Shown here piece by piece: positions 1 to 64,000 of a stretch of DNA of 64,000 nt. Within the stretch, counting starts at the first letter, position 1, and each line of letters opens with the position of its first letter. Location of the stretch: positions 414,295 to 478,294 of the forward strand of contig JAUJOT010000001.1 in NCBI GenBank assembly GCA_030447505.1, given 5' to 3'. The translations under genes and the position numbers were made by a program. Source of the DNA: Solirubrobacteraceae bacterium. GTDB taxonomy: Bacteria > Actinomycetota > Thermoleophilia > Solirubrobacterales > Solirubrobacteraceae. A model generated the notes under the pieces. The model was not told the origin of the DNA and made no database searches. It saw nothing but the letters and a program-made list of their open reading frames with translations.

Positions 1-822
1 GCGCTGGACCTCGGCGCGATGTCGATGTTCTGGTACTGCTTCCGCGATCGCGAGCTGATCATGGACCTCTTCGAGCAGTCCAGCGGCCAGCGCATGCACA
101 CGCGCTACATCCAGGTCGGCGGCGTCGCCGAGGACCTCCCGCGCGGCTGGGCCGAGAAGCTGCGCACGTTCACGTCACAGATGCCGTCGCGGATCGACCA
201 GTACAAGGATCTGCTCGCCAACAACGAGATCGTCCTGCAGCGCCTGCGCGGGATCTGCCCGCTCGCCGAGGCCGAGCTGCTCGCGCTCGGCGTCACGGGC
301 CCGCTGCTGCGCGCCGCCGGCAACCCGTGGGACCTGCGCAAGGCGACGCCCTACTGCTCCTACGACCACTTCGACTTCAAGATCCCGGTCGGCACCGAGG
401 GCGACAACTGGGATCGCTTCGCGGTCCGCGTGGCCGAGCTGTACGAGTCGGTGAAGATCATCGAGCAGGCGATGGACGGCCTGCCCGAGGGCGCCTGGAT
501 CACCGACGACCGCAAGGTCGCGCTGCCGCCGCGCCACGAGCTTGCGACCTCGATGGAGGCGCTGATCCACCACTTCAAGCTCGTCACCGAGGGCTTCCGC
601 GTGCCGCCCGGCGAGGTCTACTTCCCGATCGAGTCGCCGCGCGGCGAGCTCGGCTGCTTCGTGCGCTCCGACGGATCGTCGAAGCCCGCGCGCGTGCACA
701 TGCGCGACCCGTCGTTCGTGAACCTCCAGGCGACCGCGCCGATGACGGAGGGCTCCTACATCGCCGACCTGATCGCGACGCTCGCGATGCTCGACCCGGT
801 GCTGGGCGGCATCGACCGGTGA
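1..822 (+). CDS. nuoD: NADH-quinone oxidoreductase subunit D (C-terminal part, cut by window edge)
   Basis: The reading frame is open from base 1, so the gene begins outside the window; about 273 C-terminal residues are present. The segment matches the C-terminal part of the 49-kDa subunit of complex I, the hydrogenase-like protein that helps form the quinone site in the peripheral arm. Recognisable stretches are the GQRMHTRYIQVGG region and the end VLDPVLGGIDR, typical of NuoD (D-P-V-x-G-x-x-D-R). The stop TGA at 820-822 overlaps the GTG start proposed for nuoE, so the two are translationally coupled. First gene of the nuo run in this window. Confidence 0.96.
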   Translation, partial: ALDLGAMSMFWYCFRDRELIMDLFEQSSGQRMHTRYIQVGGVAEDLPRGWAEKLRTFTSQMPSRIDQYKDLLANNEIVLQRLRGICPLAEAELLALGVTGPLLRAAGNPWDLRKATPYCSYDHFDFKIPVGTEGDNWDRFAVRVAELYESVKIIEQAMDGLPEGAWITDDRKVALPPRHELATSMEALIHHFKLVTEGFRVPPGEVYFPIESPRGELGCFVRSDGSSKPARVHMRDPSFVNLQATAPMTEGSYIADLIATLAMLDPVLGGIDR

Positions 823-1643
823 TCGGCCGGCGCAACAGGCGCGAGTTCGCCCATACGTCGGCCGTCGACGAGCCGCAGGGCGAGCTTCTGCCCGTGCCGC
901 CGGCGCGTGACGTGTCGCGCTTCGGCCATGGCTCGCGCGTGCCCGGCTGGGATGACGCCGTCGACCTCGGCAAGGACCCGGCGCAGATCCCGGACCCCGC
1001 AACGACGCCGGTCCCGCAGGCGCTGCGCAGCGAGATCGAGGCGCACATGGCGAAGTACCCCGACTTCCGCAGCGCGGCGATCCCCGCGCTCGCCGCCGCG
1101 CAGCGCCATCACGGCTGGTGCTCGCCCGACGCGATCTGGCAGGCCGCCTGCGTGATGCGCCTCACGCCGGGCTATCTGATCGCGGTCGCGTCGTTCTACG
1201 ACATGCTCGAGACGCGGCCCGTCGGGCGCCACGCGGTCTACGTCTGCACGAACATCTCCTGCTCGCTGTGCGGCGCCGACGAGCTGCTCGATCGCCTCAA
1301 GGACGAGACGGCCGGCGATCCGCAGTTCAACGTCCGCGCGTTCGAATGCCTCGGCGCCTGCGACATCGCGCCGATGGCCTCCGTCGACGGGGTCTACGTC
1401 GGCCCGATCGCGGTCGGCGAGGTGCCGATCCTCGTCGAGCAGATCCGCGAGGGCCTGCCGCCGCTGCCGGGCAAGCAGCTGCGCCTGCGCAAGAGCACTG
1501 ATCCCGGCGCGGCGCGCGCGATCGCGGGCGCCGCCGATCCCGTCACGCCGACGACGAGCTACGGGGCGCCGATGAGCGGCGAGGCCGCCGGCCCGCCGGC
1601 GAAGATCGAAGCGCCGCCGCCCCCGCCCGAGGAGGACGCATGA
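819..1643 (+). CDS. nuoE: NADH-quinone oxidoreductase subunit E (24-kDa, 2Fe-2S)
   Basis: Thioredoxin-like subunit of the NADH-oxidising module of complex I that carries the N1a [2Fe-2S] cluster. The four ligands are visible as C-x4-C in VCTNISCSLCG and C-x3-C in ECLGACDIAPM. The start is taken as GTG 819 because it overlaps the nuoD stop (GTGA), giving 274 residues. That leaves an N-terminal extension of about 70 residues before the conserved core and a Pro-rich tail (PPPPPEEDA), so this NuoE is longer than usual. An internal start cannot be excluded. The stop overlaps a mini-ORF at 1640. Confidence 0.93.
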   Translation: MIGRRNRREFAHTSAVDEPQGELLPVPPARDVSRFGHGSRVPGWDDAVDLGKDPAQIPDPATTPVPQALRSEIEAHMAKYPDFRSAAIPALAAAQRHHGWCSPDAIWQAACVMRLTPGYLIAVASFYDMLETRPVGRHAVYVCTNISCSLCGADELLDRLKDETAGDPQFNVRAFECLGACDIAPMASVDGVYVGPIAVGEVPILVEQIREGLPPLPGKQLRLRKSTDPGAARAIAGAADPVTPTTSYGAPMSGEAAGPPAKIEAPPPPPEEDA

Positions 1644-1702
1644 CAGCGCGCTGTTGCTCGTCGGACGTCCGCCGACAGAACGACCGCGGGTGCTCGCGAT
1701 GA
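1640..1702 (+). CDS. Junction mini-ORF between nuoE and nuoF (MTAR family, copy A)
   Basis: A 20-codon ORF, MTARCCSSDVRRQNDRGCSR. Its ATG (1640-1642) overlaps the nuoE stop as ATGA, and its TGA (1700-1702) overlaps the nuoF ATG (1699-1701), again as ATGA. Its first 11 bases equal those of the copies at 6513 and 16296, and its end GGGTGCTCGC also occurs in the nuoH/nuoI copy. The distance between the two ATGA sites is 59 bp. It may be a real peptide or only a spacer allowing termination-reinitiation; the sequence does not decide. Confidence 0.5.
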   Translation: MTARCCSSDVRRQNDRGCSR

Positions 1703-3024
1703 GCAGCCCGACGATCCTCTTCGCCGGCATCGACGAGCCCGGCCTGAACACGATCGACGTCTACCGCCGGCGCGGCGGCTATGAGATGGCGCGCCGGGCG
1801 CTGACCGAGATGACGCCCGAGACCGTGCTCGACGAGCTGCTCGCCTCCGGCCTGCGCGGGCGCGGCGGAGCGGGCTTTCCGAGCGGCAAGAAGATCTCGT
1901 TCATTCCCAAGGCGCAGGTCGACAAGTACCTCGTCTGCAACGCCGACGAGTCCGAGCCCGGCACGTTCAAGGACCGCGAGCTCATGCAGAAGAGCCCGCA
2001 CATGCTGATCGAGGGGATCATCATCGGCGCCTACGCGGCCGGCGCGAGCCGCTCGTTCATCTACATCCGCGGCGAGTACGCCGAGCAGGCGGACGTCATC
2101 GACGCGGCCCTCGCCGAGACCGAGCAGGCCGGCTTGCTGGGCGAGAACATCCTCGGGTCGGGCTTCAGCCTGTCGCTCGTCCTGCACCGCGGTGCGGGCG
2201 CCTACATCTGCGGCGAGGAGACGGGGCTGCTCGATTCGCTCGAGGGCAAGCGCGGCAACCCGCGCCTGAAGCCGCCGTTTCCCGCCAACCAGGGCCTCTA
2301 CCAGGGGCCGACCGTCATCAACAACGTCGAGACGCTCGCGACGATGCCGCACATCCTGCGCATGGGCGGCGCGGAGTACGCGAAGATCGGGACCGAGACG
2401 TCGGCCGGGACGAAGCTCGTCAGCGTGTCGGGCAACGTCCAGCGCCCGGGCAACTACGAGATCGAGCTCGGCATCCCCTCGCGCGAGATCATCTACGACC
2501 TGGCCGGCGGCCCGCCGGAGGGCCGCGAGGTGAAGTTCTGGTTTCCCGGAGGCTCGTCGTCGCCGGTGCTGACGAAGGACGACCTCGATCTCGCCTACGA
2601 CTTCGACACGCTCGCAAAGGCCAAGTCGATGCTCGGCTCGGGCGCGATCATCGTCGTCGACGACTCCGTGCCCGTCGTCAGCGTCGCGCTGAAGCTCGCG
2701 AAGTTCTACAAGCACGAGTCGTGCGGCAAGTGCACGCCGTGCCGCGAGGGCACGCGCTGGACGGTCTCGATGCTCGAGCGCGTCGACGCGGGCCTCGCGA
2801 CGCCGATGGACCTCGACATCATGGCCTCGGTGCAGGAGCAGATCATCGGCAACTGCCTGTGCGTGCTCGGCGACGCGATGGCGATGCCGATCGGCTCGAT
2901 GGTCGCGAAGTTCCGCGACGAGTTCGAGGCCCACATCGAGGCCGCGCGGGCACGCAACCCGTGGCTCGGCGACGAGCCGCCGGATCCCGACCCGGCCCTG
3001 TTGCAGGGCGCCGCGCGTGCCTAG
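1699..3024 (+). CDS. nuoF: NADH-quinone oxidoreductase subunit F (51-kDa, NADH/FMN, 4Fe-4S)
   Basis: Catalytic NADH-dehydrogenase subunit of complex I: binds NADH and FMN and passes electrons to the N3 [4Fe-4S] cluster. The glycine-rich FMN/NADH motif GRGGAGFPSGKK is near the N-terminus, and the cluster ligands are in SCGKCTPCREG with a further Cys in IGNCLCVLGD. The start ATG 1699 is preferred over an upstream in-frame TTG at 1654 because it gives the usual N-terminus (MSSPTILFAG) and overlaps the mini-ORF stop as ATGA. Length 441 residues is normal. It overlaps nuoG by 8 bp. Confidence 0.97.
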   Translation: MSSPTILFAGIDEPGLNTIDVYRRRGGYEMARRALTEMTPETVLDELLASGLRGRGGAGFPSGKKISFIPKAQVDKYLVCNADESEPGTFKDRELMQKSPHMLIEGIIIGAYAAGASRSFIYIRGEYAEQADVIDAALAETEQAGLLGENILGSGFSLSLVLHRGAGAYICGEETGLLDSLEGKRGNPRLKPPFPANQGLYQGPTVINNVETLATMPHILRMGGAEYAKIGTETSAGTKLVSVSGNVQRPGNYEIELGIPSREIIYDLAGGPPEGREVKFWFPGGSSSPVLTKDDLDLAYDFDTLAKAKSMLGSGAIIVVDDSVPVVSVALKLAKFYKHESCGKCTPCREGTRWTVSMLERVDAGLATPMDLDIMASVQEQIIGNCLCVLGDAMAMPIGSMVAKFRDEFEAHIEAARARNPWLGDEPPDPDPALLQGAARA

Positions 3025-5490
3025 GCCGAACCCCGACACGATCGCCTTCTCGGTCGACGGGCTGGAGGTCAACGCGCCCGCCGGCATGATGCTCGCCGAC
3101 GCCGCGAAGTTCGGCGACGTCGAGATCCCCGTCTTCTGCTACGAGCCCAAGCTCGGCCCGCCCGTCGGCGCCTGCCGCATGTGCCTCGTCGAGATCGAGG
3201 GCATCCCGAAGCTGCAGACGGCCTGCTCGACGCCGGTGCGCGACGGCATGGTCGTCCACACGCAGACCGCTCGCGTCAAGGAGGCGCAGGAGGCGGTCCT
3301 CGAGTTCCTGCTCATCAACCACCCGCTCGACTGCCCCGTCTGCGACGCCGGCGGCGAGTGCCCGCTGCAGGACATCACCTTCGGCTGGGGCCCCGGCCGC
3401 TCGCGCTTCATCGAGCCCAAGCGCCACTTCGACTTCGTCAAGCCGCTCGCGCTGTCGCCGCTGATCGCGATCGACCGCGAGCGCTGCATCCTGTGCTACC
3501 GCTGCGTGCGCTTCAGCCAGGAGATCGCCGAGGACTACCAGCTGATCCTCGAGGAGCGCGGGGCGGAGACCTTCGTCTCGACGTTCGACGGCCATCCGTA
3601 CGTCGCGCCGTTCAGCGGCAACATCATCGAGCTGTGCCCGGTCGGCGCCCTGACGAGCCAGCCCTACCGCTTCCGCGCGCGCCCCTGGGACATCGAGGGG
3701 TCGGGCTCGGTCTGCACGCTCTGCCCGGCGCAGTGCAACGTCGAGTTCACGGTCCGCGACGAGCGCGTGCTGCGCGCGGAGTCGCGCCACAACCCGGAGG
3801 TCGACGACGGCTGGCTGTGCGACAAGGGCCGCTTCGCCTATCAGTCGGTGCACGTCGACCAGCGCGTGACGCACCCGCTCGTGCGCGTCGACGGCGAGCT
3901 CGTGCCGGTCAGCTGGGACCGCGCCCTCGACGAGGCGGCGGCGGCGCTCGGCGCCGCCGGCTCCGACAGCGCGGCGATCGCCGGCGGCGAGACGACGAAC
4001 GAGGAGGGCTGGCTGCTGCAGGAGCTGATGCGCGGAGGGCTCGGCTCGTCGAACGTCGACTCGCGCACGGGCGGCATCCTCGCGCGCGAGCTGCACGCCG
4101 CGCTGCACGCGCCGGCGCTGCAGGCGACCGTCGCCGACCTCGAGTTCGCCCACGCCGTGCTCGTGCTCGACTGCGAGCCGGTCGACGACGCCCCGATCCT
4201 CGACCTGCGCATCCGCAAGGGCGTTCGGCGCAACGGCGTCAAGCTCGCGGTCGCGACGTCGCGACCCTCCTCGCTGGACGTCAACGCCGCGCTCGTGGCG
4301 CGCTACGCGCCCGGCGCCGCGGAGGCCTTCTGCGCGGCGTTGAGCGCCGCGCTCGGCGGCAGCGGCGTCGTCGACGAGCTCGCCGCCGCCGCGGGCGCCG
4401 ACCCCGCTGACGTGCGCGCGCTGGCCGAGCTGCTGTCGGACGCCGGCGAGGACGTCGTGATCCTCTACGGCGAGCGCCTGACGCACGGCGCGCGCGGCGA
4501 GCACGCAGCGCGCGCGCTGCTGAACGTCGCCGGGCGGATCGTGCGGTCCGGCCACGACGGCGCGGGGCTGCTCGAGCTGCCCGCCGGCACGAACGGCCGC
4601 GGCCTGCGCGAGGCCGGCGTGTTGCCCAACGCCGGGCCGGGCCTCGCGGCCGTCAGCCCGGTCGGCCTGGACAGCGCCGCAGTCGGCGCAACGGGCGCAG
4701 CGGGCGCTCTCGGCGCCCTGTACCTCCTGCACGTCGATCCGCTCCGCGACCTGCCCAGCCGCCGCACGTGGCGCCGGGCGCTCGCGCAGACGGAGGCGCT
4801 GATCGCGCACGCCGACTTCCTCTCCGAGGGCCTGTGGGAGTACGCGACGGTCGTCTTCCCGTCGGAGTCCTATGCCGAGAAGGAGGGCACGGTCACGCAC
4901 CCCGACGGGCGCTTGCAGCGCCTGCGCCCGGCGATTGCGCGACCGGGCTCGGTGCGTGCGGAATGGAACGTGCTCGCGGATCTGTCCAAGCGCCTCGGCC
5001 ACGATCCCGCCGTGCTGAGCGGTCCGATGGCGTCCGCGAAGCTCTTCGAGGCCGTCCCGTTCTACGCCGGCCTGACGCTCGACGAGATCGGCGGGCGCGG
5101 CGTGCGCTGGCCGCAGCGAGCCGCGGCGGCGGCATGGCCGGACGCCGACTGCGGCCCGTTCGGCCTCGAAGCGCCGCTGCACGCGCCGACTCCGAACGGC
5201 GCGCTGCGGCTGGGCACGTTCCGCTCGATCTGGGCGGCGCCCGAGGTCGAGCTGTCGCCGGCGCTGAAGTTCCTGCGCCAGTACCAGCGCGCGGAGCTGA
5301 GCCCGGCCGACGCGCAGCGCCTCGGCGTCGCCCACGGCGACCGCGTGACGGTCGCCTCCAACGGCAGCCGCGTACGCGCCACGGCCGTGCTGCGCTCGGC
5401 CGTGCCCGAGGGCACGGTCTTCCTCGAGCAGGGCATCTGCGAGGAGTCGGCGAGCGAGCTCGACGACGGTCTCGTGGAGGTGTCGCCCGA

Positions 5491-5494
<4 letters not shown>
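3017..5494 (+). CDS. nuoG: NADH-quinone oxidoreductase subunit G (75-kDa, Fe-S)
   Basis: Largest peripheral-arm subunit of complex I, 825 residues, carrying the chain of Fe-S clusters. The [2Fe-2S] ligands are in the CYEPKLGPPVGACRMC region. The His-Cys [4Fe-4S] segment follows CPVCDAGGECPLQD, and a second set is CILCYRCVRFSQE. A further C-x2-C-x3-C set (CTLCPAQCNVEF, later WLCDKGRF) corresponds to the N7-type cluster at the start of the molybdopterin-oxidoreductase-like domain. That C-terminal domain ends in an aspartate-decarboxylase-like barrel (LSPADAQRLGVAHGDRVTV). Start GTG 3017; the stop overlaps the nuoH GTG as GTGA. Confidence 0.96.
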
Positions 5495-6512
<1,018 letters not shown>

Positions 6513-6516
<4 letters not shown>

Positions 6517-6575
6517 CAGCGCGGCATCGCTCGACGATCGCCGCCGTGCAAGCGGAAGGTGGGTGCTCGCAATGA
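6513..6575 (+). CDS. Junction mini-ORF between nuoH and nuoI (MTAR family, copy B)
   Basis: A 20-codon ORF, MTARHRSTIAAVQAEGGCSQ, with ATGA overlaps at both ends: ATG 6513-6515 over the nuoH stop, and TGA 6573-6575 over the nuoI ATG 6572. The ATGA-to-ATGA distance is 59 bp, as in copy A. It shares the opening ATGACAGCGCG with copies A and C. The purine-rich GCGGAAGG about 15 nt before the nuoI ATG could act as ribosome-binding site for the downstream gene. Confidence 0.55.
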
Positions 6576-7105
6576 GCTGGAGTCCGGGAGACGAGATGCT
6601 CGTCGTGCAGCGCGCGCCACAACCGGGCGGCGCGGGCGGCACCTACCGCGCGTTCGGCGAGACGCTGCGCGGCTTGAAGACGACGATGGCGCGCCTCTTC
6701 GAGGGACCCAAGACGATCTCCTATCCCGAGGAGAAGGTGCCCGTCTACCCGCGCTTTCGCGGCCGCCATCGTCTGCACCGCTTCGAGGACACGGGCCTTG
6801 AGAAGTGCGTCGGCTGCTCGCTGTGCGCCGCCGCCTGTCCGGTCGACTGCATCCGCGTCGTCGCCGCCGAGAACACGCCCGAGAACCGCGTGTCGGCGGG
6901 GGAGCGCTACGCCGCCGTCTACGAGATCAACCTCTCGCGCTGCATCTTCTGCGGCTACTGCGAGGTCGCGTGCCCGTTCGACGCGATCACGATGGGCCAC
7001 GACTACGAGATGTCGGCCTACAACCGCCAGGACCTCGTCTTCACCAAGGAGATGCTGCTCGACGAGCCGCTCGAGCGCACGCCGCTGCGTAACGAGGGCG
7101 AGTAG
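6572..7105 (+). CDS. nuoI: NADH-quinone oxidoreductase subunit I (8Fe ferredoxin-like)
   Basis: Peripheral-arm subunit carrying clusters N6a and N6b. Two complete C-x2-C-x2-C-x3-CP motifs are visible: CVGCSLCAAACP and CIFCGYCEVACP. Start ATG 6572 overlaps the mini-ORF stop as ATGA; an in-frame GTG three codons upstream (6563) is less likely. 177 residues. The nuo run is interrupted after this gene: the next 8 bp lead into an opposite-strand gene ending at 7114. Confidence 0.97.
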   Translation: MSWSPGDEMLVVQRAPQPGGAGGTYRAFGETLRGLKTTMARLFEGPKTISYPEEKVPVYPRFRGRHRLHRFEDTGLEKCVGCSLCAAACPVDCIRVVAAENTPENRVSAGERYAAVYEINLSRCIFCGYCEVACPFDAITMGHDYEMSAYNRQDLVFTKEMLLDEPLERTPLRNEGE

Positions 7106-7113
7106 GAGCGCGT

Positions 7114-7698
7114 CTAGCCGCCGTCGTCGGGCAGGTTGTCCGGGTGCGCCTCGGGCAGCTGCGGCTCGCCCTCCCACATCTGCTCGATCCGGCTGATCTC
7201 GCGCTCGCGCTGCCACTCGAGCTCGGCGTCGTTGTCGCGGTTCCAGCGCGTCTGGTGGATGTACATGTAGACGTGATCGGCGGACAGCGGTGCCGTGAAC
7301 TCGCCGACGCGGTCGATGAACGCAGCCCGGCGCCGGCCGAAGTCCTCCTCGAGCCGCATCGACCAGCCGTCGTCGGCGGGCGCGCCGAGCTCGTTTCCGT
7401 CCTCGTCGCGCAGCTGGCGCTCGGCCGCGGCCGGCGGCAGCGCCGTGAGCGCGTTCTCCAGCGGCGCGCGGATCGACCACTCGTCGTTCGTCAGCGCGAT
7501 CCGCAGCTCGAGCAGAAGCTCGGGCGCGCGGTGCAGGCGCAGGTCGATCCAGTAGCGGTGCGGGTCACGCACGCGCAGCTCCATCCACGAGTGGTGCGAT
7601 CCGACCAGCTCCGCCCCGCCCTCCTGCAGCGCGACGATCACCCCATCGCCGCTGTCGGGCGGGATCGTCAGGAAGTAGCTGGCCGACTCGCGTCCCAT
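7114..7698 (-). CDS. Uncharacterised 194-residue protein splitting the nuo operon
   Basis: The reading frame runs in from far upstream, but the coding-like part starts at ATG 7698 (MGRESASYFLTIPPDSGDG). The product is acidic and soluble, with aromatic clusters (HHSWMELRVRDPHRYWIDLR, HVYMYIHQTRW) and charged helices near the C-terminus (ELEWQREREISRIEQMW). I do not recognise the family. It sits antisense between nuoI (8 bp away, convergent) and nuoJ (divergent). A weak -10 (TAGTTC) lies about 7 nt before its ATG, suggesting a leaderless message. It separates the peripheral-arm and membrane-arm halves of the complex I genes. Confidence 0.7.
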   Translation of the reverse strand: MGRESASYFLTIPPDSGDGVIVALQEGGAELVGSHHSWMELRVRDPHRYWIDLRLHRAPELLLELRIALTNDEWSIRAPLENALTALPPAAAERQLRDEDGNELGAPADDGWSMRLEEDFGRRRAAFIDRVGEFTAPLSADHVYMYIHQTRWNRDNDAELEWQREREISRIEQMWEGEPQLPEAHPDNLPDDGG

Positions 7699-7800
7699 CG
7701 GCGCAGAACTACCCGCCGCACGGGCGCGTCGATCGTTGCAGATGCCCGTGCGCCGGCTGTCGTGCGCGAAGACCGGGGGTCCTCCACCCGTCGGGACGGA

Positions 7801-7806
7801 TAGATT
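7801..7806 (+). promoter_or_regulatory. -10 box for the nuoJ-nuoN half operon (leaderless)
   Basis: TAGATT lies 9 nt before the nuoJ ATG at 7816. An opposite-strand gene separates nuoJ from nuoI, so nuoJ-N needs its own promoter, and this box fits the TANNNT-near-start pattern found before many genes here. No convincing -35 was found. Confidence 0.5.
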
Positions 7807-7815
7807 GCGCCGTTC

Positions 7816-8496
7816 ATGGCAGAGGTGCTGTTCTTCGTGGCCGGGAGCGGGGCGATTGCGGGGGCGATCGGCGTCATCGCCGTGCGCAACCCGTTCTACA
7901 GCGTGCTCGCGCTCGTGTCGCATCTGGTGTCCCTCGCGCTGCTGTTCCTGCTGCTGCGCGCGGAGTTCGTCGCGGCCGCCCAGGTGATCGTCTACGCGGG
8001 CGCCGTCATGGTGCTGTACGTCTTCGTCGTCGCCTACGTCGGCGGCCAGGACGAACCGCTCGGGCCGCGGGCCGGAAGCGGGCTGCGCGTCGTGTCGGCG
8101 ATCTTCGGCGCGGCGCTGTTTCTCGAGCTGTCCGTCGCGACGCTCGGCTCGGGATTGCAGCTGATCGACTCCGGCGGCAGGCCGGTCCCGGCCGGCTTCG
8201 GCTCGCCCGAGGAGATAGGCTCGCTGCTGCTGACGAAGTTCCTGCTGCCGTTCGAGGTCGCGTCGTTCCTGCTGCTGATCGCAGCGGTCGGAGCGGTCGT
8301 GCTCGCGCGCCGCCGCGGCGGACTGAGCAACGCCGAGGAGCAGGCGCGCTACAGCGCGATGGACATCCTGCGCCCGGCGTACACCGGCACGATGGCCGAG
8401 GCCGTCGGCGAGCGCCATTCGCTGCCGCCGGGCGCGGTCGTCACGAAGACGCCGGCCGAGGCGAAGGCAGCGGCAGAGGCCGAGGCAGAGGTCTAG
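7816..8496 (+). CDS. nuoJ: NADH-quinone oxidoreductase subunit J
   Basis: Membrane-arm subunit with about five helices; the pi-bulge helix region VIVYAGAVMVLYVFVV is the recognised NuoJ signature. 226 residues, with a C-terminal Ala/Glu-rich tail (TPAEAKAAAEAEAEV) not typical of the family. First gene of the second half of the operon, after the inserted opposite-strand gene. The nuoK start is 28 bp downstream of its stop. Confidence 0.95.
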   Translation: MAEVLFFVAGSGAIAGAIGVIAVRNPFYSVLALVSHLVSLALLFLLLRAEFVAAAQVIVYAGAVMVLYVFVVAYVGGQDEPLGPRAGSGLRVVSAIFGAALFLELSVATLGSGLQLIDSGGRPVPAGFGSPEEIGSLLLTKFLLPFEVASFLLLIAAVGAVVLARRRGGLSNAEEQARYSAMDILRPAYTGTMAEAVGERHSLPPGAVVTKTPAEAKAAAEAEAEV

Positions 8497-8524
8497 GTCC
8501 AGTGGTTCACAGGGGGGATCACTA

Positions 8525-8824
8525 GTGGACATCGGGTGGTACCTGGCGGTCTCGGCGCTGATCTTCACGATCGGCGCCGCCGGCGTGCTGACGCGCCGCA
8601 GCCCGCTCGTGATCCTGCTCTGCCTCGAGCTCATGCTCAACGCCGCCAACCTCGCGCTGATCGCCTTTGCGCGCATGCACGGAAACCACGACGGCCAGAT
8701 CTTCGCGATCGTCGTGCTGGTCGTCGCCGCCTGCGAGGTCACGGTCGGCCTCGGCGTGATCGTCGCGATGCACCGTCGCCGGCTGCCGATCGACGTCGAC
8801 GAGATGCAGGAGCTGCAGGGATGA
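8525..8824 (+). CDS. nuoK: NADH-quinone oxidoreductase subunit K
   Basis: Small three-helix membrane subunit (99 residues) of the proton-pumping arm, homologous to MrpC. LCLELMLNAANLALIAF contains the conserved Glu of helix 2, and VLVVAACEVTVGLGVIV the Glu of helix 3; both take part in proton translocation. The start is GTG 8525, supported by a G-rich Shine-Dalgarno (AGGGGGG, 8511-8517) 7 nt upstream. The stop TGA 8822-8824 overlaps the ATG of a junction mini-ORF. Confidence 0.96.
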   Translation: MDIGWYLAVSALIFTIGAAGVLTRRSPLVILLCLELMLNAANLALIAFARMHGNHDGQIFAIVVLVVAACEVTVGLGVIVAMHRRRLPIDVDEMQELQG

Positions 8825-8880
8825 CGGCGCCCGATCGCTGCACCGTCGCCGTCGACCCCAGCGGCCGGTCCTCACGATGA
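8821..8880 (+). CDS. Junction mini-ORF between nuoK and nuoL (MTAR family, copy D)
   Basis: A 19-codon ORF, MTAPDRCTVAVDPSGRSSR, with ATGA overlaps at both ends (8821-8824 with the nuoK stop, 8877-8880 with the nuoL start). The ATGA-to-ATGA distance is 56 bp, three less than in copies A and B, so the frame is preserved. The 3' end CGGTCCTCACGATGA resembles the end of the dnaJ/hspR copy (GGAGGTCCTCGCGATGA). More diverged in the middle than copies B and C. Confidence 0.45.
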   Translation: MTAPDRCTVAVDPSGRSSR

Positions 8881-10889
8881 CGTCGCTGAAGCTCTTCGCC
8901 TGGCTGACGCTGCTGTTCCCGCTGGCGGGCTGCGTCACGATCGCGCTGCTCGGCCGCAGGCTGCCCGGCCGCGGCGCCGGCTACGTCGGCACGGGCGCGC
9001 TCGTGCTGTCGTTCGCAGCGGCCGTCGCCACGCTGCTGGCGCTGCTGGACCAGGGGCACGACCACCAGCAGGTCGTCGCGGTCGCCTACGATTACGCGAG
9101 CTCGGCCGGCGTCGACGCTGAGCTCTCGCTGCTGATCGACCCGCTGTCGGTGTTCATGATCCTCGTCGTCTCCGGCGTGTCGATGCTGATCCACGCCTAC
9201 TCGATCAGCTACATGGGCTCCGACCGCGGCTACGTGCGCTTCTTCGCGTACCTGAACTTCTTCGTCTTCTCGATGCTGCTGCTCGTCCTGGCGGGCAACT
9301 TCCTCGTGCTGATCATCGGCTGGGCCTTCGTCGGCGCCGCCTCCTACCTGCTGATCAGCTACTGGTATCGCCGCACGACCGCGACCGGCGCGGGCATCAA
9401 GGCGTTCGTCATCAACGTGCTCGGCGACGTCGCGCTCGTCCTGGGCACGTTCTTCATCTTCGCGCACGTCGGCACGCTGGACCTGCTCGCCACCTTCGAG
9501 CAGGCCCGCGAGGAGTTCGCCCCCGGCGACGCCGATCTCACCGCAGGCGTGATCCTGCTGGTCGTCGGTGCCGCCGCGAAGTCCGCGCAGATCCCGCTGC
9601 ACACGTGGCTGGCGGACGCGATGGAGGGTCCGACGCCGGTCAGTGCGCTGATCCACGCGGCGACGATGGTCACGGCCGGCGTCTATCTGATCGCGCGCAT
9701 GCATCCGCTCTTCGAGCTCGCCCCGACGGCGGCCGACGTCGCGGCGATCATCGGCGTCCTGACGCTGCTCGTCGCCGGCACGATCGCGATCGCCGTCACC
9801 GACCTCAAGCGCGTGATCGCCTACTCGACGATGTCGCAGATCGGCTACATGATCATGGGCGTCAGCGCGGGCGCCTACGCGGCGGGCCTCTTCCATCTGA
9901 TGACGCACGCGTTCTTCAAGGCGCTGCTCTTCATGGCGGCCGGCTCGGTGATCGCCGCGATGGCCGGCCAGCAGAACCTCGACAGGATGGGCGGCTTCAG
10001 GCGCGCGATGCCGTTCACGTTCGGCTGCATGGTGATCGGCGGCCTGGCGCTTGCGGCCGTGCCCCCGTTCTCGGGCTTCTTCTCCAAGGACGAGATCCTG
10101 CTGCTGATGGGCGACCGCGGCGGCTGGTACTGGATCCTCTACGTCGCCGGGTACGTCGGCGCGTTCATCACCGGGATCTACACCTTCCGGATGATCTTCC
10201 GCGCCTTCTGCGGCGAGCCGGTGCCCGAGGCGCGCGCGCTCGAGGAGGGCCACCTGCACCACGCCGAGGTCCACACGAACCCGGCCAGCGGCGAGGTCGA
10301 GGACACGGACGTCGGCTTCCCGGGCCCCGAGCACCACATCGCCGAGCGCGAGCCGGCGATGAAGCTCGCGATGGGCGTGCTCGCGCTGCTGGCGATCGTC
10401 GGCGGGCTTGTGCAGATCCCGAAGCTCACGCACGTGATCGACAGCTTCCTCGAGCCGACGTTCGAGGAGTCGGCGCTCTATCACCGCGAGCTGAGCGACG
10501 GGCTGATCGGCTTCGGGCTCGTCCTCGGCGCGGTCGTCGGCATCGCCGGGGTCGCCGTCGCGTACCTGATCTGGGTCAAGAACCCGGACATCGCGACGCG
10601 CATGCGCGCGGGCCTCGCCCCGCTGCACCGGCTGTTCGTCAACAAGTGGTACTTCGATGAGCTGATCGACGCGCTCGTCACGCGGCCCGCGCTGTGGTTC
10701 GGCGCGTGGGCGCAGCAGACGTTCGAGCGCGTCTTCGTCAACGGGCTGCTCGTCGGCGGCACGACCGGCGTCGTGCGCGCCGGCTCGTCGGCGGTGCGCG
10801 CCGCGCAGACGGGCTTCCTGCGCTACTACGCGCTGCTGATCGTCGTCGGCATGGTCGCCCTGTCCCTCTACTTCCTGCTCAACGCATGA
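8877..10889 (+). CDS. nuoL: NADH-quinone oxidoreductase subunit L (antiporter-like)
   Basis: Largest antiporter-like proton-pumping subunit, 670 residues. The Mrp-type core shows MSQIGYMIMGVSAGAY, GAAAKSAQIPLHTWLADAMEGPTPVSALIHAATMV (conserved Lys, His and Glu of the channel) and GFFSKDEILL. The C-terminal half holds a hydrophilic His/Glu-rich loop, roughly residues 450-490 (EEGHLHHAEVHTNP), and the lateral-helix region ending in a last membrane segment. Start ATG 8877 overlaps the mini-ORF stop; the stop overlaps nuoM as ATGA. Confidence 0.96.
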   Translation: MTSLKLFAWLTLLFPLAGCVTIALLGRRLPGRGAGYVGTGALVLSFAAAVATLLALLDQGHDHQQVVAVAYDYASSAGVDAELSLLIDPLSVFMILVVSGVSMLIHAYSISYMGSDRGYVRFFAYLNFFVFSMLLLVLAGNFLVLIIGWAFVGAASYLLISYWYRRTTATGAGIKAFVINVLGDVALVLGTFFIFAHVGTLDLLATFEQAREEFAPGDADLTAGVILLVVGAAAKSAQIPLHTWLADAMEGPTPVSALIHAATMVTAGVYLIARMHPLFELAPTAADVAAIIGVLTLLVAGTIAIAVTDLKRVIAYSTMSQIGYMIMGVSAGAYAAGLFHLMTHAFFKALLFMAAGSVIAAMAGQQNLDRMGGFRRAMPFTFGCMVIGGLALAAVPPFSGFFSKDEILLLMGDRGGWYWILYVAGYVGAFITGIYTFRMIFRAFCGEPVPEARALEEGHLHHAEVHTNPASGEVEDTDVGFPGPEHHIAEREPAMKLAMGVLALLAIVGGLVQIPKLTHVIDSFLEPTFEESALYHRELSDGLIGFGLVLGAVVGIAGVAVAYLIWVKNPDIATRMRAGLAPLHRLFVNKWYFDELIDALVTRPALWFGAWAQQTFERVFVNGLLVGGTTGVVRAGSSAVRAAQTGFLRYYALLIVVGMVALSLYFLLNA

Positions 10890-12445
10890 CGCTGCACCTG
10901 TCGATCATGCTCTGGCTGCCGCTCGCGCTCGGCGTGCTCGGCCTGCTCGCGCCGCCGCGCCTGGCAGGCCGGCTCGCGCTCGTCGGCAGCGGGCTCGCAC
11001 TGGCCTACGCGATCACGTACGTCGTCGACTTCGACTCGGCGGCGCCGGGGCTGCAGTACGTGACCGACGAGACATGGATCGGCGAGCTGGGGATCTCCTA
11101 CAAGCTCGGCATCGACGGGCTGAACCTGCTGCTCGTCGCGCTGACCGGGATCCTCTGGTTCGCCTCGACGCTGTGGGCGAACCTGCAGGACAGGACCCAC
11201 GCGGCCGACCGTCCGCGGCTGTTCTACTTCCACATGGCGCTCGCCGAGACCGCCGTGCTCGGCGCGCTGCTCGCGCAGGACCTCGCGCTGTTCGTCGTCT
11301 TCTTCGACCTGATGCTGGTGCCGTTCTTCTTCCTGACGGGCATGTGGGGCCGCGCGCGGCGCGTGCAGGCGACGATGAAGCTCGTCATCTACACGCTCGT
11401 CGGCTCGCTGCTGATGCTGACCGCGGCGATCGCGACCGGGGTGCTCGCGGCGCAGGGCGACCCGGCGCTGTCGTTCGCGTTCTCCGACCTCGCGCAGCGG
11501 CCGCTGGCGGAGTCCTCGCAGCAGTGGATCTTCCTGTTCTTCGCGGCGGCGTTCCTCGTCAAGATGCCGGCCTTCCCGCTGCACGGCTGGATGCCCGACG
11601 CCTATCGCTCGATGCCGCTGCCGGTGCTCGCGGTCTTCTCGGGCGTGCTGAGCAAGGTCGCCGCATACGGCTTCCTGCGCGTCACCCTGCCGCTCTTCCC
11701 CGCCGCGAGCGAGCAGTTCCAGATGCTGCTGCTGCTGATCGCGCTGGCATCGATCCTGTACGGCTCGGCGATGGCGTTCACGACGACCGAGGCGCGGCTG
11801 ATCCTCGGCTACTCGTCGGTCGCCCAACTCGGATTCATCACGCTCGGCATCTTCGCCCTCAACGCGCAGGGCGCTCAGGGCGCGATCCTGCAGGCGTTCA
11901 ACCACGGCCTCGTCGTCGCGCCCGCGTTCTTCATCGTCGCGCTGCTGGCCGCCCGCGCCGGCGGCTCGCAGGACATCCGCGACATGGGCGGCGTCGGGAT
12001 GCGTGCGCCCGTGCTCGCGTCGCTGTTCTTGATCGTCGCCTTTGCGACGCTGGCGATCCCCGGGTCGTCGAACTTCGTCGGCGAGTTCTACATCCTGCTC
12101 GGGGTCTTCACGGAGAAGATCGTGATCGCGCTCGTCGCCGCGGCGGGCGTCATCATGGCGGCCTTCTACACGCTGCGGCTGTTCATCACGTCGGTGCACA
12201 ACCGCACGGGCGCGCGCGTGGAGTCGCGCGAGCTCACGCTGCGCGAGGGGCTCGTGCTCGTGCCGCTCGTGCTGCTGATCGTCGCGATCGCGCTGTACCC
12301 GCAGTTCGGGCTCAAGCGCAGCGAGGCGACCGTCACGGCGGTGACCGCGCCGGTCGCGACGCGGCTGGCCGAGCGCCCTGGGCGTGGCTTGACGCAGTAC
12401 GCGCCGCTCGCTGAGACCGCCAGACCGAAGGCGCAGACGCGATGA
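10886..12445 (+). CDS. nuoM: NADH-quinone oxidoreductase subunit M (antiporter-like)
   Basis: Antiporter-like membrane subunit with about 14 helices, 519 residues. Conserved blocks include KLGIDGLNLLLVALTGIL, FFDLMLVPFFFLTGMWG with the channel Glu-region equivalent, MPAFPLHGWMPDAY and YSSVAQLGFITLGIF. Start ATG 10886 overlaps the nuoL stop (ATGA), and its own stop overlaps the nuoN ATG (ATGA), so L, M and N are tightly coupled. Confidence 0.96.
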   Translation: MTLHLSIMLWLPLALGVLGLLAPPRLAGRLALVGSGLALAYAITYVVDFDSAAPGLQYVTDETWIGELGISYKLGIDGLNLLLVALTGILWFASTLWANLQDRTHAADRPRLFYFHMALAETAVLGALLAQDLALFVVFFDLMLVPFFFLTGMWGRARRVQATMKLVIYTLVGSLLMLTAAIATGVLAAQGDPALSFAFSDLAQRPLAESSQQWIFLFFAAAFLVKMPAFPLHGWMPDAYRSMPLPVLAVFSGVLSKVAAYGFLRVTLPLFPAASEQFQMLLLLIALASILYGSAMAFTTTEARLILGYSSVAQLGFITLGIFALNAQGAQGAILQAFNHGLVVAPAFFIVALLAARAGGSQDIRDMGGVGMRAPVLASLFLIVAFATLAIPGSSNFVGEFYILLGVFTEKIVIALVAAAGVIMAAFYTLRLFITSVHNRTGARVESRELTLREGLVLVPLVLLIVAIALYPQFGLKRSEATVTAVTAPVATRLAERPGRGLTQYAPLAETARPKAQTR

Positions 12446-14007
12446 TCGCCGCCGCCGCCGCCGCCGCCGGCAAGGCCGCAGGGCCCGAGATCGACTGGGC
12501 CGGCCTGTCGCCGCTGATCGCGGTGCTCGGCGGCGCGCTCGTCGTGCTGCTGCTCGGCCTCGTCGTCTCGCGCACCGTGCGCGAGAACGTCGTCCCGCTG
12601 CTGTCGATCGCGTCGCTTGCGATCGCGATCGGGCTGTCGGTCGGCCAGTGGGGCAGGCGCGAGGATCTGATCGCCGGCGCGCTGCGACTCGACGAGCTGA
12701 CGCTCGTCCTGACGGTCATCTTCTGCGTCGCCGGCATCGCGACGGTGCTGCTGTCCTGGCGCCACGTCGCCCCCCGCGAGGCCGCCCACGGCGAGTACCA
12801 CGCGCTGTTGCTGACCTCGATCGCCGGCATGATCGTGCTCGTCGCGGCGCAGAACCTCGTGACGGTCTTCCTCGGCCTCGAGCTGCTCTCGATCCCGCTC
12901 TACGTCCTGTGCGCGACCGAGATGCGCCGCGCCTCGTCGCTCGAGTCGGGGCTGAAGTACCTCGTCGTCGGCTCGCTCGGCTCCGCGATCCTGCTCTACG
13001 GCCTGGCGTTCATCTACGGCGCGACCGGGTCGACGGACTTCGCCGGCATCGCGACGGCGCTCGGCGGCGACGGCGACCTCGTCACCGACCCGCTGCTGCT
13101 GACGGGCCTCGCGCTGGCGATCGTCGGCCTCGCGTTCAAGGCCTCGGTGGCCCCGTTTCATCAATGGACGCCCGACGTCTACGAGGGCGCGCCGACCCCG
13201 GTCACGGCGTTCATGGCGGTCGCGACGAAGGCCGCCGCGTTCGGGATCACGCTGCGCCTGCTCGACGTCGCGCTGATCGAGGCGGCGATCGACTGGGCGC
13301 CGCCGCTCGCGGCCCTCGCCGCCGTCACGATCGTCGTCGGCAACGTCGGCGCGCTCGGCCAGTCCTCGCTGAAGCGGCTGCTGGCCTACTCGTCGGTCGC
13401 GCAGGCGGGCTACATGCTCGCCGGCGTCGTCGTGGCGTCGCGGCTCGGCCTGCAGGCGACGGTCTTCTACCTCGCCGTCTACGTCGTGATGAACCTCGCG
13501 GCGTTCGCGGTCATCGTCGCGCGCGAGCGCGAGACGCCGCTCGGCGACGACATCGCCTCGCTGAACGGGATCGGCGCGACCCGGCCCCTGCTCGCCTGGC
13601 CGATGACGATCGCGATGCTCGCGCTCGCCGGCTTCCCGGCGACGGCTGGCTTCATCGGCAAGTTCTACCTGATCGAATCCTCCGTGAACGGGGGCTACAC
13701 CTGGCTCGCCGTCTTCATCGTCGTCGGCTCGATGATCTCGCTGGCGTACTACCTGAAGGTCATCGCGGCGATCTGGATGACGCCGTCGGAGACCGAGGAG
13801 GGCGTCGCGCCCGTGCCGGCACCGCTGCCGGGCGGCGATCAGCCGGTGCTGGCGGGCGGCTCTGACGAGGCGACCGGGCTGCGCGCGCAGGGCGAGGTGA
13901 TCGCCGTCGCGGTCGTCTTCGGAGCGCTGACGCTGATCCTCGGCGTCGTCCCGTCGCCGCTGTTCGACGTCGTGCGCGGCGCCGGCGCGGCGCTCGGGTT
14001 GCTGTAG
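12442..14007 (+). CDS. nuoN: NADH-quinone oxidoreductase subunit N (antiporter-like)
   Basis: Third antiporter-like proton-pumping subunit, 521 residues. Diagnostic segments are FLGLELLSIPLYVLCA, FKASVAPFHQWTPDVYEGAPTPVTAFMAVATKAA and YSSVAQAGYMLAG. An Ala run follows the initiating Met-Ile. The C-terminal loop (VPAPLPGGDQPVLAGGSDEATG) is hydrophilic and probably lineage-specific. Last gene of the complex I run; about 80 bp without a clear feature follow. Confidence 0.96.
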   Translation: MIAAAAAAAGKAAGPEIDWAGLSPLIAVLGGALVVLLLGLVVSRTVRENVVPLLSIASLAIAIGLSVGQWGRREDLIAGALRLDELTLVLTVIFCVAGIATVLLSWRHVAPREAAHGEYHALLLTSIAGMIVLVAAQNLVTVFLGLELLSIPLYVLCATEMRRASSLESGLKYLVVGSLGSAILLYGLAFIYGATGSTDFAGIATALGGDGDLVTDPLLLTGLALAIVGLAFKASVAPFHQWTPDVYEGAPTPVTAFMAVATKAAAFGITLRLLDVALIEAAIDWAPPLAALAAVTIVVGNVGALGQSSLKRLLAYSSVAQAGYMLAGVVVASRLGLQATVFYLAVYVVMNLAAFAVIVARERETPLGDDIASLNGIGATRPLLAWPMTIAMLALAGFPATAGFIGKFYLIESSVNGGYTWLAVFIVVGSMISLAYYLKVIAAIWMTPSETEEGVAPVPAPLPGGDQPVLAGGSDEATGLRAQGEVIAVAVVFGALTLILGVVPSPLFDVVRGAGAALGLL

Positions 14008-14088
14008 CCCGGCCCGTCCCGCCCGGCCCGTCGTGGCTCGCGCAGGCATGCGCAGCGTCGCGCGCAGGCAGGCGGGTACACACGGCTC

Positions 14089-14301
14089 ATGAACGAGCAC
14101 GAAGAGTACGAGCAGCCGCTCGCGCGCGACACGACCGGCGAGGGCTACCCCGAGGACAGCCAGCCCGGCACCGGGATCGACGCCCACGACCATGCCGAGG
14201 ACAAGATCGCGCCGCCCGATGACGACCCGCCCAAGAGCGCCTCCAAGCGCGACAGCGAACCGAGCAAGGCGACCGGCAATCCGAGGGCGGCGGGCGGCTG
14301 A
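14089..14301 (+). CDS. Small acidic, probably disordered protein
   Basis: A 70-residue ORF starting MNEHEEYEQPLARDTTGEG. It is rich in Asp, Glu, Pro, Ser and Lys, with no hydrophobic core, so it is likely intrinsically disordered. It lies between nuoN and the next membrane protein gene with its own gap on both sides. No Shine-Dalgarno is obvious. I do not recognise a family; it could be a real small protein or chance, but its composition is unlike shadow frames of this genome. Confidence 0.5.
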   Translation: MNEHEEYEQPLARDTTGEGYPEDSQPGTGIDAHDHAEDKIAPPDDDPPKSASKRDSEPSKATGNPRAAGG

Positions 14302-14328
14302 AGGCGCGCCCGAAGGCCGCCCCGCTAT

Positions 14329-14358
14329 TTGACATGAACTGACGTCACACGTTACGGT
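14329..14358 (+). promoter_or_regulatory. Promoter with TTGACA -35 and TACGGT -10, palindrome in spacer
   Basis: TTGACA (14329-14334) and TACGGT (14353-14358) are 18 nt apart, and the -10 is 9 nt before the ATG at 14368, giving a nearly leaderless transcript. The spacer holds the perfect palindrome TGACGTCA (14340-14347), a plausible operator. This is the clearest two-box promoter in the window. Confidence 0.6.
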
Positions 14359-14367
14359 GGCGTAGTC

Positions 14368-16299
14368 ATGAGCGCCGTCGACGCGACCCTCGCCGTGATC
14401 GCCGCCACCGTCTCGGACCCGGGCGCGGGCGGAGCGTCGGCCGAAGAGCTCGGCATCGCCGCCGGCGTCGCCGGCTTCGCCATCATCGTGCTGCTGATGG
14501 GCGGCCTCGGCCACCGCGCGGGGCTCGTCTCGATTCTCGCCTGGTTCGAGCGCTTCTCCGAGCGCGTCTCGGGTCAACCGGCGTGGGCCTCGCTGCCCTG
14601 CGGCCTGGCGATCATCTCGCTGATCTCCGCGGTCTTCGGCCTCTACTGGGACGTGTCGATGCACATCGACCGCGGCCGTGACACGAGCGTCTGGGGCAAC
14701 CCCGGCCACTTCTTCATCCTCGGCGGCCTGTACGGCATCTTCGCCGCCGGCTTCTTCGCGATCTGCCTCGGGCGCGAGGAGCGCGCCGATCGTCCCGGCC
14801 CGACGGCGATCCGGATCGCCGACGACTGGTACGCCCCGCTCGGGGGCGTGCTGATGTGCGTGACGGGCGCGTTCTCGCTGATCGCCTTTCCGCTCGACGA
14901 CGTCTGGCACCGCCTGTTCGGCCAGGACGTCACGCTCTGGGGGCCGACGCACCTGATGTTGATCGGCGGCGCGGTGATGACGCTGCTCGGCATCGCCGTG
15001 ATCCAGGCCGAGGTCGTGCGCGCGATGAAGGCCGCCGGCGTCATGCACCTCGAGCGGGCCTGGGTGCGCCACCTGCGCGTCGTCTGGCTGCCCGGCGGCC
15101 TGCTCGTCGGGATGTCGACCTTCCAGGGCGAGTTCGACTTCGGCGTGCCGCAGTTCCAGCTCATCTTCCACCCGATCCTGATCATGCTCGCCGCCGGCCT
15201 CGTGCTCGTGATGGCGCGGATCTGGCTCGGCCGCGGCGCGCTGTTCGGCGCCGTCGCCTTCTTCATCATCATGCGCGCCGGGCTGGCGCTGCTCGTCCAC
15301 GATGCGCTCGGCGAGTCGCTGGCGCACTTCCCGCTCTACGTCGTCGAGGCGCTCTGCGTCGAGGCCGCGGCGATGCTGATCGCCGTCAAGCAGCGCCCGC
15401 TCGCCTTCGGCGTGACCGCCGGCGCGCTGATCGGCACGATCGGGCTGGCCGCCGAATGGGGCTGGTCGCACGTCTGGATGCCGCTGCCATGGCCCGTCGA
15501 GATCCTGCCCGAGACGATCGGATTGGGGCTCGCGACGGCGATCGGCGCGGGGGCGCTCGGGGCCTGGATCGGCGCCCGTCTCGACGACGAGATCCCCTAC
15601 GACCGCTCGCTGCGCCCCGTCGCGCTGGCGGCGTCGCTCGCGATCTTCGCGATGCTCGCCTTGCCGCTGTTCACCACGTCGCAGACCGACATCCGCGCCT
15701 CGCTGCAGCTGACGGACGCCCGGTCCGCCCCGCAGCGCGCCGTCGGCGCGACGGTCACGCTGAACCCGCGCGACGCCGCCGGGGGCGCGACCTGGTTCAC
15801 CGTCACCGCCTGGCAGGGCGGCGGGCGGCTCGTCGTCGACCGGCTCGAGCGCGTCTCGGAGGGCGTCTACCGCACGACGAAGGCGATCCCCGTGCACGGC
15901 TCGTGGAAGGCGATGGTCCGCCTGCACAAGGGCAACGCGATCAGCGCCCTGCCGATCTACGCGCCGCGCGACACCGCGATCCCGGTCGCGGGCATCGCCG
16001 CGCCGTCGCGCTTGCAACGGCGCTTCTACGCAGACAAGGAGCTTCTGCAGCGCGAGGCCAGGACGCAGGACGCGGCGATCACGTACGCCGGCTACGGCAC
16101 CGTCCTCGGGTTCGCACTGCTGCTGATCGCGATGCTCGCCTGGGGCATCCACCGCGTCGGCGTCACCGCCGGCCGCGAGCGCGACACGCCGCCGCGCGAC
16201 CGGGCGCAGCCCGACGAGCCCGAAGCCGGGCCCGAGCGCGACGCGTACGACGGCGGACTGCCCGAGTGGGCACGGCGCCGGACCGAGACCGTGCGATGA
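14368..16299 (+). CDS. Large polytopic membrane protein with extracytoplasmic beta-type domain
   Basis: 643 residues. About the first 430 form some ten transmembrane helices containing conserved-looking polar motifs: GLYWDVSMHIDRGRD, NPGHFFILGG, DDVWHRLFGQDV and WGPTHLMLIGG. The regularly placed His residues suggest a metal or haem site, which is inference. Residues of about 435-560 look like an extracytoplasmic beta-sandwich (ATVTLNPRDAAGGATWFTVTAWQGG...), followed by a last membrane helix and a charged tail. I do not recognise a named family. Its stop TGA 16297-16299 is embedded in the start of a junction mini-ORF, linking it to the monooxygenase downstream. Confidence 0.75.
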   Translation: MSAVDATLAVIAATVSDPGAGGASAEELGIAAGVAGFAIIVLLMGGLGHRAGLVSILAWFERFSERVSGQPAWASLPCGLAIISLISAVFGLYWDVSMHIDRGRDTSVWGNPGHFFILGGLYGIFAAGFFAICLGREERADRPGPTAIRIADDWYAPLGGVLMCVTGAFSLIAFPLDDVWHRLFGQDVTLWGPTHLMLIGGAVMTLLGIAVIQAEVVRAMKAAGVMHLERAWVRHLRVVWLPGGLLVGMSTFQGEFDFGVPQFQLIFHPILIMLAAGLVLVMARIWLGRGALFGAVAFFIIMRAGLALLVHDALGESLAHFPLYVVEALCVEAAAMLIAVKQRPLAFGVTAGALIGTIGLAAEWGWSHVWMPLPWPVEILPETIGLGLATAIGAGALGAWIGARLDDEIPYDRSLRPVALAASLAIFAMLALPLFTTSQTDIRASLQLTDARSAPQRAVGATVTLNPRDAAGGATWFTVTAWQGGGRLVVDRLERVSEGVYRTTKAIPVHGSWKAMVRLHKGNAISALPIYAPRDTAIPVAGIAAPSRLQRRFYADKELLQREARTQDAAITYAGYGTVLGFALLLIAMLAWGIHRVGVTAGRERDTPPRDRAQPDEPEAGPERDAYDGGLPEWARRRTETVR

Positions 16300-16355
16300 C
16301 AGCGCGCCACCGCTCGCCGACCGTCATCATCGACGCGCAAGCGAGGTCCACGTGA
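16296..16355 (+). CDS. Junction mini-ORF before monooxygenase gene (MTAR family, copy C)
   Basis: A 19-codon ORF, MTARHRSPTVIIDAQARST. It shares the first seven residues MTARHRS with copy B at 6513 although the flanking genes are unrelated. ATGA overlap with the upstream stop; its TGA (16353-16355) overlaps a GTG (16352) of the monooxygenase gene as GTGA and touches an ATG at 16355. The start-to-start distance is 56 bp. Confidence 0.5.
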   Translation: MTARHRSPTVIIDAQARST

Positions 16356-17902
16356 TGACCGTCGTCGAGCTGACGGCGGCGACGGACGGGCGGGGTGTCG
16401 TCGAGGGCGCCGGCGGCGTGCCGCACGTGCGCATCGCGATCGTCGGGACCGGGTTCGCCGGGCTCGGCCTGGCGATCCGCCTCAAGCAGGCGGGGATCGA
16501 GGACTTCGTCCTGATCGAGCGCGCCGACGACGTCGGCGGCACCTGGCAGGCCAACACGTACCCCGGCTGCCAGTGCGACATCCCGTCGCACCTGTACTCG
16601 TTCTCGTTCGCCCCCAACCCGGGCTGGAGCCGGACCTACTCGCGCCAGCCCGAGATCTGGCACTACCTGCGCGACCTCGCCGAGCGCCACGACCTGCGCC
16701 CGCAGATCCGCTTCGGTCACGAGCTGACCGCGGCGAGCTGGGACGACGAGCGCCGGCACTGGAGCGTGCAGACCTCGCGGGGCACGTGGACGGCGCAGCT
16801 CGTCATCGACGCCACCGGGCCGCTGAGCCACCCGCAGGTGCCGGCGATCCGCGGCCTGCGGCGCTTCGAGGGCAAGCTGTTTCACTCGGCGCACTGGGAC
16901 CACGACCACGACCTGACCGGCGAGCGCGTCGCGGTGATCGGCACCGGCGCGTCGGCGATCCAGTTCGTCCCGCAGATCGTCGAGCAGGTCGGCCGGATGC
17001 ACGTCCTGCAGCGCACCGCGCCCTGGATCCTCCCCCACACCGACCGGCCGACGACAGCGCTCGAGCGGCGCCTCTACAGGGCGCTGCCGTTCGCGCAGCG
17101 GGCCGTCCGGACGGGCGTGTACTGGAGCCGCGAGAGCTTCCTGCTGGGCTTCATCAAGGACCAGCGCCTGATGAAGGGCGCCGAGAGGATCGCGCGCGCG
17201 CACCTGCGCAAGCAGGTGCGCGATCCCGAGTTGCGGCGCAGGCTGACGCCGCAGTTTCGCCTCGGCTGCAAGCGCGTCCTGCTGTCGAACCACTGGTATC
17301 CGGCGCTGACGCGGCCCAACGTCGAGCTCGTCACCGATCGCATCCGCGAGATCCGCGGCAGGACGATCGTGCTCAGCGACGGCAGCGAGCGCGAGGTCGA
17401 CACGATCATCCTCGGCACCGGCTTTCATGTCACCGACCCGCCGACCGCGCAGCTGCTGCGCGGCCGCGACGGGCGCACGCTCGCGGAGCGGATGGCGGGC
17501 GGGATCGAGGCCTACCTCGGTGCGACGATGAGCGGCATGCCGAACTTCTTCAAGCTGATCGGCCCGAACACCGGCCTCGGCCACAACTCGATGCTGTTCA
17601 TGATCGAGTCCCAGCTGCGCTACGTGATCGACGCGCTGCGCGTCATGGACGAGCAGCGGATCGCGACGTTCGAGGTGCGACCCGAGGCGATCGCCGCCTA
17701 CAACGAGCAGATCCAGTCCAAGATGCCGGGCACCGTCTGGATGTCGGGCTGCGCGAGCTGGTACCTCGACTCGCAGGGCCGCAACACGACGATCTGGCCG
17801 GACTTCACGTGGCGCTTTCGCCATCGCACGCGGCGCTTCGACACCCGCGCCTACGAGCTGCGCCACGACAGCGCCGTGCCCGTCGCGCAGGCGGCGGCGT
17901 GA
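16352..17902 (+). CDS. Flavin-containing (Baeyer-Villiger-type) monooxygenase
   Basis: FAD- and NADPH-dependent monooxygenase of about 516 residues. The first Rossmann motif IVGTGFAGLGLAIRL binds FAD. The Baeyer-Villiger fingerprint F-x-G-x3-H-x3-W is present as FEGKLFHSAHWD, and the second dinucleotide motif VIGTGASAIQFVPQI binds NADPH. The substrate is unknown; ketone or steroid-like oxidation is typical of the family. The start may be GTG 16352 (overlapping the mini-ORF stop) or ATG 16355. The stop overlaps the SDR start (GTGA), so the pair probably works in one oxidation pathway. Confidence 0.9.
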   Translation: MMTVVELTAATDGRGVVEGAGGVPHVRIAIVGTGFAGLGLAIRLKQAGIEDFVLIERADDVGGTWQANTYPGCQCDIPSHLYSFSFAPNPGWSRTYSRQPEIWHYLRDLAERHDLRPQIRFGHELTAASWDDERRHWSVQTSRGTWTAQLVIDATGPLSHPQVPAIRGLRRFEGKLFHSAHWDHDHDLTGERVAVIGTGASAIQFVPQIVEQVGRMHVLQRTAPWILPHTDRPTTALERRLYRALPFAQRAVRTGVYWSRESFLLGFIKDQRLMKGAERIARAHLRKQVRDPELRRRLTPQFRLGCKRVLLSNHWYPALTRPNVELVTDRIREIRGRTIVLSDGSEREVDTIILGTGFHVTDPPTAQLLRGRDGRTLAERMAGGIEAYLGATMSGMPNFFKLIGPNTGLGHNSMLFMIESQLRYVIDALRVMDEQRIATFEVRPEAIAAYNEQIQSKMPGTVWMSGCASWYLDSQGRNTTIWPDFTWRFRHRTRRFDTRAYELRHDSAVPVAQAAA

Positions 17903-18840
17903 CGCTGCGCTCGCGCTTCGAGGTCGCCGGGCGGACCGTGTTCATCACCGGCGCCGCACGCGGGATCGGCGCGGCGACGGCGCGACGGCTGCACGACCGC
18001 GGCGCCAACGTGTCGCTCGTCGGTCTCGAGCCCGAGAAGCTCGCGGCGCTCGCCGAGCAGCTCGGCCCGCGCGCGGCGTGGTTCGAGGCCGACGTCACCG
18101 ACTACGACGCGCTCGTGGCCGCCGTCGACGGGACGCTCGCGCGCTTCGGCGCGATCGACGCCGCGATCGCCAACGCCGGGCTGCAGTTCATGGGCCGCAT
18201 GGCGACGATGCCGCGCGAGCAGTTCGAGCGCACGATCGAGGTCAACCTGCTCGGCGTCTGGCGCACCGATCGCGCCGTGCTCGACGAGATCGTCCGCAGT
18301 CGCGGCTACCTGCTGAACGTCTCCTCGCTCGCCGCCGCAAGCCACACGCCGCTGATGGGCGCCTACGCGGCGTCCAAGGCCGGCGTCGAGGCGATGACGG
18401 ACGCGCTGCGCGTCGAGCTCGCGCCGAGCGGTGCGCGCGTCGGCTGCGCGTACTTCGGCTTCATCGACACCGACCTCGTCCGGGGCAGCTTCGCGCATCC
18501 GTCGACGCAGGCGCTGACGTCGTCGCTGCCGGCGTTCGTCTCGACGCCGGCGCCGCTGTCGCAGGCGATCGACGCGATCGAGCGCGGCGTGCAGCGCCGT
18601 TCGGCGCGCCTCTGGGCGCCGCGCTACGTCGGCGCGGCGCTGGCGCTGCGCGGCATCCTGCAGCCGTTGACGGAGTGGCGCATGAAGGCCGGCCGCGGCC
18701 TGCCGCAGGCGCTCGCGCTCGCGGACCCGCGCCCGGATGACCGCCAGCACGCGAAGCTCGGCGTCGCGGTCGCTGTGATCGGCGAGGCCGACGCCAGGGC
18801 CGCCGATGACGTGCAGGCCGCGGCGGGCCGGCCGGGCTGA
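17899..18840 (+). CDS. Short-chain dehydrogenase/reductase
   Basis: Classical SDR fold, 313 residues. The NAD(P) motif T-G-x3-G-x-G appears as ITGAARGIGAAT, with NAG in IANAGLQFMG, catalytic Ser in LLNVSSLAA and Y-x3-K in YAASKAG. The C-terminal 60 residues are an extension beyond the usual 250-residue core. The start GTG 17899 overlaps the monooxygenase stop, so the two form an operon; an alcohol/ketone conversion paired with the Baeyer-Villiger step is a reasonable inference. Confidence 0.88.
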   Translation: MTLRSRFEVAGRTVFITGAARGIGAATARRLHDRGANVSLVGLEPEKLAALAEQLGPRAAWFEADVTDYDALVAAVDGTLARFGAIDAAIANAGLQFMGRMATMPREQFERTIEVNLLGVWRTDRAVLDEIVRSRGYLLNVSSLAAASHTPLMGAYAASKAGVEAMTDALRVELAPSGARVGCAYFGFIDTDLVRGSFAHPSTQALTSSLPAFVSTPAPLSQAIDAIERGVQRRSARLWAPRYVGAALALRGILQPLTEWRMKAGRGLPQALALADPRPDDRQHAKLGVAVAVIGEADARAADDVQAAAGRPG

Positions 18841-18878
18841 TCGACGCGCCGATCGAAGACCCCTCTACCCTCGGTGAG

Positions 18879-19565
18879 ATGGCCCGCCGACCCGCGACCC
18901 CCGACGAGGAGCTCATCGACGCGCACGCGAGCGAGATCAGCGACGCCACGCGGGTGCAGCGGATGTCCGCCGAGCTCGCGATGGGCTTCCGCGAGCTCGA
19001 CGGCCTGCGGCGCGGCGTGTCCGTCTTCGGCTCTGCGCGAACAGCGCCGGGCTCGCCGGAGTACGAGCTCGCGCGCGAGCTGGGTCGCCGTCTTGCCGAT
19101 GCGGGCTTTGCGGTGATCACGGGCGGCGGGCCCGGCGCGATGCAGGCGGCGAACCGCGGTGCACGCGAGGCGGGAGGACACTCGATCGGCCTGAACATCG
19201 ACCTGCCCTTCGAGCACGCCGACGCCGCCGAGTGGGTCGACCAGTCGCTGGACTTCCACTACTTCTTCTGTCGCAAGGTGATGTTCGTGCGCTACGCCAA
19301 TGCGTTCGTCGTGCTGCCCGGCGGCTACGGGACGTTCGACGAGCTCTTCGAGGCGCTCTGCCTGATCCAGACCGAGAAGATCCGTTCGTTTCCGGTCATC
19401 CTCGTCGGCACGGCGTACTGGTCGGGCCTCGTCGACTGGCTGCGCGAGCGCGTCGCCGCAGACGGCAAGATCGGCGCCGACGACCTCGACCTCCTGCACG
19501 TCACCGACGACCTCGACGCGGTCGTGCAGCGGGTCCTGGTCGCGGCCGAGGAGCAGGGCGCCTGA
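18879..19565 (+). CDS. LOG-family protein (TIGR00730-type, phosphoribohydrolase-like)
   Basis: 228 residues with the LOG signature PGGYGTFDELFE and the nucleotide-binding GGGPGAMQAANRGAREAGG. Family members hydrolyse cytokinin or purine riboside 5'-monophosphates to base and ribose phosphate; the physiological role in this organism is unknown. A TACCCT box (18866-18871) lies 7 nt before the ATG, so the gene is probably leaderless with its own promoter. The roughly 50 N-terminal residues before the Rossmann core are helical. Confidence 0.85.
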   Translation: MARRPATPDEELIDAHASEISDATRVQRMSAELAMGFRELDGLRRGVSVFGSARTAPGSPEYELARELGRRLADAGFAVITGGGPGAMQAANRGAREAGGHSIGLNIDLPFEHADAAEWVDQSLDFHYFFCRKVMFVRYANAFVVLPGGYGTFDELFEALCLIQTEKIRSFPVILVGTAYWSGLVDWLRERVAADGKIGADDLDLLHVTDDLDAVVQRVLVAAEEQGA

Positions 19566-19630
19566 GCGCGGGCCGGCCCGCGACGGGCTCGGCATGAACC
19601 GCCGGGCGGGCCGCTAGCCTCCCCAGCCCC

Positions 19631-21238
19631 GTGGAGTACCCGGTCGAGACCTTCAGCGCAGACGAGCGCGCGCGCCTGGAGGCGCACGTGACGAACCTCG
19701 ACGCGCCCGTCTTCGCGCTCGTCAACCTCCCCGAGACGGTCAAGGGCGCGCTGTTCGCGCGCTACTCGCGCTACCAGGGCACGCTGCGGCGGATGTTCCT
19801 CGACGAGTTCGCGCCGTCGCTGCAATCCGATCGAACCCACCCCGCCTCGTACGACAACGAGGAGGGAGCGCGCGCCGCGGACCTCTACGAGCGGATCTTC
19901 GTCGGCTACGGCGACGACTCCGTCGCGCAGCTCGGCGGCGCCCACGTCGCCTGCGAATGGGTCTCCAACGTGCTGACGAAGGTGCTCCAGCGCCCGCGGC
20001 TGGGCGCCTACCTCGAGCAGTCCACGCGCTACATCGCCTACGACGCGCCGATCGAGGGCACGTCGCGGTACCGCTACTACCGCGACCCGCAGCTCGGCCC
20101 GCGCTACGAGAGCGCGATGGACGAGCTCTTCGGGATCTACTCGGCGGCGCTGCCGCGCGTGCAGGCGTGGGCCGCCGAGCAGTACCCCGCCGCCGAGGGC
20201 GAGCCGCGCAAGGCGCACGAGCGCGCGATCCGCGCCAAGGCGCTCGATCTGCTGCGCGGGCTGCTGCCGGCGGCCTCGCTGTCGCACATGGGGATCTTCG
20301 CGACGGGCCAGACCTACGAGCAGCTGATCCTGCACCTGCTCGCCCATCCGCTGCCCGAGGCGCGCCACTACGGGCGGATGATCCTGACGGCCGTCCAGGA
20401 CGTGATGCCGAGCTTCGTCTCGCGCGTCGAGCGGCCCGAGCGCGGCGGCGAGTGGGTCTCCTATCTCGAGCGCCGCGAGCAGGCCGCCGAGCGCTGGGCG
20501 GCCCGCCTCGGCCTCGACCGCGCGGCGGGCGACGACGGCGCCGGCGGCCCGTCCGTGCGCCTCACGCATCACGACGGCGACGAGGACCTGCTGCTGTCGG
20601 CGCTGCTCTTCGAGGCCGCGACGACCGACGAGCGCACGACACGAGCGGCGCTCGCGGAGCTCTGCGACGACGAGCGCGGCGCGCTGCTGGCAGACCTCGT
20701 CGGCGAGCGCGCCAACCGCCGCCACCGCCCCGGCCGCGGGCTGGAGTCGCTGCGCTACCGCTTCGAGATCGTCAGCGACTACGGCGCCTTCCGCGATCTG
20801 CAGCGCCACCGCATGCTCACCTGCCAGTGGCAGGTGCTGACGCCCGACCTCGGCGCCGGCGTGCCGCACGAGGTCGACGACGCGGGCGCGGGCGACGACT
20901 ACCGCCGCGCGCTGGACATCTCACACGCGGCGTACGACGCGCTGCTGGACGCCGGCCACGACCGTCGCGCGGCGATGTACGCGCTCTGTCTCGGCTACCG
21001 GCTGCGGTACGTGCTCGATCTCAACGCGCGCGAGGCGATGCAGCTCATCGAGCTGCGCTCGGGGCGCGAGGGCCATCCCGCCTACCGCGCCGTCGCGCAT
21101 GCGATGCACGAGCGGATCGCCGCCGTGCACCCGGCCGTCGCGGCCGCGATGACGCACCTCGACCGCGACACCGAACCGCGCCTGGAGCGGATCGTCTCGG
21201 AGCTGCGGACCCAGGCCAAGCTCGACGCCCGCTGCTAG
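19631..21238 (+). CDS. Tandem-domain ThyX-like (flavin-dependent thymidylate synthase-like) protein
   Basis: 535 residues with two ThyX-like halves. The normal ThyX motif is RHR-x2-S-x-N-E-x-S-x-RY. In the N-terminal half it reads RPRLGAYLEQSTRY (residues 121-134), keeping E-x-S-x-RY but changing the His. In the C-terminal half it reads RHRMLTCQWQ (RHR at 392-394), keeping RHR but losing the rest. Ordinary ThyX is about 220-250 residues and acts as a homotetramer. Whether this fused, complementary version makes dTMP is uncertain. GTG start 19631, with a TAGCCT box 10 nt upstream. Confidence 0.75.
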   Translation: MEYPVETFSADERARLEAHVTNLDAPVFALVNLPETVKGALFARYSRYQGTLRRMFLDEFAPSLQSDRTHPASYDNEEGARAADLYERIFVGYGDDSVAQLGGAHVACEWVSNVLTKVLQRPRLGAYLEQSTRYIAYDAPIEGTSRYRYYRDPQLGPRYESAMDELFGIYSAALPRVQAWAAEQYPAAEGEPRKAHERAIRAKALDLLRGLLPAASLSHMGIFATGQTYEQLILHLLAHPLPEARHYGRMILTAVQDVMPSFVSRVERPERGGEWVSYLERREQAAERWAARLGLDRAAGDDGAGGPSVRLTHHDGDEDLLLSALLFEAATTDERTTRAALAELCDDERGALLADLVGERANRRHRPGRGLESLRYRFEIVSDYGAFRDLQRHRMLTCQWQVLTPDLGAGVPHEVDDAGAGDDYRRALDISHAAYDALLDAGHDRRAAMYALCLGYRLRYVLDLNAREAMQLIELRSGREGHPAYRAVAHAMHERIAAVHPAVAAAMTHLDRDTEPRLERIVSELRTQAKLDARC

Positions 21239-21300
21239 ATTTAGGCGCACGGCTGGGAGCCGATCAGCCGATCGATCGTCCTCTGAACGGAAAGGGGCCA

Positions 21301-21651
21301 ATGCCGGAGGATGACGGCGAGCGCGCGACGCGCGCAAGCAAGCTCGGGAGTCTCGCCGTGCGCAGCACGCGCGAGGGGGACGCGCACGTCATCGAACTGA
21401 TCGGCGAGCTCGACCTCGACGGTGCTCCGCGCGTCGAGGAGGAGCTGCGCCGCGTCGAGGCCAGCGACGTGCAGGCGATCGTGGTCGACCTCGGCGAGCT
21501 CGAGTTCATCGACTCGACCGGCCTGCGGCTGCTCGTGATGGCCGCCGAGCGCTGCCGGGAGGGCCGCTTCTCGCTGCTGCGCGGGCCCAAGCAGGTCCAT
21601 CGCGTCTTCGAGATCACCGATCTCGCCGACCGGCTGCCGTTCGCCGACTGA
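21301..21651 (+). CDS. STAS-domain anti-sigma factor antagonist
   Basis: 116 residues. The SpoIIAA-like STAS domain shows the beta strand HVIELIGELDLDGAP and the phosphorylation loop LEFIDSTGLRLLV, with the Ser of IDSTG as the site phosphorylated by an anti-sigma kinase. It probably binds an anti-sigma factor to free a sigma factor; no partner gene is adjacent. Start ATG 21301 has AAAGGGG a few nt upstream, and a TAGATT box lies at 21236-21241, giving a leader of about 55 nt. Confidence 0.88.
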   Translation: MPEDDGERATRASKLGSLAVRSTREGDAHVIELIGELDLDGAPRVEEELRRVEASDVQAIVVDLGELEFIDSTGLRLLVMAAERCREGRFSLLRGPKQVHRVFEITDLADRLPFAD

Positions 21652-21668
21652 GTGACGTCGAGCGCAGG

Positions 21669-21684
21669 TCGCCGCGTGCGGCGA
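21669..21684. terminator. Hairpin between convergent genes
   Basis: Perfect inverted repeat TCGCCGC-GT-GCGGCGA in the 53-bp gap between the STAS gene and the converging acetyl-CoA synthetase gene. There is no T-run on either side, so it may be a Rho-independent-like or pausing hairpin serving both strands. Confidence 0.4.
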
Positions 21685-21704
21685 GCCTGAGGGCGGCGAA
21701 ACCC

Positions 21705-23668
<1,964 letters not shown>

Positions 23669-23672
<4 letters not shown>

Positions 23673-25213
23673 TGAGACCTGCTCCTCTCTCGCAGCTCGA
23701 TGCGGCGGATCTTGCCGGTCAGGGTCTTCGGCAGCTCGTCGACGAACTCGACCAGGCGCGGATATGCGTAGGCCGAGTGGCGCTCGCGCACGAACGCGGA
23801 GATCTCCCTGCCGAGCGCATCGCTGCCCTGATACCCGGACGCGAGGATCACGAATGCCTTGACGATGTTGCCGCGCCGCTCGTCGGGCCAGGCGACGGCC
23901 GCGGCCTCGGCGACGGCGGGGTGCTCGAGGCACGCCGACTCGACCTCGAAGGGGCCGATCCGGTAGCCCGCGGAGATGATCACGTCGTCGGCGCGGCCCT
24001 CGTACCAGTAATACCCGTCCTCATCGATCGAGGCCGCGTCCTTGGTGTGGAACCACTCGCCGCCGAAGGTCTGCCGGCCGGCCTCCTCGTTCTGCCAATA
24101 GCCGAGCGGATAATGCGGGTTGGAGCGCGCGCGCAGGCAGATCTCGCCGCGCTCGCCGCGCGCGACGGGCTTTTCTTCCTCGTCGAGGATCCGCACGTCC
24201 CAGCCCGGCATCGGGCGCCCCATCGAGCCTTCGCGGACCTCCATGAAGGGGTAGTTGGCGACGAGCGGATAGGACTCGCTGAGGCCGTAGTAGTCGAGCA
24301 CGGTCACCCCGTACTGCTCGCGAAACCAGCGGATCGCCTCCGGGTTGAGCGGCTCGCCCGCGGAGCAGACGATGCGGAACTCCTGCGGATAGCGGGTGCC
24401 GGCGTCGCCGATCCCCATCATCGAGCGGATCGCCGTCGGCGTCGCGAAGACGTTCGTCGGCCTGTGACGGGAGAGGAACGCGAGCTGCCCGTGCGGATCG
24501 AAGCCGCCCTTGCGCTGCAGCACGACCTGGACCGCGCCGAAGCGCCACGGTCCGAGCAGCGGGCAGATGCCGGCCGCCCAGGCCCACTCGCCCATGCCGT
24601 GGAAGCGCTCGCCGTCGCGGACGTCGTGACAGTAGACGAACTCCTCGTGGCCGAGGATGTAGCGATGGGCGTGCAGGATGCCCTTCGCGAGGCCGGTCGT
24701 GCCCGACGTGTAGTAGAGCTGGGCCGCGTCGTCGCAGGAGCTGTCGACGATCTCGTGCTCGGTCGACCCGCTGTCGAGGTCGCCGGGCTCGAGCTCGAGG
24801 ATCTGCGTCAGGCCCTCGACGCGCGCGCGGTTGGCGGCGTTCGTGACGACGACCTTCGCCTGCGAGTCGTTGCACCGGTGGCGGATCCCCTCGTCGCCGT
24901 AGAGGATCGACATCGACAGCAGGATCGCCCCGATCTTCCACGTCCCGAGAAACGCGGCCGCCGTCTCCGGCGTCGGCGGCAGCAGCATCGCGACGCGGTC
25001 GCCCCGCTGCACGCCCTGCTCGAGCAGCCGCAGGGCGAAGCGGTCCGACATGTCCTGCAACTCGCCCCAGTGCACCTCCCGCACGTTGCCCTCGGGGTCC
25101 TCGTGGATCATCGCCAGCTTGTCGCGCGGATGCTTGTCGCAGACGTCGGCGGCGATGTTGTAGCGCTCGGGCACCTGCCACGAGTGCGCGGCGCAGGCTT
25201 CCTCGTAGGTCAT
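23669..25213 (-). CDS. Acyl-CoA synthetase (AMP-forming, medium-chain-like)
   Basis: 514-residue ANL-family adenylating enzyme. AMP-binding motif LYYTSGTTGLAKGILH, the A5 region YGLSESYPL, the hinge-containing GRADDVIISAGYRIGPFEVE and the C-terminal Lys region PKTLTGKIRR are all present. The overall pattern resembles AcsM/medium-chain acyl-CoA synthetases rather than Acs; the substrate cannot be fixed. TACGGT at 25223-25228 lies 9 nt before the ATG, giving a leaderless promoter for the two-gene operon with acs. Confidence 0.9.
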
Positions 25214-25289
25214 CGTCTGCGCACCGTATCGCCCCGCGCGCGCCGCCGTGCCCGGCCCCGGCTCCCGGCTCCCGGCCGCTGTCGGCTTG

Positions 25290-26240
25290 TCAGCGCCGCT
25301 TTCGCTTCTTCTTCTTCGAGGACGAGTGCGCCTTCGCGCGCGGCGGCTCGGGCGCCGGCGTCTCGGGCGGCTCGGCGGGCCCGCGGCGCGGGCGGCGCGC
25401 CTTCTGCTCGAGGCCGCCGGCGTTGCGCTCGGCCTGCGCGGCGGCGCGCTGCTCGCGGATCTCCTGCTGGCTCGGCCACGGCTGCGCCTCGCCGGTGACC
25501 CAGGCCGGCGGCATGGCGCCGGGCCAGCGGTGCAGGAAGAGCGCGCCCAGCGCAGCCAGCCAGAAGATCTTCACGAACGGCACCTGGCCCTCGAGCTGCG
25601 GGATGACGAACAGGACGCCGACGATGATCCCCAGCACGCCCATGAAGCGCGTCAGCAGCCCGACGCGCATCGCGTTGAGCGAGCCGGTCACGATCGCGAC
25701 GGTGAGCGCGAGCCTGCCGATGATGCTGAGGTAGCCGCCGACGTCGCGGACCGGCGAGGAGAACACCTCGCGTGCGGCCTGCTCGCTCTGGTCGGCGCCG
25801 TCTGCGAAGGCCTGCACGTCGAGCGCCAGCGACACGGTCGTGACGAGTGCGGCGACGACGAGCAGGACCGAGCCCGAGACGGCGCTGATCAGCGGGAGCC
25901 TGCCCGTCTGCGGCTTGCGGGCGAACGTCGAGCGATACAGGAAGGTCAGGGTGACGCCGAGAGCCGCTGCCGCGAGCGCCGGAAGGAGCTGGAAGGCGGC
26001 GAACGCGGGGATGTGGTCGTCGAAGTACAGAAGCGCGCGCGCGACCGGGCCCGGGCCCGCGCCCTGCCCGAGCGTCGCGCGCAGCGTGTCGAGCACGTGC
26101 ACGACCGGAAAGTTCCTGACCGCGGCGAGGACGACCAGCGCGCTGACGAGCGTGAGCAGGGCCGCCACGAAGGCGCTCGCCGCGGCCTTCGGGCGACGCT
26201 CCCGTTCCTCGGCGAGCGTCTCATCCGGGGTGGCGGCCAC
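25290..26240 (-). CDS. Membrane protein with Lys-rich C-terminal tail
   Basis: 316 residues from GTG 26240. About six hydrophobic helices (FVAALLTLVSALVVLAAV near residue 20, LLPALAAAALGVTLTFLY, SGSVLLVVAALVTTVSLAL, FMGVLGIIVGVLFVIPQL) are followed by a charged cytoplasmic tail ending SSSKKKKRKRR. A family could not be named. The start is supported by a TACACT box (minus strand, 26252-26247) 6 nt upstream, which shares two bases with the -10 of the divergent CBS gene. Confidence 0.75.
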   Translation of the reverse strand: MAATPDETLAEERERRPKAAASAFVAALLTLVSALVVLAAVRNFPVVHVLDTLRATLGQGAGPGPVARALLYFDDHIPAFAAFQLLPALAAAALGVTLTFLYRSTFARKPQTGRLPLISAVSGSVLLVVAALVTTVSLALDVQAFADGADQSEQAAREVFSSPVRDVGGYLSIIGRLALTVAIVTGSLNAMRVGLLTRFMGVLGIIVGVLFVIPQLEGQVPFVKIFWLAALGALFLHRWPGAMPPAWVTGEAQPWPSQQEIREQRAAAQAERNAGGLEQKARRPRRGPAEPPETPAPEPPRAKAHSSSKKKKRKRR

Positions 26241-26246
26241 GGCGCA

Positions 26247-26256
26247 AGTGTATGTT
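26247..26256. promoter_or_regulatory. Bidirectional promoter: overlapping -10 boxes sharing TA
   Basis: The 10-mer AGTGTATGTT contains TACACT read leftward (26252-26247) and TATGTT read rightward (26251-26256), overlapping by the central TA. Each box is exactly 6 nt from a GTG start (26240 on the minus strand, 26263 on the plus strand) in a gap of only 22 bp. Two polymerases could hardly open it at once, so the two genes are probably expressed alternately. Confidence 0.55.
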
Positions 26257-26262
26257 GCGCTG

Positions 26263-26715
26263 GTGCAGATCCGAGACGTCATGACCGAGGGCGTCGTCAG
26301 CGCCTCGCCGTCGGCTTCGGTGCGCCAGGTCGCAGAGCTGATGCGCGAGCGCAACGTCGGATCGGTCGTGCTCGTCGACGAGGAGGACGGCACGCTCGCC
26401 GGCTTCGTGACCGATCGCGACCTCGCGATCGGCGCCCTCACCGACGGCCGCGACCCGGGCGACCCCGTCGCGGCGCACGCCTCGTCGCCGGTCGTCACCG
26501 GCGAGCCGGGGATGAACGTCGAGGAGGCCGCCGAGCTGATGGTCCGCCATGGCATCCGGCGCCTGCCGATCCTCGACGGCGGCCGCCTGACCGGGATCGT
26601 CACGCTCGACGACCTCGCCGTGCGCACCGGCGACCTCGAGCTCGCCGCGCACATGACCGCGCAGATCACGCGGGCGGCGCTGCCCGGGTTCTACTTCCAC
26701 GACAGGGGTGGATGA
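26263..26715 (+). CDS. Two-CBS-domain protein
   Basis: 150 residues made almost entirely of a CBS pair: first repeat VQIRDVMTEGVVSASPSASV...GFVTDRDL, second repeat VTGEPGMNVEEAAELMVRHGIRRLPILDGGRLTGIVTLDDL. Such modules bind adenosine ligands (AMP, ATP, SAM) and usually regulate a partner. GTG 26263 is chosen for its spacing to the TATGTT box; ATG 26281 is an alternative. The stop overlaps the next gene's ATG (ATGA 26712-26715). Confidence 0.85.
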   Translation: MQIRDVMTEGVVSASPSASVRQVAELMRERNVGSVVLVDEEDGTLAGFVTDRDLAIGALTDGRDPGDPVAAHASSPVVTGEPGMNVEEAAELMVRHGIRRLPILDGGRLTGIVTLDDLAVRTGDLELAAHMTAQITRAALPGFYFHDRGG

Positions 26716-27797
26716 CGGGGCGCGGGCTCGGGCGCGGGCTCGGGCGCACCGCCCGCGTGCGGTGGCCGATGGAGCGTGAGCAGCACGCGCCAGCACGCGC
26801 GATAGCACCCGCTGCTCACCGCGCAGACGCACCCCACGCACGCGCTGCTGCTGCCGGCGCAGCAGCGTCCAGCGCCTGCCCCGCGTGCGGCGCGGCGGCG
26901 CTCGCCGCGTGGCGCACCGTTCCCGGCTCAGACCCCGCGCTGCCGGGCGAGTACGAGCTCGCGCGCTGCGCGGTCTGCGCAAGTGCGGTGACGCTCGCGC
27001 CCGCACCCGCCGAGGCGCATGAGGAGGGCGCCTACGGCGGCGGCGCCCCGCGCGGCTCGGCGCTCGCGGCACCGCTGCTGCGCGCGTTCGACCGCCGCCG
27101 CCTGTCGTTCCTCGCGCGCGCGGGCGCGCGCCCACCCGGACGGCTGCTCGACGTCGGCGCCGGACGCGGGCGCTTCGTCGCGCAGGCGCGGGCGGCAGGT
27201 TGGGAGGCGGACGGCATCGAGCCGTCGCTGCGCGGCGTCGAGGGCGCGCGCGAACTGGGAATCGAGCTGCAGCAGGCGAGCGTTGACAGCGCCGACGTCG
27301 CGCCGGGCTCGCTCGACGCGGCCGCGCTGTGGCACGTGCTCGAGCACCTCGACGACCCCGGCACGGCGCTCGAGCGGGTCGCGGGCTGGCTGCGCCCCGG
27401 CGGACTGCTCGTGATCGGCGTGCCGAACCTTGCCAGCCTGCAGGCGCGCGCCGGCGGCGTGCGCTGGTTTCACCTCGATGTCCCGCGCCACCGCACGCAC
27501 TTCACGCTCGACGGGCTGCACGCGCTGCTGCGCCGTCACGGGTTGCAGCCGGTCGCGACCCACCACCTGCTCGCCGAGCACAACCCCTTCGGCCTCTGGC
27601 AGTCGGTCGTCAGCCGCGCGACGCGCACGCCGTCGTGGCTGTACCACGCGCTGAAGCGAAACGCCCCGCTGCGCAGCCGCGATGCGCTCGTCACGGCGGC
27701 GGCACTGGCGCTCGTGCCGCTCGCGCTCGCGGCCGAGGCGGCGTTCGCGCTTGCCCGCAGGGGCGGAACGGTGGCCGTCGTGGCGCGGCGGATGTAG
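26712..27797 (+). CDS. Class I SAM-dependent methyltransferase with zinc ribbon
   Basis: 361 residues. After an Ala-rich N-terminus there is a C-x2-C...C-x2-C zinc ribbon (CPACG, then CAVC), then the methyltransferase core with motif I LLDVGAGRGRFVAQA, the acidic post-motif HVLEHLDDPGTAL and PGGLLVIGVPN. A C-terminal hydrophobic helix (AALALVPLALAAEAAFAL) may anchor it to the membrane. This layout is common in methyltransferases acting on sugars or lipids, which would suit the nearby polysaccharide genes (inference). ATG 26712 overlaps the CBS gene stop; ATG 26769 is a possible later start. Confidence 0.82.
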   Translation: MTGRGLGRGLGRTARVRWPMEREQHAPARAIAPAAHRADAPHARAAAAGAAASSACPACGAAALAAWRTVPGSDPALPGEYELARCAVCASAVTLAPAPAEAHEEGAYGGGAPRGSALAAPLLRAFDRRRLSFLARAGARPPGRLLDVGAGRGRFVAQARAAGWEADGIEPSLRGVEGARELGIELQQASVDSADVAPGSLDAAALWHVLEHLDDPGTALERVAGWLRPGGLLVIGVPNLASLQARAGGVRWFHLDVPRHRTHFTLDGLHALLRRHGLQPVATHHLLAEHNPFGLWQSVVSRATRTPSWLYHALKRNAPLRSRDALVTAAALALVPLALAAEAAFALARRGGTVAVVARRM

Positions 27798-27815
27798 CGG
27801 CAGAAGTCGCGCCGC

Positions 27816-28553
27816 CTAGTGCAACAACGCCAGCGCAGCGGCGGCGACAGCGCCGTCGCTCGCGCGGCGCGCCCCGCGCACGAGGCCGGCCACGGCGTCG
27901 GCGGCCGCGAGGATGTGCGGCGGCGCCTGCGGGCGCGTCACGACGGCGACCGGCACGGCGATCGAGCGCAGCTCGCGGCGCGACGGCGACCAGCTCGACT
28001 GACCGGCATAGTCGGCGAAGAACCCGGCCTGGCTCGCCGCCGCGCGCGTCGCCCGCTCCCGGTCCACGGCGTCGCCGAGCCAGGCCGTGACGGCCGCGAC
28101 GGGACCGCCCTCGCGCAGCGCCTCCTCGAGCAGCTCGCGCTCGGCGGCGAGCGCCTTCGTCGCCTCGGCGACGAACGCGTGCAGCGGTGCGTCGACGAGC
28201 ACCGCCGCGCGCGCGAGCTCCGGCCGGCGCACGAGCAGCTCGAGGACGACGAGCGCGCCGAAGCCGTCGCCGACGAGCAGCGCCGGCGTGGCGTCGAGCG
28301 CCTCGAGCAGCGCGCCGGCGTCCTGCGCCTGCTCCTGCACCGTCGTCGCGGCGTAGGGCTCGGGCGCGCCGCTGGCGCCGTAGCCGCGGCGGTCGTAGGC
28401 GATCGCGCGCAGTCCGGCGCTCGCAAGCTCGTCGAGCTCGGGATCCCAGGCGCGGGCGTCGGAGCCCATCGCGTGCACGACGAGCAGCGGCGGCCCTTTC
28501 CCGCGCTCCACGTAGTGCAGCGCGACCCCGGCGCCCTCGCCGTGCGGCGGCAT
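27816..28553 (-). CDS. Alpha/beta-hydrolase-fold protein lacking the nucleophile
   Basis: 245 residues with a clear alpha/beta-hydrolase fold: oxyanion strand PLLVVHAMGS, DRRGYGASG after strand beta-4, and the nucleophile-elbow strand ALLVGDGFGALVVLELL. At the elbow, where the family has G-x-S-x-G, the sequence is GDGFG (residues 95-99), so the Ser position is Gly 97. The usual C-terminal catalytic His is also not evident. It may be a non-catalytic family member or use another mechanism. Start ATG 28553, with TAGCCT 7 nt upstream, divergent from the next gene. Confidence 0.72.
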   Translation of the reverse strand: MPPHGEGAGVALHYVERGKGPPLLVVHAMGSDARAWDPELDELASAGLRAIAYDRRGYGASGAPEPYAATTVQEQAQDAGALLEALDATPALLVGDGFGALVVLELLVRRPELARAAVLVDAPLHAFVAEATKALAAERELLEEALREGGPVAAVTAWLGDAVDRERATRAAASQAGFFADYAGQSSWSPSRRELRSIAVPVAVVTRPQAPPHILAAADAVAGLVRGARRASDGAVAAAALALLH

Positions 28554-28560
28554 GCGCGCG

Positions 28561-28573
28561 AGGCTAGTAGCTT
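28561..28573. promoter_or_regulatory. Back-to-back -10 boxes in a 29-bp divergent gap
   Basis: AGGCTA (28561-28566, TAGCCT on the minus strand) and TAGCTT (28568-28573) face opposite ways one base apart. They lie 7 nt and 9 nt from the ATGs of the divergent hydrolase-like and methyltransferase genes, so each -35 must lie within the other coding sequence. Confidence 0.5.
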
Positions 28574-28582
28574 CGCCGCCTG

Positions 28583-29317
28583 ATGGAGGCCTACGGACAC
28601 GATGTCGCCCACGTGCACGACGCCGGGCACGGGGACTTCGCGCGCGACGCCGCGCCCGGCGTGCTCGGGCTGATGCGGCGCGCGGGCATCCACGAGGGCC
28701 TCGTCGTCGACCTCGGCTGCGGCAGCGGGATCTGGGCGGCGGCGCTCGTCGACGCGGGCTACGACGTGATCGGCGTCGACCAATCCGCGGCGCTGCTGGA
28801 GATCGCGCGCGAGCGGGCGCCGGGCGCGCGCTTCGTACGGGCCTCGCTGTTCGACGTCAAGCTGCCGCCGTGCAGCGCGGTGACCGTGCTCGGCGAGTGC
28901 TTCTCCTACAGCGTCGACAGGCGCGCCGGCCGGCCCGCGCTGGCGATCGTCCTGCGCCGGATCGCCGCGGCGCTGCGGCCGGGCGGGCTGCTCGTCTTCG
29001 ACGTGATCACGCGCGGCAGCGAGCCCGAGACCGGCCGGCGCACCTGGTCGGAGGGGCCCGACTGGCTGCTGTGCCTCGAAGCCCGCGAGGATCCCGACGC
29101 GGGGACGCTGACGCGCAGGATCGCCGTCTTCCGCCCTGAGCACGATCGCTACCGGCGCAGCGACGAGCTGCACCGGCTGTGGCTGTACTCGCGCGTCGAC
29201 GCGCTCGCCGACCTCGAGGCGGCGGGCCTGCAGGCGCGCACGCTGACGGGCTACGGACGCCGCGTGCGCTTCCGCCGCGGGCAGATCGGATTCGCCGCGC
29301 TCAAGCAGGCCGGCTGA
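28583..29317 (+). CDS. Class I SAM-dependent methyltransferase
   Basis: 244 residues. Motif I is VVDLGCGSGIWAAALVDAGYDVIGVD, giving a typical G-x-G-x-G SAM loop and acidic end of beta-2; LRPGGLLVFDVITR is the motif III region. Substrate unknown. The end of the protein (LTGYGRRVRFRRGQIGFAALK) resembles small-molecule methyltransferases. It is leaderless by its TAGCTT box, 9 nt before the ATG. Confidence 0.83.
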   Translation: MEAYGHDVAHVHDAGHGDFARDAAPGVLGLMRRAGIHEGLVVDLGCGSGIWAAALVDAGYDVIGVDQSAALLEIARERAPGARFVRASLFDVKLPPCSAVTVLGECFSYSVDRRAGRPALAIVLRRIAAALRPGGLLVFDVITRGSEPETGRRTWSEGPDWLLCLEAREDPDAGTLTRRIAVFRPEHDRYRRSDELHRLWLYSRVDALADLEAAGLQARTLTGYGRRVRFRRGQIGFAALKQAG

Positions 29318-29360
29318 CGGCTGCGGTTTGCCGAGTCAGCGACGCGGCTACGCTTTGGGC

Positions 29361-29627
29361 ATGGAAGGTTTCGGAGGACTCTTCGGCGATCCCGAGGAGC
29401 TGAGCAAGCGGATGGCGGAGTTCGCTGAGCAGATGCAGGCCCAGCAGGGCCTCGCGTGGGCCGACAACGCGATCAAGCTGGCCGTCGAGATGACGGTCGC
29501 GGCGATCAACCGGATGAACATCCAGGGCACCGTCGAGCAGCAGGCCGAGCAGATCCGCTCGGTCATGGCGACGGTCTTTCCCGAGGCGGTCGCGCTCGTG
29601 CGCGAGGCGCGCTCAGGCCTTCAGTAG
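29361..29627 (+). CDS. Small helical protein of unknown function
   Basis: 88 residues, MEGFGGLFGDPEELSKRMAEF..., predicted largely helical with Gln-rich heptad-like stretches (MQAQQGLAWADNAIKLAVEM). No membrane segment or signal peptide. A TACGCT box (29349-29354) ends 6 nt before the ATG, supporting a real leaderless gene. Its last 7 bp overlap the end of the convergent membrane-protein gene. No family recognised. Confidence 0.65.
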   Translation: MEGFGGLFGDPEELSKRMAEFAEQMQAQQGLAWADNAIKLAVEMTVAAINRMNIQGTVEQQAEQIRSVMATVFPEAVALVREARSGLQ

Positions 29628-30634
29628 GCCGTCTCGCGTACGGCCTCTGCGCGCTCGGCGGCCCGCTCTGCGTCGCGCTCGGCCCTGCCCATGAGAACCG
29701 CCTCCTTGAAGGAGCGGATCCGGAAGATCGAGACGAGCGCGCCGAAGCCGGCCGCGATCGTCGTCACGGCGATCACGATCTGCTGGCCCACGGAGTAGGC
29801 GGCGACGGTTGCGCCCGACGCCGCGCCGGCGAAGACCTTCACGAGCAGCGCCTGCTGGACGCCCGCGCCGCCGGGCGTGAACGGCACGACGGCCGCGACC
29901 GCGTTGACGCCGAGTACGAGCAGCACGTTGCGCACCGAGCCCCCGACGTTGAAGGCCTCGAGCAGAAACCAGAACGCCGTGAAGCGAAAGCACCAGCCCG
30001 CGAACTGCCACGCGAAGACCTCGCGCAGGTAGCGCCGGCGGTCGCGCAGGATCGTCAGTCCCTGGCGCACCCGCGCCCAGAACGCCTTGACGCGCTGCGA
30101 GAGGACGGCGAAGGCGACGAGCACCGCGATCGCGAGCGCGGTCAGCACGAACAGCGTGAACTTCGGATGCCCGGCGAAGAACGCCAGGTCGAAGGCGTCG
30201 AGCTTGGCGAAGTCCGGCGGCTTGGGGAACACGCCCTGCGTGAACGCGAAGCTCAGGATGAAGACCGCCATGACGGCGTCGAAGACCGCCTCCACGAAGA
30301 TCGCCGCGCCGACGGCCGGATACGTCGCGTTCGGAATCGAGCGCTTGACGAGAAACAGCTTGATGACGTCGCCGCCGCGGGCGGGAATGACGTTGTTGAA
30401 GCCATAGGCGGCGACGTACGCGCCCCAGATGCGCCGAAACTGGATCCGCTCGTCCGGATAGGCGGCCTGCAGGGTGTGAAAGAACGCGCGCGAGCGCAGC
30501 GTCAGGTAGATGACGAAGGCGAGCGCGCCGATCAGCAGCGACAACCAGCCGACGCGCGAGAGGCTGTCGAAGAACGAGCCGACCGCGTCGAAGAACGAGC
30601 TGATGTTCGAGCCGATCGAGGCCTGGACGAGCAT
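29621..30634 (-). CDS. Flippase-like integral membrane protein (UPF0104/YbhN, lysylphosphatidylglycerol-synthase TM-like)
   Basis: 337 residues, about seven to eight helices. The family motif is visible in AYGFNNVIPARGGDVIKLFLVKR, with the later VPFTPGGAGVQQALLVKVFAG loop. Members are thought to move lipids or act as the flippase part of MprF-like proteins. The start is placed at ATG 30634 (MLVQASIG) rather than 30676 because TAGTCT on the minus strand (30648-30643) stands 8 nt upstream. Charged C-terminal tail. Confidence 0.82.
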   Translation of the reverse strand: MLVQASIGSNISSFFDAVGSFFDSLSRVGWLSLLIGALAFVIYLTLRSRAFFHTLQAAYPDERIQFRRIWGAYVAAYGFNNVIPARGGDVIKLFLVKRSIPNATYPAVGAAIFVEAVFDAVMAVFILSFAFTQGVFPKPPDFAKLDAFDLAFFAGHPKFTLFVLTALAIAVLVAFAVLSQRVKAFWARVRQGLTILRDRRRYLREVFAWQFAGWCFRFTAFWFLLEAFNVGGSVRNVLLVLGVNAVAAVVPFTPGGAGVQQALLVKVFAGAASGATVAAYSVGQQIVIAVTTIAAGFGALVSIFRIRSFKEAVLMGRAERDAERAAERAEAVRETAY

Positions 30635-30648
30635 CCCGGCAGAGACTA

Positions 30649-30905
30649 CGGGGGGTCGAACATTCATCGCCTGCACTCAGACATCGCTCTGCGGATGCCG
30701 ATGCTCGCCAGACATGGCAACGGCGATCCTCGCTTCGCAGCGCCCGCGCGTCGTCGTCTCCGCTCGACCGTCGCCGTCGACCGGGCCTGCTGTGGCCACT
30801 GCCAAGACGCGCGAGCAGCTCGCGGCCGCGAAGCTCGAGCGCATCCGCCAGCAGCTTCTGGCGCTCTTCTCGAACGCGCGGACGGTCGCCACCTCGGCAC
30901 CGTGA
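30649..30905. other. Intergenic stretch with a doubtful 63-codon ORF
   Basis: Between the flippase-like gene and the riboswitch. The only candidate is an ORF at 30714-30905 (plus strand, ATG, MATAILASQRPRVVV...), with a helical C-terminal part (REQLAAAKLERIRQQLLAL). It has no -10 box or ribosome-binding site near its start. It may simply be the transcribed region upstream of the riboswitch. Confidence 0.25.
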
Positions 30906-30907
30906 CA

Positions 30908-30993
30908 GGGGCAGCCGGAAATCGAAAAGGCAACCCCGTCGCGAGGCGGGCGCGCAAAACCAGGGGCCTCTAGAAGGCCGCCCAGTTGCCGAA
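30908..30993 (+). promoter_or_regulatory. c-di-GMP-I (GEMM) riboswitch
   Basis: The RNA fits the GEMM-I layout. A closing helix pairs GGCAAC (30929-30934) with GTTGCC (30985-30990). P2 is a GC stem capped by a GCGA (GNRA) tetraloop, CCCGTC-GCGA-GGCGGG (30934-30949). It is followed by the hallmark CGCAAAACC, and P3 starts GGGCC and ends GGCCGCC. The final GTTGCCGA matches the 3' consensus. It ends just before the GAAGGGGG ribosome-binding site of the secreted protein gene at 31004, so ligand binding could control translation. Recognised by eye, not by covariance search. Confidence 0.75.
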
Positions 30994-31003
30994 GGGGGCA
31001 TCC

Positions 31004-31831
31004 ATGTCTCACTCCCGTCGTATCCTCGCCGCACTGGCGACGCTCGCTGTGCTCGTGGCGGCTCCCGCCACGGCATCGGCAGCGAAGTCCTCGTCGAAGG
31101 TCGCGTCGACTGCGAAGGTGCAGGTGCACGTCGACAAGGCCACGAAGGCCGTCAAGCGCATGAAGCGCTACGCACGGCTGGGCAACGGCAAGGCCGTCGC
31201 CAAGCAGCTGAAGATCGCTCGCTCGCAGTCGGCCGCCGCCTCGCGGATGGCGCGTCAGATGGCCGTCACGGCCGCGCCGGGCACGAAGAGCATCGCCGCC
31301 GCCCAGGCGCTGACGCTCGCAGCCACGCAGTACGACCAGCTGGTCGAGACGATCACCGCGATCGTCGATCAGATCAGCGGTCAGGTCCAGGCGCTCGTGG
31401 CGAACTCGATCGCACCGAGCCTCGCCGGCAAGCAGAAGATCGTCGGGGTCCTCACGCAGCTGCTCGACCAGGTGCCTGCCGAGGCTCAGCCGATGATCGC
31501 GTCGATCATCGCCGCGCTGTCCGTCGGCGACGCCGACGAGGTCGTCAACCTCGAGCAGGCGCTTGACTCGGGCAGCCTGCCGAGCGCCATCGCCGGCACC
31601 GTCAGCCAGGCGCTCGGCATGGCGACGGGCATCATCGACCAGGCGTTCGCGATCGTCGAGTCGATCGTCCCGCTGCTGCCGGCCGCCGTCCAGGCCCCGC
31701 TCTCGCAGATCCTGAACACGGTCACCGCGACCGTCGGGACGATCGTCCCGGGCGTGCTGAGCCCGGTCACCGGTCTGATCGACAACCTGCTGGGCGGCCT
31801 CCTCGGCGGCCGGGCGACTCCCGCCACATGA
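31004..31831 (+). CDS. Secreted Ala-rich helical protein under c-di-GMP riboswitch
   Basis: 275 residues. A Sec signal peptide is clear: MSHSRR, hydrophobic ILAALATLAVLVAAP, then cleavage after ATASA near residue 27. The mature part is basic near the start (KATKAVKRMKRYARLGNGK) and then long amphipathic and hydrophobic helices with Gly/Pro breaks (IVPGVLSPVTGLIDNLLGGLLGG). Function unknown; riboswitch control suggests a role in surface or biofilm state. The ATG 31004 is preferred over TTG 30986, which lies inside the riboswitch. The 3' end overlaps the convergent acetyltransferase gene by 65 bp. Confidence 0.78.
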   Translation: MSHSRRILAALATLAVLVAAPATASAAKSSSKVASTAKVQVHVDKATKAVKRMKRYARLGNGKAVAKQLKIARSQSAAASRMARQMAVTAAPGTKSIAAAQALTLAATQYDQLVETITAIVDQISGQVQALVANSIAPSLAGKQKIVGVLTQLLDQVPAEAQPMIASIIAALSVGDADEVVNLEQALDSGSLPSAIAGTVSQALGMATGIIDQAFAIVESIVPLLPAAVQAPLSQILNTVTATVGTIVPGVLSPVTGLIDNLLGGLLGGRATPAT

Positions 31832-32408
31832 GCCACAGCGGCGGCCCCTCGGGCAACTCGACGCGCTCGGTGACGGCGAAGCCGTGGCGGGCGTAGAAGG
31901 AGACATTGCTCTCCCTCGAGCACTCGAGGTAGGCCGCCGTCCGGGTCTCGTCGCAACGTCGAAGCACCGGAGCAAGCAGGGCGGAGCCGATACCTGCGCC
32001 CTGCTGCTCCGGGTCGGTGCCGATGACCGACAGGTAGAAGTGCGGCTCGACGGGATGGTGGCGCTCGATCTCGCGCACCGCATGCGTGCAGGACACGATC
32101 CGCGGTAGCAGGACCGGCAGCATCGGCAGCTGCATGAGCGACTGGCGCAGGCTCTCGCGCCATTGCCCGGGCGGGGCCCAGAGCGCCGCCCCGGACCGCT
32201 CCGCCGTCGTGTAGATCAGCCCGTGGACCGCGAGCTGGCGCAGGCGGATCGAGAAGAAGCGGCGCGCGTGGCGCATCCGGCTCGAGGCGTCGGGATAGAA
32301 CCACGACGTCACCGGGTCGTCGAAGAAGGCGTGCGCGAGAACCTCCGCCAGCGGAGCGTAATCCTCGCGAAGCGCAGGCCGCGCGCTCGCGGGCGCAGAC
32401 GTCACCAT
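31767..32408 (-). CDS. GNAT-family N-acetyltransferase
   Basis: 213 residues. Acetyl-CoA-binding motif A is LSVIGTDPEQQGAGIGSALL (Q-x2-G-x-G), followed by YLECSRESNVSFYARHGFAVTERV. Substrate unknown. Start ATG 32408 is supported by TAGAAT on the minus strand (32422-32417) 8 nt upstream. The last 65 bp run through the end of the convergent secreted-protein gene, so the tail GRRGGRPAGCRSDR may be a late extension. Confidence 0.82.
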   Translation of the reverse strand: MVTSAPASARPALREDYAPLAEVLAHAFFDDPVTSWFYPDASSRMRHARRFFSIRLRQLAVHGLIYTTAERSGAALWAPPGQWRESLRQSLMQLPMLPVLLPRIVSCTHAVREIERHHPVEPHFYLSVIGTDPEQQGAGIGSALLAPVLRRCDETRTAAYLECSRESNVSFYARHGFAVTERVELPEGPPLWLMWRESPGRRGGRPAGCRSDR

Positions 32409-32424
32409 CGCGGCCGATTCTACG

Positions 32425-32781
32425 TCAGTCGCCGAGCAGCTCGTGTACGCGCTCGACCGGCCGCGCAAGCAGCGCGCGGTCGCCGCGCACCGCGATCGGC
32501 CGCTGCAGCAGCCGCGGATGCGCGGCGATCGCGGCGATCAGTTCGTCGTCCGAGACGCCCTCCTCCAGCAGCCCGAGCTCCGCCACGAGCGGCTCGCGCA
32601 ACCGCAGCACGTCGCGCGGGCCCAGGTCGGCCTTCGCCAGCAGGTCGCGAATCGTCTCCTCGTCGAGGCCGGTCTCGTGGTACTCGACGCCGGTGTACTC
32701 GATCCCGCGCTCGGCCAGCAGCGCCGAGAGGTTGCGGCATGTCGAGCAGCTCTTGACCTCGTAGATCGTCAGGTCGTGCAT
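32425..32781 (-). CDS. ArsC/Spx-family reductase-like protein
   Basis: 118 residues with the thioredoxin-fold ArsC pattern: the N-terminal strand and active-site loop TIYEVKSCSTCRNLSALL, then IEYTGVEYHETGLDEETIRDLL. Late in the protein comes HPRLLQRPIAVRGDRALLARP, the substrate-site Arg region of the YfgD/ArsC family. It may reduce arsenate or a thiol substrate; no ars genes are nearby. The start MHDLTIY at 32781 gives the normal length; the frame remains open upstream without coding character. Confidence 0.85.
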   Translation of the reverse strand: MHDLTIYEVKSCSTCRNLSALLAERGIEYTGVEYHETGLDEETIRDLLAKADLGPRDVLRLREPLVAELGLLEEGVSDDELIAAIAAHPRLLQRPIAVRGDRALLARPVERVHELLGD

Positions 32782-32903
32782 GCGGAGATGCGCATTCAAC
32801 CAACATCTGCATCGGTGCGGGCTGCCGCCCCCCGGCGCCAGAACGACGAGAGTCCGACGGCAGGCCCGACTCTCGCTCAAACCGTTTGGTGAAGACACAG
32901 CGG

Positions 32904-32919
32904 GCAAAGCGTGCTTTGC
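32904..32919. promoter_or_regulatory. Palindrome upstream of polysaccharide fusion gene
   Basis: GCAAAGC-GT-GCTTTGC is a perfect 7-bp inverted repeat about 45 bp before the TTG start at 32964. It is flanked by a second complementary pair, TTGGT (32886-32890) and ACCAA (32922-32926), so a longer stem is possible. It could be an operator or an RNA hairpin in the leader of the surface-polysaccharide gene. Confidence 0.4.
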
Positions 32920-32963
32920 TTACCAACTGCCGGTGCTAGTGACACGCCGTAGGGGTCGGTGAC

Positions 32964-35900
32964 TTGCCGCTCGAAGCGCGGCTGCTCTTCGGGCTGGCCT
33001 TGGCGACCGCGATCGCGTACGCCGTCACCCCCGTCGCGATCAGGCTGGCCGCGCACTTCGACTTCTACGACGCGCCGATCGGCTACAAGGGCCATGCCGC
33101 GCCGACGCCGTACCTCGGCGGTTTGGCGGTCATCACCGGCTTCGTCGTCGCGGTCCTCGCGCTGACTTCTGATGCGGCCCGGACCCTGCCGGTGCTCGGC
33201 GGGGTCCTCGTGTTGTGGGCGGTCGGAACCGTCGACGATCGCCGCACGATCCGTCCGCTGCCACGGGTCGCGGTCGAGGCGGGCCTGGCGTCGATTCTGT
33301 GGGCAGCGGGCCTCGGCTGGTCGCTCGGGCTCGGCGGCGCCGCCGACCTGCTGGCGACGGTCGTCTGGGTCATCGCCGTCGTCAACGCCTTCAACCTCTT
33401 CGACAACATGGACGGCGCGTCGAGCACGATGGCGTGCGTCGTCGCGGGCGCCGTCGCCGTGCTCGGGCTCGTGCAGTCCGACGTGTGGCTCGTCGCCACC
33501 AGCGCCGCGCTGTGCGGCGCGTGCCTGGGCTTCCTGCCGCACAACCTCTCGCGCCCGTCGGCGCGGATCTTTCTCGGCGACGGCGGCAGCATGCCGCTGG
33601 GATTCGCGATCGCGGCGCTCGTGATGATCGGCGCCTCGTCGGCGGCGGCGGAGTGGCAGGCGCTCGTCATGGGGCTGCTGCTCGTCGGCGTGCCGGCGCT
33701 CGACACGTGCCTCGTCGTCGTGTCGCGGCGCCGCCGCGGAATCTCGATCCTGACCGGCGGCCGCGACCACCTCACGCATCGCACGCATGCGCGGCTGCGC
33801 ACGGCGCACGCGTCGGTCGCGGCGCTCGGCGCCGGGCAGGCGCTGCTGGCGGCGCTGGCGCTCGTCGCGGTGCAGGGCGGCTCGGCGCTGCTCGTGGCGG
33901 CGGTGCTGCTGTACCTCGTCGCGCTGGCGGTGCTCATCGCGGTGCTGGACGGCGGGCCGCGCGCGGCGACGGCGGGAGCGGTGGCCACGGCAGCGATGCC
34001 CGCCGTCGCGGCGAACGCGGACGCCGACGACGAGGAGCGGGTGCGCGCGCCGGCCCGAGGAACGCCGACCTGGCCGGCGCTGGCGCTGGCCGCCGCGCTC
34101 GGCGTGGCGCTCGGGCTCAGCCCGTTTGCGGCGGGCTACTACGACTCCTCGATCTGGGCGCCCGCCGGCCTCGGCCTGCTGATCGTGCTGACCGCCGCGC
34201 TCATCGCCGGGCCGGTCGGCCTGCCGCGCCGCGCCGTGATCGCGCCGGCGGCGATCGCGGCGCTCGCGCTGCTGTCGCTCGCCTCGGCGCTGTGGACGGA
34301 CTCCATCGAGCAGGCCGTCGTGGAGGGCAACCGCCTGCTGATCTACGCCGCCGGGCTGGCGCTGCTCGTCGTGCTGCTGCGCAGCGATCGCGGGGCCGTG
34401 CTCGCCTTCGGCACGTTCGTCGCGGGCGCCGTCGCGGTCGCCGGCTGGGTGCTCGCCGGGATGCTCGACGGCGACGAGTCGCTGTTCCTCGGCGGGCGGC
34501 TGCACGAGCCGCTGGGCTACATCAACGGCCAGGCGAGCTTCTTCGTGCTCGCGTTCTGGCCCTGTCTGGCGCTCGCCGAGCGGCGTGGTAGCGGCGACGC
34601 GTGGGCGGCGCCGCTCGCGGGCCTCGGCGCCGCCGGGGCGACGCTGTTCGCGGGCCTCGCCGTGCTCGGCCAGTCGCGCGGCGCGGTGCTCGCCACGGCG
34701 CTGTCGCTGCTGCTCGTGCTCGCGCTGCTGCCGGGACGGCTGCGGCGGGTCGTGGCGCTGCTGATCGCCGCGGCGTGCCTGGCGCCCGCGCTGCCGGCGC
34801 TGCTGGACGTCTACCGCGGCGGCACGACGGCCGACGACCTGCGCACCGCGGCCGGGGCGCTGCTGCTGGCGGCCGCCGTCGCGGGGCTCGCCTGGGCGGG
34901 GCTCGTCGCCTTCGAGCGGCGGGCGAGCGCGTCGGGGCTGCGGATGCGGCGGGCGGTCGCGGCCGGCGTCGCGGTGCTGGCGCTCGCCGGCGTGTCGGTC
35001 GCCGTCCTGTCGGCGGAGCGGATCGGCGGCTTCCTGCACCGCCAGTACACGGCCTTCGTGACGCTCGGCGGGCCGCGCGGCGAGCCGACGGCGTCGCGCC
35101 TGGCGACCGGCGCCGGCAACCGCTACGACTACTGGCGCATCGCGGTCGACACGTGGCAGGCCAACCCGATCGCGGGCGTCGGCGCGGGCGGCTACGACAA
35201 GCCGTACTTCGCCGAGCGCACGACCGCCGAGGACATCCGCCAGCCCCACAGCCTGCCGCTGCAGGTGCTCGCCGAGCTGGGGATAGTCGGCGGGGTGATG
35301 TTCGCGGCGGCGCTCGCGCTCATCGCGGCGGGCACGTGGCGGCGCATCCGCGACGGCGGCCGCGCGCCGCTCGTCGTGGCCGGGCTCGGCGTGTCGGCGG
35401 CGTGGCTCGTGCACACGAGCGTGGACTGGATGCACCTGCTGCCGGGACTGACGGGGGTGGCGCTGCTGGGAGCGGCCGTGCTGCTGCGCCCGGTGCCGGG
35501 CAGCGGCGAGAGCGACGCAGGCGACAGCACCAGCGAGGCAGCTCCCCCGGCCGCGACGCGCCCGCGCTCGGCCCGCGCCCGGCTGGCGCCCGCGATCCTG
35601 ATCGCCGTCGCCGTGACGATCGCCGCGCTGAGCCTCAGCCGCCAGAGCCTGTCCGAGCACTACGTCGAGCGGGCGCAGTCCGCACTGGCGAGCGATCCCG
35701 AGCGCGCGCTCGTCGAGTCAAACCGCGCGCTGCGCCTGGACCGCGAGGCGATCGACGCCTACTACGCCAAGGCCGCCGCCCTGGCCCGCTTCGGCGAGGG
35801 CGACGCAGCCCGCGCGGTGCTGCTCGACGCCGCCCGCCGCGAGCCGCGGAACTTCGTGACCTGGGCACTGCTCGGCGATCTGGCGGTGCGCCAGGGCGAT

Positions 35901-36017
35901 CTCCGCGCAGCGCAGGCGAACTACCGGCGGGCGGCGCGACTGAATCCGCGCAACGTGGGCCTCGCTACGCTCGCACGGAACCCGCAGACGGCAGTCGAGC
36001 GTCTGGAAGGCGGATAG
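32964..36017 (+). CDS. Fusion: WecA/TagO-type phosphoglycosyltransferase + O-antigen-ligase-like domain + TPR
   Basis: 1017 residues. Residues of about 1-300 are a polyprenyl-phosphate glycosyl-1-phosphate transferase: DD in GTVDDRR (91-92), NAFNLFDNMDG (141-151), FLGDGGSMPLGF and a cytoplasmic HLTHRTHAR near 270. Residues of about 360-840 form a Wzy_C/ligase-like polytopic region with the large extracytoplasmic loop (NRYDYWRIAVDTWQANPIAGVGAGGYD). The last 130 residues after a membrane helix are TPR-like (DPERALVESNRALRLDREAIDAYYAKAAALARFG). TTG 32964 is the first usable start. It likely primes and polymerises or ligates a surface glycan. Confidence 0.85.
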   Translation: MPLEARLLFGLALATAIAYAVTPVAIRLAAHFDFYDAPIGYKGHAAPTPYLGGLAVITGFVVAVLALTSDAARTLPVLGGVLVLWAVGTVDDRRTIRPLPRVAVEAGLASILWAAGLGWSLGLGGAADLLATVVWVIAVVNAFNLFDNMDGASSTMACVVAGAVAVLGLVQSDVWLVATSAALCGACLGFLPHNLSRPSARIFLGDGGSMPLGFAIAALVMIGASSAAAEWQALVMGLLLVGVPALDTCLVVVSRRRRGISILTGGRDHLTHRTHARLRTAHASVAALGAGQALLAALALVAVQGGSALLVAAVLLYLVALAVLIAVLDGGPRAATAGAVATAAMPAVAANADADDEERVRAPARGTPTWPALALAAALGVALGLSPFAAGYYDSSIWAPAGLGLLIVLTAALIAGPVGLPRRAVIAPAAIAALALLSLASALWTDSIEQAVVEGNRLLIYAAGLALLVVLLRSDRGAVLAFGTFVAGAVAVAGWVLAGMLDGDESLFLGGRLHEPLGYINGQASFFVLAFWPCLALAERRGSGDAWAAPLAGLGAAGATLFAGLAVLGQSRGAVLATALSLLLVLALLPGRLRRVVALLIAAACLAPALPALLDVYRGGTTADDLRTAAGALLLAAAVAGLAWAGLVAFERRASASGLRMRRAVAAGVAVLALAGVSVAVLSAERIGGFLHRQYTAFVTLGGPRGEPTASRLATGAGNRYDYWRIAVDTWQANPIAGVGAGGYDKPYFAERTTAEDIRQPHSLPLQVLAELGIVGGVMFAAALALIAAGTWRRIRDGGRAPLVVAGLGVSAAWLVHTSVDWMHLLPGLTGVALLGAAVLLRPVPGSGESDAGDSTSEAAPPAATRPRSARARLAPAILIAVAVTIAALSLSRQSLSEHYVERAQSALASDPERALVESNRALRLDREAIDAYYAKAAALARFGEGDAARAVLLDAARREPRNFVTWALLGDLAVRQGDLRAAQANYRRAARLNPRNVGLATLARNPQTAVERLEGG

Positions 36018-36026
36018 GGAGCTTTC

Positions 36027-36367
36027 ATGCTGAAACCCACCCGGGTCTACCTCTGCGCTCTGGCCGCGTGCTCGCTCTAGCCTCTCCCGCCCTCGGCGAA
36101 GCACCCGAGGTCGATCCCGATTCCCCGTCTCGCTCGGGCAGCACGAGCGGTTCCGGCGCCAGCTCCGACACAGCGAAGCCGGCCACGCCTGCGAAGGCCG
36201 CGGAGCAGAGCGACCTGGCGGAGAGCACGCCGGAGAGCGTCCGGGCGCAGGCGCCGTCTCCGCAGGGCGGCGGAAACGTGCTCGTCCCGATCGCTGCGGG
36301 CGCGGACGTCCTCCTGCTGGGCGGCCTGGCTGGGCTGCTGCGGCGACGACGGTCTGTGGGAGGCTGA
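36027..36367 (+). pseudogene. Frameshifted VDPDSP-type small membrane protein
   Basis: The ATG at 36027 opens a signal peptide, MLKPTRVYLCALAACS, which hits TAG at 36078. One frame over, the protein continues naturally as LASPALGEAPEVDPDSPSRS, through a Ser/Ala/Pro linker, to a C-terminal helix and Arg cluster (VLLLGGLAGLLRRRR). The VDPDSP element and tail match the intact gene at 52274-52747. A one-base indel between about 36055 and 36075 would restore a roughly 113-residue protein. Either a real pseudogene or a sequencing error. Confidence 0.65.
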
Positions 36368-36371
36368 TGCT

Positions 36372-37340
36372 ATGAAGATGCTCGTCACTGGAGGAGCGGG
36401 GTTTATCGGCTCGCACCTCGCGGCGCGCTTGGTGAAACTGGGCCACGACGTCCGCGTGCTCGACAACTTCGCCACCGGTCGCCGCTCGAACATCGAGGCG
36501 ATCGGCGATGTCGAGCTTGTGGAAGGCGACATCCAGAGCTACGAGCGCGCACACAAGGCGGTGCGTGGATGCGAGTTCGTCTTCCACCAGGCGGCATTGC
36601 CGTCCGTTCCACGTTCCATTCAGGACCCGCTGACCAGCAACGCGACGAACGTCATCGGAACGCTCAACGTCCTACTGGCGGCGCGCGACGAGGGCGTCCG
36701 GCGCGTTGTCTGCGCATCTTCGTCCTCGGTCTACGGCGCTAATCCAAAGCTTCCGAAGCACGAGGACATGGCAACACTCCCGATCTCGCCGTATGCGACG
36801 GCCAAGCTGGCCGGCGAGGGCTATTGCCGGTCGTTCGGCATCGGGTACGGGCTGGAGACGGTGGCCCTGCGCTACTTCAACGTCTTCGGCACCCGGCAGG
36901 ATCCGACATCGCAGTACGCCGCGGTGATCCCGAACTTCATCACTGCGATGCTCGACGACCGGCCGGTCACGATCTTCGGAGACGGCGAGCAGTCGCGCGA
37001 CTTCACGCACGTCGACAACGTCGTGCAGGCCAACCTGCTCGCGATGGATGCATCTGATGTCTCCGGCAAGGTCTACAACATCGCCTGCGGGCGCAAGGTC
37101 ACGCTCAACGGGCTCGTCACCGAACTGGAGGTGCTTGGCGGCACGGAGATCGAAGTCGACTACAAGCCGGCCCGCGCCGGCGACGTCAAGCATTCGCTCG
37201 CCGACCTTACGCGCGCTAGGCAGAGTCTGGGTTACGAGCCCGAGGTCAATCTGCGTGAAGGCCTGAGCCGGACGATCGCGGCCTACCGGGCCGAGCGCCT
37301 GGAACCGCGGAGCGCCGCAGCGCGTCTGTCAACTGCATGA
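36372..37340 (+). CDS. NAD-dependent sugar epimerase (UDP-glucose 4-epimerase-like)
   Basis: 322-residue extended SDR. NAD motif G-x2-G-x2-G in VTGGAGFIGSHLAARL, active-site Ser/Thr region CASSSSVYGANP, catalytic Y-x3-K in SPYATAKLAGEGY, and the substrate region RYFNVFGTRQDPTSQYAAVIP. It likely supplies an activated sugar (UDP-GalNAc or UDP-Gal type) for the surface polysaccharide. ATG 36372 has GGGAGG about 8 nt upstream. The stop overlaps the following glycosyltransferase start (ATGA). Confidence 0.9.
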   Translation: MKMLVTGGAGFIGSHLAARLVKLGHDVRVLDNFATGRRSNIEAIGDVELVEGDIQSYERAHKAVRGCEFVFHQAALPSVPRSIQDPLTSNATNVIGTLNVLLAARDEGVRRVVCASSSSVYGANPKLPKHEDMATLPISPYATAKLAGEGYCRSFGIGYGLETVALRYFNVFGTRQDPTSQYAAVIPNFITAMLDDRPVTIFGDGEQSRDFTHVDNVVQANLLAMDASDVSGKVYNIACGRKVTLNGLVTELEVLGGTEIEVDYKPARAGDVKHSLADLTRARQSLGYEPEVNLREGLSRTIAAYRAERLEPRSAAARLSTA

Positions 37341-38527
37341 GCTGCGCCGCCCCTCGCCGCGTCCGAGTCATGCGCATCATCGCGCGGCTCAACGTCGGCG
37401 GCCCGGCTCACCACGTGAGCATCCTGTCGGGGCGTCTCGACCCGACGCGCTACGAGACGCTTCTATTCGCAGGTCGCCTCGGTTCGGGCGAAGGGTCGTT
37501 CGAGCACCTTCCGGCGCATCACGGTGCCGAAGTGCGCTACATCGACGGTCTCGGACCCGAGCTCGAGCCTCGTCAGGACATACGTGCCCTGGTGTCCCTC
37601 GCGTGCGCGATGCGACGCTTCCGGCCCCACATCGTTCACACGCACACGGCGAAGGCCGGAACGCTCGGGCGGATCGCCGCCCGAGCAGCTCTGGGACCGC
37701 GGCCGATCGTCGTACACACCTACCACGGGCACGTGCTGTCGGGCTACTTCGGGCCAGTGAAGACGCGCGCCTTCCGCGCGATTGAGCGGGTGCTCGCGTC
37801 GATGAGCGACCAGTTGATCGGAGTGAGCAGGGCGACTGTCGATGACCTGGTCGCGATGCGCATTGCGCCGCGCTCGCGCTTCACCGTGATACCGGTCGGG
37901 CTGGACTTGGACGACTTCCTGGATGTCGAACCGTCGGCTGGCGACGCCTTTCGACGCGAGGTCGGCGCAACTGAAGACGACCTCCTGGCGCTGTTCGTCG
38001 GGCGTCTGGCCCCGATCAAGCGGCTCGACGTTCTCCTTGAGGGGGTGGCGATCGCGCGTCGTGAGGGTGCGCCACTGCGGCTGGCGGTCGTCGGCGACGG
38101 AGAGCTGCGAGCTGAACTCGAGGCGAAGGCCCGGGCGCTCCACCTCGGTGGCGCCGTGACGTTCTGCGGGTTCCGTACGGACCTGACGTCGACCGTTGCC
38201 GCCGCCGATGTAGCAGTCCTGTCGTCAGATAACGAGGGGACGCCGGTCGCGCTCATCGAAGCAGCCGCCGCCGCCCGGCCGGCTGTCAGCACACGCGTCG
38301 GCGGCGTTGCCGACATTGTCCGTGCCGACACCGGGATCCTTGTCGCCGCAGGCGACTCGCAAGAGCTTGCGCGGGCGCTGGTACGGATCTGGCAGAACCC
38401 GGCGGCGCGATCACGCATGGGAGACGCCGGTCGGGCCCACGTTCGCGACGCGTTCAGCGCGCAACGCCTCGTGCGGGACATCGACGACCTCTACATGAGA
38501 CTCCTCACAGCCCCGCAAGGCGGCTGA
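37337..38527 (+). CDS. Glycosyltransferase family 4
   Basis: 396 residues, GT-B fold. The N-terminal domain begins RIIARLNVGGPAHHVSIL, the usual glycine-rich acceptor loop. The C-terminal domain has LFVGRLAPIKRLDVLLEG and the E-x7-E nucleotide-sugar motif in NEGTPVALIEAAAAARP. It probably adds one sugar of the repeat unit in the cytoplasm. ATG 37337 overlaps the epimerase stop; the first 11 residues before RVMRII could be an extension. An asnB remnant follows. Confidence 0.9.
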   Translation: MSCAAPRRVRVMRIIARLNVGGPAHHVSILSGRLDPTRYETLLFAGRLGSGEGSFEHLPAHHGAEVRYIDGLGPELEPRQDIRALVSLACAMRRFRPHIVHTHTAKAGTLGRIAARAALGPRPIVVHTYHGHVLSGYFGPVKTRAFRAIERVLASMSDQLIGVSRATVDDLVAMRIAPRSRFTVIPVGLDLDDFLDVEPSAGDAFRREVGATEDDLLALFVGRLAPIKRLDVLLEGVAIARREGAPLRLAVVGDGELRAELEAKARALHLGGAVTFCGFRTDLTSTVAAADVAVLSSDNEGTPVALIEAAAAARPAVSTRVGGVADIVRADTGILVAAGDSQELARALVRIWQNPAARSRMGDAGRAHVRDAFSAQRLVRDIDDLYMRLLTAPQGG

Positions 38528-38533
38528 GCCTCG

Positions 38534-38990
38534 ATGTGCGGCATCTGCGGATGGATCGGACGAGGCGCCGATCCCACGGAGCACGGTCGTGCGATTGCCC
38601 TCTCAATGGCATCAGTCATCGCGCATCGCGGCCCTGACGGCGGCGGCGCGCGTGAACTTCGCGGCGAGGGCGTTTCGGGCTGGTTCGCGCACCGGCGGCT
38701 GCGCGTCCTGGACACATCCGAAGCCGCTACTCCGCAAGGCTTGCGGACATCTTCTGGCGGCCGAGGTCTGGACGCGCCCGAAGCACGGCTTCGGAGTGCC
38801 GATGGTTCGACGGCGAGCTGGGGACCGTCTACGGCGACGAGATCCTCGCCGCCGACTCACGACTGAGCAGATGGTTGGAGTCTGCGCCGCTCGCCCGCAT
38901 CTGGGCTGAGCATTCCGCAGGGACCGATCGTCACGGAGCTCGCCTTGTGGACGCTGTTGACGCTCGAGCAGGAGAACCACGCGAAAGACG
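38534..38990 (+). pseudogene. asnB: Asparagine synthetase (glutamine-hydrolysing) remnant
   Basis: The N-terminus is recognisable as AsnB/amidotransferase class II: MCGICGWIGRG with catalytic Cys2, then IAHRGPDGGG, up to HRRLRVLDTSEAATPQ. It then jumps in another frame to the far C-terminus (LLAAEVWTRPKHGFGVPM), shifts again (RWFDGELGTVYGDEILAADSRLS) and again (LWTLLTLEQENHAKDG). Most of the glutaminase and all of the synthetase core, some 380 or more codons, are missing. A polysaccharide-locus amidotransferase has therefore been deleted and frameshifted. Confidence 0.8.
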
Positions 38991-39000
38991 GCAAGTACCG

Positions 39001-39702
39001 TCATCCAGTCTCAGTGCTGCGAGCGCCCGGCTTGTGCGCGAACAGCAGCAGGCCGTATGCCGGATCGAACCCCATCAAACGGCCGAGCGCGATTTGGAGC
39101 GGAATCGTGAACCGGCGTCGCTTCGACGTCAGCGCCTGCCGATAGACCTCGATCCCTTCCAGCCCGGCAACGACGCAAAGCGCCCACAGGTCGTGTGACG
39201 GCCACGGCCGCACATGCGTGACGTCTGCGCTCCAGACCTGGTGTGGGTGGTGAGCGTTCGGGGTGCCGATCACGAGGACGCCGCCAGGTTTGAGCAGATC
39301 GACCGCGTGCTGTAGGAACGCGAGTCCTAGCTCAAGCGGCAGGTGCTCGAGCAACTCGAGCATGCATATCGCATCGAACGTGTCGTTGACGCTCAGGAAG
39401 TCGCCGTAGTCGTGGTGGTGACGTAGCTCCGGGTCTGCGGTGACATAGCGGGCACCGATTCCCATCCGCTCAAACACCGACTCCCACAGACGATCGCCCG
39501 CGCCGACATCGAGGATGCTCGCCACCCCTGCAAGGTGCTGCTTGAACAGGTCCGCCGCCGGTCCCGACGGAGGATTTCGCTCGCGCCAACCGCGGTCGAT
39601 CTTGATCAGTGGCGCGCCAGGATACGTCGGCCGGAGCTCCATGAGCTTCCAGTACGTCTTGCTGAGATCGGTGATCGGAGTGGTGGTGTCGCTAGAGCTC
39701 AT
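39001..39702 (-). CDS. SAM-dependent methyltransferase
   Basis: 233 residues from ATG 39702. SAM motif I ASILDVGAGDRLWESVF, with YVTADPELRHHHDYGDFLS, the catalytic-domain strand FDAICMLELLEHLPLELGL and KPGGVLVIGTPNAHH. The frame stays open upstream but loses coding character, and a GGAGGA lies about 20 nt before the chosen ATG. It probably methylates a sugar or glycolipid of the surface polymer. It faces the opposite way to the surrounding glycosyltransferases. Confidence 0.85.
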   Translation of the reverse strand: MSSSDTTTPITDLSKTYWKLMELRPTYPGAPLIKIDRGWRERNPPSGPAADLFKQHLAGVASILDVGAGDRLWESVFERMGIGARYVTADPELRHHHDYGDFLSVNDTFDAICMLELLEHLPLELGLAFLQHAVDLLKPGGVLVIGTPNAHHPHQVWSADVTHVRPWPSHDLWALCVVAGLEGIEVYRQALTSKRRRFTIPLQIALGRLMGFDPAYGLLLFAHKPGARSTETG

Positions 39703-39823
39703 GGTTCTCGGATCGTCCTCCGCACGGTGTCTGTGCCTCCAGGTCGATCGTAACGTTCGACGTGCCCGCGGTAGCCTCCGCCTGTCTCCGACCCACGATG
39801 ATGTTCCGGCTACGCTGGCGTCC

Positions 39824-39928
39824 ATGCTCCCCGCTGCGGCGCTGATCCGCGCTCTCCAGAGGCACCGCTTCGACGGCGTTTCCCGGATGCTCGACGGCCG
39901 TCGCGCGACGCCCGGCAGCCGTTGCTGA
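39824..39928 (+). CDS. 34-codon leader ORF before glycosyltransferase gene
   Basis: A short ORF starting MLPAAALIRALQRHRFD, preceded by a TACGCT box (39811-39816) 7 nt before its ATG. It ends 4 bp before the ATG of the next glycosyltransferase, which lacks its own promoter and Shine-Dalgarno. It may be a small translated leader that couples translation into that gene, or the relic of a longer gene. No homology recognised. Confidence 0.35.
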   Translation: MLPAAALIRALQRHRFDGVSRMLDGRRATPGSRC

Positions 39929-39932
39929 CGCG

Positions 39933-40910
39933 ATGGCCCGAGTCGGCTTGAAGGTGGACCTCGTGAGCTACGTGGACCCGCGGATCCGTACGGGGGGAGG
40001 CGAGCTGGCGATGCGAGTTCACCTCGAAGAGGCGGCCCGCCGCGGTCACGTCGTGAGGCACACGCACCGCTTTCCTCGGTTCACGGCGGATTGCCATCAG
40101 CGGCCAGACGTGACGATCATGGCAGACGTCTGGAATCTGCCGGGCCACTGGTCGCATCCCCTCCGACGGATCGCCAGCGCCTCTCATGTCGATCGAGCAG
40201 CCACGGAGTACCGAGATCGCGTCCGGCGCGTGATCGACGACAGGCGCTTTGTTCACTACGACAACGCATATGTGGACGTCTGCCGTCAGAGCTATCTGCC
40301 CTGCAACGGCAAGATGCTCAACAGAGATGTCTGCTTGCTGCGCAACCAGCGGTGCAGGGTCCTACGTGAGCAGACACGTCCCTTGTACGAGCGCAGCATC
40401 GTGAACTGCTTCGTGTCACCGTTGCATCAACAGGTGGTACTCGGGATGGTGGGACCCACAGCCTCGCGGGGGAGCGTCGTTCGCCCGCTCCTGGACCCGG
40501 CCTCCTTCTCCGTGTCGTCGGGTGCACGAGACATCCCCTTGCTCTACGCCGGCCCGCTCGTCGAGGCCAAGGGCGCCAAAAGCATGATCGCGCATCCCCG
40601 GGCTCGAGAGATCGTAGGAGTTGGTCCCGCGCCAACGGCCGGGAGCACCTGGCTTGGAACGTGGTTGGGCTATGTGGCCCCGAGCGAGATGCCCAAGATC
40701 TATGCTCGAGCACGGGAGTTCATCTTCCTCCCGAGATGGCCGGAACCACAGGGGCGAGTGGTAGTCGAAGCAGCGCTGTCGGGTTGTCTGCTGCATGTCA
40801 ACAGCCGGGTCGGGGCGCTCAGCTTCGATCTTCCGCCGGACGCGCCGGCGCTGTCGAGGGGAGCATCGGCGGAATGGTGGACTCTCATCGAAGAGCTCGC
40901 TCGCTCGTGA
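39933..40910 (+). CDS. Glycosyltransferase (GT-B, GT4-like)
   Basis: 325 residues. It starts VGLKVDLVSYVDPRIRTGGGELAMRVHLEEA with the Gly-rich acceptor loop of GT-B enzymes and has PLLYAGPLVEAKGAK at the domain junction. It ends in a shortened nucleotide-sugar region (FIFLPRWPEPQGRVVVEAALSGC) where the second Glu of E-x7-E is kept. Cys-containing stretches (CRQSYLPCNGKMLNRDVCLLRNQRC) are unusual. The stop overlaps the next glycosyltransferase GTG. Confidence 0.78.
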   Translation: MARVGLKVDLVSYVDPRIRTGGGELAMRVHLEEAARRGHVVRHTHRFPRFTADCHQRPDVTIMADVWNLPGHWSHPLRRIASASHVDRAATEYRDRVRRVIDDRRFVHYDNAYVDVCRQSYLPCNGKMLNRDVCLLRNQRCRVLREQTRPLYERSIVNCFVSPLHQQVVLGMVGPTASRGSVVRPLLDPASFSVSSGARDIPLLYAGPLVEAKGAKSMIAHPRAREIVGVGPAPTAGSTWLGTWLGYVAPSEMPKIYARAREFIFLPRWPEPQGRVVVEAALSGCLLHVNSRVGALSFDLPPDAPALSRGASAEWWTLIEELARS

Positions 40911-42040
40911 GAACCGACCTCTGCACCGAGGCACAGAGCCCGGCCACAACACGGCGAGCCCACGGCTCGGCTGTGCGTGTGCTCTTTGACGATCGCCGCG
41001 GCGTCTACGTTCCGTTTACCGGAATCGGCATGGTCGCCACGCTTCTGTACGAAGCGCTGCGACATGAACCTGCCGTCGAACTCGTGCCAGTGTCATCCCT
41101 CGGGCTGAAAGGTGCCGATTCAGGGCTTACCGGGCCGACCGTCGTTCGAAAGCTGTACATCGACCAAGTCGCGCTCCCGCTGCGTGCGCGGCGCAAGGTT
41201 GATGTCTACCACGCGCTCTACCACGAGGCGTCACCACTGCTGTTGCGTCCACTCGTCGTCAATATCTATGACTTCAGCATTCTCACGAGCGCTGCGTCCT
41301 ATAGCAGCAAGCAGCGCGCCTACTACGGCGGGCTGCTCCGACTGCTCGCGCGACGAGCGCACACCGTCGTCGTCTCCTCGGAATGGACCGCGCGCGAGAT
41401 GGACGCGTGGTGCGGGCGGCTTCGCGTGCGCGTCGTACCGTGCCCGCTGGATCCGATGTATTTCGAGCCCGTCGTCGCGAGTGCTGTCGAATCAACACTG
41501 ACCGCTCTGGAACTCGTTGGATCTGAGTACGTTCTGTATTCCGGCGGCCTCCATGCACGCAAGTCCTTGGCGGTCCTGTTCGAGGGCGTTGCGAGGGCGC
41601 AGACGTGGGGAGCGTTCAACGGCCCACTCGTGCTCACGGGAGCGCCCGAAGCGACAGCGCAGAGCCTCGCGGTTCGTTCCGGCTGTGAGACGAGGTTCAC
41701 GGGCGTTCTTCCACGCCCGATGATCCGCGACCTCTATGCCGGCTGCGCCGCCGTGGTCAGCGCGTCGGTCAACGAAGGGTTCGGCTACTCGGCGGCGGAG
41801 GGTGCTGCAATGGGTCGGCCGGTAGTCTGTCCAGATCGTGGCGCACTTGCGGAGACTGCCGGATCGGCTGCGATGACATTCCGCGCGGAGGACGCGCGCG
41901 GACTCGCTGGTGCACTCGGCGAGGCTGCCCATGGTGGGCGCAACGCGGCGCTCATGCAAGCGCGAGCTGAGGCACGGAGATTCGCTCCCGCGAAGATCGC
42001 CAAAGAGATGATCGGCTGTTATCAGGAGGCCGCATCGTGA
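40907..42040 (+). CDS. Glycosyltransferase family 4
   Basis: 377 residues from GTG 40907, which overlaps the previous stop. After a Thr/Arg-rich N-terminus the GT-B core shows VRVLFDDRRGVYVPFTGIGMVATLLYEAL, EYVLYSGGLHARKSLAVLFEGVA and VSASVNEGFGYSAAEGAAMGRPVVCPD, the E-x7-E nucleotide-sugar site. Predicted mannosyl- or rhamnosyltransferase-like function in the repeat-unit assembly; donor unknown. The stop overlaps the start of a short junction ORF. Confidence 0.86.
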   Translation: MRTDLCTEAQSPATTRRAHGSAVRVLFDDRRGVYVPFTGIGMVATLLYEALRHEPAVELVPVSSLGLKGADSGLTGPTVVRKLYIDQVALPLRARRKVDVYHALYHEASPLLLRPLVVNIYDFSILTSAASYSSKQRAYYGGLLRLLARRAHTVVVSSEWTAREMDAWCGRLRVRVVPCPLDPMYFEPVVASAVESTLTALELVGSEYVLYSGGLHARKSLAVLFEGVARAQTWGAFNGPLVLTGAPEATAQSLAVRSGCETRFTGVLPRPMIRDLYAGCAAVVSASVNEGFGYSAAEGAAMGRPVVCPDRGALAETAGSAAMTFRAEDARGLAGALGEAAHGGRNAALMQARAEARRFAPAKIAKEMIGCYQEAAS

Positions 42041-42084
42041 CGCCTGGCACCCGTTCCTGGCCAACCCCATTTCGATACGCGTGA
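42037..42084 (+). CDS. Junction mini-ORF between two glycosyltransferase genes (diverged)
   Basis: GTG 42037 overlaps the upstream stop as GTGA. Fifteen codons later its TGA (42082-42084) overlaps the downstream GTG 42081 as GTGA. The peptide MTPGTRSWPTPFRYA shares only M-T-x3-R-S with the MTARHRS family. The start-to-start distance is 44 bp, which keeps the same frame rule as the longer copies. It may be a degenerate relative or an independent case of the same arrangement. Confidence 0.35.
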   Translation: MTPGTRSWPTPFRYA

Positions 42085-43109
42085 ACGAGCATTCCAGCGC
42101 TCACGCCGAGGCACGCGCCCGCAGGACCACATCCAGTTGCTGGACCGAGGTCACCGCGTTGATCCCATGTCACAACGCGGCCTCGGACATCAGCCGAGCC
42201 CTGCAGAGCATCCGCAATCAGAGCCTCGTGCCCGCAGAGGTGATCGTGATCGATGATGCTTCCACCGATGCATCATCGGCAGTGGCCCAACGCCACGGCG
42301 CGCGCGTCGAACGCCATCGCGCCCAGCGCGGGGCCGCTGCGGCGCGGAACACCGGACTCCGCGCGGCGGCGACACCACTCGTGGCCTTCCTCGACGCCGA
42401 CGATGCGTGGGAGCCTCACCATCTGGAGATGATGCGCCGCGGTGTGAGCGAGGCGCCAGACGCCGTCCTGTGGCTCTCTGGGAGTAGCCGTGAGACATCC
42501 GCAGGGACGTTCGCGGGTTTCGCCCCAGCCGCTCGCCACGCGCAGGATGTCGAGCCAGTCCATCTTCTTCTACAGCATGTTGTGGCCACGACGAGCGGAG
42601 CGGTCGTCCTGCGGGACGCCGCCCTCGCCGAGGGTGGATTCGACGAGTCGGTCGACTACGTTCCGTCGAGCTGCGAGGACTTCGATCTCTGGCTGCGACT
42701 GGCCGCCAGAGGCCGCGTTCGCGCCCTCGACACGGTTACGGTGCGTTATCTCGTCTCAGACGCGCAGCGCACCGCAGCGCGTCTGGAGGGGAACGAGCGA
42801 GCGCGGTTGTGCAGCGTCTCGCGCGCGCTTGACGGCCTGCACGCGACGGCGCAGACCGAACGCCGGGTCTGGGCAGCCACCTACTATGACCTCGGGAAAT
42901 GGCACCTGAAGCACGGATCCAGACGGACGGCGCGACGACGTCTGCGGAGCTCCCTCAGGTACGTGCCACGTCAACCGCAGACTTGCGCGTGGCTCGCGGT
43001 GTCCATGCTGCCGCCGGCGCTGGTGGGGCTTGGCCGGCGCGCCGTGCGCCGTGCGCGTGGACGCCGCGGCGACCCGGCCGTTCCCCCTGCTGCTTCGACG
43101 CTCGCGTGA
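42081..43109 (+). CDS. Glycosyltransferase family 2
   Basis: 342 residues, GT-A fold. The start TALIPCHNAASDISRALQSIRNQ and VIVIDDASTDASS mark the nucleotide-binding part; PLVAFLDADDAWEPHHLEMM contains the D-x-D. The later SCEDFDLWLRLAARG carries the catalytic-base ED motif. Arg-rich C-terminus. GTG 42081 overlaps the mini-ORF stop. The next gene begins 6 bp after the stop. Confidence 0.9.
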   Translation: MNEHSSAHAEARARRTTSSCWTEVTALIPCHNAASDISRALQSIRNQSLVPAEVIVIDDASTDASSAVAQRHGARVERHRAQRGAAAARNTGLRAAATPLVAFLDADDAWEPHHLEMMRRGVSEAPDAVLWLSGSSRETSAGTFAGFAPAARHAQDVEPVHLLLQHVVATTSGAVVLRDAALAEGGFDESVDYVPSSCEDFDLWLRLAARGRVRALDTVTVRYLVSDAQRTAARLEGNERARLCSVSRALDGLHATAQTERRVWAATYYDLGKWHLKHGSRRTARRRLRSSLRYVPRQPQTCAWLAVSMLPPALVGLGRRAVRRARGRRGDPAVPPAASTLA

Positions 43110-43115
43110 GTCATC

Positions 43116-44219
43116 GTGCCGCAATCGGCTCGCGAAACAGTGCTACACATCGCGAAGGCGACCGGGATCGGCGGAAGCGAACGGCATCTCCTCGACCTGC
43201 TGCCGGCTCTAGGCGAGGCGGGACACGACGTCCGTCTGTGCCTGCTGGAGTCGCCATCGCATCCGATCGATGCGCTTGCACAAGGGTTCGAGGACCGCGG
43301 CGTGCCCGTGTCACGCCTAAGCATCCGTGGCTCGGCAGATGTCCGGCTCGTCCGGAGGCTGCACGACGTGAGCGCTCGCGCGCAGATCGTCCACACGCAC
43401 CTGGTTCACGCTGACATCCACGCCGGTATGGGCGTCAGGACGCATCGGTCCCGACTGCCGCGGCTCGTGACGACCATCCACAGCGAGCGGCGCGGCGACA
43501 CGCTTCCGGCGCGGCTGATGATGAGGTACCTGAGCCGGCGCTTCGATCGGTGCATCGTCATCTCGGAAGCGGCGCGCGTTGCGGCGGTAGGACGGCTTGG
43601 TTTCAAAGACGGCGTTCAGATCGAGTTGATCCACTACGGGGTTCGCGTCGGGGAGTGCTCGGACGATCTTGCCGCGAAACGCCGCGGTCTCGTCGTACAT
43701 TCCAGGCTCGTAGCCGGAAAGAACGTAGACGACGTAGTACGCGCGTTCGCCGCCCTCGCTGAACCGGATCTCACGCTCACCATCGTTGGCGATGGGGAGC
43801 ATCGACCGCTGATCGAGCACGTCGCCCAGAGGCTTGGAGTCCGATCTCGCGTCACGATGCTCGGCCACGTGGACGACGTGTGGCCCGTGCTGTATGGCGG
43901 CGAGCTCTGGATTTCGATGTCAGAGACGGAGGGGTTCGGACTCGCGCTCGTCGAGGCGATGGGTGCCGGGCTGGCGACCATCTGCACCGACATCCCCGCG
44001 CACCGCGAGGTGGCCGCGGGATCGGCCGTATTGGTCCCGGTCGGGGATGTTGAGGCGGCTACCCACGCGCTCCGCCGCCTGCTAGGCGATCCATCCCACA
44101 GGAAGAAGCTGGGCGAGGCCGGCAGCGCGAGAGCAGCGGCGTTCTCCATTGAGAGGATGGCCCGTCGAACCTCGCAGGTGTATGAGGCGATGCTGTCCGG
44201 AAGATCTATCGCAGACTGA
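43116..44219 (+). CDS. Glycosyltransferase family 4
   Basis: 367 residues. The acceptor-domain loop is ATGIGGSERHLLDLLPAL; the donor domain has HSRLVAGKNVDDVVRAFAAL, LTIVGDGEHRPLIEHVA and MSETEGFGLALVEAMGAGL, with E-x7-E complete. Start GTG 43116 comes 6 bp after the previous gene. It belongs to the same polysaccharide operon. Confidence 0.9.
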   Translation: MPQSARETVLHIAKATGIGGSERHLLDLLPALGEAGHDVRLCLLESPSHPIDALAQGFEDRGVPVSRLSIRGSADVRLVRRLHDVSARAQIVHTHLVHADIHAGMGVRTHRSRLPRLVTTIHSERRGDTLPARLMMRYLSRRFDRCIVISEAARVAAVGRLGFKDGVQIELIHYGVRVGECSDDLAAKRRGLVVHSRLVAGKNVDDVVRAFAALAEPDLTLTIVGDGEHRPLIEHVAQRLGVRSRVTMLGHVDDVWPVLYGGELWISMSETEGFGLALVEAMGAGLATICTDIPAHREVAAGSAVLVPVGDVEAATHALRRLLGDPSHRKKLGEAGSARAAAFSIERMARRTSQVYEAMLSGRSIAD

Positions 44220-44284
44220 CCGCTCGGGCTGCTCGAACTGCGGCCGAAACGGGCGCTCACAAATCAATCTGCGAGGCTTGACGG

Positions 44285-45904
44285 ATGCCCCCCCGATGTG
44301 GAGGCCCTCCGACCTCCTCGGGCGATGGGATCCGCGGCAGCATTGCGTGGTCGGGTGCTTTTCGCGTGGCGTCGCAAGGATCGGCGCTTGTCGCGGTGCC
44401 CATCCTCCTGCATGCACTCGGGACCGACGTGTACGCCGTCTGGGTCCTGGCAAGCAGTCTCGTCTTTGCGCAGGGGCTCATCGACTTCGGCTTCAGCGCA
44501 GTGCTCATCCGCTTTGTGGCGATCGGAGCCACCGCGCGGTCGCAAGCGTTCGTGCGGGTCGTCCTGCTCCGCGTTGGCGCCGTGTACGCGCTCCTGTCAC
44601 TGCTAGGCGCAGTCTTATGGATCCTCGCCGGGCCGTTCGCGCGCAGCCTTCCCTACCTGGAGGGGCCGCAGATCGATGAGGCGGTGTCGTTGTTTCGCTA
44701 TATGGCCGTCGCCTTCGCGTTGACGAACGCGTCGATGGTTGCGAATGCGGCCTTGCAGGGACTCAACCGAATTGCCGTCGCTTTCCAAGCGCAGACCATC
44801 GGCGCCCTCGGCTTTGTCCCGGCGCTGGTTGTCGGGTTGATGTTCCTGCCGGCCGTCCATGCCGTCGGCGCCGCTGCCATTGCAAGCTACGGCTTGCCGC
44901 TCGTGCTCTTGGCGCCCGCACTCTGGAAGGCGATGCGACAGCTGCCCCGCAATGCTGCAGATCCGCCAACTCTGCGCATGATGCTGAACGTCGGTGCGAG
45001 GTGGCAAGTTTCCAACTGGGCGGATTTCGCGACCTATCAGCTGCCACGACTGGTATCGGGCATCTTGCTCTCCAGCGGCGCCGTCCTGATCATCGACCTC
45101 GCCCTCCGGATCGGGCAAGCGGTGGCGACGCCGCTGTTCGCGCTGCTACCTCTTGTGCTTCCGCGAGCATCGGCGGCCTCGATTCACAACGGCCGCGAAG
45201 GCCTGCGCCAGTTCTTGCGCCCGCTGCTGCAGAAGGGTCTCCCCCTTTTTCTGCTGGGCGCTGCGATCGCCGTGCCCGCTGCGGGGCCAGCAATCGCGCT
45301 CTGGAGCGGCCATCCCCTGTCCCTACGCGACCAGATCGCAGCCAGTTGTGTGGTCGCCGGCGTACTCGCTCATGCATCAACCGGTGTGCTGTCGTCAGCA
45401 CTGCTTGCGCTCGGCGAGTTGCAGGCGGTCGTGCGCTACAAGATGCTTCAGCTCGCGCTCGCTTTCCCTTTGATCACGATCGGAGCCCTGCTCGGCTCGT
45501 CGGCGCTGGCGCTCGGACTCGCTCTCACGCTCGCGGTGCCGGCCGCCTGGTTCAACGCACGCGCCTTGTCGGAGACAGGCTCGGAACGGGTGTTCTCGAA
45601 GCGCCTGTGTCTGCGAGCAGCTTTGGTCATGATCGTGAGCGCGGCCGTCCTGGTTGCGGCTGCTCCGCTGTCACCTCCGCTCGTGCTGCTGATCGTGTGC
45701 GGCGCAGGAGTCGTCGTCGGCGTGTTCGCCCTACCTGAGGTCTGGGGCACGTTGAGGGCGGCTCGTAACTCGATTAGCGAGACGTCAGCGGATGACGCGT
45801 GCCTCGTAGAGCAACTGAATCGCGAAGAGATTGGGCCAACGCCGCAGACCGCGCAGGTAGCGGCCTCCGATGGGCAGAAGCGGCGGAGGACCGAGCGAGG
45901 ATGA
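44285..45904 (+). CDS. Wzx-type oligosaccharide flippase (MATE/MOP superfamily)
   Basis: 539 residues with about 12-14 transmembrane helices. The first segments (AWSGAFRVASQGSALVAVPILLHALGTDVYAVWVLASSLV) are typical of polysaccharide translocases. It should flip the lipid-linked repeat unit across the membrane. The last 40 residues are hydrophilic and lie in the 120-bp overlap with the convergent methyltransferase gene; they may be non-essential. ATG 44285 is about 65 bp after the preceding gene. Confidence 0.83.
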   Translation: MPPRCGGPPTSSGDGIRGSIAWSGAFRVASQGSALVAVPILLHALGTDVYAVWVLASSLVFAQGLIDFGFSAVLIRFVAIGATARSQAFVRVVLLRVGAVYALLSLLGAVLWILAGPFARSLPYLEGPQIDEAVSLFRYMAVAFALTNASMVANAALQGLNRIAVAFQAQTIGALGFVPALVVGLMFLPAVHAVGAAAIASYGLPLVLLAPALWKAMRQLPRNAADPPTLRMMLNVGARWQVSNWADFATYQLPRLVSGILLSSGAVLIIDLALRIGQAVATPLFALLPLVLPRASAASIHNGREGLRQFLRPLLQKGLPLFLLGAAIAVPAAGPAIALWSGHPLSLRDQIAASCVVAGVLAHASTGVLSSALLALGELQAVVRYKMLQLALAFPLITIGALLGSSALALGLALTLAVPAAWFNARALSETGSERVFSKRLCLRAALVMIVSAAVLVAAAPLSPPLVLLIVCGAGVVVGVFALPEVWGTLRAARNSISETSADDACLVEQLNREEIGPTPQTAQVAASDGQKRRRTERG

Positions 45905-46450
45905 ACGCCACGAGATCTCCCAGCCGGCATCACGCAGGAGTGCGGCTCCCGTCGCTGCAGTGAAGAAATGCAGGTGCGTCGCGTCGAGCAGCCCGGACGA
46001 CGTGTACCGGAAGTGCCCCAGCAGAAGTTCCTTGCGGACGCTCCAATGTGCAACGTTCGGCAGCGACACAAGGGCAGTCCCGCCTCTGCGGACGACGTGG
46101 CGCAACCCCTGCATGACGCCGGCCGGGTCGCTGAGATGCTCGAGCACATCGAGCAGCAACACCACGTCGTAGGATCTCGTCGCCGTCGACAATGGACCCC
46201 GCAGCGCCTTCTCGATCGTCATGGCATGCACGCAGCTATACGTGCGCGACGCCCGCGCGGCCATCGCAGCGTCTGGCTCGACTCCGTCGACGACGGCACC
46301 TCGCTGCGTACCGAGATAGCGGCCGTTGAACCCAGACCAGCATCCGACATCCAGGACGCGTGCGCCTTGCTGCACGCGCTCCAGAAGCGCGCGCCGGTCG
46401 CCCTCCGGGACCTGATCAGGGTCATAGCGGAGTTCGTTCACGGCCGGCAT
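45785..46450 (-). CDS. SAM-dependent methyltransferase (MetW-like)
   Basis: 221 residues. ARVLDVGCWSGFNGRYLGTQRGAVVDGVEPD contains SAM motif I and the acidic ribose-binding position; YDVVLLLDVLEHLSDPAGV and GTALVSLPNVAHWS follow. Start ATG 46450 with TAGACT (minus strand, 46465-46460) 9 nt upstream. The 3' end overlaps the flippase gene by 120 bp on the opposite strand, so each end is antisense to the other. Confidence 0.85.
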   Translation of the reverse strand: MPAVNELRYDPDQVPEGDRRALLERVQQGARVLDVGCWSGFNGRYLGTQRGAVVDGVEPDAAMAARASRTYSCVHAMTIEKALRGPLSTATRSYDVVLLLDVLEHLSDPAGVMQGLRHVVRRGGTALVSLPNVAHWSVRKELLLGHFRYTSSGLLDATHLHFFTAATGAALLRDAGWEISWRSSSLGPPPLLPIGGRYLRGLRRWPNLFAIQLLYEARVIR

Positions 46451-46459
46451 GCGGCGCCG

Positions 46460-46469
46460 AGTCTAGTAT
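46460..46469. promoter_or_regulatory. Bidirectional promoter: overlapping -10 boxes sharing TA
   Basis: AGTCTAGTAT holds TAGACT leftward (46465-46460) and TAGTAT rightward (46464-46469), overlapping at the central TA. They lie 9 nt and 6 nt from the divergent ATGs at 46450 and 46476 in a gap of 25 bp. The geometry is the same as at 26247-26256. Confidence 0.55.
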
Positions 46470-46475
46470 TGGCCG

Positions 46476-47267
46476 ATGCCAGCTCAGGTTCGCGATCGCG
46501 CCGATCTGATCGACGTCTCGGTCTGCGTCCCCGTCTACCGGCGCCACAGCGAGCCAAACGTGGGATCGCTCGCATCACAGCTTCCGGCAGCGGCGGGGGC
46601 ACTGCGCGCCGAGCTCATCGTCGTCCTCAACGGCATCCGGGAGCAGGATGTCCCTCTGCCGCTATCCGGAGCGACCCTGATCAGGCACGAGCGCAATCGC
46701 GGAGTGCCGATCGCATGGAACGTCGCGGCACGAGCAGCTGAGGGCAGGACACTCGTCTTCGTCAATGACGACGTCGATATGGGACCAGAATCCCTCGCAC
46801 TCCTGCATAACGCGTTGTGCGAGTCGGACGTGGGCGTCGCAGGGCCGGTGGGAACGCGCTGGGACATCGCGACGCCGTGTCATCAAGCATGGGTCGACAC
46901 GCGCGCATTGGCGGCCGGTGCGACCGCCGAATGCGAAGTCGTCTCGGGCTTCTTCTTCGCGACGCCGGCATGCACGTGGCGTGAGGTTGGTGGATTTGAC
47001 GAGGCGTACAGTCCTTGTGGCTTTGAGGAGGTCGACTACTGCACCGCCGTACGTCTCGAGCTCGGCCTGAAGTGCGTCGCGGTCGCCGGTGTCACCCATG
47101 CGCACGAGTTCGGCATCTCCTCGGCACGCCCGTGGCGCCGCGTGAAGTGGGACGGGCACAGCGAGCGCCTCGGCCGCATTGCCGAGCGCAACCGCAACCA
47201 CTTTCGAACCAAATGGACGGCCAGGGCCACTCGCTTAGGCGAAACCCCGATCGGTGAGAGCAGCTAG
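46476..47267 (+). CDS. Glycosyltransferase family 2
   Basis: 263 residues, GT-A fold. DVSVCVPVYRRHSEPN and LIVVLNGIREQDVPL form the N-terminal nucleotide-binding part; GRTLVFVNDDVDMGPESL contains the D-D-x-D metal site; GGFDEAYSPCGFEEVDYC gives the GFDE and base region of rhamnosyltransferase-like GT2 enzymes. It has its own leaderless promoter (TAGTAT, 6 nt before the ATG), separate from the upstream operon. Confidence 0.88.
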   Translation: MPAQVRDRADLIDVSVCVPVYRRHSEPNVGSLASQLPAAAGALRAELIVVLNGIREQDVPLPLSGATLIRHERNRGVPIAWNVAARAAEGRTLVFVNDDVDMGPESLALLHNALCESDVGVAGPVGTRWDIATPCHQAWVDTRALAAGATAECEVVSGFFFATPACTWREVGGFDEAYSPCGFEEVDYCTAVRLELGLKCVAVAGVTHAHEFGISSARPWRRVKWDGHSERLGRIAERNRNHFRTKWTARATRLGETPIGESS

Positions 47268-47272
47268 AGCGC

Positions 47273-48184
47273 TTGAACGTCCCGATCATGCTTTGGCGAG
47301 CCGTGCCGGTTCGCGGGCCGGGCACCCTCTTCGTTTCGAGCCTGCGTAGACGTGCGCGTCGGCAACAGGTGACCGCGGCTGGGCCGCTCGGCGTCAAGTA
47401 CCTGGTGGATCCGTCCAATCCGCCTGAAGTATCGATCTACCTTTGGGGGACGTACGAGCCCGAGGTCGTCGCCGCTATGCAACGCGTGCTCCCTCGCGGC
47501 CGCACAGCGATTGACATCGGTGCGAATTGCGGGGTTCTCAGCGTGATGATGTCCCGGATGGTGGGCCCGCACGGGCGTGTCGTCGCGATAGATCCTTCGC
47601 AGGCGGCCTGCGAACGAATCCAGCAGCAGGTTCGCTTGAACGCGATGGAGAACGTCGACATCCACGGCGTCGCGCTCGGGCAGGTGCCAGACCACGAGTC
47701 CTTTCGCATGGGCCGCGTCGGCATCGGGCTGCTCCCGCAGGTCGACGCCGAGTTCACGACCGGACCCCCGATCGACGTGCAGGTGCTCACGGTGGACGAG
47801 ATCGTCGCAAAGCTCGATGGTCCGCCGGTCGGACTGATCAAGATAGACACTGATGGATCTGAGATACCGATACTCCATGGAGCAGAGGGCATTCTGCGGC
47901 GACACCGGCCGGCCCTCGTCATTGAGACGTACCTGGAGGGCTTTCGGCGTCGGGGCCTCAGCCCTGCCGCACTGGCCGCAATCCTCGATGAACATGGCTA
48001 CGAGCTGTTCGTCCCGCAGATCGACAAGCCGTGGCCATGGCGCGCGACGCCGCCGCGCGTCGGGTGCTTCGCCCCGACCCTGCTCAGCGATCTCGCAGAC
48101 GGGCGGGTCGATGAGGTGAATGTCATCGCCATCAACCGCGGCGAAGACGGTGCGCAAGCCCGCGCCGCACTGCTCGCGACCTAG
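47273..48184 (+). CDS. FkbM-family methyltransferase
   Basis: 303 residues. The FkbM pattern is clear: TAIDIGANCGVLSVMMSRMVGPHGRVVAIDPS, a central V-D-E-I region (VQVLTVDEIVAKL) and GLIKIDTDGSEIPILHGAEGIL. FkbM proteins O-methylate hydroxyl groups, often on sugars. The start is TTG 47273, 5 bp after the upstream gene's stop; ATG 47288 is an alternative. The 3' end overlaps the convergent polymerase gene by 53 bp. Confidence 0.88.
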   Translation: MNVPIMLWRAVPVRGPGTLFVSSLRRRARRQQVTAAGPLGVKYLVDPSNPPEVSIYLWGTYEPEVVAAMQRVLPRGRTAIDIGANCGVLSVMMSRMVGPHGRVVAIDPSQAACERIQQQVRLNAMENVDIHGVALGQVPDHESFRMGRVGIGLLPQVDAEFTTGPPIDVQVLTVDEIVAKLDGPPVGLIKIDTDGSEIPILHGAEGILRRHRPALVIETYLEGFRRRGLSPAALAAILDEHGYELFVPQIDKPWPWRATPPRVGCFAPTLLSDLADGRVDEVNVIAINRGEDGAQARAALLAT

Positions 48185-49598
48185 CCGATGCTGTCTCGTC
48201 GCTGTCGTCAGCCTGAAGCGGGCGCGAGCCGGGGGCTGCGGCGACGGCAAGCGCTGTCCCCAGCAGCCACTGGCCTTCAGCCGTTGGCAGCACATTGGCG
48301 CCCAGCGACGCGACCAGCACGACCACGAGCGCGGCTCCGACCAGCGTCAAGGCGGGATCGTGCGCACCTCGGCGCCAGGGGAGCAGACGGGAGAGCATGA
48401 GCGCGAGCGCGGTGGACGTCAGCGCGAGTCCGATGATCCCGCTCTTCAGCAGCACCCAGAACACCCAGCTGTGCGCATATCCGTTGCCATCGGGGTCGAG
48501 CCCGGCGGCACGCAGCTGGAACTGCCCCCCGAGCCCGCCTCCGACGATGAGTCGCGGCCCATCCAACTCGTCGAGGATCGCGGACGTCTCGTCGCCCCGA
48601 AATTGCAGCGATGCCGACCGAGCCGCCGGTGACACGACACGTTCGACCATTCCCGTGAGCGGATCTCGCTCCGCATTCCAGCTCACTGCGAGACCGCCGA
48701 TCCACACGCAGGCGAACAACATCGCGACCGTGCTCAGGCGCGGCAGAGCGAGGCGATCGCGATGGCGGTAGAAGAGGAACCCGACTCCAACGACACCGCC
48801 GGTGACGACTCCCGCCATGTAGGCCCGCGTCATCCCCATCACAACGGCCAGTGACCCGATGAAGAAGACGATTCCCGCTGGTGCGCGAAGGCGGCCCTTC
48901 TGTAGAGCTGCCGCCAACGCGATCGCGGTGGCGACCGCGACGACGGCGCTGCCGCCGATGAGAATCGTGCGACGAACAAAGAGGTCCGGCAGTACCTGCG
49001 ATCGCGCCTGCAGCAGCGAGGCGGGGCCGTTCAGCACGTCGACGCCGCTGCCCCAGATCGCCGCCGTCTTGAGCGCTGCGATTCCTCCGGCAAGCAGCAC
49101 TAGGAGCACTAGCCGTTCGACGCTCGCAGCGCGAACGGCTTCGCCGGCGGCGAGCGCTGCGATGATCACCAGAGCCACTTGGTGCAGCGTTTCAGCCGCT
49201 TCCTCGGATGATCCACCTGGCGTGGAGATGCCCGCCACGACGACGGCCGCCACGAGGAAAAGACTCCCGCTGAAGGGACGCCATCCCACGCGGACCGGGG
49301 CGCGGATGACCCGGCCGGCCACGACGCCTGCGGCGAGAACGTCGAAGATGCGCAGCTGCGGCCCGCTCACACCGATCATCTCGGGCCTGAACTCGGTCCC
49401 CGCCACCGTGAGCCACAGCAGCGGTAGCGCCCAGCCAGCGAGCGGATGCGCTCGCGCGAGCGCCACGGCACCGATGAACAGAAGCACGTAGAGCGCCGGG
49501 CTCGCAAGAACGGCGGCCGCAGCACCCGTTGCGATGATCAGGCCGACGACTACGGCCCGGCGCGGGTGCATGAGCCGCTGCGCCACCGCCGTCGTCAT
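48132..49598 (-). CDS. O-antigen polymerase/ligase-like membrane protein (Wzy-type)
   Basis: 488 residues from ATG 49598, about 11-12 transmembrane helices. VVVGLIIATGAAAAVLASPALYVLLFIG opens the membrane part. The long extracytoplasmic loop (AERDPLTGMVERVVSPAARSASLQFRGDETS...LIVGGGLGGQF) precedes the HSWVFWVLLKSGIIGLALT segment typical of Wzy/WaaL ligases. It probably polymerises the repeat unit. ATG 49598 overlaps the stop of the Wzz-like gene (4 bp), so the two are coupled. Confidence 0.82.
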   Translation of the reverse strand: MTTAVAQRLMHPRRAVVVGLIIATGAAAAVLASPALYVLLFIGAVALARAHPLAGWALPLLWLTVAGTEFRPEMIGVSGPQLRIFDVLAAGVVAGRVIRAPVRVGWRPFSGSLFLVAAVVVAGISTPGGSSEEAAETLHQVALVIIAALAAGEAVRAASVERLVLLVLLAGGIAALKTAAIWGSGVDVLNGPASLLQARSQVLPDLFVRRTILIGGSAVVAVATAIALAAALQKGRLRAPAGIVFFIGSLAVVMGMTRAYMAGVVTGGVVGVGFLFYRHRDRLALPRLSTVAMLFACVWIGGLAVSWNAERDPLTGMVERVVSPAARSASLQFRGDETSAILDELDGPRLIVGGGLGGQFQLRAAGLDPDGNGYAHSWVFWVLLKSGIIGLALTSTALALMLSRLLPWRRGAHDPALTLVGAALVVVLVASLGANVLPTAEGQWLLGTALAVAAAPGSRPLQADDSDETASARSRAVRRGLAHRLRRG

Positions 49599-50323
49599 TC
49601 GTTTCTCAGCGCGGCCTGTCGGCGAAGCCCAAGCAGAGCGCTTTGAATGAGCGCGATCGATGTCCCTGCCGCAGCACCGCCGATTAGCCAAAGCAGAAGC
49701 TGCCAGACGGACCGGCGGTTGACGGCTTGCTCGGACACCACGGGCGCGGATACGGCTGCGACAACGTCCACGGGGCTATCGATGGTCGTCCGCAGCCGCG
49801 TCAGCTCCTCGACCCGCGGATCGTTCGGAGCCAGCGCCGCGCCGGCCGGCTGACGAGTCAGCGCCCGCTCACGCCTCAGCGCAAGCGTCGCGCCGGCGCG
49901 ATCGCGTAGTGGAACGTTCAACTTAGCCACCGCCTCGGCAGGATCCTCAACGAGCAGCGTCGCGAGTAGCGGGTTGATGGCCGCGGCCCAGCTGCGGGCC
50001 AAGACCGCCGCATATCCGCGGCTGTTGCCGCGGGCAGTGATCGTGAATGTAGGCCATGACACGTCGACGTTCACAGCGCGGCGCAGCTCGCGCGCACTCG
50101 CCAGCAAGACGTTGCTGTCGTGCAGCTGCACAGCGATCAGCGGACTCGTCAAGATCCGTTCGGTGGCTGCCTGACCGGCGCTAACCCCGCCGATCTCGCG
50201 CGCCTGGCCGGTCACCGAAGCCTCGTAGATGGACTCACCCGCGTGTTCGCGGACGTAGCCGATGGTGCCCGCGAGTGCGGCGGCCACAACGGTCGATACG
50301 AGCAGGCGTCGAGACAGACCCAA
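49595..50323 (-). CDS. Wzz/chain-length-determinant-like protein
   Basis: 242 residues with a transmembrane helix at each end (LLVSTVVAAALAGTIGYV and LLLWLIGGAAAGTSIALI) and an extracytoplasmic helical domain between, the topology of polysaccharide co-polymerases. The conserved Wzz proline-rich segment before the last helix is weak (SAPVVSEQAVNRR). It should set polymer length with the Wzy-type protein encoded just downstream. No cytoplasmic tyrosine kinase domain. Confidence 0.75.
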   Translation of the reverse strand: MGLSRRLLVSTVVAAALAGTIGYVREHAGESIYEASVTGQAREIGGVSAGQAATERILTSPLIAVQLHDSNVLLASARELRRAVNVDVSWPTFTITARGNSRGYAAVLARSWAAAINPLLATLLVEDPAEAVAKLNVPLRDRAGATLALRRERALTRQPAGAALAPNDPRVEELTRLRTTIDSPVDVVAAVSAPVVSEQAVNRRSVWQLLLWLIGGAAAGTSIALIQSALLGLRRQAALRNE

Positions 50324-50334
50324 GGATCGTGCGC

Positions 50335-50964
50335 CTACGGGTCGCGCTCTGGCGCGACGACCGCAGCACGCAGCGATTCAGCAGCGGCGGCGGCGGCTCT
50401 CAGGGCGGCGCCCGCAGGCTTGGTCGCGCCTGGCGCCACTGCAGTCTGTACGACGTCCTGCATGTATGTTCGGTATGCAGCCTGGAAGAACGTGTCGTTC
50501 GAGATCCGCCACTTGCCGCCACGCCGCACCAGGAGGTACGACTGGGACTGCTTCATGCCGTTGCCTAGTGTGAACTCGACGGCCACGAACTGCCGCCCGC
50601 GTGACGTGCTGGCCTGGTCGCGGATCGAGAAGCGCGTGGTCATCAGGCTGCCCCGTTGCTGCTGATAGGTACCCATGATCCGTGTGTCCTCGGCAACGCT
50701 TCGGATGCGCGGCTCGTACGCAGCCACGACCTCCGGCCAGTTGCCCCACTGCGCCCAGTACAGAAGATTCATCACAGCGGCTCGCGCCGACCCTGGTGGC
50801 TGTTTCTGCACGTCCTCGCGTGAAAGCAGCGTGGTTGGCGGCTGTCCTTCCGCTTCCGGGGCAGCTGCCTGCGAGGAGCCCGCTTCGATGCTGTCGTTCC
50901 CACCACCACAGCCCGCGAGATACAGCGCCACCACGGTCAGAGCCGCAAGCTTCGTAAGCCTCAC
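50335..50964 (-). CDS. Lipoprotein of unknown function
   Basis: 209 residues. The start is placed at GTG 50964 (MRLTKLAALTVVALYLAGC) because TACTAT on the minus strand (50977-50972) stands 7 nt upstream; an in-frame TTG at 50982 would sit before that box. LAGC is a complete lipobox, so Cys19 is lipidated. The mature domain (RAAVMNLLYWAQWGNWPEVVAAY, then QFVAVEFTLGNGMKQSQSYLLVRRGGKWRIS) resembles NTF2-like or DUF4878-like lipoproteins. First gene of a three-gene operon with the Wzz- and Wzy-like genes. Confidence 0.8.
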   Translation of the reverse strand: MRLTKLAALTVVALYLAGCGGGNDSIEAGSSQAAAPEAEGQPPTTLLSREDVQKQPPGSARAAVMNLLYWAQWGNWPEVVAAYEPRIRSVAEDTRIMGTYQQQRGSLMTTRFSIRDQASTSRGRQFVAVEFTLGNGMKQSQSYLLVRRGGKWRISNDTFFQAAYRTYMQDVVQTAVAPGATKPAGAALRAAAAAAESLRAAVVAPERDP

Positions 50965-51016
50965 TGAGCCGATAGTAGCCAAGCCTGTGCCGCTGAACCC
51001 GTCGTCCTTGGTGCTC

Positions 51017-51994
51017 TCACACCACCGCAGCCTCCGCCTGCTGGAAGCTGATCACGTCCGCGAGGATCCCGTCGAGCGACCGCGTCGGCTTCCACCCCAC
51101 CGCCGCCTCGACCTTCGACACGTCCGGATACCGCCGCGGCATGTCCTCGAAGCCCTCCTCGTAGGCCTCGTCGTACGGCACGAGGACGATCTCCGACTCC
51201 GACCCCGTCAGCTCGCGCACCCGCTCCGCGAGCCCCAGGATCGAGATCTCCTCCTGCGAGCCGATGTTGAAGACCTCGCCGTACGCGGCGTCGCCCAGCA
51301 GCATGAGGTCGATGAGGGCCTCGACGACGTCGCCGACGTGGCAGAAGCAGCGTGTCTGCGTGCCGTCGCCGAAGACGGTCAGCGGGCGCTCCCCCAGCGC
51401 GGCCGAGACGAACTTCGGCACGACCATCCCGTAGCGCCCGGTCTGGCGCGGCCCGACCGTGTTGAACAGCCGCGCGACGACCGTCGGCAGCTTGCGCTCC
51501 TTCCAGTACGCGAGCGCGAGGAACTCGTCGATCGCCTTCGAGCAGGCGTAGGACCAGCGGCCGGTCGTCGAGGCGCCCATGACGAGGTCGCCGTCCTCGC
51601 GAAACGGAAACTGCGTCGACTTGCCGTACACCTCGCTCGTCGAGGCGATGAAGACCGGCTTGCGCTTCTTGGCCGCCTGGGCGAGCACGACCTCGGTGCA
51701 GTGCACGTTGGTCTCGATCGTCCGTACCGGGCTCTCGACGATGAGGTCGACGCCGACCGCGGCCGCCAGGTGGTAGACGATGTCGGCCTCGTCGACGAGC
51801 TCGGCGACGATCGACGGGCTCGCGCACGTCTCGATGATGTAGCTGAAGCGGGGATCGACCTTGAGGTGGCGAACGTTGTCGATCGAGCCGGTCGAGAGGT
51901 CGTCGAGGACGTGCACGCAGTGCCCGCGCCCGAGAAGCTGTTCGGCGAGGTGCGAACCGATGAAACCCGCTCCGCCGGTGATGAGGAACCGCAA
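51017..51994 (-). CDS. NAD-dependent nucleotide-sugar epimerase/dehydratase
   Basis: 325-residue extended SDR. ITGGAGFIGSHLAEQLLGRG binds NAD; IASTSEVYGKS and WSYACSKAIDEFLAL hold the catalytic Ser/Thr and Y-x3-K; the ARLFNTVGPRQTGRYGMVVPKF stretch is like UDP-glucuronate decarboxylases and related 4,6-dehydratases. The exact sugar cannot be fixed. Start TTG 51994 is preceded by AAGGCGAAGG. It is separated from the lipoprotein gene by 52 bp. Confidence 0.87.
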   Translation of the reverse strand: MRFLITGGAGFIGSHLAEQLLGRGHCVHVLDDLSTGSIDNVRHLKVDPRFSYIIETCASPSIVAELVDEADIVYHLAAAVGVDLIVESPVRTIETNVHCTEVVLAQAAKKRKPVFIASTSEVYGKSTQFPFREDGDLVMGASTTGRWSYACSKAIDEFLALAYWKERKLPTVVARLFNTVGPRQTGRYGMVVPKFVSAALGERPLTVFGDGTQTRCFCHVGDVVEALIDLMLLGDAAYGEVFNIGSQEEISILGLAERVRELTGSESEIVLVPYDEAYEEGFEDMPRRYPDVSKVEAAVGWKPTRSLDGILADVISFQQAEAAVV

Positions 51995-52114
51995 TGCCTT
52001 CGCCTTTCATGGGTTCCGCGCGCCCTTCAGCGCACGTATTTCGCATCCCCGCCGGGGGAACGGTGGCATACGCGGCGCCGCTGCACAAATAACGCTACGT
52101 ATACCGCCGCGTTG

Positions 52115-52139
52115 GGGAAGGCCTCTCGAGGCGCTTTCC
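52115..52139. promoter_or_regulatory. Hairpin in AT-richer intergenic region
   Basis: GGAAGGCCTC-TC-GAGGCGCTTTCC forms a stem with small mismatches, next to an unusually AT-rich stretch (52140-52165, containing GGAATTTTGATTAT). The 279-bp gap lies between two same-strand genes, so it probably holds the promoter of the epimerase gene at 51994, an operator or terminator hairpin, or both. Nothing else was seen in the gap. Confidence 0.35.
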
Positions 52140-52273
52140 TATTACTACGGAATTTTGATTATCGCCCGCCCGCTAACAGCACAGCAAGTCGTCGGCGCAA
52201 GTGCTGCTCATCCTGCTCGCCTGCGCCGTCGGTGGACCGCCCGGTGCAGCCGCGTCGGAACGCCGAAGGCAGC

Positions 52274-52747
52274 TCAGCGCGCCGCGCGACGCCGCAGCAG
52301 CAGCCCGACCAGGCCGCCTACCAGGAGAACGCCCGCGCCGGCGCCGAGGACGGCGGCGAGTCCGGTGACACCATCGGGCGCAGCGGCCTGCGCCCTGCGC
52401 TCGGCGGCTGCGCCCGCCGCCGCCCGCTCCGCCGCCACGTCGTCGGTTGTGCGGTCACCCGCGCCTGACGGCTCGCGCGGCGCTTGCGGTGGCGTCGTGC
52501 CGGCGTCATCGGCCTCCACTCCCGCCCCGAAGAGCGGGGCATCTCGGGTCCCGGGCGACCTTCGCTGCTTCTGGGTCTTCGGCGCGGCCCGCTCGCGAGC
52601 ACGGTCGATCGGCAGCTCGTATTCCCTCCCGCTCGGGGAATCGGGATCGACGAAGACCTGGTCGTCCTGGGCGGCGGCGACCGGAGCCGTGACGGCAAGC
52701 CCGCAGAGCAGCAGCAGCAAGGGTCCCTTGCACCTCAAGGTCAGCAT
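52274..52747 (-). CDS. Small VDPDSP-type membrane-anchored exported protein
   Basis: 157 residues. Signal peptide MLTLRCKGPLLLLLCGLAVTAPVAAAQ; just after the cleavage site comes VFVDPDSPSGREYELPIDRAR. A long Ala/Arg/Glu-rich linker follows, and the C-terminus has a Gly-rich helix with an Arg stop (VLLVGGLVGLLLRRR). The VDPDSP element recurs in the frameshifted gene at 36027. A surface-attached protein is the best reading; function unknown. The TATCCT box (minus strand, 52760-52755) is 7 nt before the ATG. Confidence 0.75.
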   Translation of the reverse strand: MLTLRCKGPLLLLLCGLAVTAPVAAAQDDQVFVDPDSPSGREYELPIDRARERAAPKTQKQRRSPGTRDAPLFGAGVEADDAGTTPPQAPREPSGAGDRTTDDVAAERAAAGAAAERRAQAAAPDGVTGLAAVLGAGAGVLLVGGLVGLLLRRRAAR

Positions 52748-52802
52748 CTGCAGCAGGATACGCAGTCACTGTCCCGCCGACACCGCGCGGACTTACTTGT
52801 CG

Positions 52803-52808
52803 TAGTCT
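52803..52808 (+). promoter_or_regulatory. -10 box, leaderless start of glycosidase-like gene
   Basis: TAGTCT lies 8 nt before ATG 52817. It supports that ATG over the later in-frame ones at 52823 and 52859. Confidence 0.45.
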
Positions 52809-52816
52809 GCTCGAAC

Positions 52817-53992
52817 ATGGCGATGCCCCCCACCCGCGTGAGAGCGCACCACTGTCGGATGAGCCTCGTCGCGCTGTCGTGTTGCCTGCTGCTCATGCTG
52901 CTCGGCGCCGCCAACGCCCGCGGGGCGGTTCTCGAAAAGGGCTTCTGGGGCCCGATCGCGGTCGACGGCAGGTCGCAGTTTCCGCTCTACGAGCAGCTCG
53001 GCGTCACGATCTACCAGACGTCGCTGTGGTGGATGTCGGCGGCGCCGAGCCGCCCGGCGCGTCCGCGCGACCCCGATGACCCCGCCTACCGATGGCCGCC
53101 GCAGATCGATGAGGCGATCAGGCAGGCCCGGCGCCACGACATGAAGATCCTCATCATGCTGATCGGATCCCCGCCATGGGCCAACGGCGGCCGGTCGAAG
53201 GAATACGCGCCGCGGAACCCGACCGACTTCGCCGACTTCGCACGCGCAGCCGCCAAGCGCTATCGCGGCGTCCGCCACTGGATGATCTGGGGCGAACCGT
53301 CGCGCTCGCACAACTTCAAGCCGTTCGTGCAACAGCCGCTGGGCACGCGAATCACGGCCGCTCAGAAGCGTGCGCCGAGGCGCTACGCGCGCCTGCTCGA
53401 CAAGGCATACGGTCAGCTCAAGGCCGAGCGCCGCTCAAACCTCGTCATCGGAGGCAACACGTACGTGACGGGGGAGGTACGTCCCCCCGACTGGGTCAGG
53501 AGCATGAAGCTGCCCAACGGCCGACCGCCGCGGATGGACCTCTACGGACACAACCCCTTCTCGTTTCGCAACCCGAATCTGCGCAACCCGCCGTCGACAG
53601 AGGACCTCGTCGACTTCTCCGACCTCGGCCGCTTCGACAAGCTGATCCAGCGCTACCTCGGGCGACCGCGTCACAAGCGCATCCGGCTGTTCCTGTCGGA
53701 GTTCACGATCCCGACCGCTCGCGACCGCGAGTTCAACTTTCACGTCTCGCGCAAGACCCAGGCAAAATGGATCACCAACGCGTTCAGGGTCGCGCGCAAG
53801 GTCGATGCCGTCGCTCTCGGCTGGGTACACCTCTACGACGAGCCTCCGGTTCCGGGTCAGACCTCGGTCAAGGGTGGTCTGCTCACGCACGACGGCCGGC
53901 GCAAGCGCGGCTTCTACGCGTTTCTGCGCGGTGCCCTCACGCCCGCTCAGCGTGCAGAGGAGCGCAGGCGCCTGCGAGCTCGTATCCGGTAG
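52817..53992 (+). CDS. Secreted glycoside-hydrolase-like protein (clan GH-A type)
   Basis: 391 residues. The N-terminal region has a hydrophobic export helix (MSLVALSCCLLLMLLGAANARG). The TIM-barrel-like body includes YEQLGVTIYQTSLWWMSAAPSRP and RHWMIWGEPSRSHNF, where Glu fits the acid/base position, and IRLFLSEFTIPTARD, where Glu fits the nucleophile. The C-terminus is Arg-rich. It may cleave or trim the surface polysaccharide made by the locus (inference). A decayed paralogue lies at 60174-60737. Confidence 0.75.
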   Translation: MAMPPTRVRAHHCRMSLVALSCCLLLMLLGAANARGAVLEKGFWGPIAVDGRSQFPLYEQLGVTIYQTSLWWMSAAPSRPARPRDPDDPAYRWPPQIDEAIRQARRHDMKILIMLIGSPPWANGGRSKEYAPRNPTDFADFARAAAKRYRGVRHWMIWGEPSRSHNFKPFVQQPLGTRITAAQKRAPRRYARLLDKAYGQLKAERRSNLVIGGNTYVTGEVRPPDWVRSMKLPNGRPPRMDLYGHNPFSFRNPNLRNPPSTEDLVDFSDLGRFDKLIQRYLGRPRHKRIRLFLSEFTIPTARDREFNFHVSRKTQAKWITNAFRVARKVDAVALGWVHLYDEPPVPGQTSVKGGLLTHDGRRKRGFYAFLRGALTPAQRAEERRRLRARIR

Positions 53993-54361
53993 GGCGGCCG
54001 ACTCGCAAAGGGATCTCGGCGAGGGCTCAGCCCTCAGACCGCCGAGATCCGTGGCCCTCGCGCTGCCTGTCGGCGCCCTGACGTCCGCGGAGCATGCGCT
54101 GACGTTCGCCCAGCCGCGACCGCAGAGCCTCGAGAGCCTGACGTCGAGGTCGCGTTCCTGTCCTGACGCGGGCACTGCTTCGCGCGACCGTCGTGGCATC
54201 CTGCAACCTGCTGACCTGGGATCCGCTGTACTGGCACGACCGGCCGCCCGGGCGCGCGACGGCGACGACATCGCGGCGGTCTGGCAGCGGCTCGCTGACC
54301 TGCTCGCCGAGCAGCCCGGTCGCGAGCACGAGGCCGACGCGGCCATGCAGGAGTCGGAGCG

Positions 54362-54472
54362 GTGGACCGACCCGTGTACGGCGCAACCCGGATCGTCGTG
54401 AAGGTGGGCCGCAACGATCCCTGCCCCTGCGGCAGCGGGCGCAAGCACAAGCGCTGCTGCGGCGGCCGCTGA
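54362..54472 (+). pseudogene. SEC-C motif protein remnant
   Basis: The end of this short frame is a perfect SEC-C zinc-binding tail, [21 protein letters not shown]. Upstream, a fragment that could precede it ([32 protein letters not shown], about 54266-54360) is in a different frame, and stops interrupt all frames further up. It appears to be the 3' end of a decayed gene. The rest of the gap after 53992 shows nothing. Confidence 0.6.
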
Positions 54473-54496
54473 ATCGCCGCATGCCGACGCCCGACG

Positions 54497-54885
54497 TCAA
54501 GCAGGAGCGGCGACCGGCAGGCCGATCTGATCGGCCGCGTCGGCCATAGGACGGTCGTATGTGATGACGGCGGTCAGCCCGTGGCCGAGCGCTCGTGCGG
54601 CGGCGAGGTGGATCGCATCCAGGCTTCGCAGGTTGGCCGGGTTCAGCGCGGCGGCCTCGTCGAGCAGCACGTCGTCGAGCCGCACGAGCGAGATCCGCTG
54701 CAGCAGCTGCCCTGCCCTGTTGACCGCATCGCGACCATGGGGACGGACCGCGCGGATCACCTCGACGCGCGCGAGGCACACGACACGCGGTCGGGATGCC
54801 CGCGCAGGTGACCGGTGAGCGCGTCGGACTCGGCCTCGGCCACGACGAGCTTGACGATCGCCGACGAGTCGAGGTAGACGGCCAC
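54497..54885 (-). pseudogene. PIN-domain toxin (VapC-like) broken by a frameshift
   Basis: The gene begins at GTG 54885 with MAVYLDSSAIVKLVVAEAES, containing the first catalytic Asp, and runs off frame near 54785, reaching TGA soon after. One frame over, the protein continues VCLARVEVIRAV...LRSLDAIHLAAARALG...VITYDRPMADAA, holding the other acidic residues. One base gained or lost within CGCGTGTCGTGTG explains it. The antitoxin gene upstream is intact and ends one base before the toxin start, so the toxin is probably dead unless the shift is programmed or a read error. Confidence 0.75.
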
Positions 54886-54886
54886 G

Positions 54887-55162
54887 TCAGCGTTCCTCGG
54901 CACGGGACTCGGCGAGCAGCTCGCTGGGGAGCGCTGCTCCTCTGACGGGCTGCACCGGGGGGCCGAGATCGAGCGCGTCGCCCGCAGCCGCCACGAGCCG
55001 GCCGCTTGCCGCCAGTTCGGCGAGGCCGCCGCTGGGCGGCACCGGCACGAGCCAGGCGACAGGATTGCCTCGATCGGTCACCTCGATCGTCTCACCACGC
55101 TGCACCTCCCGCAGGTAGCGACTTGCCTGCTGACGCAGCTCCCTGATCCCGATCCTCCACAC
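54887..55162 (-). CDS. Phd/YefM-family antitoxin
   Basis: 91 residues. The N-terminal DNA-binding Phd fold is clear: IGIRELRQQASRYLREVQRGETIEVTDRGNPVAWLVP. The C-terminal part should neutralise the PIN toxin encoded next. Start GTG 55162 lies at the edge of an 18-bp palindrome that is probably its own operator. Followed after one base by the frameshifted toxin gene. Confidence 0.85.
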   Translation of the reverse strand: MWRIGIRELRQQASRYLREVQRGETIEVTDRGNPVAWLVPVPPSGGLAELAASGRLVAAAGDALDLGPPVQPVRGAALPSELLAESRAEER

Positions 55163-55179
55163 GTGCTACTTGTAGCACG
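55162..55179. promoter_or_regulatory. Palindromic operator of toxin-antitoxin module
   Basis: CGTGCTAC-TT-GTAGCACG is a perfect 8-bp inverted repeat directly abutting the antitoxin start. Read on the minus strand it contains TACAAG 6 nt before the GTG, a possible -10, so antitoxin binding would block the promoter. This is the usual autoregulation of Phd modules. Confidence 0.65.
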
Positions 55180-55286
55180 CGACTCGCCCCGTCTGGCGTT
55201 CATGTCGTATGCCCGACGTCGCAGAGCGTGCATGTCACGTCGCCGCAACGACGTCGAAACGAGATCCTTTGCGCTACGGTAAAGGC

Positions 55287-55505
55287 ATGCCGCGGATCTC
55301 GAGCAAGCACCAGATCACGCTCCCGGTGGAGACGCTCGAGCGCGCGGGGCTGCGAGCCGGCGACGACGTGACGATCGAGACCGATGCTGCGGACCGCATC
55401 GTCGTACGGCGCACCCCACCCGATCCCGCCCGCGGGCTTGGGATCTTCGATGGCCTGTACGAGCCCGGCCACCTCGCGCGTCTGCGCTCCGAAGAGCGCG
55501 GGTGA
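55287..55505 (+). CDS. AbrB/MazE-type antitoxin (SpoVT-AbrB fold)
   Basis: 72 residues. The swapped-hairpin DNA-binding pattern is RISSKHQITLPVETLERAGLRAGDDVTIE. The C-terminal part ([20 protein letters not shown]) likely binds the toxin. ATG 55287 is chosen over an upstream start at 55209 because a TACGGT box (55275-55280) lies 6 nt before it. The stop overlaps the toxin GTG (GTGA). Confidence 0.85.
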   Translation: MPRISSKHQITLPVETLERAGLRAGDDVTIETDAADRIVVRRTPPDPARGLGIFDGLYEPGHLARLRSEERG

Positions 55506-55909
55506 GCCCCTGCGTACTGGACACCGACGTCGTCATCGCGGCGCTCGATCGCGCGGATGCTCATCACGCGGCTGCCGCAGCATCGATCACGGCGATGATC
55601 GATGCCGGGACGCCGCTGCTGCTGTCGCTGGTGAACTACGCCGAGGCGCTGGTCCGGCCTGCACAGGACGAGGGCACCCTGCGGGCGGCGGTCGCAGCGC
55701 TGTCGGCACTCGGCATTCGCCTCCTCGCCCCGACCGAGACGATCGCGCGTAACGCCGCCCGTCATCGCGCGTTGAACATCAGCCTCGCCGACGGCTTTGC
55801 GATCGCGACAGCGAAGGCGCACGCGGCGACCCTCGCCTCGTTCGATCTGAGCGTCCGCCGGGCACTTCCCGCAGCCGGCGTGGAGCTCGCCGCCGAGCTC
55901 TTGGGGTAG
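55502..55909 (+). CDS. PIN-domain RNase toxin (VapC-like)
   Basis: 135 residues with all PIN acidic positions: [12 protein letters not shown] (Asp), [12 protein letters not shown] (Glu), [12 protein letters not shown] (Asp) and [12 protein letters not shown] (Asp). It is expected to cut RNA when freed from the AbrB-type antitoxin encoded just upstream with a 4-bp overlap. Unlike the neighbouring module, this toxin is intact. It ends about 65 bp before dnaK. Confidence 0.86.
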
Positions 55910-55930
55910 CCGCTCAAGATCTACTACACT
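55901..55930 (+). promoter_or_regulatory. Candidate dnaK promoter
   Basis: TTGGGG (55901-55906) and TACACT (55925-55930) are 18 nt apart. The spacer holds GCTCAAG (55912-55918), close to one half (ACTCAAG) of the HspR-binding HAIR element. A full inverted copy at the correct spacing is not present, so HspR control is plausible but not shown. Confidence 0.4.
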
Positions 55931-55973
55931 GGGACGCAGATTTCTTAGGCATCAAAGAAGGAGACCCTCCACC

Positions 55974-57872
<1,899 letters not shown>

Positions 57873-57876
57873 GTCG

Positions 57877-58494
57877 GTGCCCACACACGAGCACGAGATC
57901 AGGCAGGAGGCGGCGCCGGAGGCTCCGGCGCCGCCCGCCCCTGCGGTCGAGGACCAGCCCGCGGCGGCTCAGGCGCCCGCGGCGGATCAGGCGCCCGAGG
58001 CGCCCGAGCCCGCGGCCGAGCCCGAGGTCGAGGTCGACCCCGCGGTGCTGCGCGAGCGCGCCGCGAAGGCCGACGACTACCTCGCGCTGGCCCAGCGCAC
58101 GCAGGCGGACTTCGAGAACTTCCGCAAGCGGATGGCGCGCGACGTGCGCGCCGCGGAGGCGCGCGGCATGAGCCGCCTCGCCAAGGAGCTGCTGCCGGCG
58201 CTCGACAACCTCGACCGCGCGATCGCCGCCGTCGAGGCGTCCGACGACCAGGAGGAGCACCACCTGACGAAGGGCATCCGGCTCGTGCAGGCCGAGCTGT
58301 CGTCGGCGCTCGGGCGCGGCGGGATCGAGAGCTATGCCGCCAAGGGCGAGCGCTTCGATCCGGTGCATCACGAGGCCGTCGCGCAGACGCCGGTCGAGGG
58401 CGCGGAGGCGGGCACGATCGTCGAGGTGCTGCAGTCCGGCTACCGGCTCAACGATCTCGTCCTGCGTCCCGCGCGGGTGATCGTCGCCGGCTGA
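57877..58494 (+). CDS. grpE: Nucleotide exchange factor GrpE
   Basis: 205 residues from GTG 57877, 4 bp after the dnaK stop. The N-terminal 60 residues are Ala/Pro/Glu-rich and disordered. The coiled-coil part has [21 protein letters not shown] and the beta domain [45 protein letters not shown], a good GrpE signature. It releases ADP from DnaK. Confidence 0.97.
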
Positions 58495-58504
58495 GGGAGT
58501 GAAG

Positions 58505-59608
58505 ATGGCCGCACAGGATCACTACAAGGTGCTCGGCGTCGAGCGAAAGGCCTCGCAGGACGAGATCAAGAAGGCCTACCGCAAGCTCGCGCGCAAGTAC
58601 CACCCCGACAAGAACCCCGGCGACGCGAAGGCCGAGGAGCGCTTCAAGCAGATCTCGACGGCGCACGACGTCCTCGGCGATCCCGACAAGCGCAAGGACT
58701 ATGACCGCGCGCTCGCCAACCCGTTCTCGCAGGCCGGCCGCGGCGGCACCGGCCAGCCCGGTTTCGACACCGGCGGCTTCGGCGACATCCTGTCCGACCT
58801 CTTCGGCCAGGCCCGCGGCCGCGCGGGCGGCGGCGGGGCGGGCGGGTCATCGCGTCCCCGCGCCGAGCGCGGGCGAGACCTCGAAGCCGAGGTCTCGATC
58901 GGCTTCGAGCAGGCGATCGCCGGCGCGCAGGTCCCGATCTCCGTCCCGACCTACGAGCGCTGCCCGACCTGCGCGGGAACGGGTGCCAAGCCCGGCACCT
59001 CGCCGATCGTCTGCCCGCGCTGCAACGGGCGCGGGATCGAGTCGGAGGGGCAGGGCCTCTTCTCGATCTCGCAGCCCTGCTCGCGCTGCCTGGGCGCCGG
59101 GACGATCATCGAGAACCCGTGCCCGACCTGCAACGGCGAGGGCCGCAAGCGCGCGGTCAAGCGCTACCGCGTGAACATTCCCGCGGGCGTGCGCGAGGGC
59201 AGCCGGATCCGCCTCGCCGGCAAGGGCGAGCCGGGCCGCAACGGCGGTCCGGACGGCGACCTCTACGTCGTCACGCACGTCCAGGAGTCGCCCGTCTTCA
59301 CGCGCAAGGGCGACAACGTCGAGGTCGAGGTCCCCCTCACGCTGCCCGAGGCGCTGCGCGGCGCCGAGATCGAGGTGCCGACGCTCGAGGGTCGCAAGAC
59401 GCTGCGCGTGCCCCCGGGCACCCGACCCGGCAGCATCCAGCGCCTGCGCGGCGAGGGCCCCAAGCGGCTCGGCAAGACCGGCCGCGGCGACATCCATTAC
59501 CGCTTCACGCTGGACCTGCCCGACAAGCTGACGGCCGAACAGGAGGCTGCGGTGGACGATCTCGCGAAGGTCTTCAACGGCAACCCGCGATCGAAGCTGT
59601 TCGCATGA
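58505..59608 (+). CDS. dnaJ: Chaperone DnaJ (Hsp40)
   Basis: 367 residues. J-domain with HPD in [10 protein letters not shown], a Gly-rich linker (about residues 80-120), and four zinc-binding repeats [24 protein letters not shown] and CPTCNGEG, then the C-terminal substrate domains. ATG 58505 is preferred over GTG 58499 because GAGGGAG then sits at a proper distance. It stimulates the DnaK ATPase. The stop overlaps a junction mini-ORF at 59605. Confidence 0.97.
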
Positions 59609-59670
59609 TGGCGGCGCGTGATGACTCGACCGCCGTTCGCGGCAGCCTGCGACGGAGGTCCTCGCGATGA
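59605..59670 (+). CDS. Junction mini-ORF between dnaJ and hspR (MTAR family, copy E)
   Basis: ATG 59605 overlaps the dnaJ stop and TGA 59668-59670 overlaps the hspR ATG 59667, both as ATGA. From its second Met the peptide is [20 protein letters not shown], matching the M-x-AR...S-T...SSR outline of the nuo copies. The 3' end GGAGGTCCTCGCGATGA gives hspR a good Shine-Dalgarno. Start-to-start distance is 62 bp from the first Met, 59 from the second. It lies more than 40 kb from copies A-D and in an unrelated operon. Confidence 0.5.
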
Positions 59671-60137
59671 GCACGCCGCGGCGCCGCACCACGACCACGC
59701 GGATCGAGGTCTCCTCGGACCGCGGCGTGTTCATGATCTCCGTCGCGGCGGAGCTCGCGGACATGCACCCGCAGACGCTGCGGATGTACGAGCAGCGCGG
59801 GCTGATCGAGCCCAAGCGCTCGCCGAAGGGCACGCGCCTGTACTCGCAGAAGGACGTCGAGCGGCTGCGCCGCATCCAGCAGATGACGGCCGAGCTCGGG
59901 CTCAACCTCGCGGGCGTCGAGAAGGTGCTCGAGCTCGAGCAGCAGCTCGAGCGCACGCGCAAGCGCGTGGCCGCGCTCGAGCGCCGGCGCGACGAGCTGC
60001 AGGCCGAGATCGAGGTGCTCGAGGGGCGCCGCAAGCAGGTCTGCGAGGACATCGTCCGCTATGAGGCGGGGACCGGCTCCGCGCTCGTGCGCGCGAAGGA
60101 CCTCAACCGCTGGACGATGCCGATCGAACGCCGCTGA
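59667..60137 (+). CDS. hspR: MerR-family heat-shock repressor HspR
   Basis: 156 residues. MerR-type winged helix VFMISVAAELADMHPQTLRMYEQRGLIEPKRSPKGTRLYSQKDVERLRRI, followed by a long coiled coil (VEKVLELEQQLERTRKRVAALERRRDELQAEIEVLEGRR). In actinobacteria HspR sits at the end of the dnaK operon and represses it together with DnaK. No complete HAIR operator was found near dnaK here. Confidence 0.95.
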   Translation: MSTPRRRTTTTRIEVSSDRGVFMISVAAELADMHPQTLRMYEQRGLIEPKRSPKGTRLYSQKDVERLRRIQQMTAELGLNLAGVEKVLELEQQLERTRKRVAALERRRDELQAEIEVLEGRRKQVCEDIVRYEAGTGSALVRAKDLNRWTMPIERR

Positions 60138-60173
60138 GACCGAGTACAGCTGGAGGCCGAGCCGGCGGGGCGA

Positions 60174-60737
60174 TCAGCGGATCCGCAGCCGGCGCGCCAG
60201 CGTCTCGCCGCGCGGCGAGACGACCCGCAGCCTGTACAGCCCGCTGCGCGCCCGGGGCAGACGCAGCCGCAGCGAGACGACCCCGCGACTGCGGGTGTGT
60301 CTGACGCTCGCCGACGCTCCGTCGGAGGAGATCGTGTACTCCGACAGCCACAACCGCGGCACACGCCGCTGCGCCGGTAGGCCTTGCGCAGATCGGCGTT
60401 GAGCCGCCTGAGGTCGCCGAGGTCGCGCATGTCCGGGTGCTGCGGCTGCCGACCGGCTGTCCGGAGGCATCGGGTTGAAGTTGTTGACCTGCGTCGTCTC
60501 GCCCCGTCCAGAGCATGATCGCGACCTCGACCCCTCGCGGCGCGCAGCCGCCAGCGCCTGGTCCAGCCGTGCCGGCCAGCGGTACGCCGGATCGCGGGGG
60601 TTCGACGGGTCCGCCGGGCGGAGGGGCGCGGCGTCGATCCAGCTGAGCTAGATCTGATAGACGTCGACGCCGAGGCGTCGGCGCGAGCCGTCTGAGACAC
60701 AGCATCGACGAGAGGCTGGCATATCGTGGCCCGGGTC
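60174..60737 (-). pseudogene. Decayed paralogue of the secreted glycosidase-like gene
   Basis: Read on the minus strand, fragments in three frames match the protein at 52817: LGVDVYQI, an in-frame TAG, then LSWIDAAPLRPADP and DPAYRWPARLDQALAAARREG (compare LGVTIYQTSLWWMSAAPSRP and DPAYRWPPQIDEAIRQARR), then VEVAIMLWTG. A large deletion follows, then DLRRLNADLRKAYRR and LWLSEYTISSDGAS (compare LFLSEFTIPT). It ends with a beta-rich tail (GVVSLRLRLPRARSGLYRLRVVSPRGE) that the intact gene lacks. Nothing else was seen in the 755-bp gap. Confidence 0.75.
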
Positions 60738-60892
60738 CGCCTGACAGCGACATCGCGCAGATTGATCCTGAAGGGTTGAGAGAAGAAATCCGCGCAACCC
60801 GCGACGATTCACAGGCCAGCGATGAGTTTCGAGCCGCTTGCCGGTCTTCACCCCAGATCCACCCCACAGCAGCGACCGACACCTGAGGAGCC

Positions 60893-61888
60893 ATGACCAC
60901 GCAGCCACCCCTTGCGATCGAGGCGACCGGCCTCGTCAAGTCCTTCGGTGAGACGTGCGCCGTCGACGGCGTCGACCTGGCGGTCCGCAGCGGGTCGGTC
61001 TACGGCGTGCTCGGTCCCAACGGCGCCGGCAAGACGACCACGATCCGCGTTCTCGCGACGCTGCTGCGCCCCGACGCCGGCTCGGCGCGCGTGCTCGGCC
61101 ATGACATCGTCCGCGAGGCCGAGGCGGTCCGCGAGCTCGTCAGCCTCACCGGGCAGCTCGCCTCGGTCGACGAGGATCTCAGCGGCCAGGAGAATCTCGT
61201 CCTGCTCGGCCTGCTGCTCGGCCTCAAGCGGCGGGCCGCCAAGGCGCGCGCCGGCGAGCTGCTCACCGCGTTCGGCCTCGCGGAGGCGTCGGGCAAGCTC
61301 GTCAAGCACTACTCCGGCGGTATGCGCCGGCGACTCGACATCGCCGCCAGCATCGTCGTCACGCCGCAGCTGATGTTCCTCGACGAGCCGACGACCGGCC
61401 TGGACCCGCGCTCGCGCAACCAGGTGTGGGACATCGTCCGCACGCTCGTCGCGGAGGGCACGACGATCCTGCTGTGCACGCAGTACCTCGACGAGGCCGA
61501 TCAGCTCGCCGACCGGATCGCGGTGATCGACCGTGGAACGGTGATCGCCGAGGGCACGCCCGGCGAGTTGAAGGCGTCGGTCGGATCGCGCGCGCTGCAC
61601 GTGCGGCTGCTCGATCCCGACCAGCGCCCCGAGGCGGCGCGGGTCCTCGAGCGCGAGCTGGGCTCCGTCCACCTCGAGGCCGACCCGGCGGCGCTGTCGG
61701 GGCCGTGCTCCGACGCCGACCGCGCGGCCGAGGCCGTCGCCGAGCTCGGCCGCGCGAGCGTCCGGATCGGCGGCTTCTCACTCGGGCAGCCGAGCCTCGA
61801 CGAAGTCTTCCTCGCCCTGACCGGCCACACCGCGGAGGAGCAGACCGAAGACGGAGCCGCCGACCTGCACGAGGAGCAAGCAGCGTGA
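60893..61888 (+). CDS. ABC transporter ATP-binding protein (DrrA-type)
   Basis: 331 residues. Walker [15 protein letters not shown]-loop region [14 protein letters not shown], signature [12 protein letters not shown], Walker [22 protein letters not shown], and the H-loop is replaced by the [14 protein letters not shown] stretch usual in the DrrA subfamily. A C-terminal 90-residue extension is also DrrA-like. It powers export of a lipid or drug-like compound with the permease downstream. GAGGAG precedes the ATG; the stop overlaps the permease GTG. Confidence 0.93.
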
Positions 61889-62739
61889 GCACCCGGACGA
61901 GCCACGCTCAGACGAGCACGCCGGCCGCCGGCGAGGAGACGGCAGCGCTGCGCAGGGCTCTCGCCTCGACACCGCGCCCGCCGCGCGCGAGCGCCGTTCA
62001 GGCGACGCTGGCCTTCGGCTGGCGCGGCATGCTGAAGGTCAAGCACGTCCCCGAGCAGCTGCTCGACGTGACGATCACGCCGGTGATGTTCGTCCTGATG
62101 TTCACCTACCTGTTCGGCGGCGCGATCGCCGGCTCGACCGGCGAGTACCTGGACTACATCCTGCCGGGCGTCCTCGTGATGTCGATCCTCTTCACGACGG
62201 TGTACTCGGGCGTCGCGCTGAACACCGATCTGACGAAGGGGGTCGTCGACCGCTTCCGCTCGCTGCCGGTCTGGCGCCCGGCGCCGCTCGTCGGCGCGCT
62301 GCTCGGCGACGCCGCGCGCTACCTCGTCGGCGGGACCGTGATCGTCGTGCTCGGCCTGGCGCTCGGGTTCCGCCCCGGCGCGGGGATCGGCGGCGTGCTC
62401 GCGGCGATGGCGCTCGTGATCGTCTTCGCCTTTGGCCTGTCGTGGGTCTTCACGACCCTCGGCCTGCTGCTGCGCTCGCCCAGCGCCGTCATGAACGCCG
62501 GCTTCATGGGGATCTTCCCGCTCACCTTCCTCAGCAACGTCTTCGTCGAGCCGGAGACGCTGCCCGCGGGCCTGCGCGCGTTCGTCGACGTCAACCCGAT
62601 CTCGATCCTGGCGACCGCGTCGCGCGGACTCATGCACGGCAACGCCGACCCAACCGAGATCGTCATCGTCCTCGCGACGGCCGCCGCGCTGACCGCGATC
62701 TTCGCGCCGCTGACGACGCGGCTGTACCGCCGCGGCTGA
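61885..62739 (+). CDS. ABC transporter permease (DrrB/ABC-2 type)
   Basis: 284 residues from GTG 61885. A 50-residue hydrophilic N-terminus is followed by six helices: [99 protein letters not shown] and [17 protein letters not shown]. The ABC-2 signature area [31 protein letters not shown] is clear. It forms an exporter with the preceding ATPase. Confidence 0.92.
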
Positions 62740-62803
62740 CGACTCTGGGGACGGGTAGCGCCGGCGGCGTGAGAGAGGCGCGCAGGCACCGCTTCAGTTT
62801 CGT

Positions 62804-62832
62804 GTTTGTATCGAGGCGAGAGGTGGTACAAT
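62804..62832 (+). promoter_or_regulatory. Promoter of LPFTG surface-protein gene
   Basis: TACAAT (62827-62832) is a near-consensus -10. A TTTGTA/GTTTGT -35 candidate lies 16-17 nt upstream. A leader of about 70 nt follows, ending in AAGGAGG (62894-62900) 6 nt before the GTG at 62907. Unlike the leaderless genes of this window, this gene has a normal Shine-Dalgarno. Confidence 0.5.
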
Positions 62833-62906
62833 CCCGCTGCGATCGATCTCGTTCGCACAAATTTCAGGTGCCCCGCGTGCGGGCGCTGCACGCAAGGAGG
62901 CTGACT

Positions 62907-63332
62907 GTGAGCAGACATGACCTAAGAGACCGGATGTCTCGCTGCAATCGTTCGCTCAAGGCTCAGGTCGCGATCACGGCCCTGCTCGCCGGCGGCTTGG
63001 TCATGGGTAGCACCGGCGTTGCCATCGGCGCGTCTGCGCTTTCGACCGACACCAATTCCAGCTCGGTGCAGTACGGAACGCCAGGGAGCAACCAGGTGCT
63101 CAACGCCCCCGGGCCGCAGCAGGCGCCAGGGAGCAACCAGGTGCTGAACGCGCAGGCGGCGCCGGCCCAGGCGGCCCAGGCCCAGGCTCCGCGCCAGCTT
63201 GAGGTCTCGCAGAAGTCGGAGCTTCCGTTCACGGGCTACGCGCCGATCCCGATCCTGCTGATCGGACTGCTCGTGCTCGCCTGCGGTCTGGTGCTGCGCC
63301 GCGGCATCGCCTCCCAGTCCGTTCGACCGTAG
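62907..63332 (+). CDS. Sortase-anchored (LPFTG) small surface protein with tandem repeats
   Basis: 141 residues. Export signal with basic start and AQVAITALLAGGLVMGSTGVAIG. The mature part contains two GSNQVLNA repeats in a Pro/Ala/Gln-rich linker. The C-terminus is a sorting signal: LPFTG, then the helix YAPIPILLIGLLVLACGLVL and RRG. A sortase should cleave within LPFTG and attach the protein to the wall. GTG start with AAGGAGG upstream. Function unknown. Confidence 0.78.
   Translation: MSRHDLRDRMSRCNRSLKAQVAITALLAGGLVMGSTGVAIGASALSTDTNSSSVQYGTPGSNQVLNAPGPQQAPGSNQVLNAQAAPAQAAQAQAPRQLEVSQKSELPFTGYAPIPILLIGLLVLACGLVLRRGIASQSVRP
63079..63145 (+). repeat. Two copies of a 22-bp coding repeat
   Basis: The 22-bp block starting CGCCAGGGAGCAACC occurs at 63079-63100 and at 63124-63145, with a 45-bp period (15 codons). 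It encodes the PGSNQVL repeat of the LPFTG surface protein. The copies are identical in DNA as well as protein, pointing to recent duplication. Confidence 0.8.
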
Positions 63333-63520
63333 CTCGGGCCCGCAATCCAGCTGCTCGGCGGTGCCTTGCCGCGTCGCCGAGCCGCAGCGGCCGGTGCGTG
63401 GGGAGCTTGCCAGCTCGCCGCAGCATTCCCGGCGGTCCCGCTCCGGGTAGTCGCCGCGCGCGGCTGAGCCGCCTCCCTCCGCGTTGTCGTCGTCGGTGAC
63501 CTTGATGGCGTCCTTGAACT

Positions 63521-64000
63521 TCACGCTGGCGAGCACGTCGCGACGAGCTTCGCGGTCGCCTTGGGGTACTTGGCGTCGAACTGCTCGCGGAAGCGCTCGA
63601 GCGCGAGACGGGCGTCAGCGCGCGACGGGACCTCCATGATCTCGTGCAGCATTGTCTTCGCCGTCGGCTGCAGGCGCTTGGCAGGCTGTCGAGCACGCGG
63701 GCGATCGCGTGTACCCAGCACACCTGGCGCCGCGCGCCGGGAAACACGTCCCTGAGCGCCGCCCAAGTGCCCAGCGCGCCGTCGGCGATCACGAGCTTGG
63801 GCTCGTTGGCGCCGCCGGCCTTGAGATCGCGCATCACGGTCGCCCACGACTCGGTGCTCTCGGGTAGCCGTCCTCGACAGCGAGCAGCTCCTTGGTGCCG
63901 TCTTCGCGCACGCCGATCACGACCAGCAGGCACAGGCGGTCGTCCTCGCCGAGCCGGACCTGGACGTGGACGTGGACTGCGTCAACGAACCAGTAGGCGT
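63521..64000 (-). pseudogene. IS256-type (Mutator-like) transposase remnant, extends past window
   Basis: Read on the minus strand: YWFVDAVHVHVQVRLGEDD and VIGVREDGTKELLAVEDGY, then in a second frame ESWATVMRDLKAGG and LVIADGALGTWAALRDVFPGA...CWVHAIARVLDSL. In a third frame come LQPTAKTMLHEIMEVPSRADARLALERFREQFDAKYPKATAKLVA. The first two DDE aspartates (VDAV, IADGAL) are visible, but frameshifts near 63865 and 63690 and the missing C-terminal third show it is inactive. The 63333-63520 stretch behind it holds no gene. Confidence 0.82.

What the first reader, a model, noticed from the sequence alone, without database searches (positions are those of the whole stretch)
30908..31831. c-di-GMP riboswitch controlling a secreted helical protein of unknown function
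The RNA has the closing helix, the GNRA-capped P2, the CGCAAA core and the GTTGCC 3' end of the GEMM-I class, ending at the ribosome-binding site of a signal-peptide protein. It sits at the edge of the surface-polysaccharide locus and links c-di-GMP to envelope change.
Basis: partly seen in the sequence, partly recalled or inferred. Interest (0 to 1): 0.62.

Follow-up and report, generated by a model that had tools for sequence, protein, structure and literature searches.

The report
c-di-GMP switch in a sigma-factor module
A real c-di-GMP-sensing RNA sits in front of a secreted helical protein gene, and relatives show that the pair normally belongs to a small conserved unit with its own membrane-tethered sigma factor, which in this copy has been almost entirely deleted.

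Summary
Confirmed: window 30920-30994 (+) is a GEMM-I (c-di-GMP-I) aptamer ending at the ribosome-binding site of a signal-peptide, all-helical protein gene (31004-31831). Rfam's best label is the variant class c-di-GMP-I-GGC, but the diagnostic pocket base (A47) is A, not G: G20/A47/C92 are canonical in 44 of 44 aligned relatives, so c-di-GMP is the best ligand prediction. The protein belongs to a family with no Pfam or NCBIfam model; 19 of 28 homologue loci have the aptamer directly upstream, and in 13 of 28 the gene before it is an ECF sigma factor with a tethering extension. In the host genome four of five GEMM-I matches precede paralogues of this protein and the fifth (truncated) precedes a sigma gene. 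Sigma genes and riboswitch genes share a promoter element that is nearly absent elsewhere in that genome. The window copy is a natural deletion: only 63 in-frame codons of the sigma gene remain, and the helical gene's own promoter is gone. I infer a two-input unit: tethered sigma sets transcription, c-di-GMP gates translation. The direction of the switch and the protein's function are not determined.

The parts
30676..30702 (+). remnant of the sigma-gene promoter (CTCAGAC ... TGCCGAT)
   Evidence: DNA alignment with four genus relatives: CTCA and TGCCGAT invariant; promoter role is inference
30714..30905 (+). 63-codon in-frame mini-ORF: first ~16 codons of the sigma factor joined to part of its C-terminal tail; sigma-2, sigma-4, metal-motif and TM parts missing
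   Evidence: translation; tblastn of relatives' sigma tails: 50% over 30 aa, E 5e-6, and 46.5% over 43 aa, E 8e-6, in a 2-kb database; DNA alignments; no Pfam hit
30920..30994 (+). GEMM-I (c-di-GMP-I) aptamer; pocket bases G20=30929, A47=30956, C92=30989
   Evidence: Rfam RF03167 60.3 bits and RF01051 54.4 bits; pocket columns; covariation
30993..30998 (+). Shine-Dalgarno-like AGGGGG, starting at the last base or two of the aptamer
   Evidence: sequence
31004..31831 (+). secreted, Ala-rich all-helical protein (275 aa); about 80 aa shorter at the C-terminal repeat region than its nearest orthologue
   Evidence: translation; homologues and alignment; no Pfam/NCBIfam family
29621..30676 (-). LPG_synthase_TM protein; upstream neighbour conserved in the genus
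   Evidence: Pfam PF03706 E 7.5e-26; synteny
31767..32468 (-). GNAT acetyltransferase; downstream neighbour conserved in the genus
   Evidence: Pfam; synteny

Best explanation
This is a c-di-GMP-I riboswitch that controls translation of a secreted helical protein. It is one copy of a repeated unit in Solirubrobacteraceae: ECF sigma factor gene, then a shared ECF-type promoter, then the GEMM-I aptamer, then a helical secreted protein. Shown by sequence: the aptamer and its canonical pocket, the recurrent gene order, the sigma identity in relatives, the promoter element common to sigma and riboswitch genes, and the deletion of sigma in this copy. Inferred: the sigma factor, released from its membrane tether by an envelope signal, transcribes itself and the helical-protein genes; c-di-GMP then decides, through the aptamer that abuts the Shine-Dalgarno sequence, whether the protein is made. 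In the window copy the deletion removed the sigma domains and the helical gene's own promoter and left the sigma promoter in front, so the riboswitch and gene are probably transcribed from that promoter by a paralogous sigma. Off-switching by c-di-GMP is slightly more likely than on-switching, but no computation here supports either direction.
For: Aptamer. Direct adjacency to the helical gene in 19 of 28 homologue loci; aptamer end to start codon 7-22 nt in 19 of 19, leaving no room for a terminator. Own genome: four of five GEMM-I matches precede this family, the fifth (truncated) lies upstream of a sigma gene. Genus: 12 of 22 GEMM-I matches in 7 genomes precede the family, one of the 12 broken. 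Sigma directly upstream of riboswitch plus helical gene in 13 of 28 loci, and sigma adjacent in some orientation in 17 of 28; Sigma70_r2 above cut-off in 10 of 10 sigma proteins scanned. A locus from another GTDB family that was not in the training set shows sigma, promoter-like element, riboswitch and helical gene in order (L036). Promoter element GATAGNTGCTGACA with up to 1 mismatch: 6 places in 3.84 Mb, five of them at this unit (three riboswitch genes, two sigma genes); reversed-pattern control 0. Six GGDEF domains and one EAL domain. Window deletion.
Against: Nine of 28 homologue loci have no detectable aptamer and 8 of 28 have no sigma neighbour (2 more untestable at contig ends), so neither part is obligatory. 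Two tests of the expression platform failed: the upstream flank does not pair better with its own Shine-Dalgarno region than with others' (permutation p 0.41), and forcing the aptamer opens the SD in 4 and closes it in 5 of 19 leaders. The family-wide promoter motif is only moderately above chance once near-duplicates are dropped (207.0 against 181.7-199.7 in 20 shuffles); the genome-wide pattern was taken from three of the sites it finds, two of which are recent duplicates. The window's own promoter is an inference from homology. No binding, expression or structure data.
Confidence: 0.72

Rival explanations
1. It belongs to the orphan variant class c-di-GMP-I-GGC and senses another ligand than c-di-GMP.
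For: RF03167 outscores RF01051 in the window (60.3 against 54.4 bits) and is found in 119 of 299 genomes of the class.
Against: The RF03167 consensus carries G where this RNA and 44 of 44 aligned relatives carry A (the A47 position); G20, A47 and C92 are the ligand contacts in Vc2 (PMC4744006, passages read). The genome has diguanylate cyclase domains.
Confidence: 0.1
2. The window copy is a decaying locus: promoter and sigma lost, riboswitch kept only by recent descent, gene not expressed.
For: Sigma gene internally deleted, own promoter deleted, protein shortened by about 80 aa; a related copy in another genome (L071) lost both sigma and riboswitch.
Against: Aptamer pocket, SD, start codon and reading frame are intact, the two remaining sigma pieces are joined in frame, the protein deletion is in frame, and the sigma promoter remains in front.
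Confidence: 0.25
3. Riboswitch and sigma factor are neighbours by co-inheritance only; there is no regulatory link between them.
For: The sigma type is common in the family (135 of 146 genomes), most such sigmas are not beside a riboswitch in the lists seen, and near-duplicate units inflate the counts.
Against: Order kept in 13 of 28 loci with proteins as little as about 25-35% identical, kept in another GTDB family, and a promoter element shared by sigma and riboswitch genes.
Confidence: 0.2

Closest known systems
c-di-GMP-I (GEMM-I) riboswitch, Rfam RF01051
   Same: Fold, covarying P2 and P3, GNRA loop, canonical G20/A47/C92 pocket, placed in the leader of a secreted-protein gene
   Different: Scaffold scores higher with the GGC variant model; aptamer abuts the SD with no separate expression platform; repeated in front of paralogues of one uncharacterised family
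c-di-GMP-I-GGC, Rfam RF03167
   Same: Best-scoring model (60.3 bits)
   Different: Lacks the G at the A47 position that its consensus shows
ECF48/ECF52/ECF53 sigma factors (ECF52: SCO4117 of Streptomyces coelicolor; PMC5826349 and PMC8999054, passages read)
   Same: ECF sigma domain followed by a zinc-finger-like HxxxCxxC motif, a hydrophobic segment and a long Pro/Ala-rich tail; positive autoregulation has been proposed for SCO4117
   Different: No carbohydrate-binding domain or Pfam zinc finger found at E 0.01 in 10 scanned; putative targets gated by c-di-GMP riboswitches; the window copy lacks the sigma domains

Membership tests
c-di-GMP-I riboswitch (RF01051) | covariance score above the curated cut-off | tested here: met
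   54.4 bits against 35
c-di-GMP-I riboswitch (RF01051) | G20, A47, C92 contact bases | tested here: met
   G, A, C in the window and in 44 of 44 aligned aptamers
c-di-GMP-I riboswitch (RF01051) | paired P2 and P3 with covariation | tested here: met
   98.9% and 92.3% of cells paired
c-di-GMP-I riboswitch (RF01051) | binds c-di-GMP | not testable with these tools
   needs in-line probing or calorimetry
c-di-GMP-I-GGC (RF03167) | covariance score above the curated cut-off | tested here: met
   60.3 bits against 59
c-di-GMP-I-GGC (RF03167) | G at the A47 position (reading of the class name inferred from the model consensus) | tested here: not met
   A at 30956; A in 44 of 44
ECF sigma factor with fused anti-sigma extension (ECF48/52/53-like), in relatives | Sigma70 region 2 and region 4 | tested here: met
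   r2 above cut-off in 10 of 10, r4_2 in 8 of 10; absent from the window remnant
ECF sigma factor with fused anti-sigma extension (ECF48/52/53-like), in relatives | zinc-finger anti-sigma domain and transmembrane segment | tested here: inconclusive
   HxxxCxxC read by eye in 12 of 13 full-length proteins; no Pfam zinc-finger hit in 10 scanned; no TM predictor run

The most novel reading that the evidence does not exclude
A dedicated two-input output unit: a membrane-tethered ECF sigma factor transcribes itself and a family of secreted helical proteins, and each riboswitch-bearing target mRNA carries its own c-di-GMP sensor, so an envelope signal and c-di-GMP are combined at every such target. 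In this PilZ-less genome the unit would account for the whole GEMM-I regulon and be a main known outlet of c-di-GMP.
Probability: 0.42. Interest if true: 0.66.

Novelty: new variant of a known kind. Interest (0 to 1): 0.52.

Why it matters
It joins two signalling routes that are usually studied apart (ECF sigma factors and c-di-GMP) in one portable gene unit in a little-studied soil lineage, gives a first handle on an uncharacterised family of secreted proteins, and shows that the automatic label c-di-GMP-I-GGC can be wrong about ligand class when the pocket base is not checked. Natural sigma-minus and riboswitch-minus copies make the model testable by comparison.

Tried and rejected
Ligand other than c-di-GMP because of the GGC label: rejected on the pocket base. 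Extended P1 pairing that would hide the Shine-Dalgarno: looked convincing by eye in several leaders, failed a swap test and an accessibility test. Structure route: AlphaFold2 on two sequences gave pLDDT 42, so no fold search was run; PDB sequence hits were mainly designed helical repeats and are read as composition. No c-di-GMP-II riboswitch above cut-off. Weak Pfam hits of single members (FdhE_N, Phasin_2, ApoLp-III, PSMbeta and others) are below the curated cut-offs or isolated and were not used. The first family-wide promoter test (365.3 against 237.5-252.3) compared unequal numbers of restarts; it was repeated with equal effort, 19 less redundant sequences and dinucleotide shuffles, with a much smaller margin. 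Dropped before counting: L070 (matches only over the first 80 residues, a different secreted protein) and L083 (fragment of the L055 locus) from the 30 homologue hits; L065 and L070 from the promoter set. The covariation alignment left out the truncated aptamer L005 and near-duplicates; of the 50 aptamers extracted, 50 carry A at the A47 position, and 21 of 22 genus matches show it by pattern.

Full report
The observation. The window holds one gathering-level Rfam match in 64 kb: RF03167 (c-di-GMP-I-GGC) at 30920-30994 on the + strand, 60.3 bits, E 9.8e-12, end to end. RF01051 (c-di-GMP-I) matches the same place with 54.4 bits. On 44 related aptamers the fold is paired in 93.3% of cells, with 11 pairs changed on both sides; slid controls give 27-46% and 0-3. 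This is not chance.

Which ligand. The two models disagree in name only. The consensus of RF03167 has G at model position 37, the place of A47 in the Vc2 structure; the window has A (alignment, base 30956). The three contact positions are G, A and C in 44 of 44 aligned aptamers; that G20, A47 and C92 are the contacts is stated in PMC4744006 (passages read). I read 'GGC' as those three bases; that reading is inferred from the consensus, since the papers that define the class are not held. Three held papers mention the class by name; in two I read passages, which only list it among c-di-GMP riboswitches; the third was seen only in the listing. The genome encodes 6 GGDEF domains and one EAL domain, no PilZ domain and no c-di-GMP-II riboswitch above cut-off; a GG[DE]E-type motif can be read in five of the six GGDEF loci, and the sixth was not reported by the script.

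The protein. The ORF at 31004-31831 gives 275 residues with a signal-peptide-like start, Ala-rich helices and a Gly/Leu-rich end. It has no Pfam or NCBIfam family, nor do its homologues in a consistent way. A structure prediction with two sequences is all-helical but unusable (pLDDT 42). A search of 146 genomes of the same GTDB family finds homologues in 17 (one of the 17, G258, is the dropped L070 hit). The closest named record is a Solirubrobacteraceae MAG.

The pair is a unit. The own genome has four copies of the protein family and five GEMM-I matches. Each of the four proteins lies directly downstream of one match. The fifth match (29.7 bits with RF01051) is truncated and lies upstream of a sigma-factor gene. 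Of 28 homologue loci, 19 have an aptamer above a curated cut-off directly upstream on the same strand and 9 do not. In the genus, 12 of 22 GEMM-I matches in 7 genomes precede the family, one of them broken. The distance from aptamer end to start codon is 7-22 nt in 19 of 19, so a terminator cannot fit and control is most likely translational. Of the 30 listed loci with the best class-wide RF03167 scores, one encodes the family (L036); most of the others precede ORFs with signal-peptide-like starts (read by eye).

The missing partner. In 13 of 28 loci the gene before the riboswitch is an ECF sigma factor on the same strand; in 4 more a sigma gene is adjacent in another arrangement (downstream in L072, divergent in L079 and L081, upstream of a copy without an aptamer in L075); the window holds a remnant; 8 have none; 2 are cut off by contig ends. 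Sigma70 region 2 is above cut-off in 10 of 10 scanned, region 4 in 8 of 10. These proteins continue into an HxxxCxxC motif, a hydrophobic stretch and a Pro/Ala-rich tail (by eye), like the ECF48/52/53 groups described in PMC8999054 and PMC5826349 (passages). L036, from another GTDB family and not used in finding the unit, has sigma, promoter-like element, riboswitch and helical gene in that order (its aptamer is one of the 44 in the alignment).

Shared promoter. The three riboswitch genes of the own genome outside the window carry GATAGNTGCTGACA; the two sigma genes beside them carry the same element with one mismatch; only one further place in 3.84 Mb fits (that place was not analysed further). 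Three of the six hits are the sites that the pattern came from, and two units are near-duplicates, so the independent information is that the sigma promoters share it and the rest of the genome hardly does. Across the family a looser two-part motif reaches 207.0 against 181.7-199.7 in 20 shuffles.

What happened in the window. Relatives keep the order LPG_synthase_TM (-), sigma (+), riboswitch, helical gene (+), GNAT (-), ArsC (-). The window keeps the flanks, the sigma promoter (30676-30702) and a 63-codon ORF that joins the sigma N-terminus to a piece of its tail; a second deletion took the rest of the tail and the upstream half of the helical gene's promoter. The riboswitch is therefore probably read from the sigma promoter by a paralogous sigma factor. 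This is inference.

Mechanism and its limits. I could not determine the sign of the switch. Pairing between the upstream flank and the Shine-Dalgarno region is no better than with swapped partners (p 0.41), and forcing the aptamer fold opens the SD in 4, closes it in 5 and leaves it in 10 of 19 leaders. What the protein does is unknown; a structural or surface-active secreted protein whose amount is set by c-di-GMP is my guess from its make-up and from what GEMM-I switches usually control.

Novelty. Full-text searches found no paper joining Thermoleophilia and riboswitch, and nothing that looked relevant for Solirubrobacter with c-di-GMP (listing) or for riboswitch, c-di-GMP and ECF sigma factor (listing); only open-licence papers are held. 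That the host lies in this class is inferred from the named MAG; the lineage above family level is recalled. The riboswitch itself is a new member of a known class; the sigma-riboswitch-secreted-protein unit is, as far as these searches show, a new arrangement of known parts.

Noticed in passing
own genome, whole: No PilZ domain although there are six GGDEF domains and one EAL domain: c-di-GMP outlets other than riboswitches are not obvious.
   Followed up: partly
L016-L045 (class-wide aptamers): Most GEMM-I elements of this class precede ORFs with signal-peptide-like starts, several alike (for instance L037, L038, L041-L043, and L017, L039, L040).
   Followed up: no
L046 7919-10831 and L047 8638-11815: Two near-duplicate sigma-riboswitch-helical units on different contigs (sigma pieces 97% identical), with ORFs that look like transposase and integrase pieces near the first (names by eye).
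   Followed up: no
L093 and L094: A riboswitch-less paralogue of the helical protein is transcribed away from the sigma gene, giving sigma two helical neighbours, only one of which is riboswitch-controlled.
   Followed up: partly
L088 (G175, second copy): A homologue 58% identical to the window protein has no sigma neighbour and no recognisable aptamer; only an eroded 3' end seems left.
   Followed up: partly
Rfam RF03167 in this class: The GGC model is the best Rfam match for aptamers that all carry A47, so automatic annotation would name the wrong variant class.
   Followed up: yes

What the first reader, a model, noticed from the sequence alone, without database searches (positions are those of the whole stretch)
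32964..36017. Three-in-one polysaccharide enzyme: priming transferase, ligase-like domain and TPR
A WecA/TagO-type phosphoglycosyltransferase is fused to a Wzy_C/WaaL-like membrane domain and a TPR end, 1017 residues. Initiation and a late polymerisation or ligation step are usually separate proteins. A separate Wzy-like gene also exists at 48132, so this domain may act as ligase to the wall.
Basis: partly seen in the sequence, partly recalled or inferred. Interest (0 to 1): 0.62.

Follow-up and report, generated by a model that had tools for sequence, protein, structure and literature searches.

The report
Fused glycan-starting and glycan-attaching membrane enzyme
In a group of soil bacteria, the enzyme that starts a surface sugar chain on the inside of the membrane and the enzyme that should attach the finished chain on the outside are made as one protein, usually encoded beside a small membrane-anchored protein that is the likely attachment point.

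Summary
One 1017-residue ORF (32964-36014, stop to 36017) joins a WecA-like polytopic phosphoglycosyltransferase (PGT), an O-antigen-ligase (Wzy_C/WaaL) domain and a TPR domain. It is not an artefact. The same full-length fusion occurs in 14 genes of 13 Solirubrobacterales genomes (43-82% identity to the window copy), and three more genomes have contig-end copies that cross the junction. All catalytic motifs are conserved. The predicted model matches MraY, WaaL and TPR structures. Loop charge places the PGT site in the cytoplasm and the ligase loop and TPR outside. Some relatives carry the halves as separate genes. No fusion appeared outside the order in class and phylum samples.

The main new finding is a partner. 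A small exported protein with a disordered middle and a C-terminal membrane anchor (LCD) occurs in 31 of 232 genomes of the order, all of which carry this ligase clade. It lies within 232 bp of the ligase half at 25 of 36 places, fused or not. In the window the copy beside the fusion is broken; an intact copy lies at 52274-52747.

Best reading: a dedicated O-oligosaccharyltransferase fused to its own initiating enzyme, loading glycan onto the LCD protein. Fusion and topology are well supported; the acceptor is inferred.

The parts
32964..33947 (+). PGT domain (residues 1-328), WecA/MraY-like, 11 TM helices, N-terminus outside; invariant D91 D92 N144 D147 D150 D206 D268 H269 H272
   Evidence: Pfam PF00953; invariant residues; MraY fold Z 33.7, rmsd 2.2, 281 aligned; positive-inside count
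33948..34070 (+). cytoplasmic disordered linker (residues 329-369)
   Evidence: pLDDT under 50 at 332-367; K/R-bearing inside loop; dN/dS 0.93
34071..35486 (+). O-antigen-ligase (Wzy_C/WaaL) domain (residues 370-841)
   Evidence: Pfam PF04932; WaaL 7tpg_B Z 21.8, rmsd 4.6, 383 of 403 aligned, model residues 368-846; TfpM/PEP_O_lig_1 nearest NCBIfam models
35010..35258 (+). outer catalytic loop (residues 683-765) with R712, R720, R725, R752, E756 and the HX10G histidine H762
   Evidence: columns identical in every copy that covers them; outside by charge rule
35640..36014 (+). TPR domain (residues 893-1017) outside the membrane, after a last TM helix at 870-892
   Evidence: profile search, TPR fold Z 16.1, topology
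36027..36367 (+). broken copy of the LCD partner gene directly after the fusion: early in-frame stop, C-terminal half readable in another frame
   Evidence: sequence; profile match to positions 102-168 only, G000:C3:450440-450649
36372..37340 (+). SDR nucleotide-sugar epimerase (TviC/GalE-like); SDR genes also adjoin the fusion or the stand-alone PGT in many relatives
   Evidence: Pfam/NCBIfam, gene order in relatives
37337..38527 (+). GT4-type glycosyltransferase
   Evidence: Pfam PF00534/PF13439
40661..42040 (+). glycosyltransferase (group 1)
   Evidence: Pfam PF13692
42081..43109 (+). glycosyltransferase (family 2)
   Evidence: Pfam PF00535
43116..44219 (+). glycosyltransferase (group 1)
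   Evidence: Pfam PF00534
44285..45904 (+). Wzx-like flippase (weak)
   Evidence: NCBIfam WZX_like, E 1.5e-9, far below its own cut-off
46476..47267 (+). glycosyltransferase (family 2)
   Evidence: Pfam PF00535
48132..49691 (-). second Wzy_C protein (polymerase or second ligase), also with HX10G at H407
   Evidence: Pfam PF04932, 36 bits; motif
51017..51994 (-). second SDR dehydratase/epimerase at the far end of the cluster
   Evidence: Pfam
52274..52747 (-). intact LCD partner: signal peptide with AxA site, VDPDSPSGREYELPIDRAR, disordered segment, LFGAGV, TM helix, RRR tail; proposed acceptor
   Evidence: alignment A3, genome search E 3.3e-48
52817..53992 (+). secreted GH39/PslG-like glycoside hydrolase, divergent from the LCD gene (start inferred)
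   Evidence: homologues next to fusion/LCD in relatives; fold: PslG 5bx9 Foldseek E 1.3e-15, query TM 0.67; invariant E121, E256

Best explanation
The protein is a bifunctional, two-faced glycoconjugate enzyme. [quoted passage not shown] The glycosyltransferases of the adjacent cluster extend the glycan and a Wzx-type flippase turns it over. On the outer face the ligase domain of the same protein transfers the finished glycan from undecaprenyl diphosphate to a dedicated acceptor, most likely the small exported, C-terminally membrane-anchored LCD protein. The outer TPR domain helps to hold that acceptor. It works like the dedicated O-oligosaccharyltransferases (TfpO, TfpM, PglS, and WsfB for its ligase-TPR layout), with its own initiating enzyme fused on. 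Shown by sequence, structure model and comparative genomics: the single conserved ORF, three intact domains, catalytic residues, topology, and linkage of the LCD gene to the ligase half. Inferred: both activities, the LCD protein as acceptor, and the TPR role. Not known: which sugar is transferred, and whether the glycan is short or polymeric.
For: Fusion: full length in 14 genes of 13 genomes; contig-end copies crossing the junction in G471, G481 and G058. PGT: DD, N-x2-D-x2-D, GD and H-L-T-H motifs invariant; MraY fold Z 33.7. Ligase: WaaL fold Z 21.8; HX10G histidine and six arginines identical in all covering copies; TfpM best named model for 14 of 16 members and PEP_O_lig_1 for 7 of 16; best PDB sequence match is an oligosaccharyltransferase, weak at E 0.014. 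Topology: short-loop K+R averages 27.1 inside against 1.9 outside; an 11th TM leaves the PGT C-terminus inside, where the ligase must begin. Partner: 31 of 31 LCD genomes carry the ligase clade; 25 of 36 LCD places lie within 232 bp of the ligase half, 30 of 36 within 20 kb, and the other six are on contigs without it; none of 12 genomes with only a stand-alone PGT has LCD. O-OTases with a single substrate are usually encoded next to it, and PglL types favour disordered Ala-rich regions (PMC12645811). WsfB of Paenibacillus alvei, a predicted S-layer O-OTase, has Wzy_C plus a C-terminal TPR (PMC2943079).
Against: No activity, expression or glycan data. No curated equivalog cut-off is reached: TfpM 32.5 of 600 bits, WecA 97 of 326 bits. 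In this genome the LCD copy next to the fusion is broken and the intact one is 16 kb away, with only 8 Ser/Thr in its 84-residue segment. G080 and four other ligase genomes have no LCD at E 1e-6. The Fisher test ignores shared ancestry; the LCD profile was built from copies found beside the fusion or ligase plus the window's distant copy; G028 was added to the ligase list from a weaker hit (without it, 30 of 31). LCD could be an assembly partner or regulator rather than a substrate. The WaaL match has rmsd 4.6.
Confidence: 0.5

Rival explanations
1. The Wzy_C domain is a polymerase, or a ligase to a cell-wall or lipid acceptor. The fusion joins initiation to polymerisation or wall attachment, and LCD is an assembly or chain-length partner.
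For: Polymerases and ligases share Wzy_C and cannot be separated by sequence alone (PMC12645811 makes this point for WaaL against O-OTases). LCD is a small membrane protein encoded with the ligase. The second Wzy_C gene at 48132 shows that the locus needs more than one such step.
Against: The nearest named families and structures are O-linking transferases. The second Wzy_C gene could be the polymerase. Two LCP proteins elsewhere are candidates for wall attachment. The LCD exported part looks disordered, not a folded co-polymerase domain.
Confidence: 0.27
2. The fusion is real but functionally plain: two enzymes of one pathway were joined when neighbouring genes merged, and the join only fixes stoichiometry or co-location.
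For: PGT and ligase are overlapping neighbours in G412 and neighbours 1.3 kb apart in G499; G001, same genus, has the ligase half alone with its PGT elsewhere. The linker evolves near neutrally. One origin for the PGT side is not rejected (p-AU 0.35), so splits may be losses.
Against: The join is kept over deep divergence (43-50% identity) in about ten genera of two families.
Confidence: 0.2
3. The open frame is an assembly artefact or the protein is inactive.
For: One relative (G036) has its first about 70 residues out of frame, and the G086 junction is masked.
Against: Independent assemblies, conserved catalytic residues and dN/dS well below 1 in all three domains.
Confidence: 0.03

Closest known systems
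Dedicated O-oligosaccharyltransferases TfpO/TfpM/PglS
   Same: O-antigen-ligase-type domain with an outer catalytic histidine; usually encoded next to the single protein they modify
   Different: Here the N-terminus is fused to a PGT; the linked protein is not a type IV pilin but a disordered membrane-anchored protein; TfpM model score far below cut-off
WsfB of Paenibacillus alvei (predicted S-layer protein O-OTase)
   Same: Gram-positive, Wzy_C domain plus C-terminal TPR (PMC2943079)
   Different: No PGT domain described; substrate is an S-layer protein. Similarity is by description, not aligned here
WaaL O-antigen ligase
   Same: Fold over 383 residues (7tpg_B, Z 21.8) and HX10G motif
   Different: WaaL acts on lipid A-core; nothing here points to LPS; extra PGT and TPR domains
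WecA/TagO polytopic PGTs
   Same: PF00953, catalytic motifs, 11 TM helices with N-terminus out
   Different: WecA equivalog score 97 of 326 bits; H-L-T-H in place of H-I-H-H (WecA motif from general knowledge); fused to a ligase; the genome has two other PF00953 proteins
Pseudomonas PslG (GH39) in an exopolysaccharide locus
   Same: The secreted hydrolase next to LCD has this fold, inside a glycan cluster
   Different: About 16% identity, no activity known, not itself the fusion

Membership tests
Polytopic phosphoglycosyltransferase (PF00953) | Pfam score over gathering cut-off | tested here: met
   91 bits against 27
Polytopic phosphoglycosyltransferase (PF00953) | Catalytic Asp/Asn/His motifs and MraY-type fold | tested here: met
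   Invariant in 17 copies; MraY Z 33.7
WecA (TIGR02380 equivalog) | Curated equivalog cut-off | tested here: not met
   97.1 of 326 bits
WecA (TIGR02380 equivalog) | UDP-GlcNAc as donor | not testable with these tools
   needs an enzyme assay
O-antigen ligase / Wzy_C superfamily (PF04932) | Pfam cut-off, WaaL fold, HX10G histidine and conserved Arg | tested here: met
   61.1 bits against 31.7; Z 21.8
O-linking oligosaccharyltransferase TfpM (NF058641) | Curated equivalog cut-off | tested here: not met
   32.5 of 600 bits, although it is the best-matching model
O-linking oligosaccharyltransferase PglL/PglS | PglL_A and Wzy_C_2 domains | tested here: not met
   No match to either in the Pfam scan at E 0.1; PMC12645811 gives these as markers
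Dedicated O-OTase (TfpO/TfpM/PglS kind) | Gene tightly linked to one exported substrate gene | tested here: inconclusive
   Linkage to one exported-protein family is shown: 25 of 36 LCD places within 232 bp, across fused and split ligases; that LCD is the substrate is not shown
Dedicated O-OTase (TfpO/TfpM/PglS kind) | Substrate is a type IV pilin or pilin-like protein | tested here: not met
   The linked LCD protein has an AxA signal-peptidase site in 10 of 12 copies and a C-terminal anchor; the five copies scanned have no Pfam match
Dedicated O-OTase (TfpO/TfpM/PglS kind) | Transfers glycan to Ser/Thr | not testable with these tools
   needs glycoproteomics
Wzy polymerase | Polymerises repeat units | not testable with these tools
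   Wzy_C does not separate polymerase from ligase

The most novel reading that the evidence does not exclude
These bacteria hold their surface polysaccharide through a dedicated membrane-anchored protein. One two-faced enzyme both starts the chain in the cytoplasm and joins it to that protein outside, a protein-anchored capsule route distinct from LCP wall ligation, with a PslG-like hydrolase to trim or release the glycan.
Probability: 0.27. Interest if true: 0.72.

Novelty: new variant of a known kind. Interest (0 to 1): 0.55.

Why it matters
The first and last enzymes of a lipid-linked glycan pathway act on opposite membrane faces and are normally separate. A conserved natural fusion is Rosetta-stone evidence that this PGT and this ligase serve one pathway, and it offers one polypeptide on which both steps can be tested. 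The linked LCD family gives a concrete candidate acceptor for protein O-glycosylation in Solirubrobacterales, where the library searches gave no relevant paper. It also bears on how Gram-positive bacteria other than Staphylococcus and Streptococcus retain surface polysaccharides, which a recent review leaves open (PMC12220298).

Tried and rejected
Sequencing artefact: rejected by independent assemblies. G086 looked like an adjacent PGT plus ligase pair, but the junction is an N run, so it says nothing. The first Foldseek list showed only MraY and TPR; WaaL appeared only in the VIA-align second look. LCD outside the order: none among 296 phylum genomes. Literature searches for a PGT-ligase fusion returned none in the titles, abstracts and term counts seen; subscription papers are not covered. 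Single origin against repeated fusion: the PGT tree shows two fused groups, one clade not rejected (p-AU 0.35), unresolved.

Full report
Observation. The ORF at 32964-36017 encodes 1017 residues from a TTG start. Pfam finds Glycos_transf_4 (91 bits) and Wzy_C (61.1 bits), both well over cut-off; single TPR models fall just short, but a family profile and the predicted fold show a clear TPR domain. The AlphaFold2 model (mean pLDDT 79.9, 17-row alignment) matches MraY over residues 1-306 (Z 33.7, rmsd 2.2), WaaL over 368-846 (7tpg_B, Z 21.8, rmsd 4.6, 383 of 403 residues) and TPR proteins over about 888-1017 (Z 16).

The fusion is real and conserved. Titled records identify the lineage as Solirubrobacterales, mostly Solirubrobacteraceae. 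Among 232 genomes of the order, 14 genes in 13 genomes match the query over nearly its whole length in one open frame; three more genomes (G471, G481, G058) have copies cut by contig ends that still cross the junction. In one of the 14, G036, the first 70 residues are out of frame. Between the window and its closest relative (82% identity), dN/dS is 0.14 for the PGT, 0.23 for the ligase, 0.19 for the last TM helix plus TPR, and 0.93 for the linker. No full-length fusion was seen outside the order in 296 genomes of the phylum or 399 of the class.

Split relatives. In G412 the two genes overlap; in G499 they lie 1.3 kb apart; in G395 and G397 about 3-4 kb apart; G001, from the same genus, has the ligase half at 64% identity without a PGT and a PGT on another contig. 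Trees of both halves place the split copies among or beside fused ones; one clade for the fused PGTs plus three probable fused or derived-split rows is not rejected (p-AU 0.35). Whether the fusion arose once and split, or arose twice, is open.

Topology. With an N-out start, K+R in short loops averages 27.1 on the inside and 1.9 on the outside. The PGT has 11 TM helices, so its C-terminus is inside, where a WaaL-type domain must begin. The large ligase loop (683-765), with R712, R720, R725, R752, E756 and H762 of the HX10G motif, is outside, as is the TPR domain. The PGT catalytic residues D91, D92, N144, D147, D150, D206, H269 and H272 are identical in all 17 rows; the ligase residues are identical in every row that covers them. 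PglS H324 and Arg residues are assigned the corresponding roles by alignment to WaaL structures in PMC12800693.

A partner protein. Directly next to the fusion in most relatives is a small gene of one family (A3): signal peptide with an AxA site (10 of 12), a conserved VDPDSPxxKEYxLPLxxAR stretch, a variable, low-complexity segment rich in Ala, Gly, Ser, Thr and Pro (taken as disordered from its sequence), an FGxG motif, one TM helix and an Arg-rich tail. The five copies scanned have no Pfam match. A position-blind search of 232 genomes found it in 31, all of which hold the ligase clade; 25 of 36 places lie within 232 bp of the ligase half, fused or separate, five more lie on the same contig up to 20 kb away, and the other six sit on contigs without that ligase; it is absent from the 12 genomes that have only a stand-alone PGT. 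It was not seen in the phylum sample outside this order. The counts are not corrected for ancestry, the profile was seeded mostly from copies near the ligase, and G028 entered the ligase list from a weaker hit. In the window the copy after the fusion is broken (36027-36367), and the intact copy (52274-52747) bounds the far end of the glycan cluster; in G067, G412 and G499 the LCD gene also lies 8-20 kb from the ligase.

Pathway context. The cluster 36372-51994 holds SDR epimerases, several glycosyltransferases, a weak Wzx-like flippase and a second Wzy_C protein. A secreted protein with the fold of PslG, a GH39 hydrolase of an exopolysaccharide locus, sits next to LCD or the fusion in many relatives. 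The genome has two other PF00953 proteins and two LCP proteins elsewhere, so neither general initiation nor wall attachment need depend on this enzyme.

Mechanism. Most likely the PGT starts a glycan on undecaprenyl phosphate, cluster enzymes extend and flip it, and the ligase domain moves it to LCD, held by the TPR. Dedicated O-OTases are typically linked to their substrate gene, and general ones favour disordered Ala-rich segments (PMC12645811). WsfB, a predicted S-layer O-OTase of a Gram-positive, has the same Wzy_C-TPR layout (PMC2943079). Substrate identity, donor sugar and activity are inferred. A polymerase or wall-ligase role cannot be excluded by sequence.

Verdict. This is a new variant of a known kind: an O-antigen-ligase/O-OTase-type enzyme fused to its initiating PGT. 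I found no published PGT-ligase fusion in the library searched. The dedicated LCD partner makes the function testable.

Noticed in passing
window 36372-51994: Glycan cluster with third-position GC mostly 0.75-0.83, against mostly over 0.9 in the flanking genes and 0.95 in the fusion itself: a variable, probably exchanged island beside a core-like fusion gene.
   Followed up: partly
window 36027-36367 and 52274-52747: Two copies of the LCD gene bracket the glycan cluster, the inner one broken; the island may have been inserted or exchanged between them.
   Followed up: partly
window 52817-53992: Secreted PslG/GH39-like hydrolase family next to LCD or the fusion in many relatives, barely detected by Pfam; possible glycan trimming or release enzyme.
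   Followed up: partly
L014 (G082:C263) 1072-2961 and 2958-4034: Two ligase-type genes in tandem, the second cut by the contig end; a possible duplication with separate roles.
   Followed up: no
G080:C2:206839-207720 (L045 16840-17769): A second ligase C-terminal piece (52% identity) near the fused gene, with duplicated SDR and hydrolase pieces: local duplication and decay.
   Followed up: no
L044 (G036) 7560-7770: First about 70 residues of the fused protein are out of frame: frameshift or assembly error in this one genome.
   Followed up: no
window 49595-50323 and 50335-50982 (-): A membrane protein and a lipoprotein-like ORF without usable family matches next to the second Wzy_C gene; perhaps chain-length or export partners.
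   Followed up: no
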